56,050 nucleotides of DNA from a virus: positions 1 to 56,050 of IMG/VR virus record IMGVR_UViG_3300025085_000026; one strand, given 5' to 3'. The position numbers were made by a program, and so were the translations under genes. Of the stretch, positions 1 through 56,050 are shown one piece after another; the stretch's first letter is position 1; the number at the start of each line of letters is the position of its first letter. The notes below the pieces were generated by a model. That model searched no databases and was not told the origin of the DNA. It saw only the letters and a list, made by a program, of their open reading frames with translations.

Positions 1-618
1 ATCAACACCTTGACCGCCTCCACCGCCGCCTGAAGAACCGCCGCCTCCACCGCCGCCGCCTCCGCCGTCTCCACCACCAGGAGAACCGCCGCCGCCACCA
101 TTAGATAAACCAACACCACCAGATGAAAACCCACCACCAGTGCCGCCAGTGCCACCAGGACGTTGAGCACCACCACATGAGTAGGATCCACCTCCACCAC
201 CGCCACCGCCTCCAGCGGTAACTACAATATTTCCACCCAAATAAAATACAGATGCTGCTCCCCCACCTGCTCCACAACCAGACCATCCACTAGTTCCATC
301 ATCACCACCTTTGCCACCTTTGCCACTTCCACCAGCAATATTTCCGCCAGGACCACCAACAGCAGCACCAGATCCACCAGGACCATTACTACCTCTAGCA
401 CCCCATCTACCAAGAAAAGATCTATTGCTATTTGATGTTGGAATATTAAAATTACCAGATCTACCATTACCTCCACCGCCACCAGGACCACCAGAGTCAA
501 AACCTCCAGAACCTCCTGATCCTGCTGCAATACTTAAAGAAATATTTTGAGCACCACCAGGAATTGTTCCTGATTGACCCCCAAATGGTATGTTGTAACT
601 AACAGGTGATGAACTCAT
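1..618 (-). CDS. Glycine-rich virion/adhesin-type protein, C-terminus cut by window edge
   Basis: Open reading frame of 206 codons running off the left edge, so only the N-terminal part is seen. After a short ordinary start (MSSSPVSYNIPFGG) the protein becomes extremely glycine-rich, with runs of seven to nine Gly broken by Ser, Asn or Asp. Its ATG overlaps the TAA of the vWA/Ig gene (TAATG), so the two are coupled. Poly-Gly blocks of this kind form stacked polyglycine helices in T4-type gp38 tail-fibre tip adhesins; the position at the end of a tail-fibre operon fits a similar role, but that is inference. The GC-rich codons (GGC/GGT) make local base composition unlike the neighbours. Confidence 0.75.
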   Translation of the reverse strand, partial: MSSSPVSYNIPFGGQSGTIPGGAQNISLSIAAGSGGSGGFDSGGPGGGGGNGRSGNFNIPTSNSNRSFLGRWGARGSNGPGGSGAAVGGPGGNIAGGSGKGGKGGDDGTSGWSGCGAGGGAASVFYLGGNIVVTAGGGGGGGGGSYSCGGAQRPGGTGGTGGGFSSGGVGLSNGGGGGSPGGGDGGGGGGGGGGSSGGGGGGQGVD

Positions 619-2447
619 TAAACGTCCCTACTTCTTACATCTTTCCAATTTGCTTCAATTAGAGGATCAGCATCGTCAAACCTAACTTGAATTGGTTTGT
701 CTGATCTAATTTCAACAGGAATATCAATATCCGTGACAACAATGGGGTCACTGAGAACAATATCAATTTCTGGTGCTTCTACGTCATCAGATGGTATTTG
801 TTCTAAACTATCTGGTATAGTAATATTATCAGGTAACTCATCAATTTCAATAGTTAATGTTGGAGTAACATTTACATTAGTTGTTCCACCACATCCCTGT
901 GCTGATAAACTATATGAAATAAACTCAGGTCCAAAATCAGTATATACAATGGATGAATTAAATGTTTCAGTTTTTTGTGTAATATTTTTGTCACTATCAT
1001 TGCCTGCCAAGTCAAATACAACATTAGCAACACTACCATCAGTATAAGTCATCAATGCTGTTACTTGAACAGTTGGTGCTGCAGCATATGTAATATCTAC
1101 ATTAAATTGTTCCCCATAATCTATATTAGCTGGGAAATTGGCACTAATTTGAGGTATTTGACAAACATTAGCTGTTACACTAGCAGTATCAGTACCTCCA
1201 GGACCACTAGCAGTAATAGTATATGTAGTTGATGTAGATGGACTAACAGGAGTATTTGATGTCAGTAGTACAGCACCAATACCTTGATTAATAGTTGCTG
1301 TATCAGCATCACCACTAACAACCCAAGACAAAGTTGGAGTTTGACCGACTGTAATTGGGTTAGGATTAATAAAAATAGTAGCAACTGTCGGTTCATAAAC
1401 AGTTAGATCTACACTTTTTGTAGTTGTAGATCCTAATGCACCACCGAAATTTTTTGCAGTTATAGTGTAAGTACGTGATACACTCGGATTAACTACTATA
1501 CTACCATTTAATCCAAGTGGTAAAACATTACCAATTCCATTATTAATTGATAGAAAATCAACATTAACACCAGTAACATCCCAACTTAACGTGGCAGAAC
1601 CAGGGTCAATATAGTTATTAGGAGTAATTGTAAACGTAACTGTTGGTGGAGGTGGAGGTAATACCGTAACAGTGACTTGTCGTGTCGTAGTACCAGCAGG
1701 ACCAACAACAGTTAAAGTATAATTTGTTGATGATGTTGGATTAACAGTAATAGTACCTGATGGATCAGAAACTACTCCTACATCTGGTAATATATTTGCT
1801 GATGTAGTGTCTCCAAATACAATCCACGATAGTACTGCAGTTCCATTATATGGAATAGTAACACCACTTTGCTCATTAAAGTTAGTCTGATGATTGGGAT
1901 CTGTAGAGAATGATGCCGATGGAGGAAAATCAACTGCCTGATCTGCAGACCATCTTTCACCTTGATCACTCTCTTCATAAACAACATTAATACCTTCTGC
2001 TGCACATCGTTCAATAAAATAGTTGTACGACGCTAGTACAGTAGATTTTCTCATCGAACCCGAAACGTCTAGCCACAAGGATACATAAGAACCTGGTGGT
2101 TGACTTCCTAGATTACAAATAGCAAACCAATCTGATCTTGAAGCAACGTTGCCGTTATCTCTAGCAACTGTAACAGTATGAGTTAATGAGTCATTAATAT
2201 AACTGGTTGGTCTTAATAGTTGAGACTGAGTTCGTCCTGGTTGTAGTAACCAAAACTCTCTACCAGTACCACTATTGTTGGGATATAAATCTCTAAATCT
2301 GGTCCAATCGTTAGCAATCGCCTGTGCGCTGCTACTTACACTTTGTGGATAAGGTGCTGGTGGTGGAAAACTATTATAATTATTTCTTGCCTGATTACCA
2401 ACCGATTCGTCAATAATTGATATACATTGTGTCCTTGGAACTACCAT
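618..2447 (-). CDS. Structural protein with vWA-like domain and Ig-like repeats
   Basis: 609 residues. Residues about 120-170 hold a vWA-like segment with an exact MIDAS signature DVSGS (D127, S129, S131), a divalent-metal site used for protein binding in this fold. Three Ig-like repeats follow (about 195-262, 268-351, 355-428), each with a LSW core and a closing T(S)TxYT(L/I)T strand, followed by an Asp-rich C terminus. There is no signal peptide. Strong ribosome site GAGGAGG before the ATG. It sits between two tail-collar proteins and a glycine-rich protein, so a virion surface or host-recognition role is likely. The vWA call rests on the MIDAS motif and its surrounding hydrophobic pattern, not a full-fold match. 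Confidence 0.75.
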   Translation of the reverse strand: MVVPRTQCISIIDESVGNQARNNYNSFPPPAPYPQSVSSSAQAIANDWTRFRDLYPNNSGTGREFWLLQPGRTQSQLLRPTSYINDSLTHTVTVARDNGNVASRSDWFAICNLGSQPPGSYVSLWLDVSGSMRKSTVLASYNYFIERCAAEGINVVYEESDQGERWSADQAVDFPPSASFSTDPNHQTNFNEQSGVTIPYNGTAVLSWIVFGDTTSANILPDVGVVSDPSGTITVNPTSSTNYTLTVVGPAGTTTRQVTVTVLPPPPPTVTFTITPNNYIDPGSATLSWDVTGVNVDFLSINNGIGNVLPLGLNGSIVVNPSVSRTYTITAKNFGGALGSTTTKSVDLTVYEPTVATIFINPNPITVGQTPTLSWVVSGDADTATINQGIGAVLLTSNTPVSPSTSTTYTITASGPGGTDTASVTANVCQIPQISANFPANIDYGEQFNVDITYAAAPTVQVTALMTYTDGSVANVVFDLAGNDSDKNITQKTETFNSSIVYTDFGPEFISYSLSAQGCGGTTNVNVTPTLTIEIDELPDNITIPDSLEQIPSDDVEAPEIDIVLSDPIVVTDIDIPVEIRSDKPIQVRFDDADPLIEANWKDVRSRDV

Positions 2448-2459
2448 ATCTCAACCTCC

Positions 2460-3350
2460 TCAAATTTTAATAATGTAACTAACAATAATGAATGGAGTAA
2501 CCACATCATCCAACTTAGTGATTCTTTCTGTGGAAATATTTAATACAGTATTCACATTATCAGCAGGGATTGGAAATACAGTATGCTGATATTGAAAATT
2601 TTGAGTGTAAAGTGTTGGTTTGGCAATTTTATGTGTGTGCGATGATAATGCCGACGTATTTGAATTTGAAACGTCTAGAACATTACCAGAACCTGAGTTA
2701 CCAATATCTTGTCCATCATCTTTACCATCACCACCAACAATATGAGATGTAGTATAGTTTAGATATCCTACATCAGCATCATGAGCATGTCCTTGAAAGT
2801 TTTCGATATCAAGGAATTGTTCTGTTGATGTAGTTTCAAATTGATATTTGGGACTAGATTTAAAATCATAATTAGTTGAAACAGGAACTCCTTCAAAACT
2901 ACCAATAAAGTCACATGTTAGTTGAGTTCCTTCATTACAAATAACTTCTGCTGCTGGTCCTACTCTATATTCATCTGTATCACCAACAGTTGTTGAAAGA
3001 TAATCACCAACACTTCTGCTAGGAATAATAACTTTTGATCCTAAGTCAGGTAATTGAAATTGTCCTAGATCTCCAGTTTCTTCATCTGGTTCTCTAAGAT
3101 CAACATTTAGTTTTTTAAATTTAGATTCACTACCTACACCTAATACCTTACTTAAGGCAAGATATTTTTGAGCATTTTGAATTGACCCATCACACTTCAA
3201 AAATCCTGCGGGAATAATTTCCTGAAACGATGTAAAATTTGGATCATTTACACTACCAAGTGACGATGTTGCATGAGTTTGGATAGATCCAATAAATCCA
3301 CCAAAATGTGCTTTAATTTGAGAGTAGTTATTATTGGTATTAAATGCCAT
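2460..3350 (-). CDS. Tail-collar-domain fibre protein
   Basis: 296 residues. Residues about 45-75 match the phage tail-collar pattern (IIPAGFLKCDGS, then LSKVLG), the motif of T4 gp12-type short fibres where a glycine/Trp-rich loop precedes CDGS. Two His-rich elements (GHAHD near 190; HTHKIAKP near 240) resemble the metal-binding HxH repeats of collar-domain fibres. The C terminus ends in a beta strand typical of trimeric fibres. The gene lies one base downstream of the second collar gene, and its stop TGA overlaps the Shine-Dalgarno sequence of the vWA/Ig gene. Likely a tail or fibre component; exact location in the virion is unknown. Confidence 0.75.
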   Translation of the reverse strand: MAFNTNNNYSQIKAHFGGFIGSIQTHATSSLGSVNDPNFTSFQEIIPAGFLKCDGSIQNAQKYLALSKVLGVGSESKFKKLNVDLREPDEETGDLGQFQLPDLGSKVIIPSRSVGDYLSTTVGDTDEYRVGPAAEVICNEGTQLTCDFIGSFEGVPVSTNYDFKSSPKYQFETTSTEQFLDIENFQGHAHDADVGYLNYTTSHIVGGDGKDDGQDIGNSGSGNVLDVSNSNTSALSSHTHKIAKPTLYTQNFQYQHTVFPIPADNVNTVLNISTERITKLDDVVTPFIIVSYIIKI

Positions 3351-3351
3351 T

Positions 3352-5046
3352 TTAATATGCTCGGATTACGTAGACACATGTCATGCCTGGTTGTGTCGTG
3401 TTGAGGTTTATTTGGAAAACACCAACATTTCTAGAATTATCTAGGTTTAAATTATCATTAGGAGCAGTAACATACACATTGATACTATTTTCTGGTCTCA
3501 TTCCTGCTCTATCAAAGTTAACATCAAATTCATCATGGGTATGAGCAAGAATTTGATCCTGTGTTGCTGTTGATGGACTTTTTACTCCAAAATCCCAACC
3601 AGGATTACTATTAAATGTATCATAAGTATCGAATGCAGAAGGCGCAGATAGTCCAGAATCTGACGTTCCAGCATATTCTAGAAGATCAGGATACCAGTTT
3701 GTAAGACCTGACCCTATATTTGCAATAGGAATTCCACCGATACCATAATCAACATCTCTTTTTTCTCCAGGACCTTTATTAAAACCAAAGATACCACCAG
3801 ACAGAGCACCCTTCTTCAAACCAACACCTTCATTAAATGTTCTGTGGTTTAGTGGTTGATTAAGCTCTGCTTGAATGGGAGTATAAGTAACCTGCTTTGG
3901 TGTCCAGTTAACTGGTGGACTTTCTGCATTAATGATAGCAAGCGTTCTGCCTGGTTGTCCACCACCAAGACCAGATCTGCCTCTATTGTAGTCTCCCATA
4001 GTATACTCTAGATCAAATTCATTATCATTTGTAATAAAAATATCACTATCACTAGTTTGAACTTCTGCAGTAAAGTTAAAGTTCAAAGATGACCATGGAA
4101 TAACACCTTCTCCAGGTTGTGTAGTAGGATTAACTTTAATAGTATCATATCTACCACCATGCCCATGTCCCTTAATATGTCCTCTACCCAATTTTCTAGG
4201 TCCAAAGAACATAACTTTACTACCTTCACCTGATCCAGGAATGACTATATTACCCTGTAACTTACCACCATAGTAATAATCTACTCCACCACCAGATCCA
4301 GGTGTTGTATTTCTTTCGTTTAATTCAAATACAACATCGGTTGCAACATCATTAAAAGATGTGGGCACACCAGTGTCGCTATTTGCTCCAATATATGGTG
4401 TAATTTGTGTAAATGCATCCGACTCTTGGTCAAATGCTCTGCCTGTAGGAGTACCAGGACCAAAATAATCTTCTTGAACATCAACCAATGGTCTGTTTAA
4501 AAGATTTGGAAGAACAATTTCGCCAGCATAATTCGGAAACTCTCCACCAAAAGTAGAAACAGATCCCTGCTTAATTGACTGAACAGCAACAGACATATCA
4601 GAACCATTACCAGAGTTACCTCCAGGAATACTTAATACATCACCAACAACATAATTAACACCTGGTGCTAAAAGTTGGAATGTAACTGTACCACCTACAC
4701 CATTAGGAGCATTGCCTGATTGGGTGCCAGCATCGCCTACAATGATAGCAAAGTTAGCTCCACCCCCACTACCATCTAAAGGTGAATAGATGTATGTTCC
4801 AGGTATTCTTCCTGCTTGTACTGCTGCAGTTCCAGCAAAATTTTCAATTAGACCTTCAGTTACTGCTGTTGATAGATTATATGTATCTCCAATTGCTCTA
4901 GACAGCAAAGGAAAATCACCTGCACTAATCTGTGATCCATCACAAGGAATCCACCCATTGGGGATACTTGAGATACCCCCTGTCCATGGCATGATTGTAC
5001 CAATAGCAGCTGCTTTGGCAGTTCTTATTTCCTGATAGAATGACAT
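3352..5046 (-). CDS. Large tail-collar-domain fibre protein
   Basis: 564 residues. The N terminus carries a clear collar domain: IGTIMPWTG, then NGWIPCDGS and FPLLSRAIGDTY (residues about 15-55). The middle is glycine-, asparagine- and serine-rich beta structure with HIKGHGHGG and the C-terminal part has LAHTHDEFD followed by a final TCVYVIRAY strand, the usual end of short-tail-fibre-like proteins. It is about twice the length of the neighbouring collar protein, so it may be the main fibre shaft and tip. Three bases separate its ATG from the stop of the 4356-residue protein upstream; the block 18120 to 1 reads as one late operon. Confidence 0.8.
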   Translation of the reverse strand: MSFYQEIRTAKAAAIGTIMPWTGGISSIPNGWIPCDGSQISAGDFPLLSRAIGDTYNLSTAVTEGLIENFAGTAAVQAGRIPGTYIYSPLDGSGGGANFAIIVGDAGTQSGNAPNGVGGTVTFQLLAPGVNYVVGDVLSIPGGNSGNGSDMSVAVQSIKQGSVSTFGGEFPNYAGEIVLPNLLNRPLVDVQEDYFGPGTPTGRAFDQESDAFTQITPYIGANSDTGVPTSFNDVATDVVFELNERNTTPGSGGGVDYYYGGKLQGNIVIPGSGEGSKVMFFGPRKLGRGHIKGHGHGGRYDTIKVNPTTQPGEGVIPWSSLNFNFTAEVQTSDSDIFITNDNEFDLEYTMGDYNRGRSGLGGGQPGRTLAIINAESPPVNWTPKQVTYTPIQAELNQPLNHRTFNEGVGLKKGALSGGIFGFNKGPGEKRDVDYGIGGIPIANIGSGLTNWYPDLLEYAGTSDSGLSAPSAFDTYDTFNSNPGWDFGVKSPSTATQDQILAHTHDEFDVNFDRAGMRPENSINVYVTAPNDNLNLDNSRNVGVFQINLNTTQPGMTCVYVIRAY

Positions 5047-5049
5047 TCC

Positions 5050-8000
5050 TTATACGTCCATTAGATACCAACCTGCTTTATTGGGGTTAGCGCCTCCGTT
5101 ACCATCGGCATCAACCTCACCACAGAACACAAGACCAAATGCAGCATTTGGAGTTTGAACAACCAATTCACCGCCGTTATGTGTTAGTGAGAAGTTTTCG
5201 CCAAGAGTGTTTCCTGTTACGGTAGTGCCTGTATTACTTTGAGATCCTTGAACATTGACTAGAGATTGTGCTCTAACAACCAAAGACTTATCGTAAGATA
5301 GGATACCACTAATATCTATAATGCGAACCATGTCGCCCATTTGAGCATTAACAGGTAACTTGAATAGTGTTGTACCAGAGACATCAACAAAGTAATTGAC
5401 ATTTGCATCAGCATTGATAATGCTAGTATTAGCAACAACCCACTTCATACCACCAGTAGGTGAGATGTAGTTAGAAATTCCAGCAATATTGAGGGATCCG
5501 TCATCGTCAACTGCAAAGACTTCATTACCATTTTGATTAACAACGAAGTCTCCACCATTGACTGTTAGGTCACCAGCAATTTGAACAGGACCACCGAATT
5601 TAGATAGTCCATCACCTTCAGCAGATAGAGAACCATAAACTGTAAGATCGCCTGCACCTGTAAGGGTTAAACGTTCAGTTGTACCATCAACAGCATAGAT
5701 GTTAAGGTTACCCCCGTTCATCGTTACATTGCCATTAGCAGTATCGATTTCAAATGTAGTTCTTAGCGGAGTAGCAACTGTAACACCATCGTTCTGGAAA
5801 GAAGGACCGCCATTGGTGATGGTAAAGAATTGCTGGTTAACAATCGTAGATCCATTTAGTGTCAGTGTATTTTCAATAGTCGTAGTGCCATTGATATTAG
5901 TGTTACCATTTGCACCATTGATAGTAAACTGATTGAATCCAAGTCCAATACCAACATTACCTGCAATAGTAGTGTCACCAGTAGTAGAGTTAACTCTAAA
6001 GTTTTCTACCGCAGGTGATCCACCATCGTTAACAATCAATGCTTGAACATCGGTGCTAATAACATCAGCAATACCAACAATTTCAGCGCCATCTAGTCTC
6101 AATAAGTCAAGAGTAGTTAGAACGCCACCAAACTCAGCAACACCAATTCTTACATTAGCAGTAGAGCTATCAATACCTGATCTAGGTTCGTCAATAATGC
6201 CATCTGGTACTGTTGGTTGACCAGGTGATCCAATATCCTTACCAGTAATGAAGGATGCAGCAGGTTGCTTATCAAGTTTAGCAATTACTGTGCCATCAGG
6301 GTGATCGATCCAACCAGAACGACCCAGAGAAGTTTGTGTTGTAGGATCACCAGTACCTTCTTCTGCTCTTGTAACAGAGATTCTGAATCCTTGACCATCA
6401 CTAGGATTAGTTACGTTATCTAATCCAACAACACGCATGATCTCAGACTTTGCTTGATCACGCAGACCTGTAATAGAACCGCCACCAGTAACAATAATGT
6501 TGTTAGGAGATGCAGAGTTACCACGATCAAGAAGAATTAGATCACCGATATCAAAGTCGCCAGCTCCAGGTGTACTGATTGGTAGGATGAATACATCACT
6601 AGAATCAGTAACTCCATTAATATCCAGAGTAATATCTGGAGCACCACCGCCACCAATTAAGGAGTCGGCAATCGTTAGTTGCTGATTATCAGCATATCCA
6701 GTACCAGTTGAAACAACCTCTACTGATACTGTTCCATCAAATGCAACCGAAATATCGAATGCAGCACCACTACCACTACCACCAGTAGCGAATCTAAACG
6801 CATATTGTCCAGAAACACGCAAGTTAGAAGGATCAGGTGCTTGTAGGTTATCAAATCCAGAGATTCTACCACCACCAGCAATGTCCTGACTACCACCCCA
6901 AAGTCTTACACCAGGAGTATCAATTACTCTACCAGTACTCTTATACTTGTAGAAGTCAATGTTAGGAGTATCAAGGGATCCTAGGTTGTGAAGACTAATA
7001 GGAGTAGAGAATCTTTCTCTTACAATTTCAATGATACCTGCAGTTGTACCACCATCAAGGATAATACTGGAATCAACTGTTGCAGATGCTTGAACTTTCA
7101 GGGAGTTTCTAATGGTAGTTGTACCACCAAGAGATGCAATTGTAATCTTATTTGCTTTAGTAAACGCTTCAACTTGTTGCGTTCTATCATCATCAAATAG
7201 TCTTGCTTTACCAGTTTGAGTGAAGATTCTTGCTTCACCAGTACCAGCAGCAACTTTACTGCCAACCTCTAATGTACCACCAGTGATAGTTTGTGCAGAT
7301 CCTAGAACAACCTTGGAGTCTGCATTTCCCCATGCACCACCGATGAAGACTTGAGAATCCTTATCAGCATCATCAGCAACTGTTGCAATGTCTACAAATG
7401 CATTTTCTGATAGAGCATGAACACTGAAGATTGATCTAGGTACGTTCGTACCAATTCTTACTGTTTGGAAGTCAGCATTAGCACCAATAGTGATCGTTTG
7501 ATCATTACTGGTATTACTGAACATATCAATCAGTTGTGCATCACCAGCAAAGTTCAGGATTGTAGCATTGTTATTAATTAGATTAAATGCTTGTGATGTA
7601 GTGTTAATATCACCACCATCGACACTGATGTCATCGGAGATCAAGAAATTACCAGTGATTCTACCATCACCAACAACAACCAAGTTACGATCTAGTTCTC
7701 TTTCAGGAGTAACACCAAGAGCAGTATTAATACCAACTCTACCACCAGCAGTGTAAGTAGTGCCAGGAGTTAAATCATCACTGGTTGCAACACGTAGAGT
7801 TGCAGGTTGATCAAGGTTATTACTATCACCACCGACTAGCAGTGCATTATCCTGAGGAATGAATCCCTTCTGGGTAAGTAGAGCACCTGTTAGACCTTCA
7901 CGCTGATCACTATTAAGATTACCAAGACCATTAATGTTGACTATGGTGTTTCCACCAGAATCTTGACCAACGTTATCGTAGCGGTTCTCTTGTACAACAC

Positions 8001-11000
8001 CATTGACATCGTATGAGACTAAAGTTTTACCAGAGATGAATGCAGTACCTACAACATCAAGGTTTGCGCGAGGAGTGGTGAACTCGTTAACATTGTTAGA
8101 GAGAACTGCATCAAAAGCAGTTCTTGCAACTGTGTTAACACCGAGTCTGTAATCTCCACGCTCATCTGTGTAAGTTCTGATTGTTTCAGCACCAAGAACA
8201 CCTTGTTCTTTCCATTGCTTGGAAGAAACTTGAATGTCTCCACCAGCCCAATCTGTAGCAGTGTAGATAGTACCAGCACCAATCTCAGTTGAAATCTGGA
8301 ATTGGAATGTAACACCTGTTTCAGACCAAGTACCATCAACAACTTCCCAGTCACCATTAAGAACGTTGTTAGAGAAGTTAATGATTCTAATCTGAGAATC
8401 TTGCAGAATCTTGACATTCTCGTTAGTAAAGGTTGCAGCAAACTCAACTGTTAGATTCTTTGTTCCATCTGCAGTAATTCTAAAGATTTTAGCAGCAAAA
8501 CTAGTGAATTTATTAGCAAGAATCCAACCAAGTGAACCAGACTCTCCAACATAGCTACCTTTGTATAGAAGATCGCCAGCGGCAGGATCTTTCAGTAGGT
8601 TGGCACCATACTCAACAACCTGAGTTCCATAGAATGCAGTATCTTCATCCTGCCAAGGTGTAAGGTTAGATGGTTCAGAACCAAGATAGTTAGTTCTCCA
8701 AGTGTAGGACTGACCATACTGAGCAGATGGTTTTGGACGAGCATTTAGAACAAATACAGCGGATCTAATCTTGTTACCAGAGAGTAAGATATCACCATCT
8801 GATTGAGTTCTCCAAGAACCAGCAAACAATGTTTGATCTTCATCAGCAGAAATATTAGAGAGTACTCTAAGTGCATCGCCTTCAGATGCTTCAACATTGA
8901 TCTCAACAGGTCCGTTCAATGAGGACTTGCCAGCAACTACAATTGTAGAATTAAACGTTACTGGAGAATCGAATGTCGTAACAAGCGTTCCGATGTTCTC
9001 ATCATCATCCTCAGAATCAATCAATGAAGCAGATTCAAGGAATGTCTCTTCGCCAGTGATAGCGTTGACTTTCTTGTTACCAATATAGAGGTCGCCGTTA
9101 GAGTTTAGACCTGTGTAGAAGACGATACCACCATCTTCACGTTTTGCCTGAGCGTAGAAGTCTTGCTTATCAGTAAGAACAACTTCTTGGCGAAGTGGGA
9201 AACCAGTTGAATAGTTACCAGGACCGAATCCAAGATACTCAAATGTGTGGTTACCAGATCTAGCAATAGATGGTCTACGAAGTTCGACGTAAAGTTTACG
9301 TTCTGTTGGGAACTGCGAGTCTCCAGAGATTGGAATCAATCTATCTTCAGAACCAGAAGTTGCATTACCTTCTTGTCCTTGAATTCTGTTATCAATAATG
9401 TTTCCATTACTATCTGTTGTTACATTGGTGTAAGTAAATCGATTTAGGAAAGAGTTAGAGATTGCATCGGTAATCATCTCTTTCGTTTCACTACCCTTAG
9501 CATCGTTAACTGTTACCAAACCATGTACATAGTTGTCAGCAGCAGAAATTGTAGCAGGAACATCAACAATAGAAGTATCTCTAACACCTGTACCACCATC
9601 AACTTGGAACCACAATGGGTCGTTCTTGTAGTTGATAGGATACAACTGAGAAATAGGTTGAGAGAACTTAAAGTTTCTGAAGTTCTCACCAACACCAGAT
9701 CCTTGTGGGAACGGAGAGATATTACCACGCAAGCAGGTTAGGTAGTAGATACCATCCTGTTGGTTTGCAATACGCTCTTGCAACGTATTAATATCAAAGA
9801 TGTAGAAGGAATCATCAAAGTTTCCTTGGTCTTCAATTGTTGCGACAAAGTATGCATTCTGACCAGTATCATCAGTAACAATATCACCAGGAGCAATAGT
9901 ATAAACGTTTGCTCCTTCTACTCTATAGAGGTAGTTGTCACGTTTTGCTTTGTCTAGTCTTGCAATATCACCGAACGAGTTAGGAGTCTCGACGAGTTGA
10001 ATTTGAACTGCACCTTGCTTGAACAGAACTACATTACCTGCAATGAAATCTAGTTCGCCAACAACACCTTTCAAGACTAAAACTGCTTGAGAAGTTTCAA
10101 TATCATTAATGTATGATTGTAGATATGCTTCACCTTGTACTGTGCCGCCACCTACTGTCTCCCACGTAATCTTATTAGCATCATTACTTTGAGTTGCATT
10201 AGCAGTGAAGAATCCACCTTGCAGGAAGTTACAACGAACAACTGTGAAGATCTCGTTCTTAACAGACTGATTAACGATCGTGTGATCAAAGAGTGTTACC
10301 TCTAGGAACTCATCACTGGATCCTAGAATGGGTTGAACTTTACGTGCAGATTGAATCGTAGCAGAAATCTTAGAATCAAATTCAATTACCTTCGGTTCTA
10401 GATATGGATCGTAAAGATTTTGCTGTTCTGGTAGTAGATCAACAACAGATGGATCAATTGTTCTTACTTGATCAGCAATCAATTCTGACTTGTTTAGACC
10501 AATTTGCTCACCAGCATTGGTGGGGTTAAAGAACGATGCAACATTATTTGGGTTACCAGGAATAGGCTTCAGCAATACTCTTTGTGGAACTAAGCGACGT
10601 TTGTCATCAGTTCTACATTTGATAACGAAACCATTAAGGGGATCACGTACTGTCTCCAAGTAGGAAGGAACAACATAACGCATTCTATAAACACGATCTT
10701 CCTTACCTCTTTCATCTTCAACACGAAGATAACGAGTATCAAGTGTAGGATCAGTCTTAGTTTGGAAATCATTGACCAGTTCTACACCACCATGGAATCT
10801 CGAAAGAATACTATAGCGATTATATGTGCCACTATTACCAGAATTTGACTCATCTTCAACATTAAGATACCACAAACCACTATTGTTTCCTGTTGTTGTA
10901 AACTCAGGGTCAAAGACTAGAGGTGATGGACGCTTATTAGCATAGAGATAGAAATTATTACCTGTTCCAGAAACAAACGTCAGTGCTCTGTCACCAGACT

Positions 11001-14000
11001 CAGCATCAGCTGCTGTTTCATGAAGAGTAACACGTTTGTTGGAAACGTAACGTACAAAGTATAAGGTGTTAGTGTTAATTGAAGCAGCAGAACCACTCAG
11101 TTGAGGTAGAGTAGATCCCGCAATGTCAGTAGCAATTCTGACAAATACTTGCTGTGAAGTTGTATTAGAAGCAGGAACGTCAAAGATATGAGCAACGTTT
11201 GTCTCAATCTCAGATGCACCAACAACATTGGACTTGTACTTATGAAGATCATAGTTGCCATCTAGTACATACTGCTCAATGTAGATCTCAACATCAGGAT
11301 CAACTGAGTCAGTCTCAGGAGAGTACATGTAGATACCTGCTGCTGCATTCTCAGGAGATGTAGCAAGCATCATCTTGTTAGTCTCAGTTCCATCGAATAC
11401 ACCAGGATATTCTGCTGTGGATACTGCAGTGATTTCAATCTCGATGTCAGGAGCACCAGTTCCACCTAGTTGACCATCACTAATAACAACAACGTCTCCA
11501 TTTTGATATCTAGAACCACCATTAGCGATTCCATCAAGATTTACGCCATCGCCAAGTTGTAGAGAACCATCAGCATTAACCTGAATGTTAAAGCGTAGTC
11601 CAGTACCAGATGCTAATGCAGTACCATCTCCAGCAACTTTAGGTTGTGCAACTAATGAACGATAGAGACCTGTTGCTGTTGCTCTTGTAGTATTAGGAGC
11701 AGTGAATGATGTACCAGCGGCTTCAGTAACAGAAACTGCGGTAGCAGATAGAGAGAAATTCTCTGGATAAAGATTTCTACCAGGAGCAATAACATAATAC
11801 TTTGTATTCGTCTTAAATCCATCAGGTAGTCTAACAACACGCTTATCAGGATTTTGACCTGCTTTTGCACGAGGAATCAATCTAACAGCAGTACCAGTTT
11901 CAAGGTCATGTGGGTTAGGATTGCCTGCAAAGGTGCCTGTAGCAAGCGTGAATAGCGTTGCGCGAGCAGATAGACCAGATAGGTTAGTATTAGGTTCAAC
12001 ACGTGTTACAGAAGCAAATGTAGGCATTGTAATGCTACCTACCAATGTACCTTGAATAGCAGAGGTAATTAGTGCAGTCAAAGTAGTAATGTTGTTTGCA
12101 ATACCAGCACATGGAGGTGTTACAAGGTTGCCATTTGCATCATAGTCAGGAATAATGGTGTTATCAATTACTTGAGTAAGACCATGTGTACCTTGAACTG
12201 TGATTGTTTCTTGACGCATCGCATTGATGGCAAGATCTCTCGCCAGATTAAATGCTGCAATAGATTCAGTTTGCTCACCAATAACTGATGCGCTAGTGAT
12301 ATAGAGTTCAGCAGCTGCATATACTTTGTTATTACCACCAAATCTAATGTTGTATGCAATCTCGTTAAGTACAGTTTCAACGTCATCAATACAAGCATCT
12401 TCGATTGTTTCGCCAGTAGATGCTAGTAGACCTTGACCTAATTTTGTTCCAGCATATGCGGGATCATTAGCAATTCTGAAAACTGCTTCTGAAGCAATGA
12501 AACGTGCATTATCAGTGATTGCATTAGAAGCATCAACTTCAGTACCACCCAGTACACTATAACCAGAGTTAAGTACCAAGAAGATCTGCTCAAAGTAACC
12601 ATCAATTGTGGTTGCAATGTTAGAGCACTCAGGCAGTGGATCACCAGAAATTGGATCAACTCTGCTATCTTGAGTGATTGTTGGATCAGTCGTAGGAGTG
12701 ATCGCAGACCATGAACCTTGAGGAAGAGTGAAGTATAGGAAAGAACTTGTAGTTCCAGGACTTGTAGATTGTACAGGTCTTGTAGATCCAAAACTCAATC
12801 TAGCACCAGGAACACCCAATTCAATTTGAGTATCACTAATAATTTGCTTAATGAAACTATTACCATCTAGGTTAGTTGTAATTTCAGTTGGTGAAGCATT
12901 AAGTTTACCATTAGTAAAGGAAGAAGGTGTGTACTCATTAACCTTCATTCCAATGATAAGACCAGATGTGTCTCCAACATTGACAATTGCCGAGTTAGGA
13001 GTTAGAGAACAATCTCTAATTAGGTAATCAAAATTACGCATTGCTGCGATCATCATGCTCTTAACATAATCAAGAGCATCCAAAGTTTCGTTCAACTCAT
13101 TAAAGATGTAAGAGAGTTGACCTTGAATGTAGTAACCTTCTGCTGCTTGAATAGAGTTGATGTTACCACCAAGTCTCAAGTCATTGACAACAGCATCAAC
13201 AAAATATCCGATGTCTCTTTCGCACTTACCAATAACAATGTTTGGATTAGAAAGAAGTTCTGGGTACTTAGTAACAATGTACTGATAAGATTCGTTCTGA
13301 ATCAGTTCTTTGTTATCTTCAATTCTGTTAGCAGCATCTTGTGCATAATTGTCAACTGCTGCGCTTGCAGGAGTTAGAGTTTCGATGCCAACTGTCCAAG
13401 ACTTAAATCCACTTGGAGAAATTTTTGATGTAAACTCAAGTGGACCAGCAGGTTCTGAAGGATAACGAGAAAGATCAACTGCTAGTGTCTCACCTGTTTT
13501 AGCACCAATTCTATATCCATTAATGGAAGATGCTGGACGGGATTCTGGATCATTAACGTCATCACCAGCAAGGTATAGTTTAGTATGGTTGTTTCTAGAC
13601 TTAGATGCACTAACATCTAAAGTATACCACTGGTTGATGATTGTCGTACTCTCATTAATTGTACCAGGTGGAATAATATCAGTAATGTATCCACCCTTAT
13701 CTTGGTTGAAGGAGAATCCTTTGAAACCAACAGAGTGAAGTGATGTATTACCGAAGTTAGAGTTCGAGTTCGTGATGGACATATCTCCACCACTTTCCAT
13801 TAGGAAGTGATCGAAGAAACCAACAGCAAAGACCGAGACGCACTGAACGAAAGAGTCATCCGAAGCACGGATGTGGAAGTTTCTCCAGTCATCTTTCCAG
13901 TATGCATCACCCTTAGTATGGTAAGGAATGGTAGCAAATGCGTCAGTAAGTGATGCTTGGTTCCAAGTATTGGTAAGTCTGTCGTAACGAATGAACGCAC

Positions 14001-17000
14001 GATCATCTTTTTGAAGGCTAACTCCAGTATATTGAGCTACGACCATTGACTTAAATCCAGTCGCCTTAGATCCATCCGCCCACATGCCGCATTGACCCCA
14101 AGTAGAGCGGATCGAGCAGTTAAACACATAAGGAGATGCGGACTCAACAGAGTCAATTTCCGCAAGAACTACCGCGTTTGTAGAGACTCCACCGACTTCA
14201 CCAGAGAAATAAGTTTGACCAGATACAAGTCCAAGTGATGCTGCGGTATTATTGTATACTTCATACTCAAATACCTTAGGATTAACCTGATCAATCTTGG
14301 TAACCTTCCAGGTTCCGTTGATTTCATCAGATAGTCCAGAGTTAATGATAGCAACGTACTGACCTTCAAAGTAACCATGATCAATCTTGGTGACAATGGT
14401 AATGTTTGAATAACCGAATTGCGAAACGAATGAAACTGAACCAGCACCACTAATTGCTTGAGTCAGGGTAACTGTGTTACCAGAGATAGATTCAATTCTA
14501 GTGTTAGGATTGATAACTACGCTTACATCACTAGATGTAACTGTTGCACCAACGTTGAGTTTGCTGGTATCAGATACATTAACTAGTTGATCCGTGCTGT
14601 TAGCAGTTCCGATGAATGTAGTGGAATCCTCAACTTTAATACTCTCGATAGTTCTGCTATCAGATAGAGGACCAACGATTCTGTTTTCTTGAACCAGTGC
14701 TTCTAGTCCACCATCATCGATAGTTGGTTGGAATTGCTGGAATGACTTACCTACTTTTTCGTAGTAGTTATCAAGATCTTTAGAATCTGCATACTCCATG
14801 ATGCAAATTTTATGGTGAGAATACTCAGGAATTGCTAGTTGAGTAGAACCACGCTTGTTATAAACTTTACCGACACCTGCAGTTGCATCATACAGAGGAG
14901 ATTGTGCAGAAAGATCACCATCTTTGATAGTGAACTGCCAGATATAACAACCACCAGTTAGGTTGAAGATACAAGTTCTGTCTTGTGTAGTATCAGCAGG
15001 ATCAGGAACATACAGAGGACGAACAACTGTACGACGTAGGTCATAACCGATTAGAGAACAACCTCTAGGAACGATACAACCACCTTTTTCTGCGTTAAAC
15101 TTATAGAGAACGTTGTCAGGATTGCTTAGATCAACAATTGAATTATCCTGCCACTCTTCCAGTGCTCTATTGTAATTGAAGGAAGGAAGAACACCAGTAA
15201 CTTTAACAGATGCCAGATCGTCAAGATTTCCGACTGAAATAACGTCAGTTAGAATCGTGATCAATGTATCAATAGTTGCCTGAACATCTTGACATGTTGC
15301 TAGATTGCCAGATCCAGTAAAAGGAATTACAGGAGTATTAGCACCAGCAATAGCAGGTCCAGGAGAGATTGTCAGATCTTTAGCAAACAATCTGTTGGTA
15401 ACTGCTCTCTTTGCCCAATAACCAATAGCACCAAATGCAGTGACAGATTCTGCTTCTTCGCCTAGAAGACCATTAGAAATTGGATTACCGAAGCGGTCAA
15501 AATATGCTTTAGTGTTAGTAATGGTGTTAGCATTACCATCAGTTCCTAGGTCATCAATCAAACCATCAACAATAATACCAGCATCACGCTTGCACTTAGC
15601 ATGACCAGTAGAGACTTGGGTAGAAATTGTTTCTGCGGGAAGTTGTGAAAGATTCTCGTCAGTAACAGCAGTGATAACAATAGCACCCAATGTGTCAATA
15701 GCAGACTGAACGTCAGCACATGCAGCAGGGTTACCAGATTGTAGGTTTTCCTGTGGGTTGTTGGTGTTACCAAAGATAGCATCACCAGGAGTGATACCAT
15801 TAGGACCAGAATCTTTGAAGTAAAGCTGATTAGTAATCGCTTTCTTCATCTCACCGATTGCAAAGTTAAATGCAGTCAGTGACTCAGCAGTTTCACCTTG
15901 GAGACCATTAGAAACCCAGTTAGTTCCAGACTCATCAAAGTAATTTTGTGCAAGTTTTCTCGTATATACGTTTCCACCTGCTTCATGAACATCAAGGGCA
16001 ATAGCGTCAACAAATTGACCAATGTCACGCTTACACTTGATCTCGCCATCAGGGAGAATTGTGGAACTCGTTTCTGCAGGTAGAAGAGAACTGAGTAGGA
16101 AAGTACCATTGTTTGCTGCTAGATTTGCATCATCGAAGATTGTATCAACGATAGCATATAGCGTATCCACCATGTTCTGAATATCAGTACAGGCATTAAC
16201 AGAAGTGTTAGCAACTACTCCGTTACCATCACCATAAACTGCTTCACCAGGAGTTACTGTCAGATCCTTATACTCATTACCAGGAGATGATGTAGAAGTG
16301 AAGTTATTAGTCATTGCTGACTTCATCAACTCAATTGCTTTAGCAAATGCAGTCAATGCAGAAACTTCTTCTCCACGAAGACCACTGGTTGCATCATGAA
16401 CAAGACCATTTGTTAATGCACTAACGAATGCATGTGTAGATTGTGGTTCGTGCTTAATTGCTTGAGCAGTTGCACTAACAAATGTATGAGCTGATGTATC
16501 AGAAGAAGTACCAACGTTAATTGTAAACGTACCATCTTGACGTTCAAAAGCACCAGTTCCACCAACAAAAGTGTGAGCACCAGTATACTCGGAAGGTCCT
16601 ACATCAATTGTAATTGTATTTGTATCAACAACCGTGATATCCAACCAACGACCTGATGGATAATCAATACCAGGACGAGGATAAGATTTAGTCTCTTGGT
16701 TGCCATCTAGGACACATGTATACTCCAAAGAGTTGTCTTCAATCTTGATGTAATCTCCAGTAGAGAATCCATGATTTGCAACTGTTAGGGTAACAATGTT
16801 AGTTGTTGCATCGTATGGAGCATCAGTTGCTGTATGTGATGTAGAACCAACACTAGCAATAGCAATAGACTTACCAGCGAAAGGATCACTACCAGGACGT
16901 GGATATGTCTTAGGTTGTGTAGGATCAGTTAGGCAAGTGAATGTAAAGGAGTTGTCTTCTAGAACAACACCACGACCAACACCTAGACCATGCTGTCCAA

Positions 17001-18120
17001 CGGTGACTTCCATGACACCAGTTGCAGGATCATATGTAGCAGCAGATGGTTGGAAATACTTATTAGGACCAGAAACACCACCATTGAATGTGATAGTATT
17101 ATTAGTAGTCTGAGTTACAGAGAATCCTTTAATTGCGCCAGGATCAATACCAGAACGAGGATAAGATTTAACTGCTTGATCACCATCCATGTCGCAAGTG
17201 AACGACAAAGCACCTGCTTCTAGGAATACTCTATCATTAACAGCAATGTTATGATCATTAGCAAAGGTAATTGTAGTGCTACCATTTGCGGGATTGTATG
17301 CTGCGTCAGTTGGAGTATAAGAAACTCTGCTTCCTACCCAATCAGTACCAGCATCATTAAAGTAATTAGTAATATACTTTCTAGTATACTTGTTACCACC
17401 ACCTTGCTTAACATCAAGTGAGATAGCATCAATCAAGAACTTGATGTCGCGAACACAACTACCAGAGTTATAACCAGGAGGTACAGGATCAGGACGAATA
17501 ATAGCATCCATATGATCGAATGCATCTTGTGCAATCAGATCTTTATTTCTTTGGATGAGATTATATCCATCATTAAATCTAGACCACTCACCAGTAGCAG
17601 CATCATTAGGGTATACAAAATCAGGGTGTTGAACAGAAATTTCAGCAGCAGATCTATCAATGATCTCTTCTCTGTTCTTCTGAATCAGACGATATGCGTC
17701 CTTATAACGAGACCATGCACCTGTTTGTGGATCACCAGGATAGAAAAAATCTGGATGTTGTACTGATACTTCTGCTACTCCACGATCAATAACTTCCTGA
17801 CGATTTGCCTTCAGGAGGTTAGATGCATCAAAATATCTTGCTTCTACTGCAGTTTCTGTTACAAGACCTGGGCGGTTATCAATATAGTGATTACCTGGCA
17901 TCAACATGATGCTGAACTGGTCAAACCTGTCGTTATTTGCTCCAGGTAGATATGAATATCTAGATACTTCGATAAATGCCCTTTGAATCGTCTTAAATGG
18001 ACGTAAAGGTGAATTTCCTCGGTTGTTCAGTTCATCAGTAGCATTAAAGTCATCTGGAGATACATAGAGGTATTTTCCAGTCTTACTTGAATACAAGTTA
18101 TCAAGTCTTGTTAGCGGCAT
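5050..18120 (-). CDS. Giant repetitive virion fibre/adhesin protein (4356 aa)
   Basis: At 13 kb this one gene fills about a quarter of the window. The N terminus (LYVSPDDFNATDELNN, then SPLRPFKTIQRAFIEVSRY) resembles the start of phage pectate-lyase-like beta-helix proteins. Two copies of a roughly 43-residue unit ending HPDFxYPxDxxTGxWSR follow, then three YPRPG(I/S)D modules, then at least five diverged units starting C(K/V/E)RD. Later come beta-rich stretches and a C-terminal fibre tip with VNYFVDVSGTTLFKLP. Two-thirds of the way in, TTTIRNSLKV- and NGGDFVVNQN-type beta repeats appear. Proteins of this size and make-up are known virion structural proteins in cyanomyoviruses. It has its own late promoter; it is Asn/Thr/Ser-rich and lacks a signal peptide. 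Confidence 0.85.
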   Translation of the reverse strand: MPLTRLDNLYSSKTGKYLYVSPDDFNATDELNNRGNSPLRPFKTIQRAFIEVSRYSYLPGANNDRFDQFSIMLMPGNHYIDNRPGLVTETAVEARYFDASNLLKANRQEVIDRGVAEVSVQHPDFFYPGDPQTGAWSRYKDAYRLIQKNREEIIDRSAAEISVQHPDFVYPNDAATGEWSRFNDGYNLIQRNKDLIAQDAFDHMDAIIRPDPVPPGYNSGSCVRDIKFLIDAISLDVKQGGGNKYTRKYITNYFNDAGTDWVGSRVSYTPTDAAYNPANGSTTITFANDHNIAVNDRVFLEAGALSFTCDMDGDQAVKSYPRSGIDPGAIKGFSVTQTTNNTITFNGGVSGPNKYFQPSAATYDPATGVMEVTVGQHGLGVGRGVVLEDNSFTFTCLTDPTQPKTYPRPGSDPFAGKSIAIASVGSTSHTATDAPYDATTNIVTLTVANHGFSTGDYIKIEDNSLEYTCVLDGNQETKSYPRPGIDYPSGRWLDITVVDTNTITIDVGPSEYTGAHTFVGGTGAFERQDGTFTINVGTSSDTSAHTFVSATAQAIKHEPQSTHAFVSALTNGLVHDATSGLRGEEVSALTAFAKAIELMKSAMTNNFTSTSSPGNEYKDLTVTPGEAVYGDGNGVVANTSVNACTDIQNMVDTLYAIVDTIFDDANLAANNGTFLLSSLLPAETSSTILPDGEIKCKRDIGQFVDAIALDVHEAGGNVYTRKLAQNYFDESGTNWVSNGLQGETAESLTAFNFAIGEMKKAITNQLYFKDSGPNGITPGDAIFGNTNNPQENLQSGNPAACADVQSAIDTLGAIVITAVTDENLSQLPAETISTQVSTGHAKCKRDAGIIVDGLIDDLGTDGNANTITNTKAYFDRFGNPISNGLLGEEAESVTAFGAIGYWAKRAVTNRLFAKDLTISPGPAIAGANTPVIPFTGSGNLATCQDVQATIDTLITILTDVISVGNLDDLASVKVTGVLPSFNYNRALEEWQDNSIVDLSNPDNVLYKFNAEKGGCIVPRGCSLIGYDLRRTVVRPLYVPDPADTTQDRTCIFNLTGGCYIWQFTIKDGDLSAQSPLYDATAGVGKVYNKRGSTQLAIPEYSHHKICIMEYADSKDLDNYYEKVGKSFQQFQPTIDDGGLEALVQENRIVGPLSDSRTIESIKVEDSTTFIGTANSTDQLVNVSDTSKLNVGATVTSSDVSVVINPNTRIESISGNTVTLTQAISGAGSVSFVSQFGYSNITIVTKIDHGYFEGQYVAIINSGLSDEINGTWKVTKIDQVNPKVFEYEVYNNTAASLGLVSGQTYFSGEVGGVSTNAVVLAEIDSVESASPYVFNCSIRSTWGQCGMWADGSKATGFKSMVVAQYTGVSLQKDDRAFIRYDRLTNTWNQASLTDAFATIPYHTKGDAYWKDDWRNFHIRASDDSFVQCVSVFAVGFFDHFLMESGGDMSITNSNSNFGNTSLHSVGFKGFSFNQDKGGYITDIIPPGTINESTTIINQWYTLDVSASKSRNNHTKLYLAGDDVNDPESRPASSINGYRIGAKTGETLAVDLSRYPSEPAGPLEFTSKISPSGFKSWTVGIETLTPASAAVDNYAQDAANRIEDNKELIQNESYQYIVTKYPELLSNPNIVIGKCERDIGYFVDAVVNDLRLGGNINSIQAAEGYYIQGQLSYIFNELNETLDALDYVKSMMIAAMRNFDYLIRDCSLTPNSAIVNVGDTSGLIIGMKVNEYTPSSFTNGKLNASPTEITTNLDGNSFIKQIISDTQIELGVPGARLSFGSTRPVQSTSPGTTSSFLYFTLPQGSWSAITPTTDPTITQDSRVDPISGDPLPECSNIATTIDGYFEQIFLVLNSGYSVLGGTEVDASNAITDNARFIASEAVFRIANDPAYAGTKLGQGLLASTGETIEDACIDDVETVLNEIAYNIRFGGNNKVYAAAELYITSASVIGEQTESIAAFNLARDLAINAMRQETITVQGTHGLTQVIDNTIIPDYDANGNLVTPPCAGIANNITTLTALITSAIQGTLVGSITMPTFASVTRVEPNTNLSGLSARATLFTLATGTFAGNPNPHDLETGTAVRLIPRAKAGQNPDKRVVRLPDGFKTNTKYYVIAPGRNLYPENFSLSATAVSVTEAAGTSFTAPNTTRATATGLYRSLVAQPKVAGDGTALASGTGLRFNIQVNADGSLQLGDGVNLDGIANGGSRYQNGDVVVISDGQLGGTGAPDIEIEITAVSTAEYPGVFDGTETNKMMLATSPENAAAGIYMYSPETDSVDPDVEIYIEQYVLDGNYDLHKYKSNVVGASEIETNVAHIFDVPASNTTSQQVFVRIATDIAGSTLPQLSGSAASINTNTLYFVRYVSNKRVTLHETAADAESGDRALTFVSGTGNNFYLYANKRPSPLVFDPEFTTTGNNSGLWYLNVEDESNSGNSGTYNRYSILSRFHGGVELVNDFQTKTDPTLDTRYLRVEDERGKEDRVYRMRYVVPSYLETVRDPLNGFVIKCRTDDKRRLVPQRVLLKPIPGNPNNVASFFNPTNAGEQIGLNKSELIADQVRTIDPSVVDLLPEQQNLYDPYLEPKVIEFDSKISATIQSARKVQPILGSSDEFLEVTLFDHTIVNQSVKNEIFTVVRCNFLQGGFFTANATQSNDANKITWETVGGGTVQGEAYLQSYINDIETSQAVLVLKGVVGELDFIAGNVVLFKQGAVQIQLVETPNSFGDIARLDKAKRDNYLYRVEGANVYTIAPGDIVTDDTGQNAYFVATIEDQGNFDDSFYIFDINTLQERIANQQDGIYYLTCLRGNISPFPQGSGVGENFRNFKFSQPISQLYPINYKNDPLWFQVDGGTGVRDTSIVDVPATISAADNYVHGLVTVNDAKGSETKEMITDAISNSFLNRFTYTNVTTDSNGNIIDNRIQGQEGNATSGSEDRLIPISGDSQFPTERKLYVELRRPSIARSGNHTFEYLGFGPGNYSTGFPLRQEVVLTDKQDFYAQAKREDGGIVFYTGLNSNGDLYIGNKKVNAITGEETFLESASLIDSEDDDENIGTLVTTFDSPVTFNSTIVVAGKSSLNGPVEINVEASEGDALRVLSNISADEDQTLFAGSWRTQSDGDILLSGNKIRSAVFVLNARPKPSAQYGQSYTWRTNYLGSEPSNLTPWQDEDTAFYGTQVVEYGANLLKDPAAGDLLYKGSYVGESGSLGWILANKFTSFAAKIFRITADGTKNLTVEFAATFTNENVKILQDSQIRIINFSNNVLNGDWEVVDGTWSETGVTFQFQISTEIGAGTIYTATDWAGGDIQVSSKQWKEQGVLGAETIRTYTDERGDYRLGVNTVARTAFDAVLSNNVNEFTTPRANLDVVGTAFISGKTLVSYDVNGVVQENRYDNVGQDSGGNTIVNINGLGNLNSDQREGLTGALLTQKGFIPQDNALLVGGDSNNLDQPATLRVATSDDLTPGTTYTAGGRVGINTALGVTPERELDRNLVVVGDGRITGNFLISDDISVDGGDINTTSQAFNLINNNATILNFAGDAQLIDMFSNTSNDQTITIGANADFQTVRIGTNVPRSIFSVHALSENAFVDIATVADDADKDSQVFIGGAWGNADSKVVLGSAQTITGGTLEVGSKVAAGTGEARIFTQTGKARLFDDDRTQQVEAFTKANKITIASLGGTTTIRNSLKVQASATVDSSIILDGGTTAGIIEIVRERFSTPISLHNLGSLDTPNIDFYKYKSTGRVIDTPGVRLWGGSQDIAGGGRISGFDNLQAPDPSNLRVSGQYAFRFATGGSGSGAAFDISVAFDGTVSVEVVSTGTGYADNQQLTIADSLIGGGGAPDITLDINGVTDSSDVFILPISTPGAGDFDIGDLILLDRGNSASPNNIIVTGGGSITGLRDQAKSEIMRVVGLDNVTNPSDGQGFRISVTRAEEGTGDPTTQTSLGRSGWIDHPDGTVIAKLDKQPAASFITGKDIGSPGQPTVPDGIIDEPRSGIDSSTANVRIGVAEFGGVLTTLDLLRLDGAEIVGIADVISTDVQALIVNDGGSPAVENFRVNSTTGDTTIAGNVGIGLGFNQFTINGANGNTNINGTTTIENTLTLNGSTIVNQQFFTITNGGPSFQNDGVTVATPLRTTFEIDTANGNVTMNGGNLNIYAVDGTTERLTLTGAGDLTVYGSLSAEGDGLSKFGGPVQIAGDLTVNGGDFVVNQNGNEVFAVDDDGSLNIAGISNYISPTGGMKWVVANTSIINADANVNYFVDVSGTTLFKLPVNAQMGDMVRIIDISGILSYDKSLVVRAQSLVNVQGSQSNTGTTVTGNTLGENFSLTHNGGELVVQTPNAAFGLVFCGEVDADGNGGANPNKAGWYLMDV

Positions 18121-18153
18121 AACTACCCGAGCTTATTGTCGTTTTCCTTGATT

Positions 18154-18161
18154 TATTTATA
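18154..18161 (-). promoter_or_regulatory. T4-type late promoter TATAAATA
   Basis: Exact match to the T4 late promoter octamer on the minus strand, 33 bases before the ATG of the 4356-residue fibre gene and downstream of tRNA-Asn. No sigma70-type -35 is visible. Placement fits gp55-directed late transcription of the adhesion operon. Confidence 0.8.
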
Positions 18162-18194
18162 CACATCACGTCTACCTATTCAGTAAACTAAGAA

Positions 18195-18266
18195 CTCCCA
18201 AGGCTGGATTTGAACCAGCGACCAGCCGATTAACAGTCGGCGGCTCTGCCACTGAGCTACTTGGGA
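18195..18266 (-). tRNA. tRNA-Asn (GTT anticodon)
   Basis: 72-base cloverleaf read by eye: acceptor TCCCAAG/CTTGGGA, D stem GCTC/GAGC, anticodon stem GCCGA/TCGGC with loop CTGTTAA (anticodon GTT), T stem GCTGG/CCAGC with loop TTCAAAT, discriminator G. CCA is not encoded. It sits just before the late promoter of the Asn-rich giant fibre gene and after the last gene of the accessory block, so it is probably processed from that upstream transcript. Confidence 0.95.
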
Positions 18267-18410
18267 TTGTTAGGAGGATTTTAGGAGAAAGATGCACCAT
18301 GCAGGTGGACCACTCGCTCTTTATCAATCCTCCTTACTACCCTCTGCTATTAGAGAGGTTGTAGTATAGGGGCGCTTTCATATAAGAAAGATCTTTTGTA
18401 CTCCCCATAA
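18267..18410 (-). other. Intergenic stretch with 9-base inverted repeat
   Basis: 144 bases between an oxygenase gene and tRNA-Asn. AGGAGGATT (18272-18280) and AATCCTCCT (18326-18334) are perfect inverted repeats with 45 bases between them; a smaller hairpin GGTCCACC-like core lies inside. A structured leader or tRNA-processing element is possible. A 23-codon frame at 18337-18408 is too weak to call a gene. Confidence 0.4.
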
Positions 18411-18965
18411 TTACTCACGAAGTTCATCAAACGAATAATTGCAAGAAAAAGTTTTTCTTGTTTTTTTGCTATGATGAACATTTACTCCATGAAGAATTGT
18501 ACTAGGAAAGAAAATAATATCTCCAGGAGATACTTGTGGTGTCCATGTAGTACGGAACCCAAAGATTTCTTTCCATTTAGGTTTTAATGAATTGTTATAT
18601 CGATCATAAAAGAAAAATTGTCCAAAGTCATCTTCCTGTTGAGGGAAGAATACCGATGCAAAATCTACTTCTATATGATCATGTATTTCTTGATAAGAAC
18701 CACGTTCATAACAATTGATCCAAGGATCATGGAAAGTATATGAGAAAGATTTTCCCACAGACTCGCCAAACTTTTGCATGGATGGTTTAATTAACTGATC
18801 AGTTTCTTCCCAAGGACAAGCAATAGTTTGTACTTGGCACCCTTTAGTCCAATCAAAAGCAGTATAGTTTTCACTTTTGTTCAATACGTATGAAGTTAAT
18901 TCATCTGCATTGGGTGCTTGAAATTGAACAAAGAACTGATTAAATGAAAAAAGATCAGTTATCAT
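18411..18965 (-). CDS. 2OG-Fe(II) oxygenase family protein (1)
   Basis: 184 residues from the ATG at 18965; a TTG further upstream was not used because the ATG overlaps the cpeT stop by 11 bases, the pattern seen across this region. The double-stranded beta-helix fold is suggested by EIHDHIEVDFASVFF (metal ligands probably His and Glu of HxE), SPGDIIFFPSTILHGV (distal His) and a following Lys/Arg-rich turn then FSCNYSF (2-oxoglutarate-binding region). Such enzymes hydroxylate proteins, nucleic acids or small molecules using oxygen, iron and 2-oxoglutarate; the substrate here is unknown. Confidence 0.7.
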   Translation of the reverse strand: MITDLFSFNQFFVQFQAPNADELTSYVLNKSENYTAFDWTKGCQVQTIACPWEETDQLIKPSMQKFGESVGKSFSYTFHDPWINCYERGSYQEIHDHIEVDFASVFFPQQEDDFGQFFFYDRYNNSLKPKWKEIFGFRTTWTPQVSPGDIIFFPSTILHGVNVHHSKKTRKTFSCNYSFDELRE

Positions 18966-19488
18966 ATTTTTTAAATAAGAAGCATCCGTGCTGAGATCCC
19001 CAGACTTGTTTTTTTGACTCAGGGTCAAACCCCTTGTCCTCTACATTATACCACCCTTCGCCCAAAAATGCAACGTTTTCTAAGTAGGTTTCGTTATCGC
19101 CTTGCATGACGACACAAGAACATCCTGGTTCGATGCGACCTGCATAGTGTCCATTCTTGAACTCAAATATTGTATCACATCCTACCTTGTGTGTCAAGAC
19201 CATATTTAAAAGACTCTCTAGGTTTTTAAACCCAAGATGACGACTTTTATCTTCGATTTCGTAATTTTGTACTACGATATTACCTGTGCTATCGTCTGCT
19301 ACTATATTCAGCAAAAATTGACGATATGGTTTATGTGTCTTATTAAAATATGCTTGCTCACCATAAAACCACCCATCTTTAACCTTACGATGAGTAACTA
19401 CAATATAAGCATACCGAGAGGGGTATGTAAATGCTTGTATTTTATTATTGAACGTTCCTTCAAACCATTTACAAAAATTTTCAATCAT
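18955..19488 (-). CDS. cpeT: CpeT/CpcT-like phycobiliprotein lyase homologue
   Basis: 177 residues spanning the whole CpeT/CpcT family: N-terminal WFEGTFNNKIQAF, then YAYIVVTHRKV, EQAYF followed by PYRQFLLNI, IVVQNYEI, and the C-terminal GFDPESKKQVWGSQHG. In cyanobacteria these beta-barrel proteins attach or chaperone bilins on phycobiliproteins (CpcT attaches phycocyanobilin to Cys-153 of CpcB; CpeT is linked to phycoerythrin). Phage copies are known in cyanomyoviruses and may tune light harvesting or act as bilin chaperones. Its ATG lies inside the end of the 89-residue gene upstream (8-base overlap). Confidence 0.88.
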   Translation of the reverse strand: MIENFCKWFEGTFNNKIQAFTYPSRYAYIVVTHRKVKDGWFYGEQAYFNKTHKPYRQFLLNIVADDSTGNIVVQNYEIEDKSRHLGFKNLESLLNMVLTHKVGCDTIFEFKNGHYAGRIEPGCSCVVMQGDNETYLENVAFLGEGWYNVEDKGFDPESKKQVWGSQHGCFLFKKYDN

Positions 19489-19750
19489 CTTGTGGTAACA
19501 AAGTTTTATCGTTTACTTGAAGATCAAATACCAATGGGTGTAGTTCTTCTTCCATCAAATATGATGATAATTTGTATAGATCTTCCATATCCCAATCCTT
19601 TCCTTCCAGTGCTTGTGTCTGAACAGTTGGGTGATCTTGTATAATTAATGGCAATTCATCAAAAGTGTATGGAATTCCCTGAATGAAGTACATACGTACA
19701 ACACTTCCTTCTAAAAATTGATATAGTTGGGAAAGTTGATATGCTTTCAT
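19481..19750 (-). CDS. Conserved-type hypothetical protein, 89 aa
   Basis: I do not recognise the family. The protein is acidic at its C terminus, with a hydrophobic N-terminal half (YQFLEGSVVRMYFIQGIPYTF) but no convincing membrane segment. It ends overlapping the start of cpeT by 8 bases, so it is co-translated with it. An AATAAATA late-promoter-like octamer lies 23 bases upstream, which would make this the first gene of a late transcript including cpeT. Confidence 0.7.
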   Translation of the reverse strand: MKAYQLSQLYQFLEGSVVRMYFIQGIPYTFDELPLIIQDHPTVQTQALEGKDWDMEDLYKLSSYLMEEELHPLVFDLQVNDKTLLPQDD

Positions 19751-19772
19751 CTTTCTTTAATCACTTACGAAT

Positions 19773-19780
19773 TATTTATT
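19773..19780 (-). promoter_or_regulatory. Late-promoter-like AATAAATA
   Basis: One mismatch from TATAAATA on the minus strand, 23 bases before the ATG of the 89-residue gene; it overlaps the stop codon region of the oxygenase upstream. Position fits a late start but the AT-rich context makes chance occurrence possible. Confidence 0.45.
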
Positions 19781-20414
19781 CATATTGTAAGTAATCATAT
19801 TCTGACACAGATATGTTTGTTATAGAATCATGCATTCCAAATATACCATTTGGTAAAATATTAAATGCAAGAGAATATCTATTTTTATTAGTTCTGTTAA
19901 GAGAAACTTGATGTCCCAAATGACTTGGAAATAATAGTAATGATCTTTTACTAGGTTCAAAAATTACTTCATTTGAATGCTCAGGTGTTATTCTATCTAC
20001 ATCCTGATCTAATACAATTTGATTTAATATTGGTTTATGAAATAGTATAGGATTTGTATAATCAGCAAAATATAGACAACCAGACCAAAACGAATTGCAA
20101 TGAGAATGTCTATTCGACATACCACCAGGTGGAGTCATAGTTGACCACGAACCCATTATTTTAAAATCACATGTTCGTTTTACTGTAAGTGTGTTATACG
20201 CAAAATCAGTAAATAAGGACTCAATTGATGTTTTTAGTTCTGGGAAATATTTCCCCAAAACATTACGTTCTTCTGATCGATATGATTTTGCTTCTGTAGT
20301 TTTTTTATAGTAGTCAAGTGCCGCACTTATATCTGCTAATCTAATACAATCGTTTTCTGATAAAAAATTGTCTTGTTTCGCAATAGGTATCGGAAAAATT
20401 CCTAAAGTATCCAT
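19776..20414 (-). CDS. 2OG-Fe(II) oxygenase family protein (2)
   Basis: 212 residues from the ATG at 20414; an upstream GTG would overlap the glutaredoxin gene by 23 bases and was not chosen. The core reads MSNRHSHCNSFWSGCLYF (first metal ligand region), RSLLLFPSHLGHQVSLN (distal His) and RYSLAFNI (Arg for the 2-oxoglutarate carboxylate). This layout, with HxH-N followed by SGxxY, matches the phage/proteobacterial putative 2OG oxygenase family related to TIGR02466. The opening MDTLGIFPIPIAKQ is also typical of that family. Substrate unknown; it is followed by the cpeT group. Confidence 0.78.
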   Translation of the reverse strand: MDTLGIFPIPIAKQDNFLSENDCIRLADISAALDYYKKTTEAKSYRSEERNVLGKYFPELKTSIESLFTDFAYNTLTVKRTCDFKIMGSWSTMTPPGGMSNRHSHCNSFWSGCLYFADYTNPILFHKPILNQIVLDQDVDRITPEHSNEVIFEPSKRSLLLFPSHLGHQVSLNRTNKNRYSLAFNILPNGIFGMHDSITNISVSEYDYLQYE

Positions 20415-20421
20415 AATTATA

Positions 20422-20658
20422 TCACACCAGTAAACCTTTATCACTCATGTAATGAAGTGTATCGTGCATGTTACCAAGATGCTTAGCACCAATAGCAACC
20501 TGAGGATATGTTGCCCCAGATCCGAACTCTGCTTCAAATGCTCTTTGAGTAAAGTGTTCGTTAAGTTTGTATTCTAGGAATTCACCACCTAATGATTTAA
20601 GTAGTGAGGTCATACGCTCACACTCTTGACTGCCGTTAGAATAAATTACTGCTTGCAT
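20422..20658 (-). CDS. Glutaredoxin-like protein with a single active-site cysteine
   Basis: 78 residues with the thioredoxin-fold order of a glutaredoxin: beta strand VIYS, active-site loop at residues 7-14, cis-proline motif TYPQVAIG (P52) and the GSH-binding end KHLGNMHD. The usual CPYC is replaced by NGSQEC, leaving only C13, which aligns with the second Cys of the normal pair. It cannot do the standard dithiol cycle as T4 NrdC does, so a monothiol, glutathione-binding or structural role is more likely. Start lies 12 bases inside the preceding gene. Confidence 0.78.
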   Translation of the reverse strand: MQAVIYSNGSQECERMTSLLKSLGGEFLEYKLNEHFTQRAFEAEFGSGATYPQVAIGAKHLGNMHDTLHYMSDKGLLV

Positions 20659-20849
20659 GGGGGTTCTTTATATGTGATAGTGATTTGTTTATATACTTCA
20701 TCTCGATTGTCGCTGTTATAAACATTACATCGATCGATTTTAGCATTTAATATATTCACTACATTATCTAGTTGATGTTCAACTATAAACTTTTTAAATC
20801 CATCATCCATCCAACTCTTGTTAGATCCTGGTGCGTTAAAATCATCCAT
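20646..20849 (-). CDS. Hypothetical protein, 67 aa
   Basis: Unrecognised small protein, mixed charge, no membrane segment or metal motif. Its ATG at 20849 shares a base with the purS stop, and its end overlaps the glutaredoxin start, so it is locked into the purS-grx transcript. Confidence 0.65.
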   Translation of the reverse strand: MDDFNAPGSNKSWMDDGFKKFIVEHQLDNVVNILNAKIDRCNVYNSDNRDEVYKQITITYKEPPCKQ

Positions 20850-21124
20850 TACTCAATACCTTTGGGAAATTCTTCAATCTCAGTTAATTCATAGTCCCAG
20901 TCTTCCATAACTGTATTGGCATAGAAACGATCAGAAAGCATTTCGATTTCTTTCTCGGCATACTCTCTGGTTTCTGCTTCCAACCAAATATCAATCACCT
21001 TACCAAGTCTAAGTTTCTTGATATCCAACTCAGACAATCGTCTACTACCATCTCTCACAGCATTACCAGGAGAGTCATCAACTTGTGATCGTAGTCGGAT
21101 GAATACTAGTGCTTTAAACTTCAT
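20849..21124 (-). CDS. purS: Phosphoribosylformylglycinamidine synthase subunit PurS
   Basis: 91 residues, the normal PurS length. The pattern FKALVFIRLRSQVDDSPGNAV, LRLGKVIDIWLEA, then A(N)TVMEDWDYEL matches PurS (KVYVTL..VLDPQG..., RxGKxIEL, NPVIEDYxxE). PurS is the small scaffold subunit that lets PurQ pass ammonia to PurL in step four of purine synthesis (FGAR to FGAM). Here an insertion of a few residues follows the DPQG-type loop. No purL or purQ is in the window, so the phage subunit presumably works with host enzymes, together with phage purM (next step) and purC. Confidence 0.88.
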   Translation of the reverse strand: MKFKALVFIRLRSQVDDSPGNAVRDGSRRLSELDIKKLRLGKVIDIWLEAETREYAEKEIEMLSDRFYANTVMEDWDYELTEIEEFPKGIE

Positions 21125-21342
21125 TCAAATAATTCCTTCAAATCTTTCGCAAATGTGTCGTTTTTCAATTCCACGGGATCAGGACGTTCTCTAGCATCAA
21201 GTACTTCATTGAAGATCTGCTTCAACTCTTCACGTTCTTCTGGTGTGAAGATTGTGCGAATTTTTACTGGCATAGGTTCATAACTACTTGGTCTCTTTGA
21301 TTTACCAGGAAGACTCATGCCTTGTGTGTCAATTTTGTCCAT
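21121..21342 (-). CDS. Hypothetical charged protein, 73 aa
   Basis: Starts at the ATG at 21342, four bases after the stop of the 170-residue gene; a longer frame upstream only repeats that gene in another frame. Highly charged, with a helical C-terminal half (TPEEREELKQIFNEVLDARE). The stop overlaps the purS ATG (ATGA), so it is coupled to purS. Function unknown. Confidence 0.7.
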   Translation of the reverse strand: MDKIDTQGMSLPGKSKRPSSYEPMPVKIRTIFTPEEREELKQIFNEVLDARERPDPVELKNDTFAKDLKELFE

Positions 21343-21346
21343 TATA

Positions 21347-21859
21347 CTATACCCAATCAGGTTTGTTGTGTGGTAGTCGTAGGTAGTTATCAGATACCCA
21401 TGGTTTAGATGCAATGTACATCTTATATGCTTCAATGGTAGAGATACTATCATCGAACTTATACTCCTCAGGCATTGCACGAACAAAAGGAGTGTGATCA
21501 TCCCATGATACATCAGGAATGATTTCGTCAGCAGCAAGGAGAGTTTTAAAGCAAGTATGGCATTTGCCATATCGAGTGAAATACTCTTCGCATAGAGCAA
21601 TACCATGCTCAAGCAACCATCTAGCATTTGCTACAGATTCGTTTGCCCACTTAGTGCATGGATGATTACGGAATGCTCCCTTCTCTGTAGCATAAGGTGT
21701 GCCGTCTTTCTTAGGCAATGTGCCATAACCATGCCCCCACTTGTCAGAACATACAATAGCAAGCATCTGACAGGTTTCTAAGGGCATCTTGACGATGTGC
21801 TTGTCTGGTAAGACAGCAGCAGATCTCCAAGGTGATTCATTCGTGACAAAAATATTCAT
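21347..21859 (-). CDS. Conserved phage protein of unknown function, 170 aa
   Basis: The N-terminal block MNIFVTNESPWRSAAVLPDK followed by HIVKMPLETCQML is a recurrent signature of a conserved phage protein seen in many T4-like phages; its function is not established to my knowledge. Later features are NHPCTKWANESVANARWLLEHG and CHTCF, giving a possible metal-binding Cys pair. Several His/Cys/Lys clusters suggest an enzyme acting on nucleic acid, but this is conjecture. ATG overlaps the stop of the zinc-ribbon gene (ATGA). Confidence 0.75.
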   Translation of the reverse strand: MNIFVTNESPWRSAAVLPDKHIVKMPLETCQMLAIVCSDKWGHGYGTLPKKDGTPYATEKGAFRNHPCTKWANESVANARWLLEHGIALCEEYFTRYGKCHTCFKTLLAADEIIPDVSWDDHTPFVRAMPEEYKFDDSISTIEAYKMYIASKPWVSDNYLRLPHNKPDWV

Positions 21860-21999
21860 TTTTTTGACTTAACCCAACAAGGTTTACATAACGAATTTTT
21901 ATATCTTTTCTCGGATGGGACATAGCATCCAACCTGAGGGCATTGATTCGCTGGTATCATCTTACCACAACCAACGCACTTTGTCTCCCACATCTTCAT
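21856..21999 (-). CDS. Small zinc-ribbon-like protein, 47 aa
   Basis: Read directly from DNA. Six cysteines in a two-knuckle layout: CVGC (C8, C11), C20, C25, and CKPC (C38, C41), with a basic C terminus. This pattern fits a treble-clef or zinc-ribbon fold binding one Zn, likely nucleic-acid or protein binding. Both ends use ATGA overlaps: its ATG with the TGA of the 99-residue gene, its TGA with the ATG of the next, which strongly supports it being translated. Confidence 0.8.
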   Translation of the reverse strand: MKMWETKCVGCGKMIPANQCPQVGCYVPSEKRYKNSLCKPCWVKSKK

Positions 22000-22295
22000 A
22001 ATGTTCTCTCTAATCTATTTGTTGCTTGATCTGGGAAGTCTCTTGGTCTACTATCAGTAGCATTATCAGTTCTAGGTGAACCTTCGTTCGCCTTCATTGT
22101 ATGCTGATAGTTTGGTCTTGGGTATCTAATACAGAATGGATCAGGCATCCAGTATGTTACCTGCCATTCTTGTTCAGGACATAACTCAAGGTGCTTCTCT
22201 ACACTATGAGAAAAGATACCTAGTTGAATATGACCATCATGACTGACACATCTGTCATTACCGATATCAACTAGGAATAGCATCTTACTACTCAT
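21996..22295 (-). CDS. Hypothetical protein, 99 aa
   Basis: Start at the ATG at 22295, which overlaps the purM stop by eight bases; a TTG twelve bases upstream is less likely. The N-terminal half has a compact beta pattern (KMLFLVDIGNDRCVS, WQVTYWMPDPFCIRYPRP), the C-terminal third is polar and probably disordered. No known family recognised. Linked by overlap to purM and the zinc-ribbon gene. Confidence 0.7.
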   Translation of the reverse strand: MSSKMLFLVDIGNDRCVSHDGHIQLGIFSHSVEKHLELCPEQEWQVTYWMPDPFCIRYPRPNYQHTMKANEGSPRTDNATDSRPRDFPDQATNRLERTL

Positions 22296-23223
22296 AAACT
22301 TTACCAATAACCCAAGATTTCATACCATATGGGGTATCGGCAATGAGAGTCTGGGTCAACGTTGCTACCTCTTCAGGTACAACCAAACAGAATCCAATAC
22401 CTAGATTGAATACATTTCTCATTTCCTCCTCAGCAATGTCTCCTGCCTGTTGGAGTTTGTTAAAGATCTCTGGTCTCTCCCATGCATCATAGTTAACATC
22501 AACTTTCATCGAAGCGGGAAGGCATCGTGGGAGGTTCTCAGGGATGCCACCACCAGTAATGTGTGCCATGCCTAGGATAGGAACCTCATCTAACAGGTGC
22601 TGTACCAGTGGAGAATAGATGGTGGTTGGTGTTAGCAACTCAGGCATCTCTTTGTAGAAAATGTAATTTCTCCACAGCATATCATTGACAAGAGTGTATC
22701 CATTACTATGAAGACCACTACTCTCAATACCAATGACTACATCACCTGGTCTAATATTCTGACCATCAACAACCTCATTCTTCTCTACAACACCAGTACA
22801 GAAACCAGCAAGGTCATAGTCAGTTGCTCTGTAATGTTCTGCAGTTTCTCCACCGAGGAGATCCATTCCAGAGAGTCCACATCCAGTAACAACTCCATAC
22901 ACAATGTCACTGACATTAGCATCAAGTGATTTGGTAGAGATATAGTCTAGAAAGTATAGTGGTTTAGCACCACTGCAGATCACATCGTTGACACACATGG
23001 CAACCAAATCGATACCGATAGTAGTATAATCAGCAGCAATTCTACAAATGTTAATCTTAGTACCCACACCATCAGCACCAGATACAAGTACAGGTTGATC
23101 ATATCCTGGCGGGACATGAATCATTCCATTAAACCCACCAATTCTAGGTGCCAATACTTTGAGATACTCTGTAAAGGATCGTCCTTTAATAATGTCAACG
23201 CCAGAAGTTTTATAGTCCATCAT
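22288..23223 (-). CDS. purM: Phosphoribosylformylglycinamidine cyclo-ligase PurM
   Basis: 311 residues against about 345 in bacteria; the C-terminal part is shortened. Characteristic segments are present: VLVSGADGVGTKI (phosphate/ATP site), DLVAMCVNDVICSGAKPLYFLDY, LLGGETAEH, and IGIESSGLHSNGYTLV, then HITGGGIPENLPR. It converts FGAM to AIR using ATP, the step after PurS-PurL-PurQ. The ATG overlaps the preceding gene's TGA (ATGA). Cyanophages often carry purM; with purS and purC it would raise purine flow for genome replication. Confidence 0.95.
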   Translation of the reverse strand: MMDYKTSGVDIIKGRSFTEYLKVLAPRIGGFNGMIHVPPGYDQPVLVSGADGVGTKINICRIAADYTTIGIDLVAMCVNDVICSGAKPLYFLDYISTKSLDANVSDIVYGVVTGCGLSGMDLLGGETAEHYRATDYDLAGFCTGVVEKNEVVDGQNIRPGDVVIGIESSGLHSNGYTLVNDMLWRNYIFYKEMPELLTPTTIYSPLVQHLLDEVPILGMAHITGGGIPENLPRCLPASMKVDVNYDAWERPEIFNKLQQAGDIAEEEMRNVFNLGIGFCLVVPEEVATLTQTLIADTPYGMKSWVIGKVYE

Positions 23224-23420
23224 TGATTTTTAACATCCGTAAGTGAGTCAAGTGAGTCAAGAAGTTCGTCATAAGATCCGATACTCTCAATGTCACCAAT
23301 CAACTTGGAAATTTGGGTACAAGCAATGGGACGTTCTTGTCTAGCAGCAAATGCTAGAGCATTACGTAGTGATGATTCTGCTTCATTGAGCGAGTCTTGA
23401 ACTGATTTTGATAGTGCCAT
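23220..23420 (-). CDS. Hypothetical helical protein, 66 aa
   Basis: Predicted mostly alpha-helical (LNEAESSLRNALAFAARQE; SYDELLDSLDSL), acidic, no recognisable domain. Overlaps purM at its stop and shares a base with the gene before it, so it belongs to the purC-purM transcript. Small size and helical make-up are compatible with an adaptor role, nothing more can be said. Confidence 0.7.
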   Translation of the reverse strand: MALSKSVQDSLNEAESSLRNALAFAARQERPIACTQISKLIGDIESIGSYDELLDSLDSLTDVKNQ

Positions 23421-23590
23421 TAGTCTCTTCCTAAACGAATGTATAATGTAATGAGTGATTGTGAGATAAGGTCACAAGAATAGGTGAATCCAATCTTACC
23501 TTCCTTGTCCCAATGCTCTCTTTGACTTTTGAGAAGTGTAGAGAACTCTTTGATCTTAGTTCTCATCTCATCTTTTGATAACTTATCCAA
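23420..23590 (-). CDS. Hypothetical protein, 56 aa, probable TTG start
   Basis: The best start is TTG at 23590: it has AAGGAG at good spacing and overlaps the preceding stop by eight bases. An ATG at 23566 would give 48 residues. Helical and charged N-terminal part (KLSKDEMRTKIKEFSTLLKS), then a short Tyr/Cys-containing strand-like end. Family not recognised. Confidence 0.65.
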   Translation of the reverse strand: MDKLSKDEMRTKIKEFSTLLKSQREHWDKEGKIGFTYSCDLISQSLITLYIRLGRD

Positions 23591-23855
23591 TGATCTCTCC
23601 TTTGATGATACCGTCAAGGCGTTTTAGTTTCCATACAATGTACTCCATGGTGGGAACACACTGAGGATTCCACCCAGCAAAAGTGGAGTGTTCTCCACTT
23701 GGAATCTGCCAACAGGGAGCATCATCGTTATCAAGGTCTAATGATTCTCTATAAGCATCATCACCAAGTAGAACACATGCTCTCTCTGCTTGATTCAAAC
23801 TACCGAAGCAAGCAAATCCATTCTTCTTAATCTCCTCAGGGATTTCGTGTTTCAT
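23583..23855 (-). CDS. Hypothetical protein, 90 aa
   Basis: Acidic protein with scattered aromatic residues and three Cys (ACFGS, RACVLL, PCWQIPSG), no paired metal motif. Its ATG overlaps the TGA of purC (ATGA), placing it directly downstream of that gene. I do not recognise the family. Confidence 0.7.
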   Translation of the reverse strand: MKHEIPEEIKKNGFACFGSLNQAERACVLLGDDAYRESLDLDNDDAPCWQIPSGEHSTFAGWNPQCVPTMEYIVWKLKRLDGIIKGEIIG

Positions 23856-24550
23856 TGAATAGCAAGTGGTCGTAGTTTTTCTAGGATCTCACGATAAGCA
23901 GGAACAATATCCCCCTCATCGTTTCTGAATAGATCCTTATCGAATCGTTCATCACTACCGATCTTCCACAGTCTCATACTATCAGGACTGATCTCATCAG
24001 CAAGTAGCAACTCACCGTGTGCAGTGTAACCGAACTCAATCTTAAAGTCAACCAGATCAATGCCTAAGATGTAGAACAGTGAGCGAAGGATATCATTGAC
24101 TCGTAGTGTCATCTCAATGAAAGGTTCTGGATCATACCCCATCAGTTTCACACGGTCAGGTGTGAGTAGAGGATCATGCTTGCTATCATCCTTCAAGAAG
24201 AACTCAACAATAGGGTGTGGTAGTGAGTAACCTTCACGAAGAGTTGTCTCACGAACAATAGATCCAGCAGCACGGTTACGACAGATAACTTCCAGAGGAA
24301 CGATGTCTACCTTCCTACACACCATCTTGTTAGCACCAACCATATTGATGTAGTGATTGGGGATAAGTTCTTTGGCAAGTTTCTCAAAGATAATGGATGA
24401 GATACTACAACACAAAGATCCTTTACCTAGTGGATGATCTTCCTTCTCTCCGTTACCTGCCGTCACCTTATCATGATACTCAATGATCACACGATCAGCA
24501 TCGTCACCTTCATATACAGTCTTGACCTTGCCTTCTATAATTACTCTCAT
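23852..24550 (-). CDS. purC: SAICAR synthetase PurC
   Basis: 232 residues, normal for the bacterial enzyme. Seen in order: GKVKTVYEGD (ATP-binding beta turn), FEKLAKELIPNHYINMV, VPLEVICRNRAAGSIV (CAIR-binding PLEVIVRN-type motif), the glycine-rich substrate loop, and ELLLADEISPDSMRLW (LIDEI/LADEISPD motif). It ligates aspartate to CAIR with ATP in step eight of purine synthesis. Stop of the upstream small gene overlaps its ATG. Phage purC, purM and purS here form an interrupted purine set spread over 3.7 kb. Confidence 0.95.
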   Translation of the reverse strand: MRVIIEGKVKTVYEGDDADRVIIEYHDKVTAGNGEKEDHPLGKGSLCCSISSIIFEKLAKELIPNHYINMVGANKMVCRKVDIVPLEVICRNRAAGSIVRETTLREGYSLPHPIVEFFLKDDSKHDPLLTPDRVKLMGYDPEPFIEMTLRVNDILRSLFYILGIDLVDFKIEFGYTAHGELLLADEISPDSMRLWKIGSDERFDKDLFRNDEGDIVPAYREILEKLRPLAIQ

Positions 24551-24729
24551 GAATACTTACCTGCCAGAAAGTTCGCTCTAAGTTTAGAAAGATTCAGTGT
24601 CATACGATCCAAAGACTGAACACTTAGTTCCTCATACCCTTCGTCCTTCCTCAGAGCATCGAACCTCTGCAAATCATAGGCAATACGTTGGGTGAGATCA
24701 TAGCGAAGTAGCAGTTTCTTCTCAATCAT
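24547..24729 (-). CDS. Hypothetical charged helical protein, 60 aa
   Basis: ATG at 24729 preferred over a GTG two codons upstream. Basic/acidic helical protein (LLLRYDLTQRIAYDLQRFDAL, SLDRMTLNLSKLRANFLAG). First gene after a strong sigma70-type promoter, and its end overlaps purC, so it probably heads the purC-purM-purS operon. Unknown family. Confidence 0.7.
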   Translation of the reverse strand: MIEKKLLLRYDLTQRIAYDLQRFDALRKDEGYEELSVQSLDRMTLNLSKLRANFLAGKYS

Positions 24730-24752
24730 AGTCACTCGTTTGATACCTTGTA

Positions 24753-24781
24753 AGTATACATTAAAAAACCACCCCAGTCAA
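24753..24781 (-). promoter_or_regulatory. Sigma70-type promoter TTGACT-17-TATACT
   Basis: Minus strand: -35 TTGACT at 24776-24781, 17-base spacer, -10 TATACT at 24753-24758. The -35 contains the TGA stop of the 25-residue gene, and the spacer is the T-rich tail of a terminator. It would start the purC-containing operon about 15-20 bases before the ATG at 24729. Confidence 0.7.
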
Positions 24782-24791
24782 GGAGTGGTGG
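24763..24791 (-). terminator. Rho-independent terminator overlapping a promoter
   Basis: Minus-strand CCACCAC arm, TCCTTGACT loop, GGGGTGG arm (five clean pairs plus one mismatch) followed by TTTTTT. It would end the psbD-side transcript at the same spot where the purine operon promoter begins. Confidence 0.55.
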
Positions 24792-24855
24792 ACGGTCTAG
24801 GAGGTGGTCTGAATGGGCAGTCGCGACACCCAGCACCACAACATCCTCTACTCAT
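24778..24855 (-). CDS. Tiny cysteine-rich protein, 25 aa
   Basis: Read directly from DNA; ATG overlaps the end of the 73-residue gene by eight bases. MSRGCCGAGCRDCPFRPPP carries C5, C6, C10 and C13, the CCGxGCxxCP pattern seen in short conserved cyanobacterial and oxidoreductase-associated proteins, then a Pro/Arg tail. Four close cysteines suggest metal or Fe-S binding. Its TGA forms part of the next promoter. Tiny size keeps confidence moderate. Confidence 0.65.
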   Translation of the reverse strand: MSRGCCGAGCRDCPFRPPPRPSTTP

Positions 24856-25069
24856 GCTCATTAAAGTGATTATTAATAACTTCAATACGCTCATCTTCAT
24901 GAGCAATGATATCTAGTTGTTCCTGAATAGCAGCAAGCACATCAGGGTGCTCACCGATACCAACAGGATTGTGTAGGTATACTTCTATGTTTGCTTTTGC
25001 TTTGGCAATACTACCTAGGGCATCAGCAACCAGAGCATCCAACATTTTTTGGCGAAGATTGCAAGACAT
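24848..25069 (-). CDS. Hypothetical protein, 73 aa
   Basis: Helical, acidic-C-terminal small protein (LVADALGSIAKAKANIEVYLHN, then HPDVLAAIQEQLDIIAHEDE). The repeating heptads hint at a short helical hairpin or coiled coil. No family recognised. It is preceded by a stem-loop and followed by an overlapping tiny Cys-rich gene. Confidence 0.7.
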   Translation of the reverse strand: MSCNLRQKMLDALVADALGSIAKAKANIEVYLHNPVGIGEHPDVLAAIQEQLDIIAHEDERIEVINNHFNEHE

Positions 25070-25096
25070 AATAATTTCAGATTTGTTTTATTTAGT

Positions 25097-25124
25097 GAAG
25101 CGATTAGGGTTAGTTAATCGCTTC
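25097..25124 (-). terminator. Perfect 10-base stem-loop after the psbD group
   Basis: GAAGCGATTA and TAATCGCTTC flank an eight-base loop. The stem sits four bases after the stop of the 37-residue gene that ends the psbD operon. No long T tract follows, so it may be a 3-prime stabilising hairpin rather than a strong terminator. Confidence 0.5.
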
Positions 25125-25128
25125 ATAG

Positions 25129-25242
25129 TTAGTTTGCTTGATACGATGGGACCATCATACCACCATCTTGATCATCATCATCGTCAGGATTCTGAATAAC
25201 AAAGTAGATGATCATCAGTGCAACCCATGCTAAAACGTACAT
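25129..25242 (-). CDS. Small single-pass membrane protein, 37 aa
   Basis: Read directly from DNA. One hydrophobic helix (YVLAWVALMIIYFVI, residues 2-16) followed by an acidic run of five Asp and a Met/Pro tail. Its ATG overlaps the psbD stop as TGATG, so it is coupled to D2 synthesis. By size and topology it resembles low-molecular-weight photosystem II subunits, but I cannot match it to a named one. Confidence 0.75.
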   Translation of the reverse strand: MYVLAWVALMIIYFVIQNPDDDDDQDGGMMVPSYQAN

Positions 25243-26297
25243 CACAGAGCGTTGCCTCTTGGCAATACTTCCTCAGGGAATACAAAGTCTTCATGTGGTT
25301 GATCAACTGGTGCCAACCATGCACGGAGTCCTTCATTCAATAGGATGTTCTTGGTGTAGAACGTCTCGAACTCAGGATCTTCTGCTGCTCTGATCTCTTG
25401 ACTCACGAAATCGTAAGCACGAAGATTGAGAGCAAGACCAATAATGCCAATAGAGGAGACCCATAGACCCATAACAGGCACAAACAACATGAAGAAATGC
25501 AACCAACGCTTGTTAGAAAATGCAACGCCGAAGATCTGCGACCAGAAGCGGTTTGCAGTGACCATAGAGTAAGTCTCCTCCTCTTGTGTTGAATCAAATG
25601 CCTTAAAGGTGTTTGCCTGCTCACCATCTTCATACAATGTGTTCTCTACTGTAACACCATGAATGGCAGAAAGCAATGCACCACCTAGGATACCTGCTAC
25701 TCCCATCATGTGGAAGGGATTGAGTGTCCAGTTGTGGAATCCTTGTAGGAACAGAAGGAATCGGAAGATTGCTGCTACCCCAAAGGATGGAGCAAAGAAC
25801 CATGAAGACTGACCCAGTGGGTAGATAAGGAAGACGCTGACAAAGACAGCGATAGGACCACTGAATGCAATAGCATTGTAGGGACGGATGCCGATGAGAC
25901 GTGCCAGTTCAAACTGGCGGAGCATGAAACCTATGAGAGCGAATGCACCGTGGAGAGCAACAAAGGACCAAAGCCCTCCAAGTTGACACCACCTGACGAA
26001 ATCTCCCTGAGCCTCAGGACCCCAAAGTAGAAGAAGAGAATGACCCATAGCGTCAGCAGGCGTTGACACAGCCGCTGTAAGGAAGTTAGCACCTTCGAGG
26101 TACGAACTTGCAAGTCCGTGGGTGTACCAACTTGTAACAAATGTCGTGCCCGTAAGCCAGCCACCAATTGCAAGATAAGCAGTGGGAAGAAGAAGAAGTC
26201 CAGACCAACCCACAAAGACAAAGCGATCCCGTTTAACCCAGTCATCAAGGACATCAAACCACCCCCTTGTCGGTTTTACTAGTGTTGTTGTCGTCAT
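25242..26297 (-). CDS. psbD: Photosystem II D2 protein
   Basis: 351 residues, the full D2 length. N-terminal [26 protein letters not shown], five hydrophobic helices, the quinone/heme-iron region with HGATVENTL-type loop (here [15 protein letters not shown]) and the C terminus [12 protein letters not shown] are all D2 hallmarks. D2 pairs with D1 to bind the P680 chlorophylls, pheophytins, QA and the non-heme iron. It lies 2 kb downstream of psbA in the same direction with ferredoxin and a small membrane protein between. A phage copy replaces host D2 lost to photodamage during infection. Confidence 0.97.
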
Positions 26298-26359
26298 TTT
26301 TGTTTACCTTTTTAAAATCTTTTAACCAATAGAGTTGTGGCCAAGTGTCACGTATAATC

Positions 26360-26578
26360 TCAGCCAATTTCGAGGAAGAATTTTGAGGAATCACTAGGAG
26401 AATTCTCGTAGATAGAACTGTCACCATATTCTTTGTGGTCTTTGTATCCAACCATACGACCTTTCGTATTCTGGATTGCTCCCATCATGGCAATGATCAG
26501 GAAGATTGCAGGTGGTCCAAGGATAAGGGCACCTCCAATCACATAATAAGTCAGTAGTTCGAGTAGAGAGGTTTCCAT
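26360..26578 (-). CDS. Small membrane protein between petF and psbD, 72 aa
   Basis: One clear membrane helix at residues about 12-34 (YVIGGALILGPPAIFLIIAMMG), then a polar, Ser-rich tail ending FFLEIG. The first residues MET- and general topology recall PsbN, but the C-terminal part does not match, so no name is given. Lies seven bases after the ferredoxin stop and 62 bases before psbD, within the photosynthesis block, suggesting a thylakoid location. Confidence 0.75.
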   Translation of the reverse strand: METSLLELLTYYVIGGALILGPPAIFLIIAMMGAIQNTKGRMVGYKDHKEYGDSSIYENSPSDSSKFFLEIG

Positions 26579-26585
26579 TAGTAAA

Positions 26586-26876
26586 TTAATAAAGTGATTC
26601 TTCTTGTTCAGTCAGGATTACACAGTCAGATGTAGGGTATGAGACACATGTGAGAAGGAAACCTTCTTCGATCTGGTCATCATCCAAGAACGATTGATCA
26701 CTTTGATCAACAGTACCGCTGACGATCTTACCAGCACATGTAGAACAAGCACCAGCACGACATGAGTAATTCATATCGATACCTGCTTCTTCTGCTGCAT
26801 CAAGAATGTATTGATCAGACTCACACTGAATGACCTGTTCGCCTTCGCTGGTTTGGAGAGTAATAGAATATGACAT
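26586..26876 (-). CDS. petF: Plant-type [2Fe-2S] ferredoxin
   Basis: 96 residues from the ATG at 26876. Ligand cysteines are C39, C44, C47 and C77, spaced CX4CX2CX29C exactly as in photosynthetic ferredoxins; core motif [13 protein letters not shown] and C-terminal [12 protein letters not shown]. It would take electrons from photosystem I and hand them to reductases; phage ferredoxins are proposed to feed biliverdin reductases such as PebS/PcyA or ribonucleotide reduction partners. It sits between psbA and psbD. A longer frame upstream runs through the psbA terminator and was not used. Confidence 0.95.
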
Positions 26877-26894
26877 GAAACTTAATAATTGTTT

Positions 26895-26922
26895 AGAAAA
26901 GAAAAGGGACCCGAAGGTCCCT
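26895..26922 (-). terminator. psbA terminator
   Basis: Perfect seven-base stem AGGGACC/GGTCCCT with a TTCG tetraloop, then TTTTCTTTTC. Lies 21 bases after the psbA stop. The stable tetraloop should make psbA a mainly monocistronic message, with weak read-through to petF. Confidence 0.9.
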
Positions 26923-26943
26923 CTTATTATACCACAGAGAGTA

Positions 26944-28023
26944 TCAACCGACAGAAGGTGCAATGAGTGCCACAGGTGTGGACTCAGCAGCAGCGAGATC
27001 GAGTGGGAAGTTGTGAGCGTTACGCTCATGCATAACTTCCATACCCAGACCTGCACGGTTGAGAACGTCTGCCCAGGTGTTGAGCACACGACCCTGACCA
27101 TCAAGGATGGACTGGTTGAAGTTGAAACCGTTGAGGTTGAATGCCATGGTGCTTACGCCCAGTGCAGTGAACCAGATACCAACCACAGGCCATGCAGCAA
27201 GGAAGAAGTGAAGACTTCTGCTGTTGTTGAAGGATGCGTATTGGAAGATCAAGCGACCGAAGTACCCATGGGCAGCGACGATGTTGTAGGTCTCTTCTTC
27301 TTGACCGAACTTGTAACCATAGTTCTGGGACTCAGTTTCAGTCGTCTCACGGACGAGTGAAGATGTAACCAGACTTCCATGCATAGCAGAGAAAAGAGAT
27401 CCACCGAATACCCCAGCAACACCGAGCATGTGGAACGGGTGCATAAGGATATTGTGTTCTGCCTGGAATACAAGCATGTAGTTAAAAGTACCAGAGATAC
27501 CAAGAGGCATAGCATCGGAGAATGAACCTTGACCGAACGGATAGACTAGGAATACTGCACTTGCAGCAGCGACTGGTGCTGAGTATGCAACACAGATCCA
27601 TGGACGCATACCAAGGCGGTATGAGAGTTCCCACTCACGTCCCATGTATGCATAGATACCAATGAGGAAGTGAAAGACTACGAGTTGGAAAGGACCACCG
27701 TTATACAACCACTCATCGAGTGATGCTGCTTCCCAGATGGGATAGAAGTGGAGACCGATTGCGTTTGAACTTGGGACAACTGCACCAGAGATGATGTTGT
27801 TGCCATACATGAGTGAACCAGCAACTGGTTCGCGGATGCCGTCAATATCGACGGGAGGTGCTGCTACGAAAGCAACGATGAAGCAGATGGTTGCCGCCAA
27901 CAGTGTTGGGATCATCAGTACACCGAACCAACCAACATACAAACGGTTGTTGGTGGAGGTGACCCACTCGCAGAACGATTCCCACGAGGAAGTTGATTGT
28001 TGTTGTCTTGAAAGCGTGGACAT
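26944..28023 (-). CDS. psbA: Photosystem II D1 protein
   Basis: 359 residues, uninterrupted (no intron). Typical D1 sequence throughout: [21 protein letters not shown] at the N terminus, [33 protein letters not shown] with the QB-site stretch, [20 protein letters not shown] with the Mn-binding His/Glu. The C-terminal extension after DLAAAE is 16 residues, removed by CtpA after Ala344 in mature D1. Phage D1 replaces the rapidly turned-over host subunit, sustaining photosynthesis during infection. It has a dedicated promoter, a 140-base structured leader and a strong terminator. Confidence 0.98.
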
Positions 28024-28165
28024 TTTAAAAAAGGGTTAGGTATGAGTGCAGGGAAACACTAGTAAATTATTCCTGTCTCACCCTCAGAGGCAGGTATGAA
28101 AGACTGTTGTTTAGACACGCTGTTTAGTCTTGGTAAGGCGTGTTGTGTGTCGTTTTGTAACGACT
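28024..28165 (-). other. Structured 5-prime untranslated leader of psbA
   Basis: No ATG in this leader. Three stem-loops are visible on the transcript: GTCGTT/AACGAC at 28149-28164 (right at the predicted transcript start), CACGC/GCGTG at 28116-28142, and an eight-base stem with one wobble pair at 28072-28094. Host psbA leaders are known sites of stability and light control, so a similar role is plausible. Confidence 0.55.
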
Positions 28166-28170
28166 CATAT

Positions 28171-28199
28171 AATATATAGGCATTATCCGATTTTGTCAA
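28171..28199 (-). promoter_or_regulatory. psbA promoter TTGACA-17-TATATT
   Basis: -35 TTGACA at 28194-28199, 17-base spacer, -10 TATATT at 28171-28176. Perfect -35, near-consensus -10, overlapping the last codons and stop of the 95-residue gene. Predicted start near 28164 leaves a leader of about 140 bases. Confidence 0.8.
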
Positions 28200-28470
28200 C
28201 CCCTTCCTGCTGAACCAGTTCGTAATCTGTCCCCTGATCTGTCTCGATCAACCAGGACTGGAAGGCATCATAGACGATTCGGAATGCCTCAGGGGCACCC
28301 TTGCCTTCTGTGAACTGACTCAACATGCCTTGACATGCACCGCTGGATGTGTAGTCATGACAGAATTCATATACTTTTCTATCAATCTGACACCCATGCA
28401 TGACAAGGGCGGCTAAACAAAAGCGCCTATCATCTAGGCGCTCAGGATTGTATCTCCAATCTTCAATCAT
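28183..28470 (-). CDS. Hypothetical protein, 95 aa
   Basis: Start ATG 28470 overlaps the stop of the 53-residue gene before it (ATGA). Contains Cys at several positions (RRFCLAALVMHGCQ, YEFCHDY, GACQGML) that could form disulfides or a metal site, and a helical C-terminal half. Its 3-prime end contains the psbA promoter. No family recognised. Confidence 0.7.
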   Translation of the reverse strand: MIEDWRYNPERLDDRRFCLAALVMHGCQIDRKVYEFCHDYTSSGACQGMLSQFTEGKGAPEAFRIVYDAFQSWLIETDQGTDYELVQQEGVDKIG

Positions 28471-28628
28471 AGTGATACACAACGTAGTTCTTTTTTACAG
28501 GTGGGAGAGATACTCATTCGTGAGCAGAGATAAATGTAAAACTCTGCCTTGATTCTAGTGAGATTATTGTAGTGTTTCAATCTGATCCATCTACCATTCA
28601 AATTAAATTCTAATGCGTATCTCTCCAT
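28467..28628 (-). CDS. Hypothetical basic protein, 53 aa
   Basis: Read directly from DNA. MERYALEFNLNGRWIRLKHY continues with a basic, aromatic stretch and two Cys near the end. Its TGA overlaps the ATG of the 95-residue gene (ATGA) and it fills what would otherwise be an empty 160-base gap after hli, which supports it. Function unknown. Confidence 0.6.
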   Translation of the reverse strand: MERYALEFNLNGRWIRLKHYNNLTRIKAEFYIYLCSRMSISPTCKKELRCVSL

Positions 28629-28658
28629 TGATCTGCGTTCAACACAGATTTATTTAGT

Positions 28659-28766
28659 TTACCAGATACCAGGGATAACCTGTCCTGTCAGTGCATATGC
28701 ACCGAGTGCTGCGATGACTCCGAGCATTGCTGCCCATCCATTAATGCGTTCTGCTTTTTCGTTCAT
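28659..28766 (-). CDS. hli: High-light-inducible protein, minimal 35 aa form
   Basis: Read directly from DNA. 35 residues: AERINGWAAMLGVIAALGAYALTG holds the single chlorophyll-binding helix with the ExxNGxxAMxG core of Hli/CAB-family proteins, then a short IPGIW end. It is at the short end of the family, little more than the helix. Hlips bind chlorophyll a and carotenoid and dissipate excess energy near photosystem II. ATG overlaps the peroxiredoxin stop (ATGA), tying two photo-oxidative stress genes together. Confidence 0.9.
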   Translation of the reverse strand: MNEKAERINGWAAMLGVIAALGAYALTGQVIPGIW

Positions 28767-29251
28767 TGTTCTTTAAGATAATTGAGTACGGTTTGTGGAG
28801 ATGATACAGAGTAGGGATCTGCGGGGCAGAGTCCTACCTTACCAGGTTCTTCAAAGATCCTTTCAATCTCACCATTATTTACTACCATGGCATAGCGCCA
28901 TGATCGATATCCAAAACCAAAGTTTGCTTTGTTCACTGCCATTCCCATGGCGCTAGTGAACTCACATGCTCCGTCTGGTATTGGTTTTACGTTACGAACT
29001 TTGACTTGACTGAACCAGTTGTTCATTACAAAGGAATCGTTAACAGATATACAGTACACTTCGTTAACATACTTCATGAACTCAGGGTAGAGTTCATCGT
29101 ATTGTGGAAGTTGTTGTGTGGTACAAGTAGGTGTGAATGCACCAGGCAGTGAGAACGCCACACACCGCTTACGATCGAAGAGATGGTGGGTATCAATGTC
29201 TACCCAGGTTGCACCTTTACTGTATTTGAAAGTTACCTCAGGCAGGAACAT
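28763..29251 (-). CDS. Peroxiredoxin (Prx5/AhpE-like)
   Basis: 162 residues from the ATG at 29251, which has GAGGAG nine bases upstream. SLPGAFTPTCTTQQLP is the Prx active site, with peroxidatic Cys43; FMKYVNEVYCISVND and the FGFGYRSWRYAMVV region follow the thioredoxin fold, and LCPADPYSVSSP closes the family pattern. It should reduce hydrogen peroxide or alkyl peroxides, useful when photosynthesis is kept active in an infected cell. Upstream start candidates lie within the preceding gene and lack a ribosome site. Confidence 0.9.
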   Translation of the reverse strand: MFLPEVTFKYSKGATWVDIDTHHLFDRKRCVAFSLPGAFTPTCTTQQLPQYDELYPEFMKYVNEVYCISVNDSFVMNNWFSQVKVRNVKPIPDGACEFTSAMGMAVNKANFGFGYRSWRYAMVVNNGEIERIFEEPGKVGLCPADPYSVSSPQTVLNYLKEQ

Positions 29252-29588
29252 CTTTGTTCTCCTCAGTAACTTCCCAAGAACCACCTACACCACCTTCCAT
29301 GTTAACAACAATGTCTGGTGTCTTTGAGTGATGTGGTTCGTGAGGTCTGTCCATAGGTTGAGACTTGGTGTCGTCATTCCTGGACAGATTCTTGATCACA
29401 ATGAAGGCATCCTTATTGTACTTGCGAGTACCGTAAGGGGTTGCCCACTTCTTATTGTATTCTTCACCTTGGTGGATGCCAGAGATAACAGTTCCTCCAA
29501 CCTCAACCACGATGTTATCATGCCTCACATCCCATCCGAGAGCAGCAACTGTCTCGATCAGGGACTCTTCTGTATAAGTTTGTTGCAT
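29238..29588 (-). CDS. Hypothetical protein, 116 aa
   Basis: Unrecognised. The N-terminal half is beta-rich (LGWDVRHDNIVVEVGGTVI) and the C-terminal half polar with a His-rich patch (RPHEPHHSKTPD) and a Gly/Val strand. ATG shares a base with the stop of the second hli gene (TAATG-type overlap); its end overlaps peroxiredoxin by 14 bases. Context suggests a stress-related role, not shown by sequence. Confidence 0.7.
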   Translation of the reverse strand: MQQTYTEESLIETVAALGWDVRHDNIVVEVGGTVISGIHQGEEYNKKWATPYGTRKYNKDAFIVIKNLSRNDDTKSQPMDRPHEPHHSKTPDIVVNMEGGVGGSWEVTEENKDVPA

Positions 29589-29806
29589 TAGAAACCAAAG
29601 ATACCAAAGAAAAATACACTACCACTGGCAGCATACGAAGTTATTGCAGCAACAAATCCTAACATAGCGACACGTCCATTCAGTTTTTCTGCACGTTCGG
29701 CATAGGTTTCGTAACCATAGCGTTCCGCTTCGGTTGGGTCAATATACATACGGGGTTCAGTTGCCCACATGTTTTGCTGGCCACGGTCGTTAGAAGTAAC
29801 AGTCAT
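29588..29806 (-). CDS. hli: High-light-inducible protein, 72 aa
   Basis: 72 residues. The C-terminal helix AEKLNGRVAMLGFVAAI matches the Hli chlorophyll-binding motif (ExxNGRxAMxGF), preceded by about 40 polar residues (WATEPRMYIDPTEAERYGY). This is a second, longer Hli protein, typical of cyanophages. It is the first gene after a promoter at 29835-29863, so it probably heads the stress operon hli - 116 aa - peroxiredoxin - hli. It protects photosystem II assembly or chlorophyll from light damage. Confidence 0.93.
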   Translation of the reverse strand: MTVTSNDRGQQNMWATEPRMYIDPTEAERYGYETYAERAEKLNGRVAMLGFVAAITSYAASGSVFFFGIFGF

Positions 29807-29834
29807 GAGTCTGTAAAGTTATGTAACAGGTCAT

Positions 29835-29863
29835 ACTATATAGGATTTGTTAAGATTTGTCAA
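29835..29863 (-). promoter_or_regulatory. Sigma70-type promoter TTGACA-17-TATAGT
   Basis: -35 TTGACA at 29858-29863 contains the TGA stop of the gene upstream; 17-base spacer; -10 TATAGT at 29835-29840. Sits about 30 bases before the hli ATG at 29806, driving the hli-peroxiredoxin cluster. Confidence 0.8.
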
Positions 29864-30147
29864 CCAAACGAGATCACGTCTTGACCAGGAGTGTTGATTT
29901 CAATGTTGCCTGCTGCTGCAACAGTGTCATTCAGATTAAAATTAATATAATCTGATGTACTGAGTCCTAGATCCTGAGTGAAGGCACTTGTAGCGCCTCC
30001 TGGAATCCTCTCAGTGATGGTTTGGAGACCTTGATAGTGTCGCCATACCTCAGTGAGATCATTACGATTGAACGTAGGATCATCAATTGCTGCTTTCAAC
30101 GCAGACCGCAAGGCAGTCACTGCGTTATCAAATTCATTTCGAGTCAT
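29860..30147 (-). CDS. Hypothetical protein, 95 aa
   Basis: Helical N-terminal half (EFDNAVTALRSALKAAIDDPTF, RHYQGLQTITERIPGG), then an Asn/Ser/Thr-rich tail. No recognised domain. ATG overlaps the previous gene (ATGA); the last codons hold the -35 of the hli promoter. Function unknown. Confidence 0.68.
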   Translation of the reverse strand: MTRNEFDNAVTALRSALKAAIDDPTFNRNDLTEVWRHYQGLQTITERIPGGATSAFTQDLGLSTSDYINFNLNDTVAAAGNIEINTPGQDVISFG

Positions 30148-30404
30148 AATGCGTCAGTGTTGTAAGATTTTACATTGTCCCTACGATAGCAAGGAACTCC
30201 ATCAGGATCTAACCACTTGGTATACTCGAAGTCTTCCATTGCTGTGTCAATCTGCATTGCATTATCACACAGGTACATGTCTTTGTACTTTCCTGTGTAT
30301 GAATCTGCTTTCTGGATACGATAATCCCTGAAACCATTTTCTAGAATGCCACAATCTACATAGCGATAAGGAAATCGTTCGAGCAGGACTGTGAGTTTTG
30401 TCAT
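30144..30404 (-). CDS. Hypothetical protein, 86 aa
   Basis: ATG at 30404 chosen; a GTG at 30443 would extend it by 13 residues and nearly abut the oxygenase stop. Mixed alpha/beta protein rich in Tyr, Arg and Asp with Cys pairs spread out (VDCGILE, YLCDNAMQ, VPCYRRD). No family recognised. Confidence 0.65.
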   Translation of the reverse strand: MTKLTVLLERFPYRYVDCGILENGFRDYRIQKADSYTGKYKDMYLCDNAMQIDTAMEDFEYTKWLDPDGVPCYRRDNVKSYNTDAL

Positions 30405-30444
30405 GGATCGGGTGACGTGTGGGACGTGGACTAATGATAGCACC

Positions 30445-31065
30445 TTATAGGAAATGGTACCACCCTGTTGCGATCAGTTTCTCTGATGTGTCAGATTTGC
30501 GACCCCTATGGGTGAAGGTCCAGTCGCTAGGCCAGATGACAGTCATCCCTTTCTCAGCAGGGACATATAAATCTTGATGGAACCATTCAGTACCACCATC
30601 AGGTACGTCATTAAGGTATGTCATCCAGACGAGGTGTCTGTAAGTATTAGATCTACTTGACGACTGCCTTTCACAGTGCCACATGTGGTAACCACCACCA
30701 GGTTTATAGTATTGAAGATTGAAGAACTCTTCCATCTTCCAGACGTTTGTCTTGGAACAAAGAGGGAAGTGATCGACATAGTTATTCACTATACGATTCA
30801 CTTCCCCAGTGAAATCACGAACCCTGCTATCAGTGATTCCAATAAAGACAGGGTTGTCTATGGAATCTTTGATAGCAGTGTTTACCATGCCACCACCATT
30901 GTCATCAATTGTTTCCCCAGGCCACTTCTCAAAGATAGTTTGAGTATGATAAAAGTCAACGATGCCATCAATAACGCTCTCGTCAATCTTCTCTTTGTAG
31001 ATAAAATCGGTACGAGGATTCGCTATTCGGCCATCATACAGTATAGGTTCTGGGTTCAGTTTCAT
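30445..31065 (-). CDS. 2OG-Fe(II) oxygenase family protein (3)
   Basis: 206 residues with the prolyl-4-hydroxylase-like layout: LQYYKPGGGYHMWHCERQ (iron ligands probably H and E of HxE), HLVWMTYLNDVPDGGTEWF (the xxYLNDVxxGGxTxF sheet), KGMTVIWPSDWTFTHRG (distal His) and a C-terminal GWYHF. This is the commonest 2OG oxygenase form in cyanophages. The substrate (protein, lipid or modified nucleotide) is unknown. Start gives one base separation from the 69-residue gene upstream. Confidence 0.85.
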   Translation of the reverse strand: MKLNPEPILYDGRIANPRTDFIYKEKIDESVIDGIVDFYHTQTIFEKWPGETIDDNGGGMVNTAIKDSIDNPVFIGITDSRVRDFTGEVNRIVNNYVDHFPLCSKTNVWKMEEFFNLQYYKPGGGYHMWHCERQSSSRSNTYRHLVWMTYLNDVPDGGTEWFHQDLYVPAEKGMTVIWPSDWTFTHRGRKSDTSEKLIATGWYHFL

Positions 31066-31275
31066 TTAAACAAGTACATTGTCTGCTATAAGGTGGTCAA
31101 TAAGGTAGGCATAATCTTCTTCAACATCTGATCCAAAGAACCTGACTCCTTTATTTTCATAAAAGCGACAGACTTGTGAGAACAGATGCGGATACTGGAT
31201 TTCCAAGGAGATGTCTCCGTTGGCAGCATCGCGAAGGATTTGCAAAGAGTTTGCAAATCTAGATTGGATCGTCAT
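31066..31275 (-). CDS. Hypothetical protein, 69 aa
   Basis: Unrecognised small alpha/beta protein (RFANSLQILRDAANGDISLE, HLFSQVCRFYENKG). It precedes the oxygenase by zero bases, so the two are coupled. A GGAGAGAGA purine run gives a good ribosome site. It lies just downstream of tRNA-Arg on the same strand. Confidence 0.7.
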   Translation of the reverse strand: MTIQSRFANSLQILRDAANGDISLEIQYPHLFSQVCRFYENKGVRFFGSDVEEDYAYLIDHLIADNVLV

Positions 31276-31325
31276 GATCGTCTCTCTCCTACTTATTCTA
31301 CTGTGTTCGGGGGGCGTAACCCCGA

Positions 31326-31399
<74 letters not shown>

Positions 31400-31402
31400 A
31401 TG

Positions 31403-31921
31403 TTAACGCCAAGCGGGACCCTGGATCCATCCTACAAGGGATAGACGGGTGCCTGAGGTCACAGGAGCAACCATGTGTGGGTCATCCGAATGGAAGAACA
31501 CCATGTATGCTGACTTTAATGGGACTGCCTGATTGATTAGATGAAACTCACCACCTTCAAAGTTATCATTCAGTAGAAGAGTGAATGATATCTTACGAAT
31601 CTTCTGGTCATTCCTCTTGAAGGGATGCCATTCAGATTCATCTTGGTGCCAATCATAACGATGACCTTCACTATACTTTGTCACCTGCAAGGGTTCAACA
31701 AAGTCTAGATCGAAAAACCAGTTCGCTGCTTCATTCACACGAGTAGCATAAGACATCACAATATCATAGAGTGCCTGAGAATCAATGAAGGCGACTTCAC
31801 ATTCTCTAACGTTCTCTATTTCTGTTGTCTTAAAGTTCTTGTGTTCTGAAACTATTTGATTGATCTGTTCAAACTCATCATCAGTCAGTTCGACAGTGAC
31901 ATAACGATCACGGTAGTTCAT
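31403..31921 (-). CDS. 2OG-Fe(II) oxygenase family protein (4)
   Basis: 172 residues from the ATG at 31921, which overlaps the 46-residue gene; longer frames begin with TTG or lie within that gene. YDWHQDESEWHPF gives the HxD iron pair, ISFTLLLNDNFEGGEF the conserved sheet, and DPHMVAPVTSGTRLSLVGW the distal His plus the Arg that binds 2-oxoglutarate. These match the PKHD-type hydroxylase family. This is the cleanest set of catalytic residues among the six oxygenases in the window. Confidence 0.88.
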   Translation of the reverse strand: MNYRDRYVTVELTDDEFEQINQIVSEHKNFKTTEIENVRECEVAFIDSQALYDIVMSYATRVNEAANWFFDLDFVEPLQVTKYSEGHRYDWHQDESEWHPFKRNDQKIRKISFTLLLNDNFEGGEFHLINQAVPLKSAYMVFFHSDDPHMVAPVTSGTRLSLVGWIQGPAWR

Positions 31922-32048
31922 AGATGGATTTAATTCTTTCGTTAACTGCATGTGCTGACAGTTCAGCACCCTGCTCCACATGCTCATGGAGTTCGTCAAT
32001 CAGAAGTTCTAACATGTAGAAGTCTTCTGAGTCAAGATAGTCATCCAT
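31908..32048 (-). CDS. Small acidic helical protein, 46 aa
   Basis: Read directly from DNA. MDDYLDSEDFYMLELLIDEL continues as a helical, acidic protein; its stop overlaps the ATG of the oxygenase. It is the first gene after a strong promoter and has no other neighbour, which supports it. Function unknown. Confidence 0.65.
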   Translation of the reverse strand: MDDYLDSEDFYMLELLIDELHEHVEQGAELSAHAVNERIKSIYELP

Positions 32049-32075
32049 GGTTTGCTCTAAGTCCAGAACTCTATT

Positions 32076-32104
32076 AATATATAGCAGGACAAAGGCGTTG
32101 TCAA
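32076..32104 (-). promoter_or_regulatory. Sigma70-type promoter TTGACA-17-TATATT
   Basis: -35 TTGACA at 32099-32104, 17-base spacer, -10 TATATT at 32076-32081, about 28 bases before the ATG at 32048. Overlap with the upstream oxygenase is only at its stop. Would drive the 46-residue gene, oxygenase (4) and tRNA-Arg. Confidence 0.8.
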
Positions 32105-32109
32105 GAGGT

Positions 32110-32700
32110 CTAGGACGGTTGTGGACGTGGCATAATCTTGTGTGGTGTCATCTCTTTACCCATGATGTTGAAAGAAATGATAGTGCGAGACACATCAGTG
32201 AAGTTAGGTTCCTGCATGTGTGGTAAGTATGATGGAAAGAATACACAGTCACCTTCCTTTACATCAGGCATGAAGTCCACTACCTCACCGTTGATGTAGT
32301 TATGAAAGGGTGCGAAGAACGTAGTTGCTTTATGAACCTCAGGATTGAAATCAAGATACAATACACCAGTGATTCCCACAGGTCCATGGTTATGTACCCC
32401 ATGAAACTTACCATTCTTGGTAGTCTGATGCCACATTGCTACAATCTTTCTGATGTCCAGAGGGTAATCAGTCTGCATCTCATCTAGAATTGGTTCTAAA
32501 CAGTCTAATACATCCCAATAATACTTGGGCATCAACTTCTTACCAACTAACTCGTGGTAATCTGTATCCATCTCATGCAGATTCAGACGACCACCAGTGA
32601 TGTGTGCTTGTGGACTATTCTCATTACACTGTTCCAGTAGGATAGGTTTCCACTTGTCCCAGTCAGGAACTTTGAAAGACTCAATTGGGATTGTAAACAT
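32110..32700 (-). CDS. 2OG-Fe(II) oxygenase family protein (5)
   Basis: 196 residues from the ATG at 32700. GVHNHGPVGITGVLYLDF carries the first iron ligand(s), VKEGDCVFFPSYLPHMQEPN the distal His, and DVSRTIISFNI the 2-oxoglutarate-binding Arg. The layout (HxH, GxLYL, FFPSxLxH) resembles oxygenase (2) more than the prolyl-hydroxylase type. Ends just before a promoter on the same strand. Substrate unknown. Confidence 0.8.
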   Translation of the reverse strand: MFTIPIESFKVPDWDKWKPILLEQCNENSPQAHITGGRLNLHEMDTDYHELVGKKLMPKYYWDVLDCLEPILDEMQTDYPLDIRKIVAMWHQTTKNGKFHGVHNHGPVGITGVLYLDFNPEVHKATTFFAPFHNYINGEVVDFMPDVKEGDCVFFPSYLPHMQEPNFTDVSRTIISFNIMGKEMTPHKIMPRPQPS

Positions 32701-33019
32701 TTTTAATAAACCATTCGGCATCAACAACAGCAAGAGGTTTCTTTCCATTCTTTTTCATGAAAAGAATAGGAGTATTATCTCCTGAGTTTGCACACGCTTG
32801 ATCGTATGCATCATATACATTAAGTTTCTCTACATTCTTACACTCGATACTGAATGGAAACTTCTGTCTAGCATCTCGTGCCATCATAATGTCTTCACCA
32901 CCAGCACCCATGCTACGAGACTCAATGTCTTCGGGATGAATATCTCTATGCTCAATGAGCATATCTCTCACCCACTGCTGGAACCTACGTCCCTTTGCTT
33001 TCGCGCTCTGTGGCCTCAT
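32681..33019 (-). CDS. PD-(D/E)XK nuclease, possible Holliday-junction-resolvase-like
   Basis: 112 residues. The pattern SMGAGGEDIMMARDARQ followed by FPFSIECKN fits motif II/III of the PD-(D/E)XK fold: an upstream acid (E42/D43 or D49), then E59 and K61 of ExK. This size and shape is typical of phage resolvases or small recombination endonucleases. It would act on branched or damaged DNA during replication. Overlaps oxygenase (5) by 20 bases and the 77-residue gene by 35 bases. Confidence 0.75.
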   Translation of the reverse strand: MRPQSAKAKGRRFQQWVRDMLIEHRDIHPEDIESRSMGAGGEDIMMARDARQKFPFSIECKNVEKLNVYDAYDQACANSGDNTPILFMKKNGKKPLAVVDAEWFIKNVYNPN

Positions 33020-33218
33020 AATGTTTCTTGTACTTAAAGTATATTTTGTAGTAGCGGTTACACGCTTCTCTTATATACTTATAATCCTCAGAGTCAGTCC
33101 CATCTGGGGGAAGAGCACTGAGGATTGCACAACACCCCTCCATCTCTGAGATCAATCTGAGATATACGGTGGGGTGTAAGTTATCGGAATCTATATTCCA
33201 CTGAGGTTTAATCGGCAT
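32985..33218 (-). CDS. Hypothetical protein, 77 aa
   Basis: ATG at 33218, eleven bases inside the end of the 53-residue gene; a longer frame would extend across that gene and is not supported. Tyr- and Lys-rich C-terminal half (NRYYKIYFKYKKHYEATERE), possibly nucleic-acid binding. No named family. Confidence 0.65.
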   Translation of the reverse strand: MPIKPQWNIDSDNLHPTVYLRLISEMEGCCAILSALPPDGTDSEDYKYIREACNRYYKIYFKYKKHYEATERESKGT

Positions 33219-33369
33219 AACCATCATCGTCATCACCAAGACGATACCCAATCTGTGGTTCTGATGGTTGCACTGTGTAACGTTGGGGATCTTCCTTGAT
33301 GGCATCTTCTAGACTGATTGCTAGAAGTTTAAGGTTATGAGCAATTGCTTTTACCTTATCGTAATTCAT
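33208..33369 (-). CDS. Small protein, 53 aa, coupled to talC
   Basis: Read directly from DNA. N-terminal amphipathic helix (KVKAIAHNLKLLAISLEDAI) then an Asp-rich end (LGDDDDGYAD). Its ATG overlaps the talC stop (ATGA), so it is translated with talC. Function unknown. Confidence 0.72.
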   Translation of the reverse strand: MNYDKVKAIAHNLKLLAISLEDAIKEDPQRYTVQPSEPQIGYRLGDDDDGYAD

Positions 33370-34037
33370 TCATCCTCCGTAGTGATAAAACGTTGTACCT
33401 CTGCCCAGTCTTTCTCAAACTGAGTAAGTCCTTCACGAGTAAGGACATGATCATACATCTTCCAGAATACCTTGGGTGGCATCGTAACTACATTAGCACC
33501 ATACAGGAAGCAACGGGAGACATGATGTACATCTCTTAATGATGCAGCCAGTATCTGTGTGTCAATGCGATGAGTAGCATACACACCAGCAATCGCACGT
33601 ACAAGTTCTACTCCACTCACACTGTTGTCGTTACATCTTCCCACAAAGGGTGACACATACTTAGCACCTGCCTTAGCAGCAAGGATTGCCTGTGCCGTAG
33701 AGAAGATAAGAGTTACATTTACATCAATTTCATTATCAGAAAGAGTCTTACATGCTTTAAGACCTTCTACATTGCAAGGAACTTTGATTGTAATGTTTGG
33801 ATTGATCTGAATATAAGTATCTGCCATCGCTAGCATCTCTTCTGCTGTTGATCCAGATACTTCTGCTGAGATAGATGATGTCCAAGGGAACATATCTGAG
33901 ATCTCTTCTAATACTTCTTCGGGATCTCGCCCTGCTCTGAGCATCAACGTAGGGTTAGTAGTCACACCATCGATAAGACCAGTCTCTACTGCTCTCTCGA
34001 TTTCATTAGCATCACTACTATCCAAAAAGATTTTCAT
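33366..34037 (-). CDS. talC: Transaldolase TalC
   Basis: 223 residues from the ATG at 34037 (AAGGTT spacing fits better than the ATG three bases upstream). Short, TalC-type enzyme: MKIFLDSSDANEIERA, DGVTTNPTLM, then NITIKVPCNVEGLKACK with the Schiff-base Lys, IFSTAQAILAAKAGAKYVSPFVGR and C-terminal FEKDWA. Phage talC moves carbon between sedoheptulose and glyceraldehyde phosphates, driving the pentose phosphate pathway for NADPH and ribose while phage CP12 blocks the Calvin cycle; no CP12 is in this window. Confidence 0.95.
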   Translation of the reverse strand: MKIFLDSSDANEIERAVETGLIDGVTTNPTLMLRAGRDPEEVLEEISDMFPWTSSISAEVSGSTAEEMLAMADTYIQINPNITIKVPCNVEGLKACKTLSDNEIDVNVTLIFSTAQAILAAKAGAKYVSPFVGRCNDNSVSGVELVRAIAGVYATHRIDTQILAASLRDVHHVSRCFLYGANVVTMPPKVFWKMYDHVLTREGLTQFEKDWAEVQRFITTEDE

Positions 34038-34057
34038 CATAACCTTAATAATTGTAA

Positions 34058-34081
34058 GAAAAAAGGACCCATGTGGGTCCT
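34058..34081 (-). terminator. Terminator between 50-residue gene and talC
   Basis: Perfect seven-base stem AGGACCC/GGGTCCT with ACAT loop, then TTTTTTC. It ends the 34289-34453/34096-34248 transcript 18 bases before the talC ATG, so talC relies on read-through or its own promoter. Confidence 0.85.
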
Positions 34082-34095
34082 GGTATTCAATTCGT

Positions 34096-34248
34096 TCAAG
34101 CAGTTTTGGTGTCAGGTACAATCTTGCGACTGACTCTGGTCCCGCGATACATGAGATCAAATCTTTGCTTGGCAGTTTGCTCAGCAATGACCTTCTCTTT
34201 GTACTGCTCGGTGTCGTATGCGACACCACGGTAAGTGACTTGTGCCAT
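34096..34248 (-). CDS. Small cyanobacterial-type protein with YRG motif, 50 aa
   Basis: Read directly from DNA; AGGAGT ribosome site. MAQVTYRGVAYDTEQYKEKV contains the TYRGVxYD core of DUF4278-type short cyanobacterial proteins, with a second LMYRGTRVSRK half-repeat and a basic tail. The family is known mainly from cyanobacteria and cyanophages; its function is not established. Confidence 0.8.
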   Translation of the reverse strand: MAQVTYRGVAYDTEQYKEKVIAEQTAKQRFDLMYRGTRVSRKIVPDTKTA

Positions 34249-34288
34249 GGATTTACTCCTGAAAGTGAGGTGGTTAGACCCCGTTCCT

Positions 34289-34453
34289 TCAATCGTATGC
34301 GTCCCATGGGTAGCAATCAGGTGTTGATTCCTTCATGACCTCAATCAATTCCACCTTATACTCAGGAGGAATGTTCTCATTTGTTCTCATCCGAAACATG
34401 ATTGCATCGGCCTGAGCGCAAGTGAGTGATGTATAGAATAATAGTTCTATCAT
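34289..34453 (-). CDS. Hypothetical protein, 54 aa
   Basis: Read directly from DNA. MIELLFYTSLTCAQADAIMF continues to KESTPDCYPWDAYD. The N-terminal 16 residues could be a signal or membrane segment ending TCAQA, though a mature function is unclear. Similar short proteins occur in Prochlorococcus and cyanophages. Preceded by a hairpin (34491-34511) and a promoter-like region. Confidence 0.75.
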   Translation of the reverse strand: MIELLFYTSLTCAQADAIMFRMRTNENIPPEYKVELIEVMKESTPDCYPWDAYD

Positions 34454-34490
34454 GGGATGAACGGCTCCGTTCCGCGATTTACTTGCGCCA

Positions 34491-34511
34491 ATCAGGATAT
34501 AGAGTCCTGAT
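34491..34511 (-). repeat. Seven-base inverted repeat in leader
   Basis: ATCAGGA and TCCTGAT are perfect arms around a seven-base loop, 38 bases upstream of the 54-residue gene. No T tract follows, so it is more likely a leader hairpin or attenuator than a terminator. Confidence 0.5.
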
Positions 34512-34523
34512 CAGTGAACGATA

Positions 34524-34557
34524 GGTACAGTGTACCTCATAATATTTATAATGTCAA
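34524..34557 (-). promoter_or_regulatory. Composite promoter with late element and palindrome
   Basis: Minus strand carries TTGACA at 34552-34557, 17 bases, then TACACT (34529-34534); the spacer contains an exact TATAAATA late octamer (34543-34550), and the -10 lies in a 13-base palindrome GGTACA-C-TGTACC (34524-34536). Either sigma70 or late polymerase could use it; the palindrome is a candidate operator. Confidence 0.55.
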
Positions 34558-34692
34558 GTCTCTTTTTCGCATCCTTGTGCCTGGTCGCCTAAGATCTTTC
34601 TTCAAATCGTTTAAGAATTTGATGTGATCCCCAACAGACCTGACAGGGTTGGAGGGGATTCTCTTCTTACGCTTCCACGACTTCTTACTCAA
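34546..34692 (-). CDS. Small basic protein, 48 aa, TTG start
   Basis: Read directly from DNA. Starts with TTG at 34692 overlapping the nrdB stop (TTGA); very basic N terminus SKKSWKRKKRIPSNP and C-terminal RRPGTRMRKRD. The charge pattern suggests nucleic-acid binding. No ATG alternative keeps the frame, so the TTG call is the main risk. It fills the gap between nrdB and the promoter at 34524. Confidence 0.6.
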   Translation of the reverse strand: MSKKSWKRKKRIPSNPVRSVGDHIKFLNDLKKDLRRPGTRMRKRDLTL

Positions 34693-35825
34693 AGTTGGAA
34701 GTCAGCAAACGTAGCACTCTCAACATCTTGCTTGATGCCACCGACCACATAGGATTCAATCTCAGTCTCCTGTGGAGCGTTCTGCTGACCCTTAGAGTTC
34801 AACCAGTGCTCAGTCCATGGGAGTGGATTGTTCTTAGCAGGGATATCGAACATGGGTTCGAGACCAATAGACTTCATACGACGGTTAGCGATCCACTCAA
34901 CGTACTGTGAGAGTAGTCTCTCGTTCAGTCCGATCATAGAACCTTCTTTGAATAAGAAGTTCGCCCACTCTTTCTCTTCGGTCACTGCCTCAGCAAACAT
35001 CTGACGAACAGTTTCTTTCTCCTCTAATGCAATCTCTTGCATCTCGGGATCATCACCATCCTTCCACTTCTTCAAGATCTTCTGAGTCAGAACGAGGTGC
35101 TGTGACTCATCCCTGGCAATAAGGGAGATAATTTTTGCTGAACCTTCCATGAGTTTAAGTTCACCAAAAGCAAAACTACAAGCAAAAGAAACATAGAACC
35201 GTATACCTTCAAGGATGTTAACATTAGCAATCGCCAGGTAGAGTTTACGTTTCAGATCCCTTAGTGTCTCATCACGGCAAGGAGATCCTTCCCAATGTGA
35301 CGACCACATGTCACCCTCTGCCCATGAACCTACGGCATTTAGGAATACATCATATGCTTTGGTAACAGACTTGGCACGTCTAAGGATTTGTGGTTCATCC
35401 AATGTAGTATCCAGAACAATAGAAGGGTCAGGATATACATTCTTAATGATGTGTGTATAGGAACGAGAATGAATCTGTTCCATGAACTGCCACACACCCA
35501 TGGCACCTTCCAGTTCTGGTAGAGAACAGTATGGTGAGAATGCCATACCAGGTCCACGACCTTGTACAGAATCTAGAAGGATCTGATACTTCAAGTTAGA
35601 AGTATAGATGTGTTGTTGCTGTGGGTTAAGAGTTTTGTAGTCTACTCTATCTTTTTGTAGTGATACTTCTTCGGGTCTCCAAAAGTATCCGAGTTGTGTC
35701 TGAGTTAGTTTATCAAAATCAGGATACTTGAACTCAGCATACTGCTGCATACCTAACGGTGCTCCGAAGAACATCGGTTGTTTTTTAGTGTCAACTTTCC
35801 TGCTGTTGAAGACTGTGACTCCCAT
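34689..35825 (-). CDS. nrdB: Ribonucleotide reductase class I, beta subunit
   Basis: 378 residues from the ATG at 35825; this gives MGVTVFNSRKVDT, matching T4 NrdB starts (MSTVFN), and has a GGAG site, whereas the frame opens 11 codons earlier. Di-iron ligands appear in ELEGAMGVWQFMEQIHSRSY (ExxH and the nearby Tyr) and in ARDESQHL. It makes the tyrosyl radical for NrdA. Its 3-prime end overlaps a small basic gene. Phage RNR supplies dNTPs from host rNTP breakdown. Confidence 0.95.
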   Translation of the reverse strand: MGVTVFNSRKVDTKKQPMFFGAPLGMQQYAEFKYPDFDKLTQTQLGYFWRPEEVSLQKDRVDYKTLNPQQQHIYTSNLKYQILLDSVQGRGPGMAFSPYCSLPELEGAMGVWQFMEQIHSRSYTHIIKNVYPDPSIVLDTTLDEPQILRRAKSVTKAYDVFLNAVGSWAEGDMWSSHWEGSPCRDETLRDLKRKLYLAIANVNILEGIRFYVSFACSFAFGELKLMEGSAKIISLIARDESQHLVLTQKILKKWKDGDDPEMQEIALEEKETVRQMFAEAVTEEKEWANFLFKEGSMIGLNERLLSQYVEWIANRRMKSIGLEPMFDIPAKNNPLPWTEHWLNSKGQQNAPQETEIESYVVGGIKQDVESATFADFQL

Positions 35826-35973
35826 TCTCTGCTCCGTATGTTCCGTAGTTTGTGACATAATTTAAAAATGAATTTATCCTTGGAGGGAAGTCCAAAGACT
35901 CGCAGACTGCAAGGTAGGACTCGAAGTCCTCTTGCAGTTCTACACATAACGTGATAGTGATTTCCTTAGACAT
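35791..35973 (-). CDS. Hypothetical protein between nrdA and nrdB, 60 aa
   Basis: Frame from ATG 35973, which overlaps the nrdA stop, to 35791, inside the first 12 codons of nrdB. MSKEITITLCVELQEDFESY looks coding, with a strand-helix pattern, but the C-terminal half (GAENGSHSLQQQES) overlaps nrdB and could be a frame shadow. A gap of about 140 bases would otherwise hold no gene. Confidence 0.5.
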   Translation of the reverse strand: MSKEITITLCVELQEDFESYLAVCESLDFPPRINSFLNYVTNYGTYGAENGSHSLQQQES

Positions 35974-38263
35974 TGCAGGCGTCACACTCAGACTCATCGC
36001 CACTCAAAATGTCATCGACAAGAGCATTGAGTTTCTGTTCTGTGTCATCGGTGTCTTCATCCTTCTTATTATCATAAGTGTTCTGATAGTAAGATGTCTT
36101 CCACCCATACTTGTACGTGGTTAAGAAGTCTTGTGCCATCACAGACACAGGAATCTCATTGTCATTGAACTGGGTAGGATTGTATGACCAGTTACCACTG
36201 ATCGCCTGATCGAAGAACTTCTGCATCACTGCAACAATACGAATGTAACCTGCGTTAGAAGGCATATCCCACAGCAGTGTGTAGTTGTTCTTTAATGAAT
36301 TATATTGTGGAACAATCTGTTTAAGAGGTCCCTTCTTTGATTTTTTAATGGACAGGTAGTCGCGAGGTGGTTCGATTCCATTGGTTGCATTTGACACAAC
36401 GGAACTACTTTCCGATGGCATCTGTGCTGACAATGTTGAGTGCCTAAGACCGTGGGCGGCGATAGATGCTCTAAGACTTTCCCAATCATAATTGTACTCT
36501 GGTGCTGCTAGTTCGTCAACCTCCTGTTTATATGTATCGATAGGTAGAATTCCATCATGATACTTAGTACGTTCGTATCCATCACATGCTCCCTTCTCCT
36601 TAGCGATCTGATTAGATGCTTTCAGAAGGTTGTACTGAAACGCTTCGGTGAGTTTATGAACTTCCGTGTATGCATCAGGGTTGTCATACTTTAATCCACG
36701 TTTTGCTAGGTAATGTGCCAGACCGATGAATCCAATGCCCAGAGAGCGGCGTGAGAGGGTGCTACGACGTGCTGCTTCCACAGGATAGTCTTGATAGTCA
36801 ATCAGTTCTTCAAGACCACGAACAGCAAGGTCAGCAAGGTCTTCCATCTCATCAAGATCACGTAGTTTTCCTACGTTGATTGCAGATAGAATACACAATG
36901 CAATCTCACCACCATCATCATCGATATGATTAATAGGATCAGTAGGTAGTGTGATCTCTTGACACAGGTTAGACATGTTCACCTTATCCTTGAAGGATGA
37001 GTGTGAGTTGCAGTGATCAAGATTCATCAGATAGATACGACCAGTCTCTGCTCTCTCCTTCAAGATGTTAAGGATCAGTTCTTGCGCTCCCACAGACTTT
37101 CTCTCAATGGACTCGTCTCGTTCATATTGTAGGTAGAGATCATCGAATGCATCAGTACCAAAAGCATCATAGAGACCAGGCACATTATTAGGAGAGAATA
37201 ACGTAATAGATTCATTTCTAATAAATCTCTCATAGAATATTTTACTTAACTGAATAGAGTAATCAAGTTTACGTACTCTATTATCTTCTGTACCCTTGTT
37301 ATTTTTAAGAACAAGGATGTCTTCTATTTCTTGGTGCCAGATTGGGAAGTGTACTGTTGCCGATCCACCGCGAATGCCATTTTGAGTACAGCATCTGACA
37401 GTGCTTTCAAACTTTTTGAGGAATGGAATAACACCTGTGTGTTGAACTTCTCCACCTCGGATCTTAGCGTTGATTCCACGGATTCTGCCTGCGTTGATAC
37501 CGATTCCTGCACGTTGAGCAACATAGTAGCCAATCGCCATGTCACTAGAAAAGATACTATCGAGGGTGTCATCGACATCAACAAGAACACAGCTAGCAAA
37601 TTGTCGAAGTGGAGTTCGCACCCCTGCCATGATAGGTGTGGGAATGTTGATTTGGTGCTTGCTGATTGCGTTGTAGTATCTTCTGACATAATCTAACCTG
37701 ATGTCCTGTGAGTATGGTGCAAACAACGTTGCAGCAATCAACATGTACATGAACTGAGGTGTCTCATACACTTGACCGCTGCTACGATCTTGTACAAGAT
37801 ATTTATCAGTTACCTGTCTTAGACCAGCATATGTAAACAAGTAATCACGATCGTGGTCAACATAACTATCGAGAATGTCCCACTCTTCTTCTGAATATGA
37901 TTCAAGAACAGTAGCATCATACACACCCAGCACTACACCACGTTGAATCTGCTCATACAGATGAGGATGCCCTTCTGGATGCCCATTGTATACAGACTTA
38001 CGAAGACTGAATAGGAGTAGACGTGCAGCAACGAACTGATAGTTAGGAGCATCCAAAGAGATCAAATCATTAGCAGACTTGATAAGAATCTCTTGGATGT
38101 CTGCTGTCGCAATACCATCAAAGAACTGCAAGTTAGCATTCATCTCAACTTGACTTTCAGATACACCTGCAAGGTCCTTACAAGCATGTTCAACCATCAC
38201 ATGAATCTTATTGAGATCTAGATCTGCAACAACTCCATCTCTTTTTACTACTGTCGTGCTCAT
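35966..38263 (-). CDS. nrdA: Ribonucleotide reductase class I, alpha subunit
   Basis: 765 residues from the ATG at 38263 (overlaps the primase TGA as ATGA). N-terminal ATP cone (VVKRDGVVADLDLNKIHVMVE), catalytic NLCQEITLP (radical-site Cys), GIGFIGLAHYLA, SESSSVVSNATNGIEPPR and the C-terminal redox pair CDAC in the final SECDACNV. It reduces NDPs to dNDPs using the radical from NrdB; glutaredoxin or thioredoxin regenerates it. Full length, no truncation. Confidence 0.96.
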   Translation of the reverse strand: MSTTVVKRDGVVADLDLNKIHVMVEHACKDLAGVSESQVEMNANLQFFDGIATADIQEILIKSANDLISLDAPNYQFVAARLLLFSLRKSVYNGHPEGHPHLYEQIQRGVVLGVYDATVLESYSEEEWDILDSYVDHDRDYLFTYAGLRQVTDKYLVQDRSSGQVYETPQFMYMLIAATLFAPYSQDIRLDYVRRYYNAISKHQINIPTPIMAGVRTPLRQFASCVLVDVDDTLDSIFSSDMAIGYYVAQRAGIGINAGRIRGINAKIRGGEVQHTGVIPFLKKFESTVRCCTQNGIRGGSATVHFPIWHQEIEDILVLKNNKGTEDNRVRKLDYSIQLSKIFYERFIRNESITLFSPNNVPGLYDAFGTDAFDDLYLQYERDESIERKSVGAQELILNILKERAETGRIYLMNLDHCNSHSSFKDKVNMSNLCQEITLPTDPINHIDDDGGEIALCILSAINVGKLRDLDEMEDLADLAVRGLEELIDYQDYPVEAARRSTLSRRSLGIGFIGLAHYLAKRGLKYDNPDAYTEVHKLTEAFQYNLLKASNQIAKEKGACDGYERTKYHDGILPIDTYKQEVDELAAPEYNYDWESLRASIAAHGLRHSTLSAQMPSESSSVVSNATNGIEPPRDYLSIKKSKKGPLKQIVPQYNSLKNNYTLLWDMPSNAGYIRIVAVMQKFFDQAISGNWSYNPTQFNDNEIPVSVMAQDFLTTYKYGWKTSYYQNTYDNKKDEDTDDTEQKLNALVDDILSGDESECDACNV

Positions 38264-39249
38264 ACTTTTTTCCAATCTGTAAGTTTAAGTTTTGCTTGTA
38301 ACCCTTGATAGGTGTTGCCTTTTATTATAGCACTGGGGTCAAGTCCTTTCAGTACCATATCATTGATATCTTTTTGTTTAATTGTATTTGGCCATATTAC
38401 TACTGGGTCTCCCTGATCAACAGTTCTCTGCATTCTCTCAACAATCTGTCGGTTCCTTGGTTCGTTGTCGAAAACCCAGACCCTAGATCGATAAGGTAGA
38501 GAGCGGTGGTCAACATCGCTACCACACATAGCAACAGAGTTGGTAATGAAAGTGGAGTCGAATGGTCCTTCCGTGACATAAACTGTTTCCTCAGGATTAA
38601 TATTATTTTGACCGAATAGTTTTAAACGATCTTCAAACATCACGGTGATGTATCGTAACGTGCTAGTTGGTGCCAAAGATCTACCCTGGATACCAAACCA
38701 AGTACCGTCCTCGCCAATGAGAGGGATAATAATTCTAGGTCTATCGTTTTGCAAGGATTCAAACGTTTGTTTCTGGGTGTTAACCCATCGTTTGAACTTA
38801 TCTGCATAGTAAAAACATCCTATCTTCTCCTCAGGAATCAAACGATCTAGTAGATACTTCTTTGCGAGATGTTCATTATTTAGGTCTTTGATATTTACCA
38901 AACCTGATGTAGGTTTCTTAGCGAAGCGTGGTTTACTAGAAGGCACGACAACCTTAGCAACAGTTGTTGCTTTGCCAGTGGCATTGTTTCTATACTTCTC
39001 TAACTGGTACTCTGAGTACGTGTTAGGATCTTGATCTTTTAGGAAGTTGGCAAGCGTCCTACCCATGCCACAGTTGTGACACTTGAAGACCATGCGTTGC
39101 TTCATGACAAAAAAGTATCCTCTCGCTTTGTTCTTATGCTTAGAGGAGTCCCCACAGTAGGGGCATCTAAAATTATATAGCCCGTCCTTGACCTTCTTGA
39201 ACTTCTCCAACCGCCAACTCATTCTGTTGACGTAAATCTCGTCCAGCAT
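38260..39249 (-). CDS. 61: DNA primase, T4 gp61-type
   Basis: 329 residues. N-terminal zinc motif CPYCGD and CHNCGMG with the KNKARGYFFV linker, then the catalytic Toprim part VTEGPFDSTF and RVWVFDNEPRN. These are the DnaG-like features of T4 gp61, which makes pentaribonucleotide primers with gp41 helicase. Its start overlaps the preceding gene by 77 bases; a start at the ATG 27 bases further in is possible and would still keep the Zn motif. Confidence 0.93.
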   Translation of the reverse strand: MLDEIYVNRMSWRLEKFKKVKDGLYNFRCPYCGDSSKHKNKARGYFFVMKQRMVFKCHNCGMGRTLANFLKDQDPNTYSEYQLEKYRNNATGKATTVAKVVVPSSKPRFAKKPTSGLVNIKDLNNEHLAKKYLLDRLIPEEKIGCFYYADKFKRWVNTQKQTFESLQNDRPRIIIPLIGEDGTWFGIQGRSLAPTSTLRYITVMFEDRLKLFGQNNINPEETVYVTEGPFDSTFITNSVAMCGSDVDHRSLPYRSRVWVFDNEPRNRQIVERMQRTVDQGDPVVIWPNTIKQKDINDMVLKGLDPSAIIKGNTYQGLQAKLKLTDWKKV

Positions 39250-39637
39250 CAGTCATGCCCAGTACCGTGGTACCTACCATAGCAGATGAATCACTAGGTG
39301 TCAATGATCTGAGCAGTGCTTGACCTGGCACACTGACAAGGAATGAGATGACAGCAAGTCCACCAAAGATGGACCACATCTTTTTCTCCATCATCCTGAG
39401 TCTCTCATCTACAAGACGAATGTCTCTCTCACAACCTTTCTTGATTGTGTCACACTCTTTGGTGAGATCTGAATGAAGTCTATCGATTTTCTCAAATAGA
39501 ATTCCATCAACTTCACCCTGTGTAGATAGTTTTTCGTTATGTACTGCAAGCAACTGCCCCATCTTGACGCTGTTGTCTTGCAATGAATCAACTACCTTTT
39601 CTAGTCTTTCTAGAATTGCTGAGTTAATGTCCGCCAT
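39173..39637 (-). CDS. Hypothetical protein with coiled coil and membrane helix, 154 aa
   Basis: Residues 1-85 form a charged helical, coiled-coil-like stretch (ERLEKVVDSLQDNSVKMGQLL, then LTKECDTIKKGCERDIRLVDE); a hydrophobic helix at about 90-112 (MWSIFGGLAVISFLVSVPGQ) could span the membrane; a polar tail follows. It overlaps the primase start by 77 bases. Coiled coil plus C-terminal anchor might suit an inner-membrane tether or a spanin-like role, but no cassette partners are seen. Confidence 0.7.
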   Translation of the reverse strand: MADINSAILERLEKVVDSLQDNSVKMGQLLAVHNEKLSTQGEVDGILFEKIDRLHSDLTKECDTIKKGCERDIRLVDERLRMMEKKMWSIFGGLAVISFLVSVPGQALLRSLTPSDSSAMVGTTVLGMTDAGRDLRQQNELAVGEVQEGQGRAI

Positions 39638-39642
39638 GTATT

Positions 39643-40014
39643 TTACATTCCTAACGCTTGTTGTCGTTTATCCCAATAAAACTTAATAACTTGGTTAGGA
39701 TAAAGTCTCGTGACTTTAAACTTCTTCGCCATCTCTGGACGATAGATCTTTCTCAGTTCAATTTTAACTTGTGACTCTGACTTACCATATAGGATGAAGT
39801 CAGTCTGTCCATCTTCAAACGACACTCTGAATGGTAGATAGTTCTTATCTTGTACATGTTCAGTCGTGAGCATCTGATCGACACTCTTCTCAAACTTCCT
39901 CTTCTTCACTTTACGTTTGGTTAAACGTGTAATGCCAGGAGGTTCGTGTGATGGGGGTAGTGCAGTCTCTGCACCAGTACCAACTGAATTAGTAGGAGCG
40001 TCTTCGTTAATCAC
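39643..40014 (-). CDS. Hypothetical protein, 123 aa, GTG start
   Basis: Starts at GTG 40014, which overlaps the TGA of the previous gene (GTGA); no earlier ATG keeps the frame. N-terminal Pro/Ala-rich region, a basic cluster LTKRKVKKRKFEK, then an ordered C-terminal half (YLPFRVSFEDGQTDFILYGKSE). The basic patch suggests nucleic-acid contact. Five bases separate it from the coiled-coil gene. Unrecognised family. Confidence 0.7.
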   Translation of the reverse strand: MINEDAPTNSVGTGAETALPPSHEPPGITRLTKRKVKKRKFEKSVDQMLTTEHVQDKNYLPFRVSFEDGQTDFILYGKSESQVKIELRKIYRPEMAKKFKVTRLYPNQVIKFYWDKRQQALGM

Positions 40015-40379
40015 AGGTCTTCTAGTATCTGTTTTGCTAGATCATCAACGGGAACATCTGCAAGACTACCACCGCTAGATGGATAACGGTTTAAGTATAT
40101 TATAAAAGTCTTCAAGATAGACCAGTATTCCCTTTCAAGTTTGTACATTAACAGAGGTAATGTACCATCACCGAACACATTATATAGGATAATCATGTGG
40201 TTCAATATTAAGTTTGTACGCAAAACCCCCGTGCTCAGGTACCGTTTGAGTAATCTTTTAAGATACTTAAACTTCTTCATGTCTTCCATGAAGTCGTCAA
40301 CGGTAACTGAGTGGGGGTTTTCGTAATACTTAATAGCAAACATTAAATGATTGCTTTCGTTTAGTTCATCAAATCTCAT
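40011..40379 (-). CDS. Hypothetical helical protein, 122 aa
   Basis: Predominantly helical, Tyr/Leu/Lys-rich (KKFKYLKRLLKRYLSTG, LILNHMIILYNVFG). It is coupled to the next gene by GTGA. The location between structural genes and the primase and its all-helical make-up are typical of small T4-like cyanophage proteins of unknown function. Confidence 0.72.
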   Translation of the reverse strand: MRFDELNESNHLMFAIKYYENPHSVTVDDFMEDMKKFKYLKRLLKRYLSTGVLRTNLILNHMIILYNVFGDGTLPLLMYKLEREYWSILKTFIIYLNRYPSSGGSLADVPVDDLAKQILEDL

Positions 40380-40395
40380 AACAAAGTGTCAGTTT

Positions 40396-41217
40396 TTAAC
40401 TACCGAAGGTCAGTGTTGCTGCACCATCGGTGATCACCTCTTCTGTACCGCCAGCAGACGTAATCTTGACGCGATACTTGTTGCCGTCCAGAGTGTCGCC
40501 AGCGAGACCACTGTAAGCAAGAGTTGCGGTCGTGAAGTCTGCATAGGTGATGCCAGTGTCAAGGGAAGCAGAGATGTTAGTCCAACGCTTACCGCTTGCT
40601 GTCTGACGTTGCCAGACGTATGCAAGAGCACCAGGGGTGCCTGTGGTGGAGGTGGTAAGAGTAAACGTACCAGCGCCAGAGGAAGATGTAGAAGCAGCAG
40701 GTTGTGCAGTAACAGTTACAGCAGATGCCACGTCGGCAACCACAGTATCGTCAGCGTCATCACCAGCAGCGGCAGCAGTAGCATGGACGAATGCTAAGCA
40801 CTCTGCCTTATGCTTGGTGTCACCAGCAGCAGTGGTGTATGTGCGATACAACCACCAACCAGGACTATTGATACCACGAGACTTGTTCTCAGCGAGCACC
40901 ATCTCAGTAGTGTCAACGAACACGAGATCGTATGCGTTGCTGTCACCACCCTTAACAACGAACTCAGCAACTGCCTTAGGAGCAGTCCTGCGGACAGCAC
41001 CAGCGAGAGCAGCATCAGTGCTACCTGCATATGCTTTGTGCAATTCAACTGTGGTGGTGCTTGTCACTTGCTTAACAATGTAAGCAACACTGGATAGTTC
41101 CAGAATGTCACCTACGACTACGGTGTCTGCTGCATTCTTCGTAACAGTGGCGTCACCATTGGTGACCGCTACGTTGTTCGCGAAAGTTGCGGCATCAATT
41201 TTTCCAAATACAGCCAT
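40396..41217 (-). CDS. Virion protein, candidate Ig-like decoration protein
   Basis: 273 residues, Ala/Thr/Val-rich, no signal peptide. N-terminal half has a beta pattern (MAVFGKIDAATFANNVAVTN, VGDILELSSVAYIVKQV), and the C-terminal half reads as one Ig-like domain: TVTAQPAASTSSSG, then TLTTSTTGTPGALAYVWQRQ, RYRVKITSAGG. The Ser/Thr/Gly linker between halves fits a head- or tail-surface decoration protein of the Hoc kind. Read from a TATAAATA late promoter 36 bases upstream; good AAGAGAG ribosome site. Confidence 0.75.
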   Translation of the reverse strand: MAVFGKIDAATFANNVAVTNGDATVTKNAADTVVVGDILELSSVAYIVKQVTSTTTVELHKAYAGSTDAALAGAVRRTAPKAVAEFVVKGGDSNAYDLVFVDTTEMVLAENKSRGINSPGWWLYRTYTTAAGDTKHKAECLAFVHATAAAAGDDADDTVVADVASAVTVTAQPAASTSSSGAGTFTLTTSTTGTPGALAYVWQRQTASGKRWTNISASLDTGITYADFTTATLAYSGLAGDTLDGNKYRVKITSAGGTEEVITDGAATLTFGS

Positions 41218-41252
41218 TGTTCTCTCTTAATTGAAGGGTTTGTCCTATAACT

Positions 41253-41260
41253 TATTTATA
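41253..41260 (-). promoter_or_regulatory. T4-type late promoter TATAAATA
   Basis: Exact octamer on the minus strand, 36 bases before the ATG of the Ig-like virion gene. It begins right where the T tract of the upstream terminator ends, so termination and late initiation are joined at one site. Confidence 0.8.
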
Positions 41261-41291
41261 AAAAGAAAGAGACCGACCCAAGGGATCAGTC
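41261..41291 (-). terminator. Terminator overlapping a gene end
   Basis: Stem GACTGA/TCGGTC (one T-G pair) extended by CCC/GGG across a bulge, then TCTTTCTTTTTATA. The 5-prime arm contains the TGA stop of the 67-residue gene, so the last codons form part of the hairpin. Confidence 0.7.
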
Positions 41292-41489
41292 TTCTTCGCG
41301 AGCAGCGATTGCTTTGGTTACAACTTCGAGAAGTTGATCGTCCATGTCAGTCTTGGTTAACTTAACTGCCTTAGCAAGAATAACAAGACAGATCTCAACA
41401 AGTTTCTCACCCAGTTCTTCATTGTCAGGCACCTTAGCAACAGCGTCAGAGATAATTTTCTTCGCTAGTGGGAGTAAAAATCCAAGCAT
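41286..41489 (-). CDS. Hypothetical helical protein, 67 aa
   Basis: Strongly helical: a hydrophobic/basic N-terminal helix (LGFLLPLAKKIISDAVAK), then KLVEICLVILAKAVKL and a third helix. Could bind a membrane surface or form a helical bundle; holin-like function cannot be claimed from size alone. A perfect palindrome lies 10 bases upstream of its ATG. Its stop lies in the terminator hairpin. Confidence 0.7.
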   Translation of the reverse strand: MLGFLLPLAKKIISDAVAKVPDNEELGEKLVEICLVILAKAVKLTKTDMDDQLLEVVTKAIAAREED

Positions 41490-41498
41490 GGTTTATAC

Positions 41499-41512
41499 GA
41501 GTAACGTTACTC
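41499..41512. promoter_or_regulatory. Perfect 14-base palindrome, candidate operator
   Basis: GAGTAACGTTACTC, symmetrical without a spacer, 10 bases before the ATG of the 67-residue gene. A dyad here could bind a dimeric regulator or act as a short RNA hairpin masking the ribosome site. No good -35 is found, so any promoter assignment is uncertain. Confidence 0.4.
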
Positions 41513-41520
41513 TATATAGG

Positions 41521-41751
41521 CTAATCTGCTGTGAACTTTTTATCTTTCATGTAACCCCACTTACCTTTATGAAGGGCGCGTACACCTTTACTAGTCTTAG
41601 TAGGAGCATCATCAGGTTTCTTCACAAAGTCTTTGTAACGCTTGCCATATTTCATGCGAGCGTCTTGTTCTTTGTGCTTCTCAGCATCAGATGCTCTCTT
41701 CTTCATATACTTCTTATCAGAAAGGATTGAAGAAGAGATTTCGTTAATCAC
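41521..41751 (-). CDS. Hypothetical basic protein, 76 aa
   Basis: Very Lys-rich (MKKRASDAEKHKEQDARMKY, GKRYKDFVKKPDDAPTKTS), probably disordered and DNA- or prohead-binding. The ATG overlaps the stop of the 127-residue gene (ATGA). One of three charged lysine-rich genes in a row. Family not recognised. Confidence 0.7.
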   Translation of the reverse strand: MINEISSSILSDKKYMKKRASDAEKHKEQDARMKYGKRYKDFVKKPDDAPTKTSKGVRALHKGKWGYMKDKKFTAD

Positions 41752-42131
41752 TTAGAACTCTTGCCAGCGGCCTTGTCGTCATGATCCTGAGTCATCTGCA
41801 TCATCTTCTGCTTCATGCGATCCTTTGCTTTCTTTTTAGCATCGGAGTCATCCACCTTAGCAGCAGCGGGTGCTTCACACTCTTCTTTCTTAACGTCTTG
41901 ACCTGGTTCATACCACTTGCCATCACCATCAGAATCCTGCCAACGCTTACCTGCCTTGGCGGCCTTGATGTTCTTCGCTTTCTTCTTAGCGGATTCTCTG
42001 AGAGACTCCACCTCGTTACGAACAATTTTTCTTAGTGATTCGGACATGAGATCTTCCTTCTTAGGGTTGATAATTACGTTACCTTTCTTCTGAGTGGTAG
42101 TAATGTTTTGTTTGACTTGATCGGTCTTCAT
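41748..42131 (-). CDS. Lysine-rich protein with a calcium-loop-like motif, 127 aa
   Basis: Charged, mostly disordered (KKKAKNIKAAKAGKRW). A DSDGDGKWYEPG segment matches the DxDxDG loop of EF-hand/Excalibur/dockerin-type calcium sites. The C-terminal half is Lys/Asp/Met-rich (KKKAKDRMKQKMMQMTQDHD). Its ATG overlaps the stop of the 510-residue gene. Together they look like head scaffold or DNA-packaging-related proteins of T4-like cyanophages, but this is inference. Confidence 0.72.
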   Translation of the reverse strand: MKTDQVKQNITTTQKKGNVIINPKKEDLMSESLRKIVRNEVESLRESAKKKAKNIKAAKAGKRWQDSDGDGKWYEPGQDVKKEECEAPAAAKVDDSDAKKKAKDRMKQKMMQMTQDHDDKAAGKSSK

Positions 42132-43660
42132 TGATCGAGACCCATTTCAGAACGCCATGAATATGTATTCTCTTCTCCCATGCGTCTTGCTACGCCACGA
42201 GCACCACGGGAAACTGAACGAGCAACGCCGCCCACAACTTTCTTGATACCAGACTTAATTTTATCACGCAGTCTAGTGCGTGGTTCACTGCTAGAACTAC
42301 TGGAACTTCCACTGTTGTTGCTAGTAGAACCAGAGGAATCGGATGATGTAGAACTACTACCACCTGATGTAGAACTACCTTGGGATCCACGCTCGTAACC
42401 TTTCTTGAAGTTACTAGCAGCGCCCTTAGCAGCACGACCAGCGGCACCAGCAGCATACCCAGCACCCTTAGATGCAGCAGAACCTGCCTTTTTGAGACCA
42501 GACTTAACAGCAGATCCAGCAGACTTCAATGCTGCTTTCATCTTCTCGCGTCGTGCTCCGACCTCAGGTTTTGCCTCAGGTTTCTTATCACCAAGACGCT
42601 TACGTGCCTCAGCACCAGCATCTCTACCAGCACTCTGACCTTGACCAGAAGAAGCAGATGCTTTGTCCTTCAAGCGAAGAGCGTTGACCTTAGCAGGACT
42701 GGTGACCTCAGTCAGCAGATCGATACCATCTAGGATCTCAAAGGTTTCTTGAAGATCTTCGATGTCGAGTTCGTTAAGTGCCTCTACACAGATGTCATGC
42801 AGTTCTTCAAACGTATAGTCATCGAATGCTTCATCAAGAATAATCTCATTGACGAGTGCATCAAACTCTTCGTTCTTCTTTTTGAGTGCTGCCTTACGGA
42901 AAGTAAGATCCGTGCGACTGCCGCTGTCCATCTTGCCCTGACTCTGTGGTTTCTTAGAACCACCAGCAGGTTGAGGACCAGCATCACTACCAGTTCTTCT
43001 GCCCTGAGCATACTTAGATCCACTGGACTTAGAGTCACCAGAGATCATCTTACCAGCATCGGAACGACCGTCCTGATACTGCTTCTCAGTCTGACCGTGC
43101 TTACCCTTGTAGAGTTCGTCAATCTGATCCTCTTCCTTCACGCAGTTAGGAACTTCCTTACCACCTTTCTTCTTAGTACCCTTCGCCTTATATCCATCCC
43201 AACATGTAGAAGCACCAACGTTCTTACGTGCCGACTTCATACCCTCAACCATCTGGTTGTGGAGATCATCGATATCAATCCACTCCCTCTGCATATTCAA
43301 ACCGATATCTTCGGGTGCCTTAGCAGTCTTCTCGCCTTTCTTACCGACAACAGAATAACGACCATCAGACTTCTTGCCTGTGATCACCATAGACTGACCA
43401 CCTTGTGAGATCACTCTACCGATATTACGATCATCTTTGAACTTACCTTTGTTCTTAGTGATCAGATCTTTTTCGATAGGGAACCCAGCGTATCCTTCTA
43501 CGACTTCTTCGTGCGAGTCGATAATCTCTTCGACTGTGGTAACTGCGGATCGAAGACGAGCGGTGGGTGCCTGCTTACCTTCCTTCACGCAGTCGAGAAT
43601 TGTGCGCTGTTCTAACAGGGAGAACCCCATTAGTGCAGCACTAACCTTGATATCCAGCAT
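42128..43660 (-). CDS. Large lysine/serine-rich structural-type protein, 510 aa
   Basis: Start at ATG 43660 rather than further upstream: MLDIKVSAALMGFSLLEQRT gives an ordered opening with a late octamer 24 bases before. Residues about 15-190 are folded (VGKKGEKTAKAPEDIG; NMQREWIDIDDLHNQMVEGM), the middle is Gln/Gly/Lys-rich with a CWDGYKAKGTKKKGG motif common in cyanophages, and the C-terminal 150 residues are low-complexity Ser/Gly runs and alternating Lys/Ala/Gly, ending in a compact Arg-rich segment. Function unknown; a virion or prohead-core role fits the lateness and composition. Confidence 0.7.
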   Translation of the reverse strand: MLDIKVSAALMGFSLLEQRTILDCVKEGKQAPTARLRSAVTTVEEIIDSHEEVVEGYAGFPIEKDLITKNKGKFKDDRNIGRVISQGGQSMVITGKKSDGRYSVVGKKGEKTAKAPEDIGLNMQREWIDIDDLHNQMVEGMKSARKNVGASTCWDGYKAKGTKKKGGKEVPNCVKEEDQIDELYKGKHGQTEKQYQDGRSDAGKMISGDSKSSGSKYAQGRRTGSDAGPQPAGGSKKPQSQGKMDSGSRTDLTFRKAALKKKNEEFDALVNEIILDEAFDDYTFEELHDICVEALNELDIEDLQETFEILDGIDLLTEVTSPAKVNALRLKDKASASSGQGQSAGRDAGAEARKRLGDKKPEAKPEVGARREKMKAALKSAGSAVKSGLKKAGSAASKGAGYAAGAAGRAAKGAASNFKKGYERGSQGSSTSGGSSSTSSDSSGSTSNNSGSSSSSSSEPRTRLRDKIKSGIKKVVGGVARSVSRGARGVARRMGEENTYSWRSEMGLDQ

Positions 43661-43682
43661 TGATCTAGGGAAAAGTATAGTA

Positions 43683-44729
43683 TTATTTATTGGAAATAGA
43701 CTTTTGATTCTTGACGAACTCACTGAACTTCTTCATTTCCTGCCCAGGAGTCATGTTCTGAACCGCTTGTCTGTACTTGTCGGTACCAACTTTCCAGTCA
43801 TTACCACTACCATCGTCGGCAGAATGATTGGATTGGTTGTCACTTACTTCACTAATATCCTGCAACCAAGTGCGGTGTTCAGTGCCGTCAGGCATCTGCA
43901 TGATGACATAGTTAGTACCTCGGTGAGCAACTGTGCCACGCATACCACTGTCGTCATGCTCTACAACTGCACCAACCTTAAAGATATGATCTAGCATATA
44001 ATGATCTCGGAATGCTGCAAAGTCTAGCACAGGTGCATACTCCCAGACAGATTCCTTAACCTCTGCTTTCTTCTTAGCAGGTGCTTTCTTCTTCTCAGGT
44101 GGTTTCATGCCGTCAACGACATGTTGCATCATCTCTTTGCTCTTCTTATAACCACCAGATCCAGCATGGAATGCGTCGTGGTTACCACCTTGTGCATGTT
44201 TTCTCATCTCACTGGCGGATAGTTTCTCTACTTCATCCTCACTGTCAGGGTTACGAGCACCAGCAGATTTGATATTGATAGACTTGAAGTCGTAATGCTT
44301 ACCGTTGTACTTCGATGTCAGATTCTCAAACTCTTTGACACGATCATCACCAACAACCATAGTGACATGCTCATGACCCTCATCATGTAGGTCACGTAGG
44401 ATGTCAAAGATATTTCTATGCTGCTCAGAGTTCTGAATAGCATCCTTGTGGTTCTTAAACATGCCACGCATGTGTTCAATCTTCTGCTCAGGGTGCAGAG
44501 GATTCTTCTTATGATCTTGTGTTCTAGAAGGATAGATCCGATAGTTACCAGAGTCACCAGCATGTGACTTGACAGCATCCATCAACTTACCATGACCAGC
44601 ATGGGGAGGGTTGAACCTACCGAAAGTGATGGCAACATGCTTGTCTATTACCTCATTCTTCTTCTTAGAAGATGATGCTTTCTTGGCAACAGCGGCTGCT
44701 GCTTCGATAATGAACTGACGAAACCTCAT
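43683..44729 (-). CDS. Nucleotidylyltransferase-fold protein (HxGH)
   Basis: 348 residues from the ATG at 44729, overlapping the stop of the upstream gene (ATGA). Residues 31-50 (HVAITFGRFNPPHAGHGKLM) contain the GRFNPxHxGH phosphate-binding motif (H43, H46) of cytidylyl/adenylyltransferases such as NMNAT; the LSASEMRKHAQ stretch resembles the ISSTxIR motif. The C-terminal third has an SH3/KOW-like beta segment (VVEHDDSGMRGTVAHRGTNY). The reaction is probably transfer of AMP or CMP to an unknown substrate; NAD synthesis is the default guess. Confidence 0.82.
   Translation of the reverse strand: MRFRQFIIEAAAAVAKKASSSKKKNEVIDKHVAITFGRFNPPHAGHGKLMDAVKSHAGDSGNYRIYPSRTQDHKKNPLHPEQKIEHMRGMFKNHKDAIQNSEQHRNIFDILRDLHDEGHEHVTMVVGDDRVKEFENLTSKYNGKHYDFKSINIKSAGARNPDSEDEVEKLSASEMRKHAQGGNHDAFHAGSGGYKKSKEMMQHVVDGMKPPEKKKAPAKKKAEVKESVWEYAPVLDFAAFRDHYMLDHIFKVGAVVEHDDSGMRGTVAHRGTNYVIMQMPDGTEHRTWLQDISEVSDNQSNHSADDGSGNDWKVGTDKYRQAVQNMTPGQEMKKFSEFVKNQKSISNK
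43684..43691 (-). promoter_or_regulatory. Late-promoter-like AATAAATA
   Basis: One mismatch from the T4 late octamer, minus strand, 24 bases before the ATG of the 510-residue gene. It overlaps the stop codon of the nucleotidyltransferase gene, as at 19773. Confidence 0.5.
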
Positions 44730-45922
44730 TTGCCCCAATCTTTTGCTACGGTAAAGTTTGCACGAGAGAATTCAAGTCTATCAACAAGTTTGACTGCCAT
44801 GCCATCCTTGATGGCCACAAATCCTTCTGGACTAGTGACTTTGTATCCTTTCTCATCTTCTAGAAATGTACCAACACCCTCAATTTTTTTGAGGCGTTCG
44901 ATGATCTGCTTCTTAGCGTTAATGAGATTCATAAATCCTCCCAAAGCAGCATAGATTACAGACTTATCACTATTTAGTTGTTTTAGTGCCTCCTCTTTTT
45001 TCTTTTCCCAGTTTTCCTTTGCCTTAGGCGTCTTCACACCTTCCACTTTCAATGCATATCTAGACTCAACAAAGGTTTTGAACTGAACCAACATCTGCGA
45101 TGAACTAGTAGGCATCTTACCTGACTTGATCACTTGGTTGAAATAAATCTTAAACAAACCAGCAGTTCCCATACCCTTAGTAGTACCACCGATCTCATTC
45201 AAGAACTTCCTAGATGAATCCAAGTTGCGCTTCGCAGTTCTCATACTCATGTTGAGTTTGTTCATCTCACCAGCACTGAGGTTTGCAATGCCGTTGGTAT
45301 TGGTGAAGTCTGATGAGAATACTGCCACATCAGACACACCTTGAAGACCAGAAACATTAACACCAAAACCAGCAGACATTTCAGCAAGAGTCTGACCAGT
45401 GTACTTAGTATGAAATACAATACCAACCGTAGACTTACCTACCTTGCCACCCATCTCGGTTGCTTTCTCTACACAGTAAGTAATAGTATTAGGTTTGAAC
45501 TTGTAGCATCTCTTGCCACCCATAGTAACCAGTGGTGGTGTCTCTGTATACAGAAGATCTCCTTGGATCACACCAGTGATAGGCAACTTTGATAGGTAAT
45601 CGTATGCAGCAACCAACTTAGGATGCACACCAGTGCCGCCATACCATAGGTCAATCTCTTCATGGGAGTAGCATACCTTAGGTTCAGTCTTAGCAAAGAC
45701 AGACTTGGTTCCAACAAAGAACATGTCCGTCTCAGGGTCTATGCCACAGATGATAGCAGGAGCACCGTCCCACTTCACAGTAACCTTAGTATTACCACCA
45801 CCACTACCAGTGGTCAGCATACCTTTTAGACCCTCCAAGAATGCAAGTGCATTCTGAGCGCCAGCATAACCATTGTTGAAGATGTCATCTTCTAGGTGTT
45901 CGAGGTGTGTGTTCTTACTCAT
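44726..45922 (-). CDS. Candidate ATP-dependent ligase-superfamily nucleotidyltransferase
   Basis: 398 residues. KWDG at residues 50-53, in a beta-strand setting (VTVKWDGAPAIICG), matches motif I KxDG, whose Lys is adenylated in DNA/RNA ligases. Candidate motifs III (VIQGDLLY, 118-125), IIIa/IV (VGIVFHTKY, 166-174) and IV/V (SPEGFVAI...AVKLVD, 364-380) follow in the right order. An RNA or DNA ligase-like or capping-type activity is inferred. Overlaps both neighbours by four bases. It could alternatively be an inactive relative. Confidence 0.6.
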   Translation of the reverse strand: MSKNTHLEHLEDDIFNNGYAGAQNALAFLEGLKGMLTTGSGGGNTKVTVKWDGAPAIICGIDPETDMFFVGTKSVFAKTEPKVCYSHEEIDLWYGGTGVHPKLVAAYDYLSKLPITGVIQGDLLYTETPPLVTMGGKRCYKFKPNTITYCVEKATEMGGKVGKSTVGIVFHTKYTGQTLAEMSAGFGVNVSGLQGVSDVAVFSSDFTNTNGIANLSAGEMNKLNMSMRTAKRNLDSSRKFLNEIGGTTKGMGTAGLFKIYFNQVIKSGKMPTSSSQMLVQFKTFVESRYALKVEGVKTPKAKENWEKKKEEALKQLNSDKSVIYAALGGFMNLINAKKQIIERLKKIEGVGTFLEDEKGYKVTSPEGFVAIKDGMAVKLVDRLEFSRANFTVAKDWGK

Positions 45923-47259
45923 GGTTGTACTCCGACTTTATCGCGGTAAGGGTTGCCAATAGATGATTTCTCTCTGAGGTGATACTGGTCTGTGGGTTTG
46001 AGGTTGTTCTTCAAGTGGTTTTCCATGTAGAAGACTGGCATTCCTTTGTTCGTAGCGAACTTGTAGTAGGTGACCTCCTTCATAACAAAGTGCTCAATGA
46101 CCTCACGATACACCAGGTCACCATCCTTGCTGATCTTTCGTAACATCATTTGACAGATGAGAGAGGCGATGCCAACTTTGCCACTACTGTGCTTGGGTGC
46201 TTCCCAGTAGTCCTTAGCATCATTATAATACATCTCTGCCAGTTTCAACCAGGAGGCTTGTGCCGCTTTGACATCTGATTCCTTAGGGTCACCACCCTTC
46301 ACCATAGCATCAATGTTTTTGACCACCTCTGTGGGTAATTTTGTCTTTAATTTAAGGTCCTTAGCAATCAATTCCAGTGCAAGGAAAGAACCATCCTTCA
46401 CTTTGTTCTCAGCAAGAACTTGTAAGATCTTAAACTCAATAGTCTTCTTATATTTCTCAACCCAATCATCTTTCTTACCATCAATCTGTTTCTTATTGAT
46501 AAGAGAAATAATATCCTGAGGTTTGACTACGTTAGTTGTCTTACTGATCTTCTTAACGGAGAAGGGGTATGATGTATTTTCCTCATCAAATATAACAAAG
46601 TCAATCAGTGGTTCATTACCCGCAGCAGGTAGGAATACCTGTGCATTATTCTTATTTAACCTACCATACCCTAGTTTATCTAAGTCAGCAGCACCACGTT
46701 CCAATACACATAGTGGAGCAGTAATCTCAGAGAAATCTTTCTCCACGTTATTCATAATATCAATGTATTCTGATGCTGCTAAGTCTGCATATGCTTTAAG
46801 TAGTTCCTTCTTCTCAGTAGCACCATGCTCCATACAAAAATCTGTTAGTTCAATTAGATACTCTTTGATTACCAGTTGAAGATCATCCCTTTTGTTAATA
46901 GCAGCGATGACTTTCTTATAGTAAGTATCAAAAGACATCTTAGTATCCATAGGAATGTCAAACGCCTGAGGTTTTAACTCGGGCATCTTCTTCTTACCTG
47001 TGGCAGACCTAGGTTTACCTAACAAAGGAGTAGAGATCCACCCCGACTTGTCATTCTGATACAAGACTTCTATTCTGGCCTGGTAGTTACCACCTTTGAT
47101 GGGTTTAACATGAACACCATCACCCTTAGCGATAACTCCTACCTTTGTTTTACTCTTAGCACCATCGTATACAACGATCTCTTTCTTAGATACAATCTCA
47201 AATCCTTTTTGGTAATGACGTTTGTAGTCATCCCATGCTTCTTTAATCGATCTTGCCAT
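45919..47259 (-). CDS. Candidate PD-(D/E)XK nuclease-like protein
   Basis: 446 residues. A beta-rich N-terminal domain (about 20-85) is followed by a helical region and, at 215-250, by LIDFVIFDEE then SYPFSVKKISKTTNVVKPQDI. The D220...S234-V-K236 arrangement followed by TTNVVKPxDI resembles motifs II and III of restriction-type PD-(D/E)XK nucleases, with Ser in place of Glu as occurs in some. The C-terminal half is helical and charged. It is the first gene of a three-gene overlapping set. Identification is by motif only. Confidence 0.5.
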   Translation of the reverse strand: MARSIKEAWDDYKRHYQKGFEIVSKKEIVVYDGAKSKTKVGVIAKGDGVHVKPIKGGNYQARIEVLYQNDKSGWISTPLLGKPRSATGKKKMPELKPQAFDIPMDTKMSFDTYYKKVIAAINKRDDLQLVIKEYLIELTDFCMEHGATEKKELLKAYADLAASEYIDIMNNVEKDFSEITAPLCVLERGAADLDKLGYGRLNKNNAQVFLPAAGNEPLIDFVIFDEENTSYPFSVKKISKTTNVVKPQDIISLINKKQIDGKKDDWVEKYKKTIEFKILQVLAENKVKDGSFLALELIAKDLKLKTKLPTEVVKNIDAMVKGGDPKESDVKAAQASWLKLAEMYYNDAKDYWEAPKHSSGKVGIASLICQMMLRKISKDGDLVYREVIEHFVMKEVTYYKFATNKGMPVFYMENHLKNNLKPTDQYHLREKSSIGNPYRDKVGVQP

Positions 47260-47467
47260 CTTCTAGGCACTGATTATCCAAACTATTTAGATAATCTTTT
47301 TCATTCTGATATGGCGTTTCTTTCCCAGTCCACAGTTTATATCCCTGCACTAACTCTGGTAGCAACCACTGGTCCACTCGATAGCAGTGCTTCCAGTTGA
47401 CAGGTTGAGCACAACCAACAACTACAACAATAAAGAATGCTCGCAAGTGGATCCAAAGTGATAGCAT
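47243..47467 (-). CDS. Small putative lipoprotein, 74 aa
   Basis: The N terminus WIHLRAFFIVVVVGCAQP is a basic-hydrophobic signal ending in a VVGC lipobox, so Cys19 may be lipid-modified and the mature part exported. The rest is Trp/Tyr/Glu-rich (VNWKHCYRVDQWLLPELVQG). Its ATG overlaps the stop of the 40-residue gene (TGATG); its end overlaps the nuclease-like gene by 17 bases. A phage lipoprotein could modify the cell surface (for example superinfection exclusion) or take part in lysis; neither is shown. Confidence 0.68.
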   Translation of the reverse strand: MLSLWIHLRAFFIVVVVGCAQPVNWKHCYRVDQWLLPELVQGYKLWTGKETPYQNEKDYLNSLDNQCLEDGKID

Positions 47468-47589
47468 CAGCGGTTACCGAACCTCTTATCCATTTGCAAT
47501 TTAACGTAATACATCCCCAAGATCCAGACGGAGAAGAGGAACCCCTCCCCGTATGACATGGAGTTCCAAGCGTGTACTGCTCCGTCCAT
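47467..47589 (-). CDS. Small membrane protein, 40 aa
   Basis: Read directly from DNA. MDGAVHAWNSMSYGEGFLFS continues as a hydrophobic helix (FLFSVWILGMYYV) and a basic tail. TGATG overlaps at both ends, with mazG before and the lipoprotein after, strongly support translation. Single-pass topology. Confidence 0.75.
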   Translation of the reverse strand: MDGAVHAWNSMSYGEGFLFSVWILGMYYVKLQMDKRFGNR

Positions 47590-48260
47590 CAGATGTCACC
47601 TTCCACACGGTTCTCAGACTCTTCGATAGAGAAACTACCTTCGGAGTAACGTGCAGCAAGTTTCAGAGAGTTGACATACAGAACATGATCAAAGGTCACA
47701 TCTAGTGCATGACATGCTTGTGCTGCATACCATAGAATGTCACCAAGTTCTTTGACGAGATGTTCTTTGTTAGCATCATTCCAGGGTTTGCCTTGGAACT
47801 TCAACTTCTTCACAATCTCTGCGAACTCACCTGACTCAGCAGTCAGACCAGCAGCAGCGGTGTCAAGACGAGCGATGTTACAACCATCTTCATGGAGTTG
47901 ACGAAGACGTTCGATGTATGCAACCTGATCCTTGCTTGGTTTGGAGCAGGTATCATCAGCAAAGTGCAGATACTTATCAAGATCCACACGGAAACGTTCT
48001 TCTTTCTTCTTATTCTTTTCTGCTTCCTTCTCTTTGATCTTCTCAGCAGTCACCCATGCATTGAAACCCTTCTTATTGATGAAATCCTCAGGAGTTTTAG
48101 GAGTATCCTCCTGCATGTCTTCAAGTTTATCCTGCATACCGTCCTTGATATCTTGGGCAGTATTGGAAAGTTTCTCTGCTGCTGCTGATGCAGCATCATT
48201 ACCCTCAAAGTTGACGTTAACGTCGTTGTCGCGGGATCTTTTGTTAGCGGAGTCGGTCAT
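47589..48260 (-). CDS. mazG: MazG-type nucleotide pyrophosphohydrolase with long N-terminal extension
   Basis: 223 residues from the ATG at 48260, which overlaps the gp41 stop (ATGA). The C-terminal 90 residues are MazG: GLTAESGEFAEIVKKLKFQG, KELGDILWYAAQACHAL (EXXD pairs for Mg) and KLAARYSEGSF. The first 130 residues are Lys/Glu/Asp-rich with a NKKGFNAWVTAEKIKEKEAE helical stretch and have no recognised domain. Phage MazG is thought to hydrolyse (d)NTPs or ppGpp to free nucleotides for replication. Confidence 0.9.
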   Translation of the reverse strand: MTDSANKRSRDNDVNVNFEGNDAASAAAEKLSNTAQDIKDGMQDKLEDMQEDTPKTPEDFINKKGFNAWVTAEKIKEKEAEKNKKKEERFRVDLDKYLHFADDTCSKPSKDQVAYIERLRQLHEDGCNIARLDTAAAGLTAESGEFAEIVKKLKFQGKPWNDANKEHLVKELGDILWYAAQACHALDVTFDHVLYVNSLKLAARYSEGSFSIEESENRVEGDI

Positions 48261-49639
48261 ACGTGCCAAGTGTCAAATTTACTTTGTGTTTTTGTTTCAA
48301 GGAACTTGTCCTCAATGCCCTGACCAGAGTCAAGGATGTTGTCTTGTTCAGACTGATCACAATCATACAGTCTCATCTTCGCTCTGTCAATACCTATGAT
48401 GAAACGTTTGTTCATTGTCGGATCATTGTATCTATTCTTCAATTGTTTGACCATGATCTGACCTGTTGCTTCCAAATCCTCAGTAGAGATGAGAGCAAAC
48501 ATCAAGTCAGCAGTGGCAGGAAGACCAAATGATTCTGATGTGTCAGTAAGATCAACATCAGAGTTACCATAACCAGACCTAGTGGTCTGTGTAGCAGTCA
48601 TGATAGGTACATCCATCTCAACAGCAAGACCACGTAGTTCTTCTGCAATACCTTTGATGAAAGTATAGGAGTTCACCACAGCATTCTTGTAACGTGCAGA
48701 GGCACAGATGTTTAGGTAGTCAATGAAGATGATATCAGGAGCGAAACCACGCTTCATACTCAGTTCATTCAAGAGAGACTTGAAGTGATTGACGTGAGCA
48801 GATGCAGTAGGGTATTCCTTAATCACTAAGCGACCTTGGGTCTGCTTAGCAATCTTATCTACTTTTGTTCGGAACTGTTGTTTGGTGAAGAGAGGGTCTG
48901 AGAGTTGCTTGATGTTGATGTCCAGGAGGTTGGCGTCAATTCGTTCAGCAATCTTCTCCTCTGCCATTTCAAGTGTAATATAGAGTACGTTCCTGCCTTG
49001 CAAGAGGGCGGCACTAGCCATATGGCACATGAATAGACTTTTCCCGACACCCGTTCCAGCAAGAGCGACATTGAGAGTCTTGCGAGGCAAACCACCTTTT
49101 GTGATTTTGTTGAAATATTCGAGATCAAAGGGAATCTTGTCGTGCGTTTGGTGGTAAAAATCATAGCGGTCGTCGGAGTCTAGTAAGTAATCATGTCCCA
49201 CAGTATCATCAAAGCATGTACCTAATGCTTCTGCCATGATGTGGGGAATGGCATCTTTGGTGCGAGTCTTGTCTTGACCATCAGCAATCTTAATAGACTC
49301 CATCAGTGCAAGATAGATCGAACGTTCTTTACACCACTTCTCAGTAGTATTCAGTAACCATTCATCATTATATTGTGTGTCATCAATCCTGGTATCAAGG
49401 AATGATTCGATATCTTTTACGATATCCTCACTCAAATCTCGTCGCTTTTCGATCTCAATTTTGAGAGCAGTAGTCTCAGGAATAGTATTGTATTCCGTTA
49501 CATAATCATTTATCTGATGAAACAATACCTGGTGTGGTTGGTGATCAAAGTATTCATCTTTTAGGAAAGGGAGTACAGATCTACAATAGTTTTCATCACG
49601 TATAAGTTTGCTGAGAGCAATTTCTTCAATCTTTTGCAT
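48257..49639 (-). CDS. 41: Replicative DNA helicase, T4 gp41-type
   Basis: 460 residues, DnaB-like. Walker A ALAGTGVGKSL (about 192-202), Walker B IIFIDYLNICAS, the arginine-finger region ATQTTRSGYG, and the NVLYITLEMAEEKI segment are the RecA-fold helicase core; the N-terminal domain is the hexamer-forming part. It unwinds DNA at the fork and pairs with gp61. The ATG shares a base with the TAA of oxygenase (6). Full length. Confidence 0.95.
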   Translation of the reverse strand: MQKIEEIALSKLIRDENYCRSVLPFLKDEYFDHQPHQVLFHQINDYVTEYNTIPETTALKIEIEKRRDLSEDIVKDIESFLDTRIDDTQYNDEWLLNTTEKWCKERSIYLALMESIKIADGQDKTRTKDAIPHIMAEALGTCFDDTVGHDYLLDSDDRYDFYHQTHDKIPFDLEYFNKITKGGLPRKTLNVALAGTGVGKSLFMCHMASAALLQGRNVLYITLEMAEEKIAERIDANLLDINIKQLSDPLFTKQQFRTKVDKIAKQTQGRLVIKEYPTASAHVNHFKSLLNELSMKRGFAPDIIFIDYLNICASARYKNAVVNSYTFIKGIAEELRGLAVEMDVPIMTATQTTRSGYGNSDVDLTDTSESFGLPATADLMFALISTEDLEATGQIMVKQLKNRYNDPTMNKRFIIGIDRAKMRLYDCDQSEQDNILDSGQGIEDKFLETKTQSKFDTWHV

Positions 49640-50202
49640 TAAATGTAGTGTAGATAGGTACCAATGATATGTTTATTTTGTTTCAATGGTGGTAGTCCTG
49701 CATGAGGATAGGTCCATGTGGGTGGGAACACCAGGCATCGACCTGCTACTGGTTTAATTTTGATTCCCAACTTAGTAAACCACGTTTCGCCACCCTCGTC
49801 AACATCATTCAGATAGAAGAACAATGCAAGGAACCTTCTAGCACTGCTGTGGTCACCAACATCAACGTGAGGATCAAAACGATCATCATCTTCTGCAATG
49901 TACTTCTTCAAACGAATCTGTTCAAGTGCATTCTCTGCTGGCCATGCTTCTCTACTACCAGTGTCTTCCATATACCTTTCAGACACATCTTTGATTGATT
50001 CAATCAGACGATTGTGAACCTTACCCCAGATAGAATCAGGATTGTTCTGAGCATAGTCAGTCACATTGAACTGATGGAACTGTGGACGACCTTCACGGTC
50101 CCAGTATTCCCACTGAACATCTCTGGAAGACTCCATGATGTTCTTCACAAGATTCTCATCAAGAACATTATCATATGTTCTGATGTAGTGATCATGCTCC
50201 AT
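49639..50202 (-). CDS. 2OG-Fe(II) oxygenase family protein (6)
   Basis: 187 residues from ATG 50202, which has an AAGGAG site and overlaps the uvsX stop by eleven bases. Prolyl-4-hydroxylase layout: [20 protein letters not shown] (HxD iron pair), [17 protein letters not shown], and [15 protein letters not shown] (distal His). This gene sits inside the T4-type replication block between uvsX and gp41, where cyanophages often keep an oxygenase. Substrate unknown; proximity to replication genes allows a nucleic-acid role but does not show it. Confidence 0.88.
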
Positions 50203-51205
50203 AACTGAACTCCTTTTGTGCGACTTCATCTAGTGCTTGCATTACTTCTGGGGTGAAATACTTCTCAGGATCTTTGAGAATCTGTTTAGAATAAAGAGAA
50301 ACGCCCCCCATCTTATAACGGTTACCCACACGCTCGAAGACTCCGTGCTTCTCACCCAGTTCCAGTAGTCCATAATACTTGTCAAGTCCACGCTCGTCAT
50401 AAAATAGGCGTGTCTCAATTTTGGCATTCTCCTTAGTGAATCGTGACTTCTTGGTTTCGCATTTGATGATGTTGCCGATCACCTCTTTACCATCCTTCTC
50501 CTTAGACTTAGACAAGAATATAATAGACGATGCAGCGTACTTCAAACCACTACCACCACCCATTTCTTTCATTGGCACATAGGCACCGATGACATCATAG
50601 GTGTGATTGGTAACGATCATAGGTACATTCGCCTTACCAAGTTTCAGTGTGAGTACACGGAAGATAGACTTCACGATCTGAGAGCGAGTCATGTCACGAG
50701 TCTCAGAACCTGCCTCAGCATCTGTGACTTCTTTGGTAGTTGATAGCATACCAAGTGAGTCTAGACAGAACATCAGAGGTTTACGATCCTCAGGTTTCTG
50801 TTCTAGATACTTATCGACAATCTTGATTGCCTGTGTACGAAACTCTTGCACTGTAACAACAGGAACAATCATCATACGTCTTGAATCGATACCACGACTC
50901 TCGATCATGTCACGAGAGATTGCAGACTCGGACTCAAAATATATGCATCCAGCATCTGGATCAGAATCAAGGAAATTACGAACGATAGCGAGAGTAAAAA
51001 AAGTCTTTCCCGTGCTTGATTCACCAGCAATAGCCGTAATCTTATTGGAAGGAACACCACCAAAAAGAGACCCACTAACAACGGCGTTAAATAGATAGCA
51101 ACCAGTATCAACGAAAGATGCAACATCGCCAGCAGCAACCCCTTCGTTAACAATACCAGCATACTCATTGCCGATCTCCTTTACTACATCATTAAGAAAA
51201 CTCAT
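50192..51205 (-). CDS. uvsX: Recombinase UvsX (RecA-like)
   Basis: 337 residues. Walker A GESSTGKT (residues 61-68), [11 protein letters not shown] Walker B, the DNA-binding [12 protein letters not shown] region and the [10 protein letters not shown] strand are all RecA/UvsX. UvsX forms filaments on single-stranded DNA, exchanges strands and primes recombination-dependent replication. Its ATG overlaps the gp43 stop by four bases. Full length compared with T4 UvsX (about 390) it is somewhat short, as in other cyanophages. Confidence 0.95.
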
Positions 51206-53703
51206 CCGAATAAAAACTCCAAAGTGTTACGTTGTTCTGTGGACCATCCTACCGTCGTCAGTATAACACGGACTGGACGTAAGAAGGACTTCTCAAATTG
51301 TTCATCATAATCTATCGATGAGTGGACATTAAACTCTTTGGGTAGAGTCTGGAAGAATGAGATAACATTCTCACCAATCCTGTTTGGTTTACGTAGATAG
51401 ATGTACTTGATCTTCTCACCCTCCTGAATCAGAGGATACTTGTGAGTGAGATTTAATTTCTTGCAATAGTGATTGTATAGCAAGGAACCTCTGACATGCA
51501 TAGGACATCCAGAACCATAGATGTTCCTAGGTGAAGAGAATTTATTTATGTTATTACATCCACGAGGGAATGCAATATCTTCAAGAGGGAGACTTTCAAA
51601 CTTACGTCTGAACTGTGCAATATACTTCTGGATATCTGCTTCTGTACCATTCATAACAACATTAAGTGCTTCCTTAATTGCAGTACGACATGGTGCAGGT
51701 GTAGAAGACTTGACTGCTTCGATACCCATGATCTTTAACTTAGGTTTCTCATACCTAACACCCTCACTGTCCCATACATTGAGCAGGTATCGTTTCTTTG
51801 CAGTCCAGATACCACGATCAGCGATGTTCTCTCGCTTCATTTGCATCTTTTGATCATATGCCGAAACATACGACGCCAGGTTTTGATACGATTGTTCAAT
51901 AAAAGGTTCCAGTTTCTCCTGACAGATCTTGTCAAGTAGGGAAACAGTTGCTGCTTTATCGTCAGACTTACCACTAAGAAATTTAGTAACAAGAGGTCCA
52001 AGATTAAGATAGATTGAATCGGTGTCAGATGCAATGACATAATCTACCCCCTCAGTTTGCAATATTTTATTTAGGTATCCGTTGACATCGGATTCGATCC
52101 ATCGAATCGAGACTTGCCCCGAGAGAGTAATCGCCTCAGCATTTGCCAGATTGAAGTATCGGAAGTATTGGTTTCCGATGGCACCATAGGCACTGTTGAG
52201 TTGGATCTTTCTTGCCATTTGGATATTGGTGTATCTTGCAATATCCTTTTGTAGTGCCACGGTTTCCTTAGGTGTGGTGGCATTTTCAAGAGACTGCTTA
52301 GCGTGAAGCATTCTCTTCTTGTATATGGTCCGTTCATCGTAGATCCTTTGCATCATTTCAGGTAGGAAACCATGTATATCTTTACGGTACTGAGCACCGT
52401 TGGCACACACAGCATACTCTCCACTGATCTCAACCTCTTTGTTCAGCAGTTTGTCAACAGACACCGATGGGTGACGCCTCTCAACCAGAGTTTCTGGTGA
52501 GATGTTGTACTGCATGATGAGATGAGGGTACAGAGAGTTAAGGTCAAAGGACACCACCCAGTCGTAAGCACCTGGTATGGGTTCTTTAACATACGCACCA
52601 GCATACTGATCATTCTTTTGTGTACTGATCTTAGGTGGGACCACAATGTTACGCTTCTTCAAGTCATTGTAGATGAGGGTGTCCCACATCCTGACCTGAG
52701 AATAGACATCACTGAGGTTAACCTTAGCGTCATACGCAAGAGTTAATGCCAGTTCGATGAGTTTCATCTTGTCTTCTAGACGGTCAACGAGTTCCACGTC
52801 AACGATGTTGTACTCAACAAACTTTTGCCAGTCTTTTGTATAGAACTCTTTGAAGTTCTGGTATTCACTGTGATCAATCTTTGCTTGACCCAGTTCTACA
52901 TTTGCAATGTGATCTAGACGATAAGATTCTTGTGCAGAATAAGTGAACTTCTTGTACAGATCTAAGTAATCTAGAATCGTGACACCATTGATTTCATATG
53001 AGATGTGCTTACGACCCATCATCTCAATTTCACGTTCCATCACACGGTTCCAGGGGGAGAGACCTTTCTTCCAAGTCTCTCCTAGCACCCGCTCAAATCG
53101 ACGACAGATGTAAGGAATATCATACAGGTTGCAGTTCCAACCAGTGATAATATCAGGAGTGTTTTGAGACCACCAAGCATGAAAGTCTTCCAACATATCC
53201 ACTTCCTTCCAAAAGACACGATACTCTGTGTCCTTCGGTGTAAATTCCCTCGTACCCCAAGTTATCACCTCCTTGGTAGCAAGATTCTTCATAGTAATAC
53301 AAAGTATCTCTTCTTGACACGCCTCTACTGAGGGGAATCCATTGTCACAACCAACTTCGATGTCAATCGTATAGATCTTCATCGCGTTCATATCGAAACG
53401 AATCTCATCAGGGAACTTGTCAGCGATGAATTGATACACGAATCTGTCATACCCATGCACTTCTAACCCATCAACGTCAGTATACTTCTCGATAAACTTT
53501 CGAGCATCCCTAGCACCATCAAAGTGTTTAGGGTGAGCATACCTACCATCAAGAGTCTTATACTTAGACTCCTTGGTTTGGTTGTTGGGAACGAAGTACA
53601 GGGTAGGACGGCATTTCTCTCGGTACTCAACGGGTTCACCGTTGTTGTATCCCCGATACAGGATAACATCACCGAGTAGAATCACATCCGTGTAAAACTG
53701 CAT
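51202..53703 (-). CDS. 43: DNA polymerase, T4 gp43-type (family B)
   Basis: 833 residues from the ATG at 53703 (TTG three bases earlier rejected). Exonuclease: TIDIEVG (Exo I), [13 protein letters not shown] (Exo II) and [12 protein letters not shown] (Exo III). Polymerase: [20 protein letters not shown] (motif A), [13 protein letters not shown] (motif B), ASDTDSIYL (motif C). All catalytic acids are present, so it should polymerise and proofread. ATG overlaps the stop of the 80-residue gene (TGATG). Sliding clamp and clamp loader are outside the window. Confidence 0.97.
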
Positions 53704-53945
53704 CAACTAACCATCGATTTATACTTGCCCACCAGAGCGGCAGACGGATCTAGTATAGTAAAGATCAGGTCAGAAGTCAAGAACACGTCTCGCTGATCTG
53801 TGTGCAGAGGGAACTCACTGAGTTCACCATCAGGAGAGACACGAAAGCAATCTTCAATCAGTAGACTCGGTTCCTCGTCCAGTTCCGTCAGTTTCCCCAG
53901 CAGGTACGTGCTCGGATCGTTCTTCAACAACAGTAATTTCAGCAT
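53703..53945 (-). CDS. Small candidate Sm-like protein, 80 aa
   Basis: ATG 53945 preferred over an upstream TTG. MLKLLLLKNDPSTYLLGKLT, then EDCFRVSPDGEL and TSDLIFTILDPSAALVGKYK fit the five-strand Sm fold (Sm1-like strands, then a terminal strand with D/G). The first 30 residues run inside the end of the next gene in another frame. TGATG coupling to gp43. Match by eye only. Confidence 0.55.
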   Translation of the reverse strand: MLKLLLLKNDPSTYLLGKLTELDEEPSLLIEDCFRVSPDGELSEFPLHTDQRDVFLTSDLIFTILDPSAALVGKYKSMVS

Positions 53946-54267
53946 CGGAGGCAATTAGTTCGTTATATTTTTCGATCAGTTGATCGATAGGGTTGTAAAT
54001 GAAAGTGACAGAGGGAATAGGAATGTAAATATGTGAGTTCTTAGAGAACGGTACATATGCAGTGAACTCCATATCAATGGTATCAAGAGTCTTAGGTGAC
54101 TCCTGCAAGGATGGTTCTTCAAAAAGATTATGCTTCTCTTGAATCACCACAGTGTAAGGTTTTTCTAACTTGTATGCTAGTGGTGGACCTTCCTTGCTAT
54201 CACGCATTTCATACACATCAGCGATTACGTCCTCGCCGTTTTGCATTCTTACGATTCTTACGCTCAT
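53854..54267 (-). CDS. Candidate Sm-like protein with disordered tail, 137 aa
   Basis: MSVRIVRMQNGEDVIADVYE and PLAYKLEKPYTVVI read as Sm motif 1 (NGEDVIADV pattern) and its following strand; FTAYVPFSKNSHIYIPIPS gives the later beta strands, with a Glu/Gly/Thr-rich tail. Sm-like proteins of cyanophage origin have been characterised structurally before, which makes this call plausible. Overlaps the 80-residue gene by 92 bases and the 80-residue helical gene by 50 bases. Confidence 0.6.
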   Translation of the reverse strand: MSVRIVRMQNGEDVIADVYEMRDSKEGPPLAYKLEKPYTVVIQEKHNLFEEPSLQESPKTLDTIDMEFTAYVPFSKNSHIYIPIPSVTFIYNPIDQLIEKYNELIASDAEITVVEERSEHVPAGETDGTGRGTESTD

Positions 54268-54460
54268 AGTCTTTCTCCATCAATTGTTCATAAGTGTACT
54301 TTACCATATCAGTAAAGGCACGTCTAGCAGTAATGTTTTTAGTATCTGCTAAGACGTGAACGTACTGCATAAAGTGATCCATATCCTCAGGGGATAGATC
54401 AAGAGTGAGGGTCTCACTCTTTTCTGCGTATGCAGGACACAGGTTAACATACATGTTCAT
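54218..54460 (-). CDS. Hypothetical protein, 80 aa
   Basis: Helical (SPEDMDHFMQYVHVLADTK, then RRAFTDMVKYTYEQLM) with a very basic C terminus (ERKNRKNAKRRGRNR) that would bind nucleic acid. GAGGT ribosome site before the ATG. Overlaps the Sm-like gene by 50 bases in another frame. Lies where other T4-like phages have clamp-loader or RegA genes, but the sequence matches neither. Confidence 0.65.
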   Translation of the reverse strand: MNMYVNLCPAYAEKSETLTLDLSPEDMDHFMQYVHVLADTKNITARRAFTDMVKYTYEQLMEKDYERKNRKNAKRRGRNR

Positions 54461-54470
54461 GATTTACCTC

Positions 54471-54500
54471 AAACAAAAAGAGACCCCATGAGGTCTCTTT
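54471..54500 (-). terminator. Terminator between membrane protein and replication block
   Basis: Stem AAGAGACC/GGTCTCTT with TCATG loop, then TTTGTTT on the minus strand. It ends the hsp20 - membrane protein transcript about 12 bases before the 80-residue gene start. Confidence 0.85.
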
Positions 54501-54522
54501 GGTTGTACATTATATAGGTTGA

Positions 54523-54744
54523 TTAGTAGTCCATGTTTCCACCATAACTGACACAGATCTTTTTATTTTCTGCTGATGATCTACACCACTGTCTTACGTA
54601 AGCGTCTGCATCCTTAGTCATTGTGAAGTGAGCATGGTTATGTAATGCTCCGATTGTAATCAAAATTCCAATCGTAATCAGATTATAGTGTGTCGCTGGA
54701 TGGCACACTATCACTTTCAGGTAGTGCAGAATTTTTGATTTCAT
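54523..54744 (-). CDS. Small membrane protein, 73 aa
   Basis: Hydrophobic helix at residues about 20-38 (YNLITIGILITIGALHNHAH) after a basic N terminus, then a polar domain with two Cys (VRQWCRSSAENKKICVSYGG) that could form a disulfide outside the membrane. GAAGG ribosome site. Overlaps the end of hsp20 by 62 bases in another frame. Function unknown. Confidence 0.7.
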   Translation of the reverse strand: MKSKILHYLKVIVCHPATHYNLITIGILITIGALHNHAHFTMTKDADAYVRQWCRSSAENKKICVSYGGNMDY

Positions 54745-55177
54745 AAACCTTCAACTTCTGATGGTCAGGGATGATCTTCTGCAATTCTATCACAAGCAAT
54801 CCATTTGTAAACGCGACTGTACCGATCTCCACATCATCTGAAAGGTTGAACCCCCTAGCAAATGTCCTAGTGCTGACACCCCTATGCAGATACTCATCTT
54901 CACCCTTTGCTTTTGGTGAGATGGATCTAATCAGCAGTACATTTGACTCAGTGGTTACTTCCACCTCCTCTGGTGCCCATCCAGCAAGTGCCATTTCGAT
55001 ACGCCACTTGATGTTTGATTCCCTCACCAGATTATATGGTGGATATGCCTCATTGACACTACCCATTCCATATGAATGTAACCTATACATAACATCGTCT
55101 AACCCGACGCTATATTTCTCAACCGCATCCACTACGGCATTAAGATCTTTATGAGAAAACTTCCTCAATCCAGTCAT
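54683..55177 (-). CDS. hsp20: Hsp20 small heat-shock protein
   Basis: 164 residues; ATG 55177 has a strong AAGGAGT site and an exact late promoter 58 bases upstream. The alpha-crystallin domain spans about 45-145: YNLVRESNIKWRIEMALAGW, VEVTTESNVLLIRSI, TRTFARGFNL, AFTNGLLVIELQ, ending IPDHQKLKVYEIKN. It holds unfolding proteins, and Hsp20 is widely carried by cyanomyoviruses, possibly to assist virion assembly or replication under stress. Confidence 0.93.
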   Translation of the reverse strand: MTGLRKFSHKDLNAVVDAVEKYSVGLDDVMYRLHSYGMGSVNEAYPPYNLVRESNIKWRIEMALAGWAPEEVEVTTESNVLLIRSISPKAKGEDEYLHRGVSTRTFARGFNLSDDVEIGTVAFTNGLLVIELQKIIPDHQKLKVYEIKNSALPESDSVPSSDTL

Positions 55178-55234
55178 GTAACTACTCCTTTTAAAGCGAG
55201 ATTGTATTGTGTGATCCCCGAAGGCAATCAAATT

Positions 55235-55242
55235 TATTTATA
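55235..55242 (-). promoter_or_regulatory. T4-type late promoter TATAAATA
   Basis: Exact match on the minus strand, 58 bases before the hsp20 ATG. It begins six bases after the terminator T tract of the 112-residue gene, the same terminator-to-late-promoter arrangement seen at 41253. Confidence 0.75.
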
Positions 55243-55247
55243 ACAAA

Positions 55248-55277
55248 CAAAAAAAATACGGGGTGGTGAACCCCGTA
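55248..55277 (-). terminator. Terminator of the 112-residue gene
   Basis: Perfect seven-base stem TACGGGG/CCCCGTA with TTCACCA loop, then TTTTTTTTG on the minus strand, four bases after the stop codon. Confidence 0.9.
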
Positions 55278-55281
55278 CTTA

Positions 55282-55620
55282 TCATGCAACTCGCTCTACC
55301 ATATACCCATGTTCGCGACGATCAGCGTTGAAACGCTTGGTGGTTTTCCACTTCCTACCATGTAGCATAGTTTTAGGTGGCGTTGCAGGGCGTCCTTTGC
55401 CTTCATCCCAGTCGGACTTAGAAACTGGTTTCCAGAACCAGTCACCAATGCCATAGGAATCATCGATCCAAGGATAAGAGAACCCACGACCACGAGTCTC
55501 TGCCTGAATCATAGACTGACGCAGACGCTCGTTGCCCCTTACATACGCAAACTTAGCAGTAATCGGGTTTGGATCTGTGGAATCGGTTGCTGTAAATAGG
55601 TTTGTGGGTGTTGCTGTCAT
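55282..55620 (-). CDS. Hypothetical protein, 112 aa, own promoter
   Basis: Mixed protein with an Arg/Gly-rich middle (MIQAETRGRGFSYPWIDDSYG), a Trp-rich stretch (GDWFWKPVSKSDWDEG) and a basic C terminus (GRKWKTTKRFNADRREHGYM). Not recognised. It is a monocistronic unit: consensus promoter at 55648-55676 and terminator at 55248-55277, which fits an early gene that acts on the host. Confidence 0.72.
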   Translation of the reverse strand: MTATPTNLFTATDSTDPNPITAKFAYVRGNERLRQSMIQAETRGRGFSYPWIDDSYGIGDWFWKPVSKSDWDEGKGRPATPPKTMLHGRKWKTTKRFNADRREHGYMVERVA

Positions 55621-55647
55621 GTGATATTAGGTGTTTTTGACCCTCGT

Positions 55648-55676
55648 ATTATACGTAGTTACAAAGGACCTGTCAA
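55648..55676 (-). promoter_or_regulatory. Consensus sigma70 promoter TTGACA-17-TATAAT
   Basis: Perfect -35 TTGACA (55671-55676), 17-base spacer, perfect -10 TATAAT (55648-55653). The strongest promoter in the window, in the divergent gap between the 112-residue gene and the plus-strand secreted protein. Marks an immediate-early gene. Confidence 0.9.
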
Positions 55677-55720
55677 GGGGACAAAAGACCTAAATAGAAC
55701 TAGTTCCTACGATCGAGACG

Positions 55721-56050
55721 ATGAAGAAATTTCTTCCTCTCGTTATGCTTCTGATGACCGCGAGCGTTGCTAACGCTGGTGGACTTGTATCAAAACATGC
55801 AGCAAGTGTTCAACTAACTGTGGACTCGGCAAGAACGCAGGCAACTAGAATCGGTTCATCGTTTAGTATTTCAGGATCAAATATTGATACCACGGACGGA
55901 ACGACCGCCCATACAGTATCTGCTGGTACTATCACCTCTGGTGTATACAGTCCTGGCACTATCTCTGCAACACAGGACACAGCAGGTTCGGCCTTCTCGT
56001 TTAGTCAGTCATACACACAGGCTGATGCAGTTCCATCTGCTGCCCCTACT
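55721..56050 (+). CDS. Secreted protein, 5-prime part only, cut by window edge
   Basis: 110 codons visible. Cleavable signal peptide: MKKFLPLVMLLMTASVANAG, with probable signal peptidase I cleavage at ANA-GG. The mature part is Ser/Thr/Gly-rich and beta-like with repeating threonine runs, and resembles a beta-helical or fibre segment. The only plus-strand gene here, divergent from a strong early promoter. A secreted phage protein could be an envelope protein or structural element; nothing further can be said from this fragment. Confidence 0.75.
   Translation, partial: MKKFLPLVMLLMTASVANAGGLVSKHAASVQLTVDSARTQATRIGSSFSISGSNIDTTDGTTAHTVSAGTITSGVYSPGTISATQDTAGSAFSFSQSYTQADAVPSAAPT

What the first reader, a model, noticed from the sequence alone, without database searches (positions are those of the whole stretch)
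43683..47259. Coupled nuclease-like, ligase-like and HxGH nucleotidyltransferase genes
Seen: three genes read in the same direction with four-base ATGA-type overlaps. They carry, in order of translation, a D...SxK motif, a KWDG motif followed by candidate motifs III-V, and GRFNPPHAGH. Known: KxDG marks covalent nucleotidyltransferases (DNA/RNA ligases, capping enzymes); GRFxPxHxGH marks nucleotidylyltransferases; D-(E/S)xK marks PD-(D/E)XK nucleases. Inference: this could be a nucleic-acid break-and-repair, end-processing or RNA repair system, with the third enzyme making NAD or a nucleotide cofactor. A T4-like parallel is Pnkp/Rnl1 repair of tRNA cut by host anticodon nucleases, but the genes are not related to those.
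Basis: partly seen in the sequence, partly recalled or inferred. Interest (0 to 1): 0.78.

Follow-up and report, generated by a model that had tools for sequence, protein, structure and literature searches.

The report
Packaged nuclease, ligase and adenylyltransferase genes
A virus of marine cyanobacteria carries three linked genes: a restriction-enzyme-like cutter that close relatives swap for quite different cutters, an RNA-ligase-like enzyme, and a nucleotide-making enzyme that bears a tag for packing into the virus head. Together they look like a kit injected into the host at infection.

Summary
Three minus-strand genes overlap by ATGA and carry D..SxK, KWDG and GRFNPPHAGH.

Gene 2 is Pfam DUF6267, a family of unknown function. 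Its invariant residues fall on ligase motifs I, III, IV and V. An AlphaFold model aligns best with RNA ligases (NgrRnl Z 8.0), although no sequence search links them.

Gene 1 is an SH3b domain plus a restriction-enzyme-like body (MspI Z 5.5). In relatives this slot is polymorphic: ten groups without detectable relation occupy it, mostly D..SxK. One is a clear type II restriction-enzyme relative. Near-identical phages exchange it, ORF for ORF.

Gene 3 is NMNAT-like and starts with a T4-type capsid-targeting peptide (MRFRQFIIEA; T4 IPII/IPIII: MKTYQEFIAEA). A homologue is reported from S-SCSM1 virions. In that record the neighbouring 'virion protein' is a nuclease of this slot. Genes 2 and 3 are fused in S-PM2.

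Best reading: a conserved cyanophage/pelagiphage kit with an exchangeable nuclease, at least partly packed in the head and injected, which cuts and/or repairs nucleic acid early in infection. Target, activity and the ligase's role are unproven.

The parts
45919..47259 (-). Gene 1: SH3b-like domain (residues ~18-84) plus restriction-endonuclease-like body (D220...S234-V-K236); nuclease superfamily 'C' of the polymorphic slot
   Evidence: invariants; model and fold matches; superfamily
46552..46602 (-). D220 to K236: candidate PD-(D/E)xK core, SxK variant
   Evidence: D220, S234, V235, K236 invariant in 25 sequences; predicted strands 221-224 and 230-237
44726..45922 (-). Gene 2: DUF6267, RNA-ligase-like nucleotidyltransferase with a helical insert (~205-348) between motifs IIIa and IV
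   Evidence: (PF19782, 7.7e-127)
45764..45775 (-). KWDG, motif I, candidate adenylated Lys50
   Evidence: invariant K50, D52, G53
44768..44827 (-). EGFVAIKDGMAVKLVDRLEF: motifs IV (E366) and V (K378)
   Evidence: compare T4 Rnl2 EGYVLKP...AIKCKNSKF
43683..44729 (-). Gene 3: HxGH (NMNAT-like) nucleotidylyltransferase, from the ATG at 44729; reading frame open from the TTG at 44738
44700..44729 (-). MRFRQFIIEA: T4-type capsid-targeting sequence at the N-terminus of gene 3
   Evidence: T4 IPII and IPIII; literature PMC9026906 section 2.6
44592..44621 (-). GRFNPPHAGH, HxGH nucleotide-binding motif
   Evidence: PF01467 1.1e-7
42128..43723 (-). Next gene downstream (531 aa as called), a likely companion virion protein
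   Evidence: blastp to S-SCSM1 gp089, annotated 'virion protein', 46.5% over 144 aa, E 2e-24

Best explanation
The three genes are a conserved module of T4-like marine phages. Gene 1 is a restriction-endonuclease-fold nuclease (SxK variant of PD-(D/E)xK), and its slot behaves as an exchangeable effector cassette. Gene 2 (DUF6267) is an RNA-ligase-like covalent nucleotidyltransferase. Gene 3 is an NMNAT-like adenylyltransferase with a T4-type capsid-targeting N-terminus. Gene 3, and in at least some relatives the nuclease, is packed into the prohead (propeptide expected to be cut after the Glu of FIIE) and enters the cell with the DNA. There, in the first minutes, the nuclease cuts DNA that is not protected (host chromosome or resident/rival DNA), while the ligase and the adenylyltransferase seal breaks and/or supply the adenylated cofactor (NAD+ or ATP-derived). 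Shown by computation: gene order, motifs, fold resemblance, fusion, cassette swapping, capsid-tag resemblance. Reported by others: virion detection of homologues. Inferred: catalysis, target, injection of this phage's own proteins, and the division of labour.
For: DUF6267: invariant K50-D-G, Q120/D122, H171-T-Y174, E366-G-x-V, K378-x-V-x-R. Fold: rows 1-23 of the VIA list are all RNA or tRNA ligases, from few proteins (9 NgrRnl entries; 6vt3 Z 8.0, 181 aligned, rmsd 3.9; T4 Rnl2 6.9; Rnl1 6.7), then DNA ligases from Z 6.0. Gene 1: body aligns with MspI (Z 5.5, 192 residues) and HinP1I (Z 5.2, 165); viral Foldseek finds S-PM2 GC841 (E 4e-12, 16% id), which lies directly after the fused gene 2-gene 3 of S-PM2. 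Slot: 278 of 308 sequences with an upstream ORF fall in superfamilies A-L, 12 nuclease blast clusters, ten groups if the weakly linked A, B, F are joined. Superfamily E hits PADLOC type II REase (2.4e-21, 3.3e-9, 1.2e-8). Exact swaps between near-identical phages; of 57 DUF6267 groups at >=95% identity, 12 hold more than one superfamily, 8 more than one blast cluster, 6 with A, B, F joined. Gene 3 follows in 258 of 264 nuclease loci that have a downstream ORF and is fused to DUF6267 in S-PM2. Capsid tag: strict pattern in 63 of 137 distinct gene 3 N-termini, 26 of 154 DUF6267, 10 of 656 control ORFs. S-SCSM1: NMNAT homologue in virion MS (PMC9602691), starting MKSFLQFLKEA; its 'virion protein' neighbour gp282 is a superfamily A nuclease (45% to L202, E 9e-118).
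Against: No sequence or profile search links DUF6267 to ligases; Foldseek alone gives nothing significant (best E 0.45; an RNA ligase, 6vtd, only at E 2.2). Fold Z-scores for genes 1 and 2 lie where unrelated folds can appear; unrelated helical proteins reach Z 6.1 in the same list. The acidic residue of (D/E)xK is Ser, so gene 1 may be inactive or use another acid. Genes 1 and 2 of this window have no capsid tag. T4 IPI and Alt fit the strict tag pattern poorly, and a second, 67-aa window ORF also meets it. DUF6267 of S-SCSM1 lies at 221 kb and its NMNAT at 89 kb of a circular 229 kb genome, and it is not annotated as a virion protein. The authors of both proteome papers caution that virion detection may be carry-over. 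No enzyme activity, target or phenotype is known.
Confidence: 0.5

Rival explanations
1. Injected anti-defence kit: the restriction-enzyme-like proteins are mimics or inhibitors matched to variable host restriction enzymes (as T4 Ip1-3 each block one GmrSD subtype), the ligase repairs cleaved tRNA, and gene 3 restores NAD+ depleted by host immunity.
For: Capsid tag like T4 internal proteins; T4 Ip1-3 are subtype-specific restriction inhibitors (PMC12373910 passages); Ser in place of the catalytic acid; RNA-ligase fold; NMNAT-like gene 3.
Against: Superfamily E is close to type II restriction enzymes and the D, S and K residues are strictly kept, which argues for catalysis. An ExK version also occurs (superfamily I, FELK; L161, EVK).
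Confidence: 0.25
2. Homing-like or marker-exclusion nuclease: the cassette spreads by cutting rival alleles at its own slot, and repair copies it in.
For: Exact ORF-for-ORF replacement with 98-99% identical flanks (L228/L230); 12 of 57 tight groups mixed, 6 of 57 by the most cautious grouping.
Against: Ordinary homologous recombination under diversifying selection gives the same footprint. Packaging of a homing enzyme is not expected, yet the S-SCSM1 relative is annotated as a virion protein. Conserved linkage to ligase and NTase is unexplained.
Confidence: 0.12
3. tRNA or RNA repair as in T4 Pnkp/Rnl1, with gene 1 an RNA end-processing nuclease.
For: Best structural neighbours of DUF6267 are RNA ligases.
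Against: None of the three proteins is a recognised kinase/phosphatase (one weak tRNA-ligase-kinase match of gene 3, E 0.03, below cut-off). Gene 1's body resembles DNA restriction enzymes and one slot family is related to them. Two tRNA genes in the window.
Confidence: 0.08
4. Structural role: these are prohead-core or internal packing proteins whose enzyme motifs are vestigial.
For: Virion annotation of the neighbours gp089, gp282, NMNAT, gp280 and gp279 in S-SCSM1.
Against: Full conservation of catalytic motifs down to 28% identity; ORF-for-ORF exchange between different families.
Confidence: 0.05

Closest known systems
T4 internal proteins IPI-IPIII and Alt (capsid-targeted, injected)
   Same: N-terminal FxxF[IL]xE-A peptide like that of IPII/IPIII, one residue shorter before the first aromatic in this window, at the same positions in S-SCSM1; homologue reported in virions
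   Different: Enzymes (NMNAT-like, nuclease-like) rather than small restriction inhibitors or an ADP-ribosyltransferase; the tag is on gene 3 here, not on all three
Chlorovirus packaged restriction endonucleases (PBCV-1; PMC7019647 passages)
   Same: Restriction-type nuclease carried in a virion and thought to attack host DNA at once
   Different: No methyltransferase annotated beside the triad in eight neighbourhoods looked at; nuclease gene swapped among different families; ligase and NTase partners
T4 Rnl2 / Naegleria RNA ligase family
   Same: Motif order I-III-IIIa-IV-V and predicted core fold; motif IV-V segment EGFV...AVKLVDRLEFS is like EGYV...AIKCKNSKFS
   Different: ~145-residue helical insert before motif IV, HLEHLED N-terminal motif, no detectable sequence homology
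NMNAT / NadR / archaeal HxGH adenylyltransferases
   Same: GRFNPPHAGH, Pfam PF01467 match, weak NCBIfam NaMNAT and NadR matches
   Different: Far below the NMNAT curated cut-offs; C-terminal SH3-like domain (recalled from its sequence pattern, not modelled); linked or fused to DUF6267, not to a Nudix or kinase domain
Polymorphic effector systems with constant leader and variable nuclease
   Same: Pelagiphage-type members share one leader (RQLNP..ES..HVDKIQ..) over different nuclease bodies
   Different: Carried in phage genomes and perhaps heads; no immunity gene recognised

Membership tests
Covalent nucleotidyltransferase / RNA ligase superfamily (gene 2) | Motifs I (KxDG), III, IV (EGxV) and V (K) conserved in order | tested here: met
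   invariants K50, D52, G53, D122, E366, G367, V369, K378; I-III and IV-V spacings are near those of NgrRnl (mutant names: K170, E227, E312, K326); motif names recalled
Covalent nucleotidyltransferase / RNA ligase superfamily (gene 2) | Ligase adenylylation-domain fold | tested here: inconclusive
Covalent nucleotidyltransferase / RNA ligase superfamily (gene 2) | Sequence-profile homology to a known ligase | tested here: not met
Covalent nucleotidyltransferase / RNA ligase superfamily (gene 2) | Lys50 self-adenylation | not testable with these tools
   needs protein
PD-(D/E)xK nuclease (gene 1 and slot) | D ... (D/E)xK core | tested here: inconclusive
   D and K kept, acid replaced by Ser; loose pattern in 25 of 31 slot subfamilies (helicase and other fillers included) against 9 of 52 control families, strict SxK form 19 of 31 against 5 of 52; the patterns were made after seeing the families
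PD-(D/E)xK nuclease (gene 1 and slot) | Restriction-endonuclease fold | tested here: inconclusive
   MspI Z 5.5 and HinP1I Z 5.2 over 192 and 165 residues
PD-(D/E)xK nuclease (gene 1 and slot) | Homology of a slot family to known restriction enzymes | tested here: met
   superfamily E: PADLOC REase_II 2.4e-21 (L044), 3.3e-9 (S-PRM1), 1.2e-8 (L288); superfamily I only a weak Pfam PDDEXK_5 match, E 0.07; not shown for the window's own superfamily C
Restriction-modification system | Companion methyltransferase next to the nuclease | tested here: not met
   no methyltransferase annotated beside the triad in S-WAM1, P-SSM4, Melnitz, S-WAM2, S-PRM1, HTVC008M, P-HM1 and S-PM2, annotation only. Outside the cyanophages an adenine methyltransferase does lie between DUF6267 and the cytidyltransferase of XaC1, and a methyltransferase overlaps or adjoins gene 3 homologues of two E. 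coli jumbo phages (H175, H176)
NMN adenylyltransferase (gene 3) | HxGH motif and nucleotidylyltransferase domain | tested here: met
   PF01467 32.5 bits over cut-off 21
NMN adenylyltransferase (gene 3) | Curated NMNAT family score | tested here: not met
   TIGR00482 24.3 bits against 112.45; TIGR01526 19.1 against 341.15
T4-type internal (capsid-targeted) protein (gene 3) | N-terminal capsid-targeting sequence | tested here: met
   MRFRQFIIEA against MKTYQEFIAEA; of 172 window ORFs of 60 aa or more, two meet the strict pattern, gene 3 at its start and a 67-aa ORF at 20646-20849 from residue 14; pattern made after seeing the sequences
T4-type internal (capsid-targeted) protein (gene 3) | Presence in the virion | not testable with these tools
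   homologue reported in S-SCSM1 virions, a cytidylyltransferase in S-CREM2 virions; the window's own protein unknown

The most novel reading that the evidence does not exclude
A virion-delivered polymorphic weapon system: T4-like marine phages carry an interchangeable restriction-type nuclease cassette in the head, paired with a constant covalent ligase (DUF6267) and an NMNAT-like enzyme that recycles its cofactor or protects self. Cassette exchange changes which host, resident element or rival phage DNA is destroyed at injection.
Probability: 0.3. Interest if true: 0.88.

Novelty: new variant of a known kind. Interest (0 to 1): 0.7.

Why it matters
DUF6267 and its neighbours sit in hundreds of phage records, mostly of Synechococcus and Prochlorococcus phages (467 records match gene 2 and 528 match gene 3 at E 1e-5). 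In the records opened here they carry little more than 'hypothetical', 'cytidyltransferase' or 'NMNAT'. If the reading holds, it explains why NMNAT-like proteins keep turning up in cyanophage virions, gives a fold-level function for a Pfam family of unknown function, and reveals a swapped nuclease locus in abundant ocean phages. Each step can be tested with purified proteins and virion proteomics.

Tried and rejected
Sequence routes to the ligase family failed. hmmsearch of the 9-row DUF6267 profile against PDB sequences gave only chance hits, as did a profile of its first ~205 residues. hhalign to an alignment of 28 sequences (T4 Rnl2 and relatives; count) gave no relation. So the ligase claim rests on motif order plus the fold comparison. 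Foldseek alone found no significant match for gene 2; an RNA ligase stands at rank 27 with E 2.2.

For gene 1, the Foldseek and VIA lists are filled by the SH3b domain; of the 50 VIA rows shown only MspI and HinP1I cover the body. Ten representatives gave no Pfam match over cut-off (nine of slot proteins, one of DUF6267 itself, which did match its own family). NCBIfam gave none over cut-off for ten slot proteins. PADLOC was convincing only for superfamily E; P-SSM4's slot protein had weak matches (E 0.001 and 0.01) taken as chance. A phmmer search of L288 against PDB found nothing useful. Gene 3 had no PDB sequence match at E 0.1. A weak Pfam match of gene 3 to a tRNA-ligase kinase domain (E 0.03) was taken as chance. 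One viral-contig scan with the Vibrio member returned no relatives.

I considered and rejected an ordinary restriction-modification system (no methyltransferase annotated beside the triad in the eight neighbourhoods listed) and a T4 Pnkp/Rnl1 pair (no kinase among the three). Literature: no paper of the library contains the word DUF6267. Two surveys of phage NAD and conflict systems were seen as passages only, and the passages shown do not mention this module. Sullivan 2010 was searched for a few terms only. Other listings seen. That nobody has described the module rests on these searches and on recall.

Sampling and rows dropped: the 320 IMG/VR loci are the best 80 from each of four capped scans (141, at least 600, 193 and 326 relatives found), plus 8 annotated phage loci and the window: 329 sequences. 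Of these, 308 had an upstream ORF of 150 aa or more and 310 a downstream ORF of 100 aa or more. 19 have a helicase in the slot, and 11 single ones were left unclassified. Only complete ORFs entered the family patterns.

Full report
Observation. The window is a 56,050-base virus record. Of six other window proteins scanned, two are photosystem II D1-type, one a ribonucleotide reductase small subunit, and the rest a virion protein, a tail fibre and a PurM-type enzyme. A DnaB-type helicase and MazG lie just upstream of the triad. So it is a cyanophage. Both junctions are ATGA overlaps if gene 3 starts at the ATG at 44729. Synechococcus phage S-WAM1 has gp41 helicase - mazG - two small genes - gene 1 - gene 2 - gene 3; there gene 2 is 78% and gene 3 83% identical to the window's, and gene 1 belongs to the same superfamily C. 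The linked triad, with other first genes, occurs in P-SSM4, S-WAM2, S-PRM1 and P-HM1 and, with one or two genes between gene 2 and gene 3, in Melnitz and HTVC008M. The slot genes of P-HM1 and HTVC008M belong to superfamilies A and D.

Gene 2. It is Pfam DUF6267 over its whole length, a name that no paper of the library contains. In 41 sequences down to 28% identity the invariant residues include H6, H9, E11, D12; K50, D52, G53, P55; F69, K73, S74, F76; Q120, D122; P144, N145, T146, Y149; H171, T172, Y174; E366, G367, V369; K378, V380, R382, F385, N389, F390. This is the order of ligase motifs I, III, IIIa, IV and V (motif names recalled). The AlphaFold model (pLDDT 81) has no significant Foldseek match (best E 0.45; an RNA ligase at E 2.2). 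In the VIA second look, rows 1-23 are all RNA or tRNA ligases, though from few proteins: Naegleria Rnl Z 8.0 (181 aligned, rmsd 3.9), RNA editing ligase 7.0, T4 Rnl2 6.9, T4 Rnl1 6.7, fungal tRNA ligase 6.5. DNA ligases follow from Z 6.0, mixed with unrelated helical proteins (highest Z 6.1). The insert between motifs IIIa and IV is helical. Sequence-profile searches do not support the link. I hold the ligase-type fold as likely, about 0.85, and an RNA rather than DNA substrate as open.

Gene 3. PF01467 and PHROG 395 (cytidyltransferase) match it; NCBIfam NMNAT models match far below cut-off. PHROG 455 matches gene 2 and gene 3 in one profile, and S-PM2d138 (591 aa) is a direct fusion of the two. 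Its N-terminus MRFRQFIIEA resembles MKTYQEFIAEA of T4 internal proteins II and III; T4 IPI (MKTFKEFTSTT) and Alt (MELITELFDED) fit less well. In T4, ten residues suffice for packaging, residues 4 and 7 matter for targeting and 8 and 10 for cleavage (PMC9026906 section 2.6, whole section read). Related gene 3 proteins start MKKFSAFLTEA, MKFKKFLMEA, MRFIEFIREA, and S-SCSM1 has MKSFLQFLKEA. A strict pattern, made after seeing these, hits 63 of 137 distinct gene 3 N-termini, 26 of 154 of DUF6267 (pelagiphage type) and 10 of 656 control ORFs. In the window it hits 2 of 172 ORFs: gene 3, and a 67-aa ORF at 20646-20849. Not all gene 3 proteins have it: a large group starts MALNCNTCYFTFGRF or similar.

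Gene 1 and its slot. The model (pLDDT 88.7) has an SH3b-like domain (2evr Z 7.8) and a body that aligns with restriction enzymes MspI (Z 5.5, 192 residues) and HinP1I (Z 5.2, 165). Of 329 DUF6267 sequences (328 loci, most from capped lists, and the window), 308 have an upstream ORF. hhalign grouping gave superfamilies A 112, C 71 (the window's), G 30, D 22, B 14, E 9, F 8, H 6, I 2, J 2, K 1, L 1, 278 in all; 19 have a helicase there and 11 are unclassified. A, B and F are weakly linked (B-F probability 85 over 73 columns, A-B 48, A-F 28), and A and B share one blast cluster. The other cross-group links with probability above 20 that I inspected cover only 24-46 columns at the N-terminal ends, that is the shared leader. 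Joining A, B and F leaves ten groups with no detectable relation. Most subfamilies keep D...SxK (25 of 31 by a loose pattern against 9 of 52 control families; 19 against 5 by a strict one; post hoc). Superfamily I and L161 have the classical ExK. Superfamily E is a clear relative of a type II restriction enzyme model in PADLOC (2.4e-21). Viral Foldseek with the window protein finds S-PM2 GC841 (E 4e-12, 16% identity), which sits directly after the fused gene 2-gene 3 of S-PM2 and has LIDYKV...ISVK.

Exchange. L228 and L230 are 98.6% identical over 3.8 kb before the slot and 99.4% over 5.9 kb after it, with identical DUF6267, but hold superfamily J and D; the identity stops at the nuclease start and resumes within 40 bases of its end. 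L172/L178 (A/B), L208/L196 (B/A) and L271/L277 (G/E) show the same at 81-95% flank identity. L123/L125 (F/G) also share the leader. Of 57 groups of loci with DUF6267 at least 95% identical, 12 hold more than one superfamily, 8 more than one blast cluster, and 6 more than one group when A, B and F are joined. In pelagiphage-type loci, 18 slot proteins from six blast clusters share the leader RQLNP..ES..HVDKIQ..; one other ORF of 3,991 has it (post hoc pattern).

Virion evidence. In S-SCSM1 the NMNAT homologue (37.8% to gene 3, E 4e-58) was detected by virion mass spectrometry (PMC9602691 section 13, read whole). The S-CREM2 virion also contains a cytidylyltransferase (PMC10665884 section 19, read whole), whose relation to gene 3 I did not test. 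Both author groups warn of possible carry-over. In the S-SCSM1 record, gp282 next to the NMNAT is labelled virion protein. It is a superfamily A nuclease (hits 88 slot proteins of A at E 1e-3, best 45% over 452 residues, and 1 of F). gp089, also labelled virion protein, is related to the window's next gene (46.5% over 144 aa). I saw the record's labels, not the mass-spectrometry table. The DUF6267 protein of that phage (gp115) is elsewhere and not so labelled.

Linkage. Gene 3 follows in 258 of 264 nuclease loci with a downstream ORF; loci were chosen by DUF6267, so this is conditional. In isolate records that appear both in the gene 2 lists and in the gene 3 list (20 accessions out of lists of 60, many of them related strains), 17 have the two adjacent, one small gene apart or fused, and 3 do not: S-SCSM1, ACG-2014f KJ019098 and MA10. 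S-SM2, P-SSM5 and a Vibrio phage carry DUF6267 with no cytidyltransferase annotated in the 6 kb flanks. In the Xanthomonas jumbo phage XaC1 the two lie about 3.5 kb apart with an adenine methyltransferase between them.

Mechanism. The simplest reading that joins fold, tag, virion labels and exchange is a set of enzymes partly delivered from the head, whose nuclease is under strong diversifying pressure. PBCV-1 gives a precedent for packaged restriction enzymes that attack host DNA within minutes (PMC7019647 passages). T4 Ip1-3 give a precedent for capsid-tagged proteins diversified by host restriction (PMC12373910 passages). A ligase beside an NMNAT would fit an NAD+-consuming ligase whose NMN product is recycled, or separate repair of host-inflicted damage; this is inference. 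The confidence of 0.5 is for the joined statement; parts of it (fold of gene 2, exchange of the slot, capsid tag of gene 3) I hold higher.

Noticed in passing
L164, L158, L138, L168 (DUF6267 ORFs, first ~115 residues): An extra N-terminal domain (FTRHFMDRVNDARN...AKTVMRK) is fused to DUF6267; that of L164 matches PHROG 23027 and 14518, function unknown.
   Followed up: partly
window 42128-43723 (-): The protein after gene 3 is Ser/Lys-rich with a CWDGYKAKGTKKKGGKEVPNCV segment; it matches 12 PHROG families, none with a known function bar one named cytidyltransferase, and part of it is related to an S-SCSM1 virion protein.
   Followed up: partly
window 43683-44738 (-), residues ~242-300: The C-terminal segment of gene 3 also matches PHROG 4808, a small family named ribonucleotide reductase alpha subunit, probably a misnomer.
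   Followed up: no
window 25242-26297 and 26944-28023 (-): Two photosystem II D1-type genes (PHROG 182), probably psbD and psbA, in keeping with a cyanophage.
   Followed up: no
window 5050-18120 (-): A 4356-residue tail fibre protein.
   Followed up: no
window 18195-18266 and 31324-31400 (-): tRNA-Asn (GTT) and tRNA-Arg (TCT) genes.
   Followed up: no
window 20646-20849 (-): A 67-aa ORF also contains the capsid-tag pattern (MDDGFKKFIVE from residue 14); not examined further.
   Followed up: no
Loci (Melnitz / HTVC008M type): Some slot nucleases share a leader RQLNP..ES..HVDKIQ..xE over different bodies; it may be a second type of packaging signal.
   Followed up: partly
L331 (Xanthomonas phage XaC1): DUF6267 and a cytidyltransferase lie about 3.5 kb apart in a jumbo phage of another host, with an adenine methyltransferase between them; gene 3 homologues of two E. 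coli jumbo phages also adjoin a methyltransferase.
   Followed up: no
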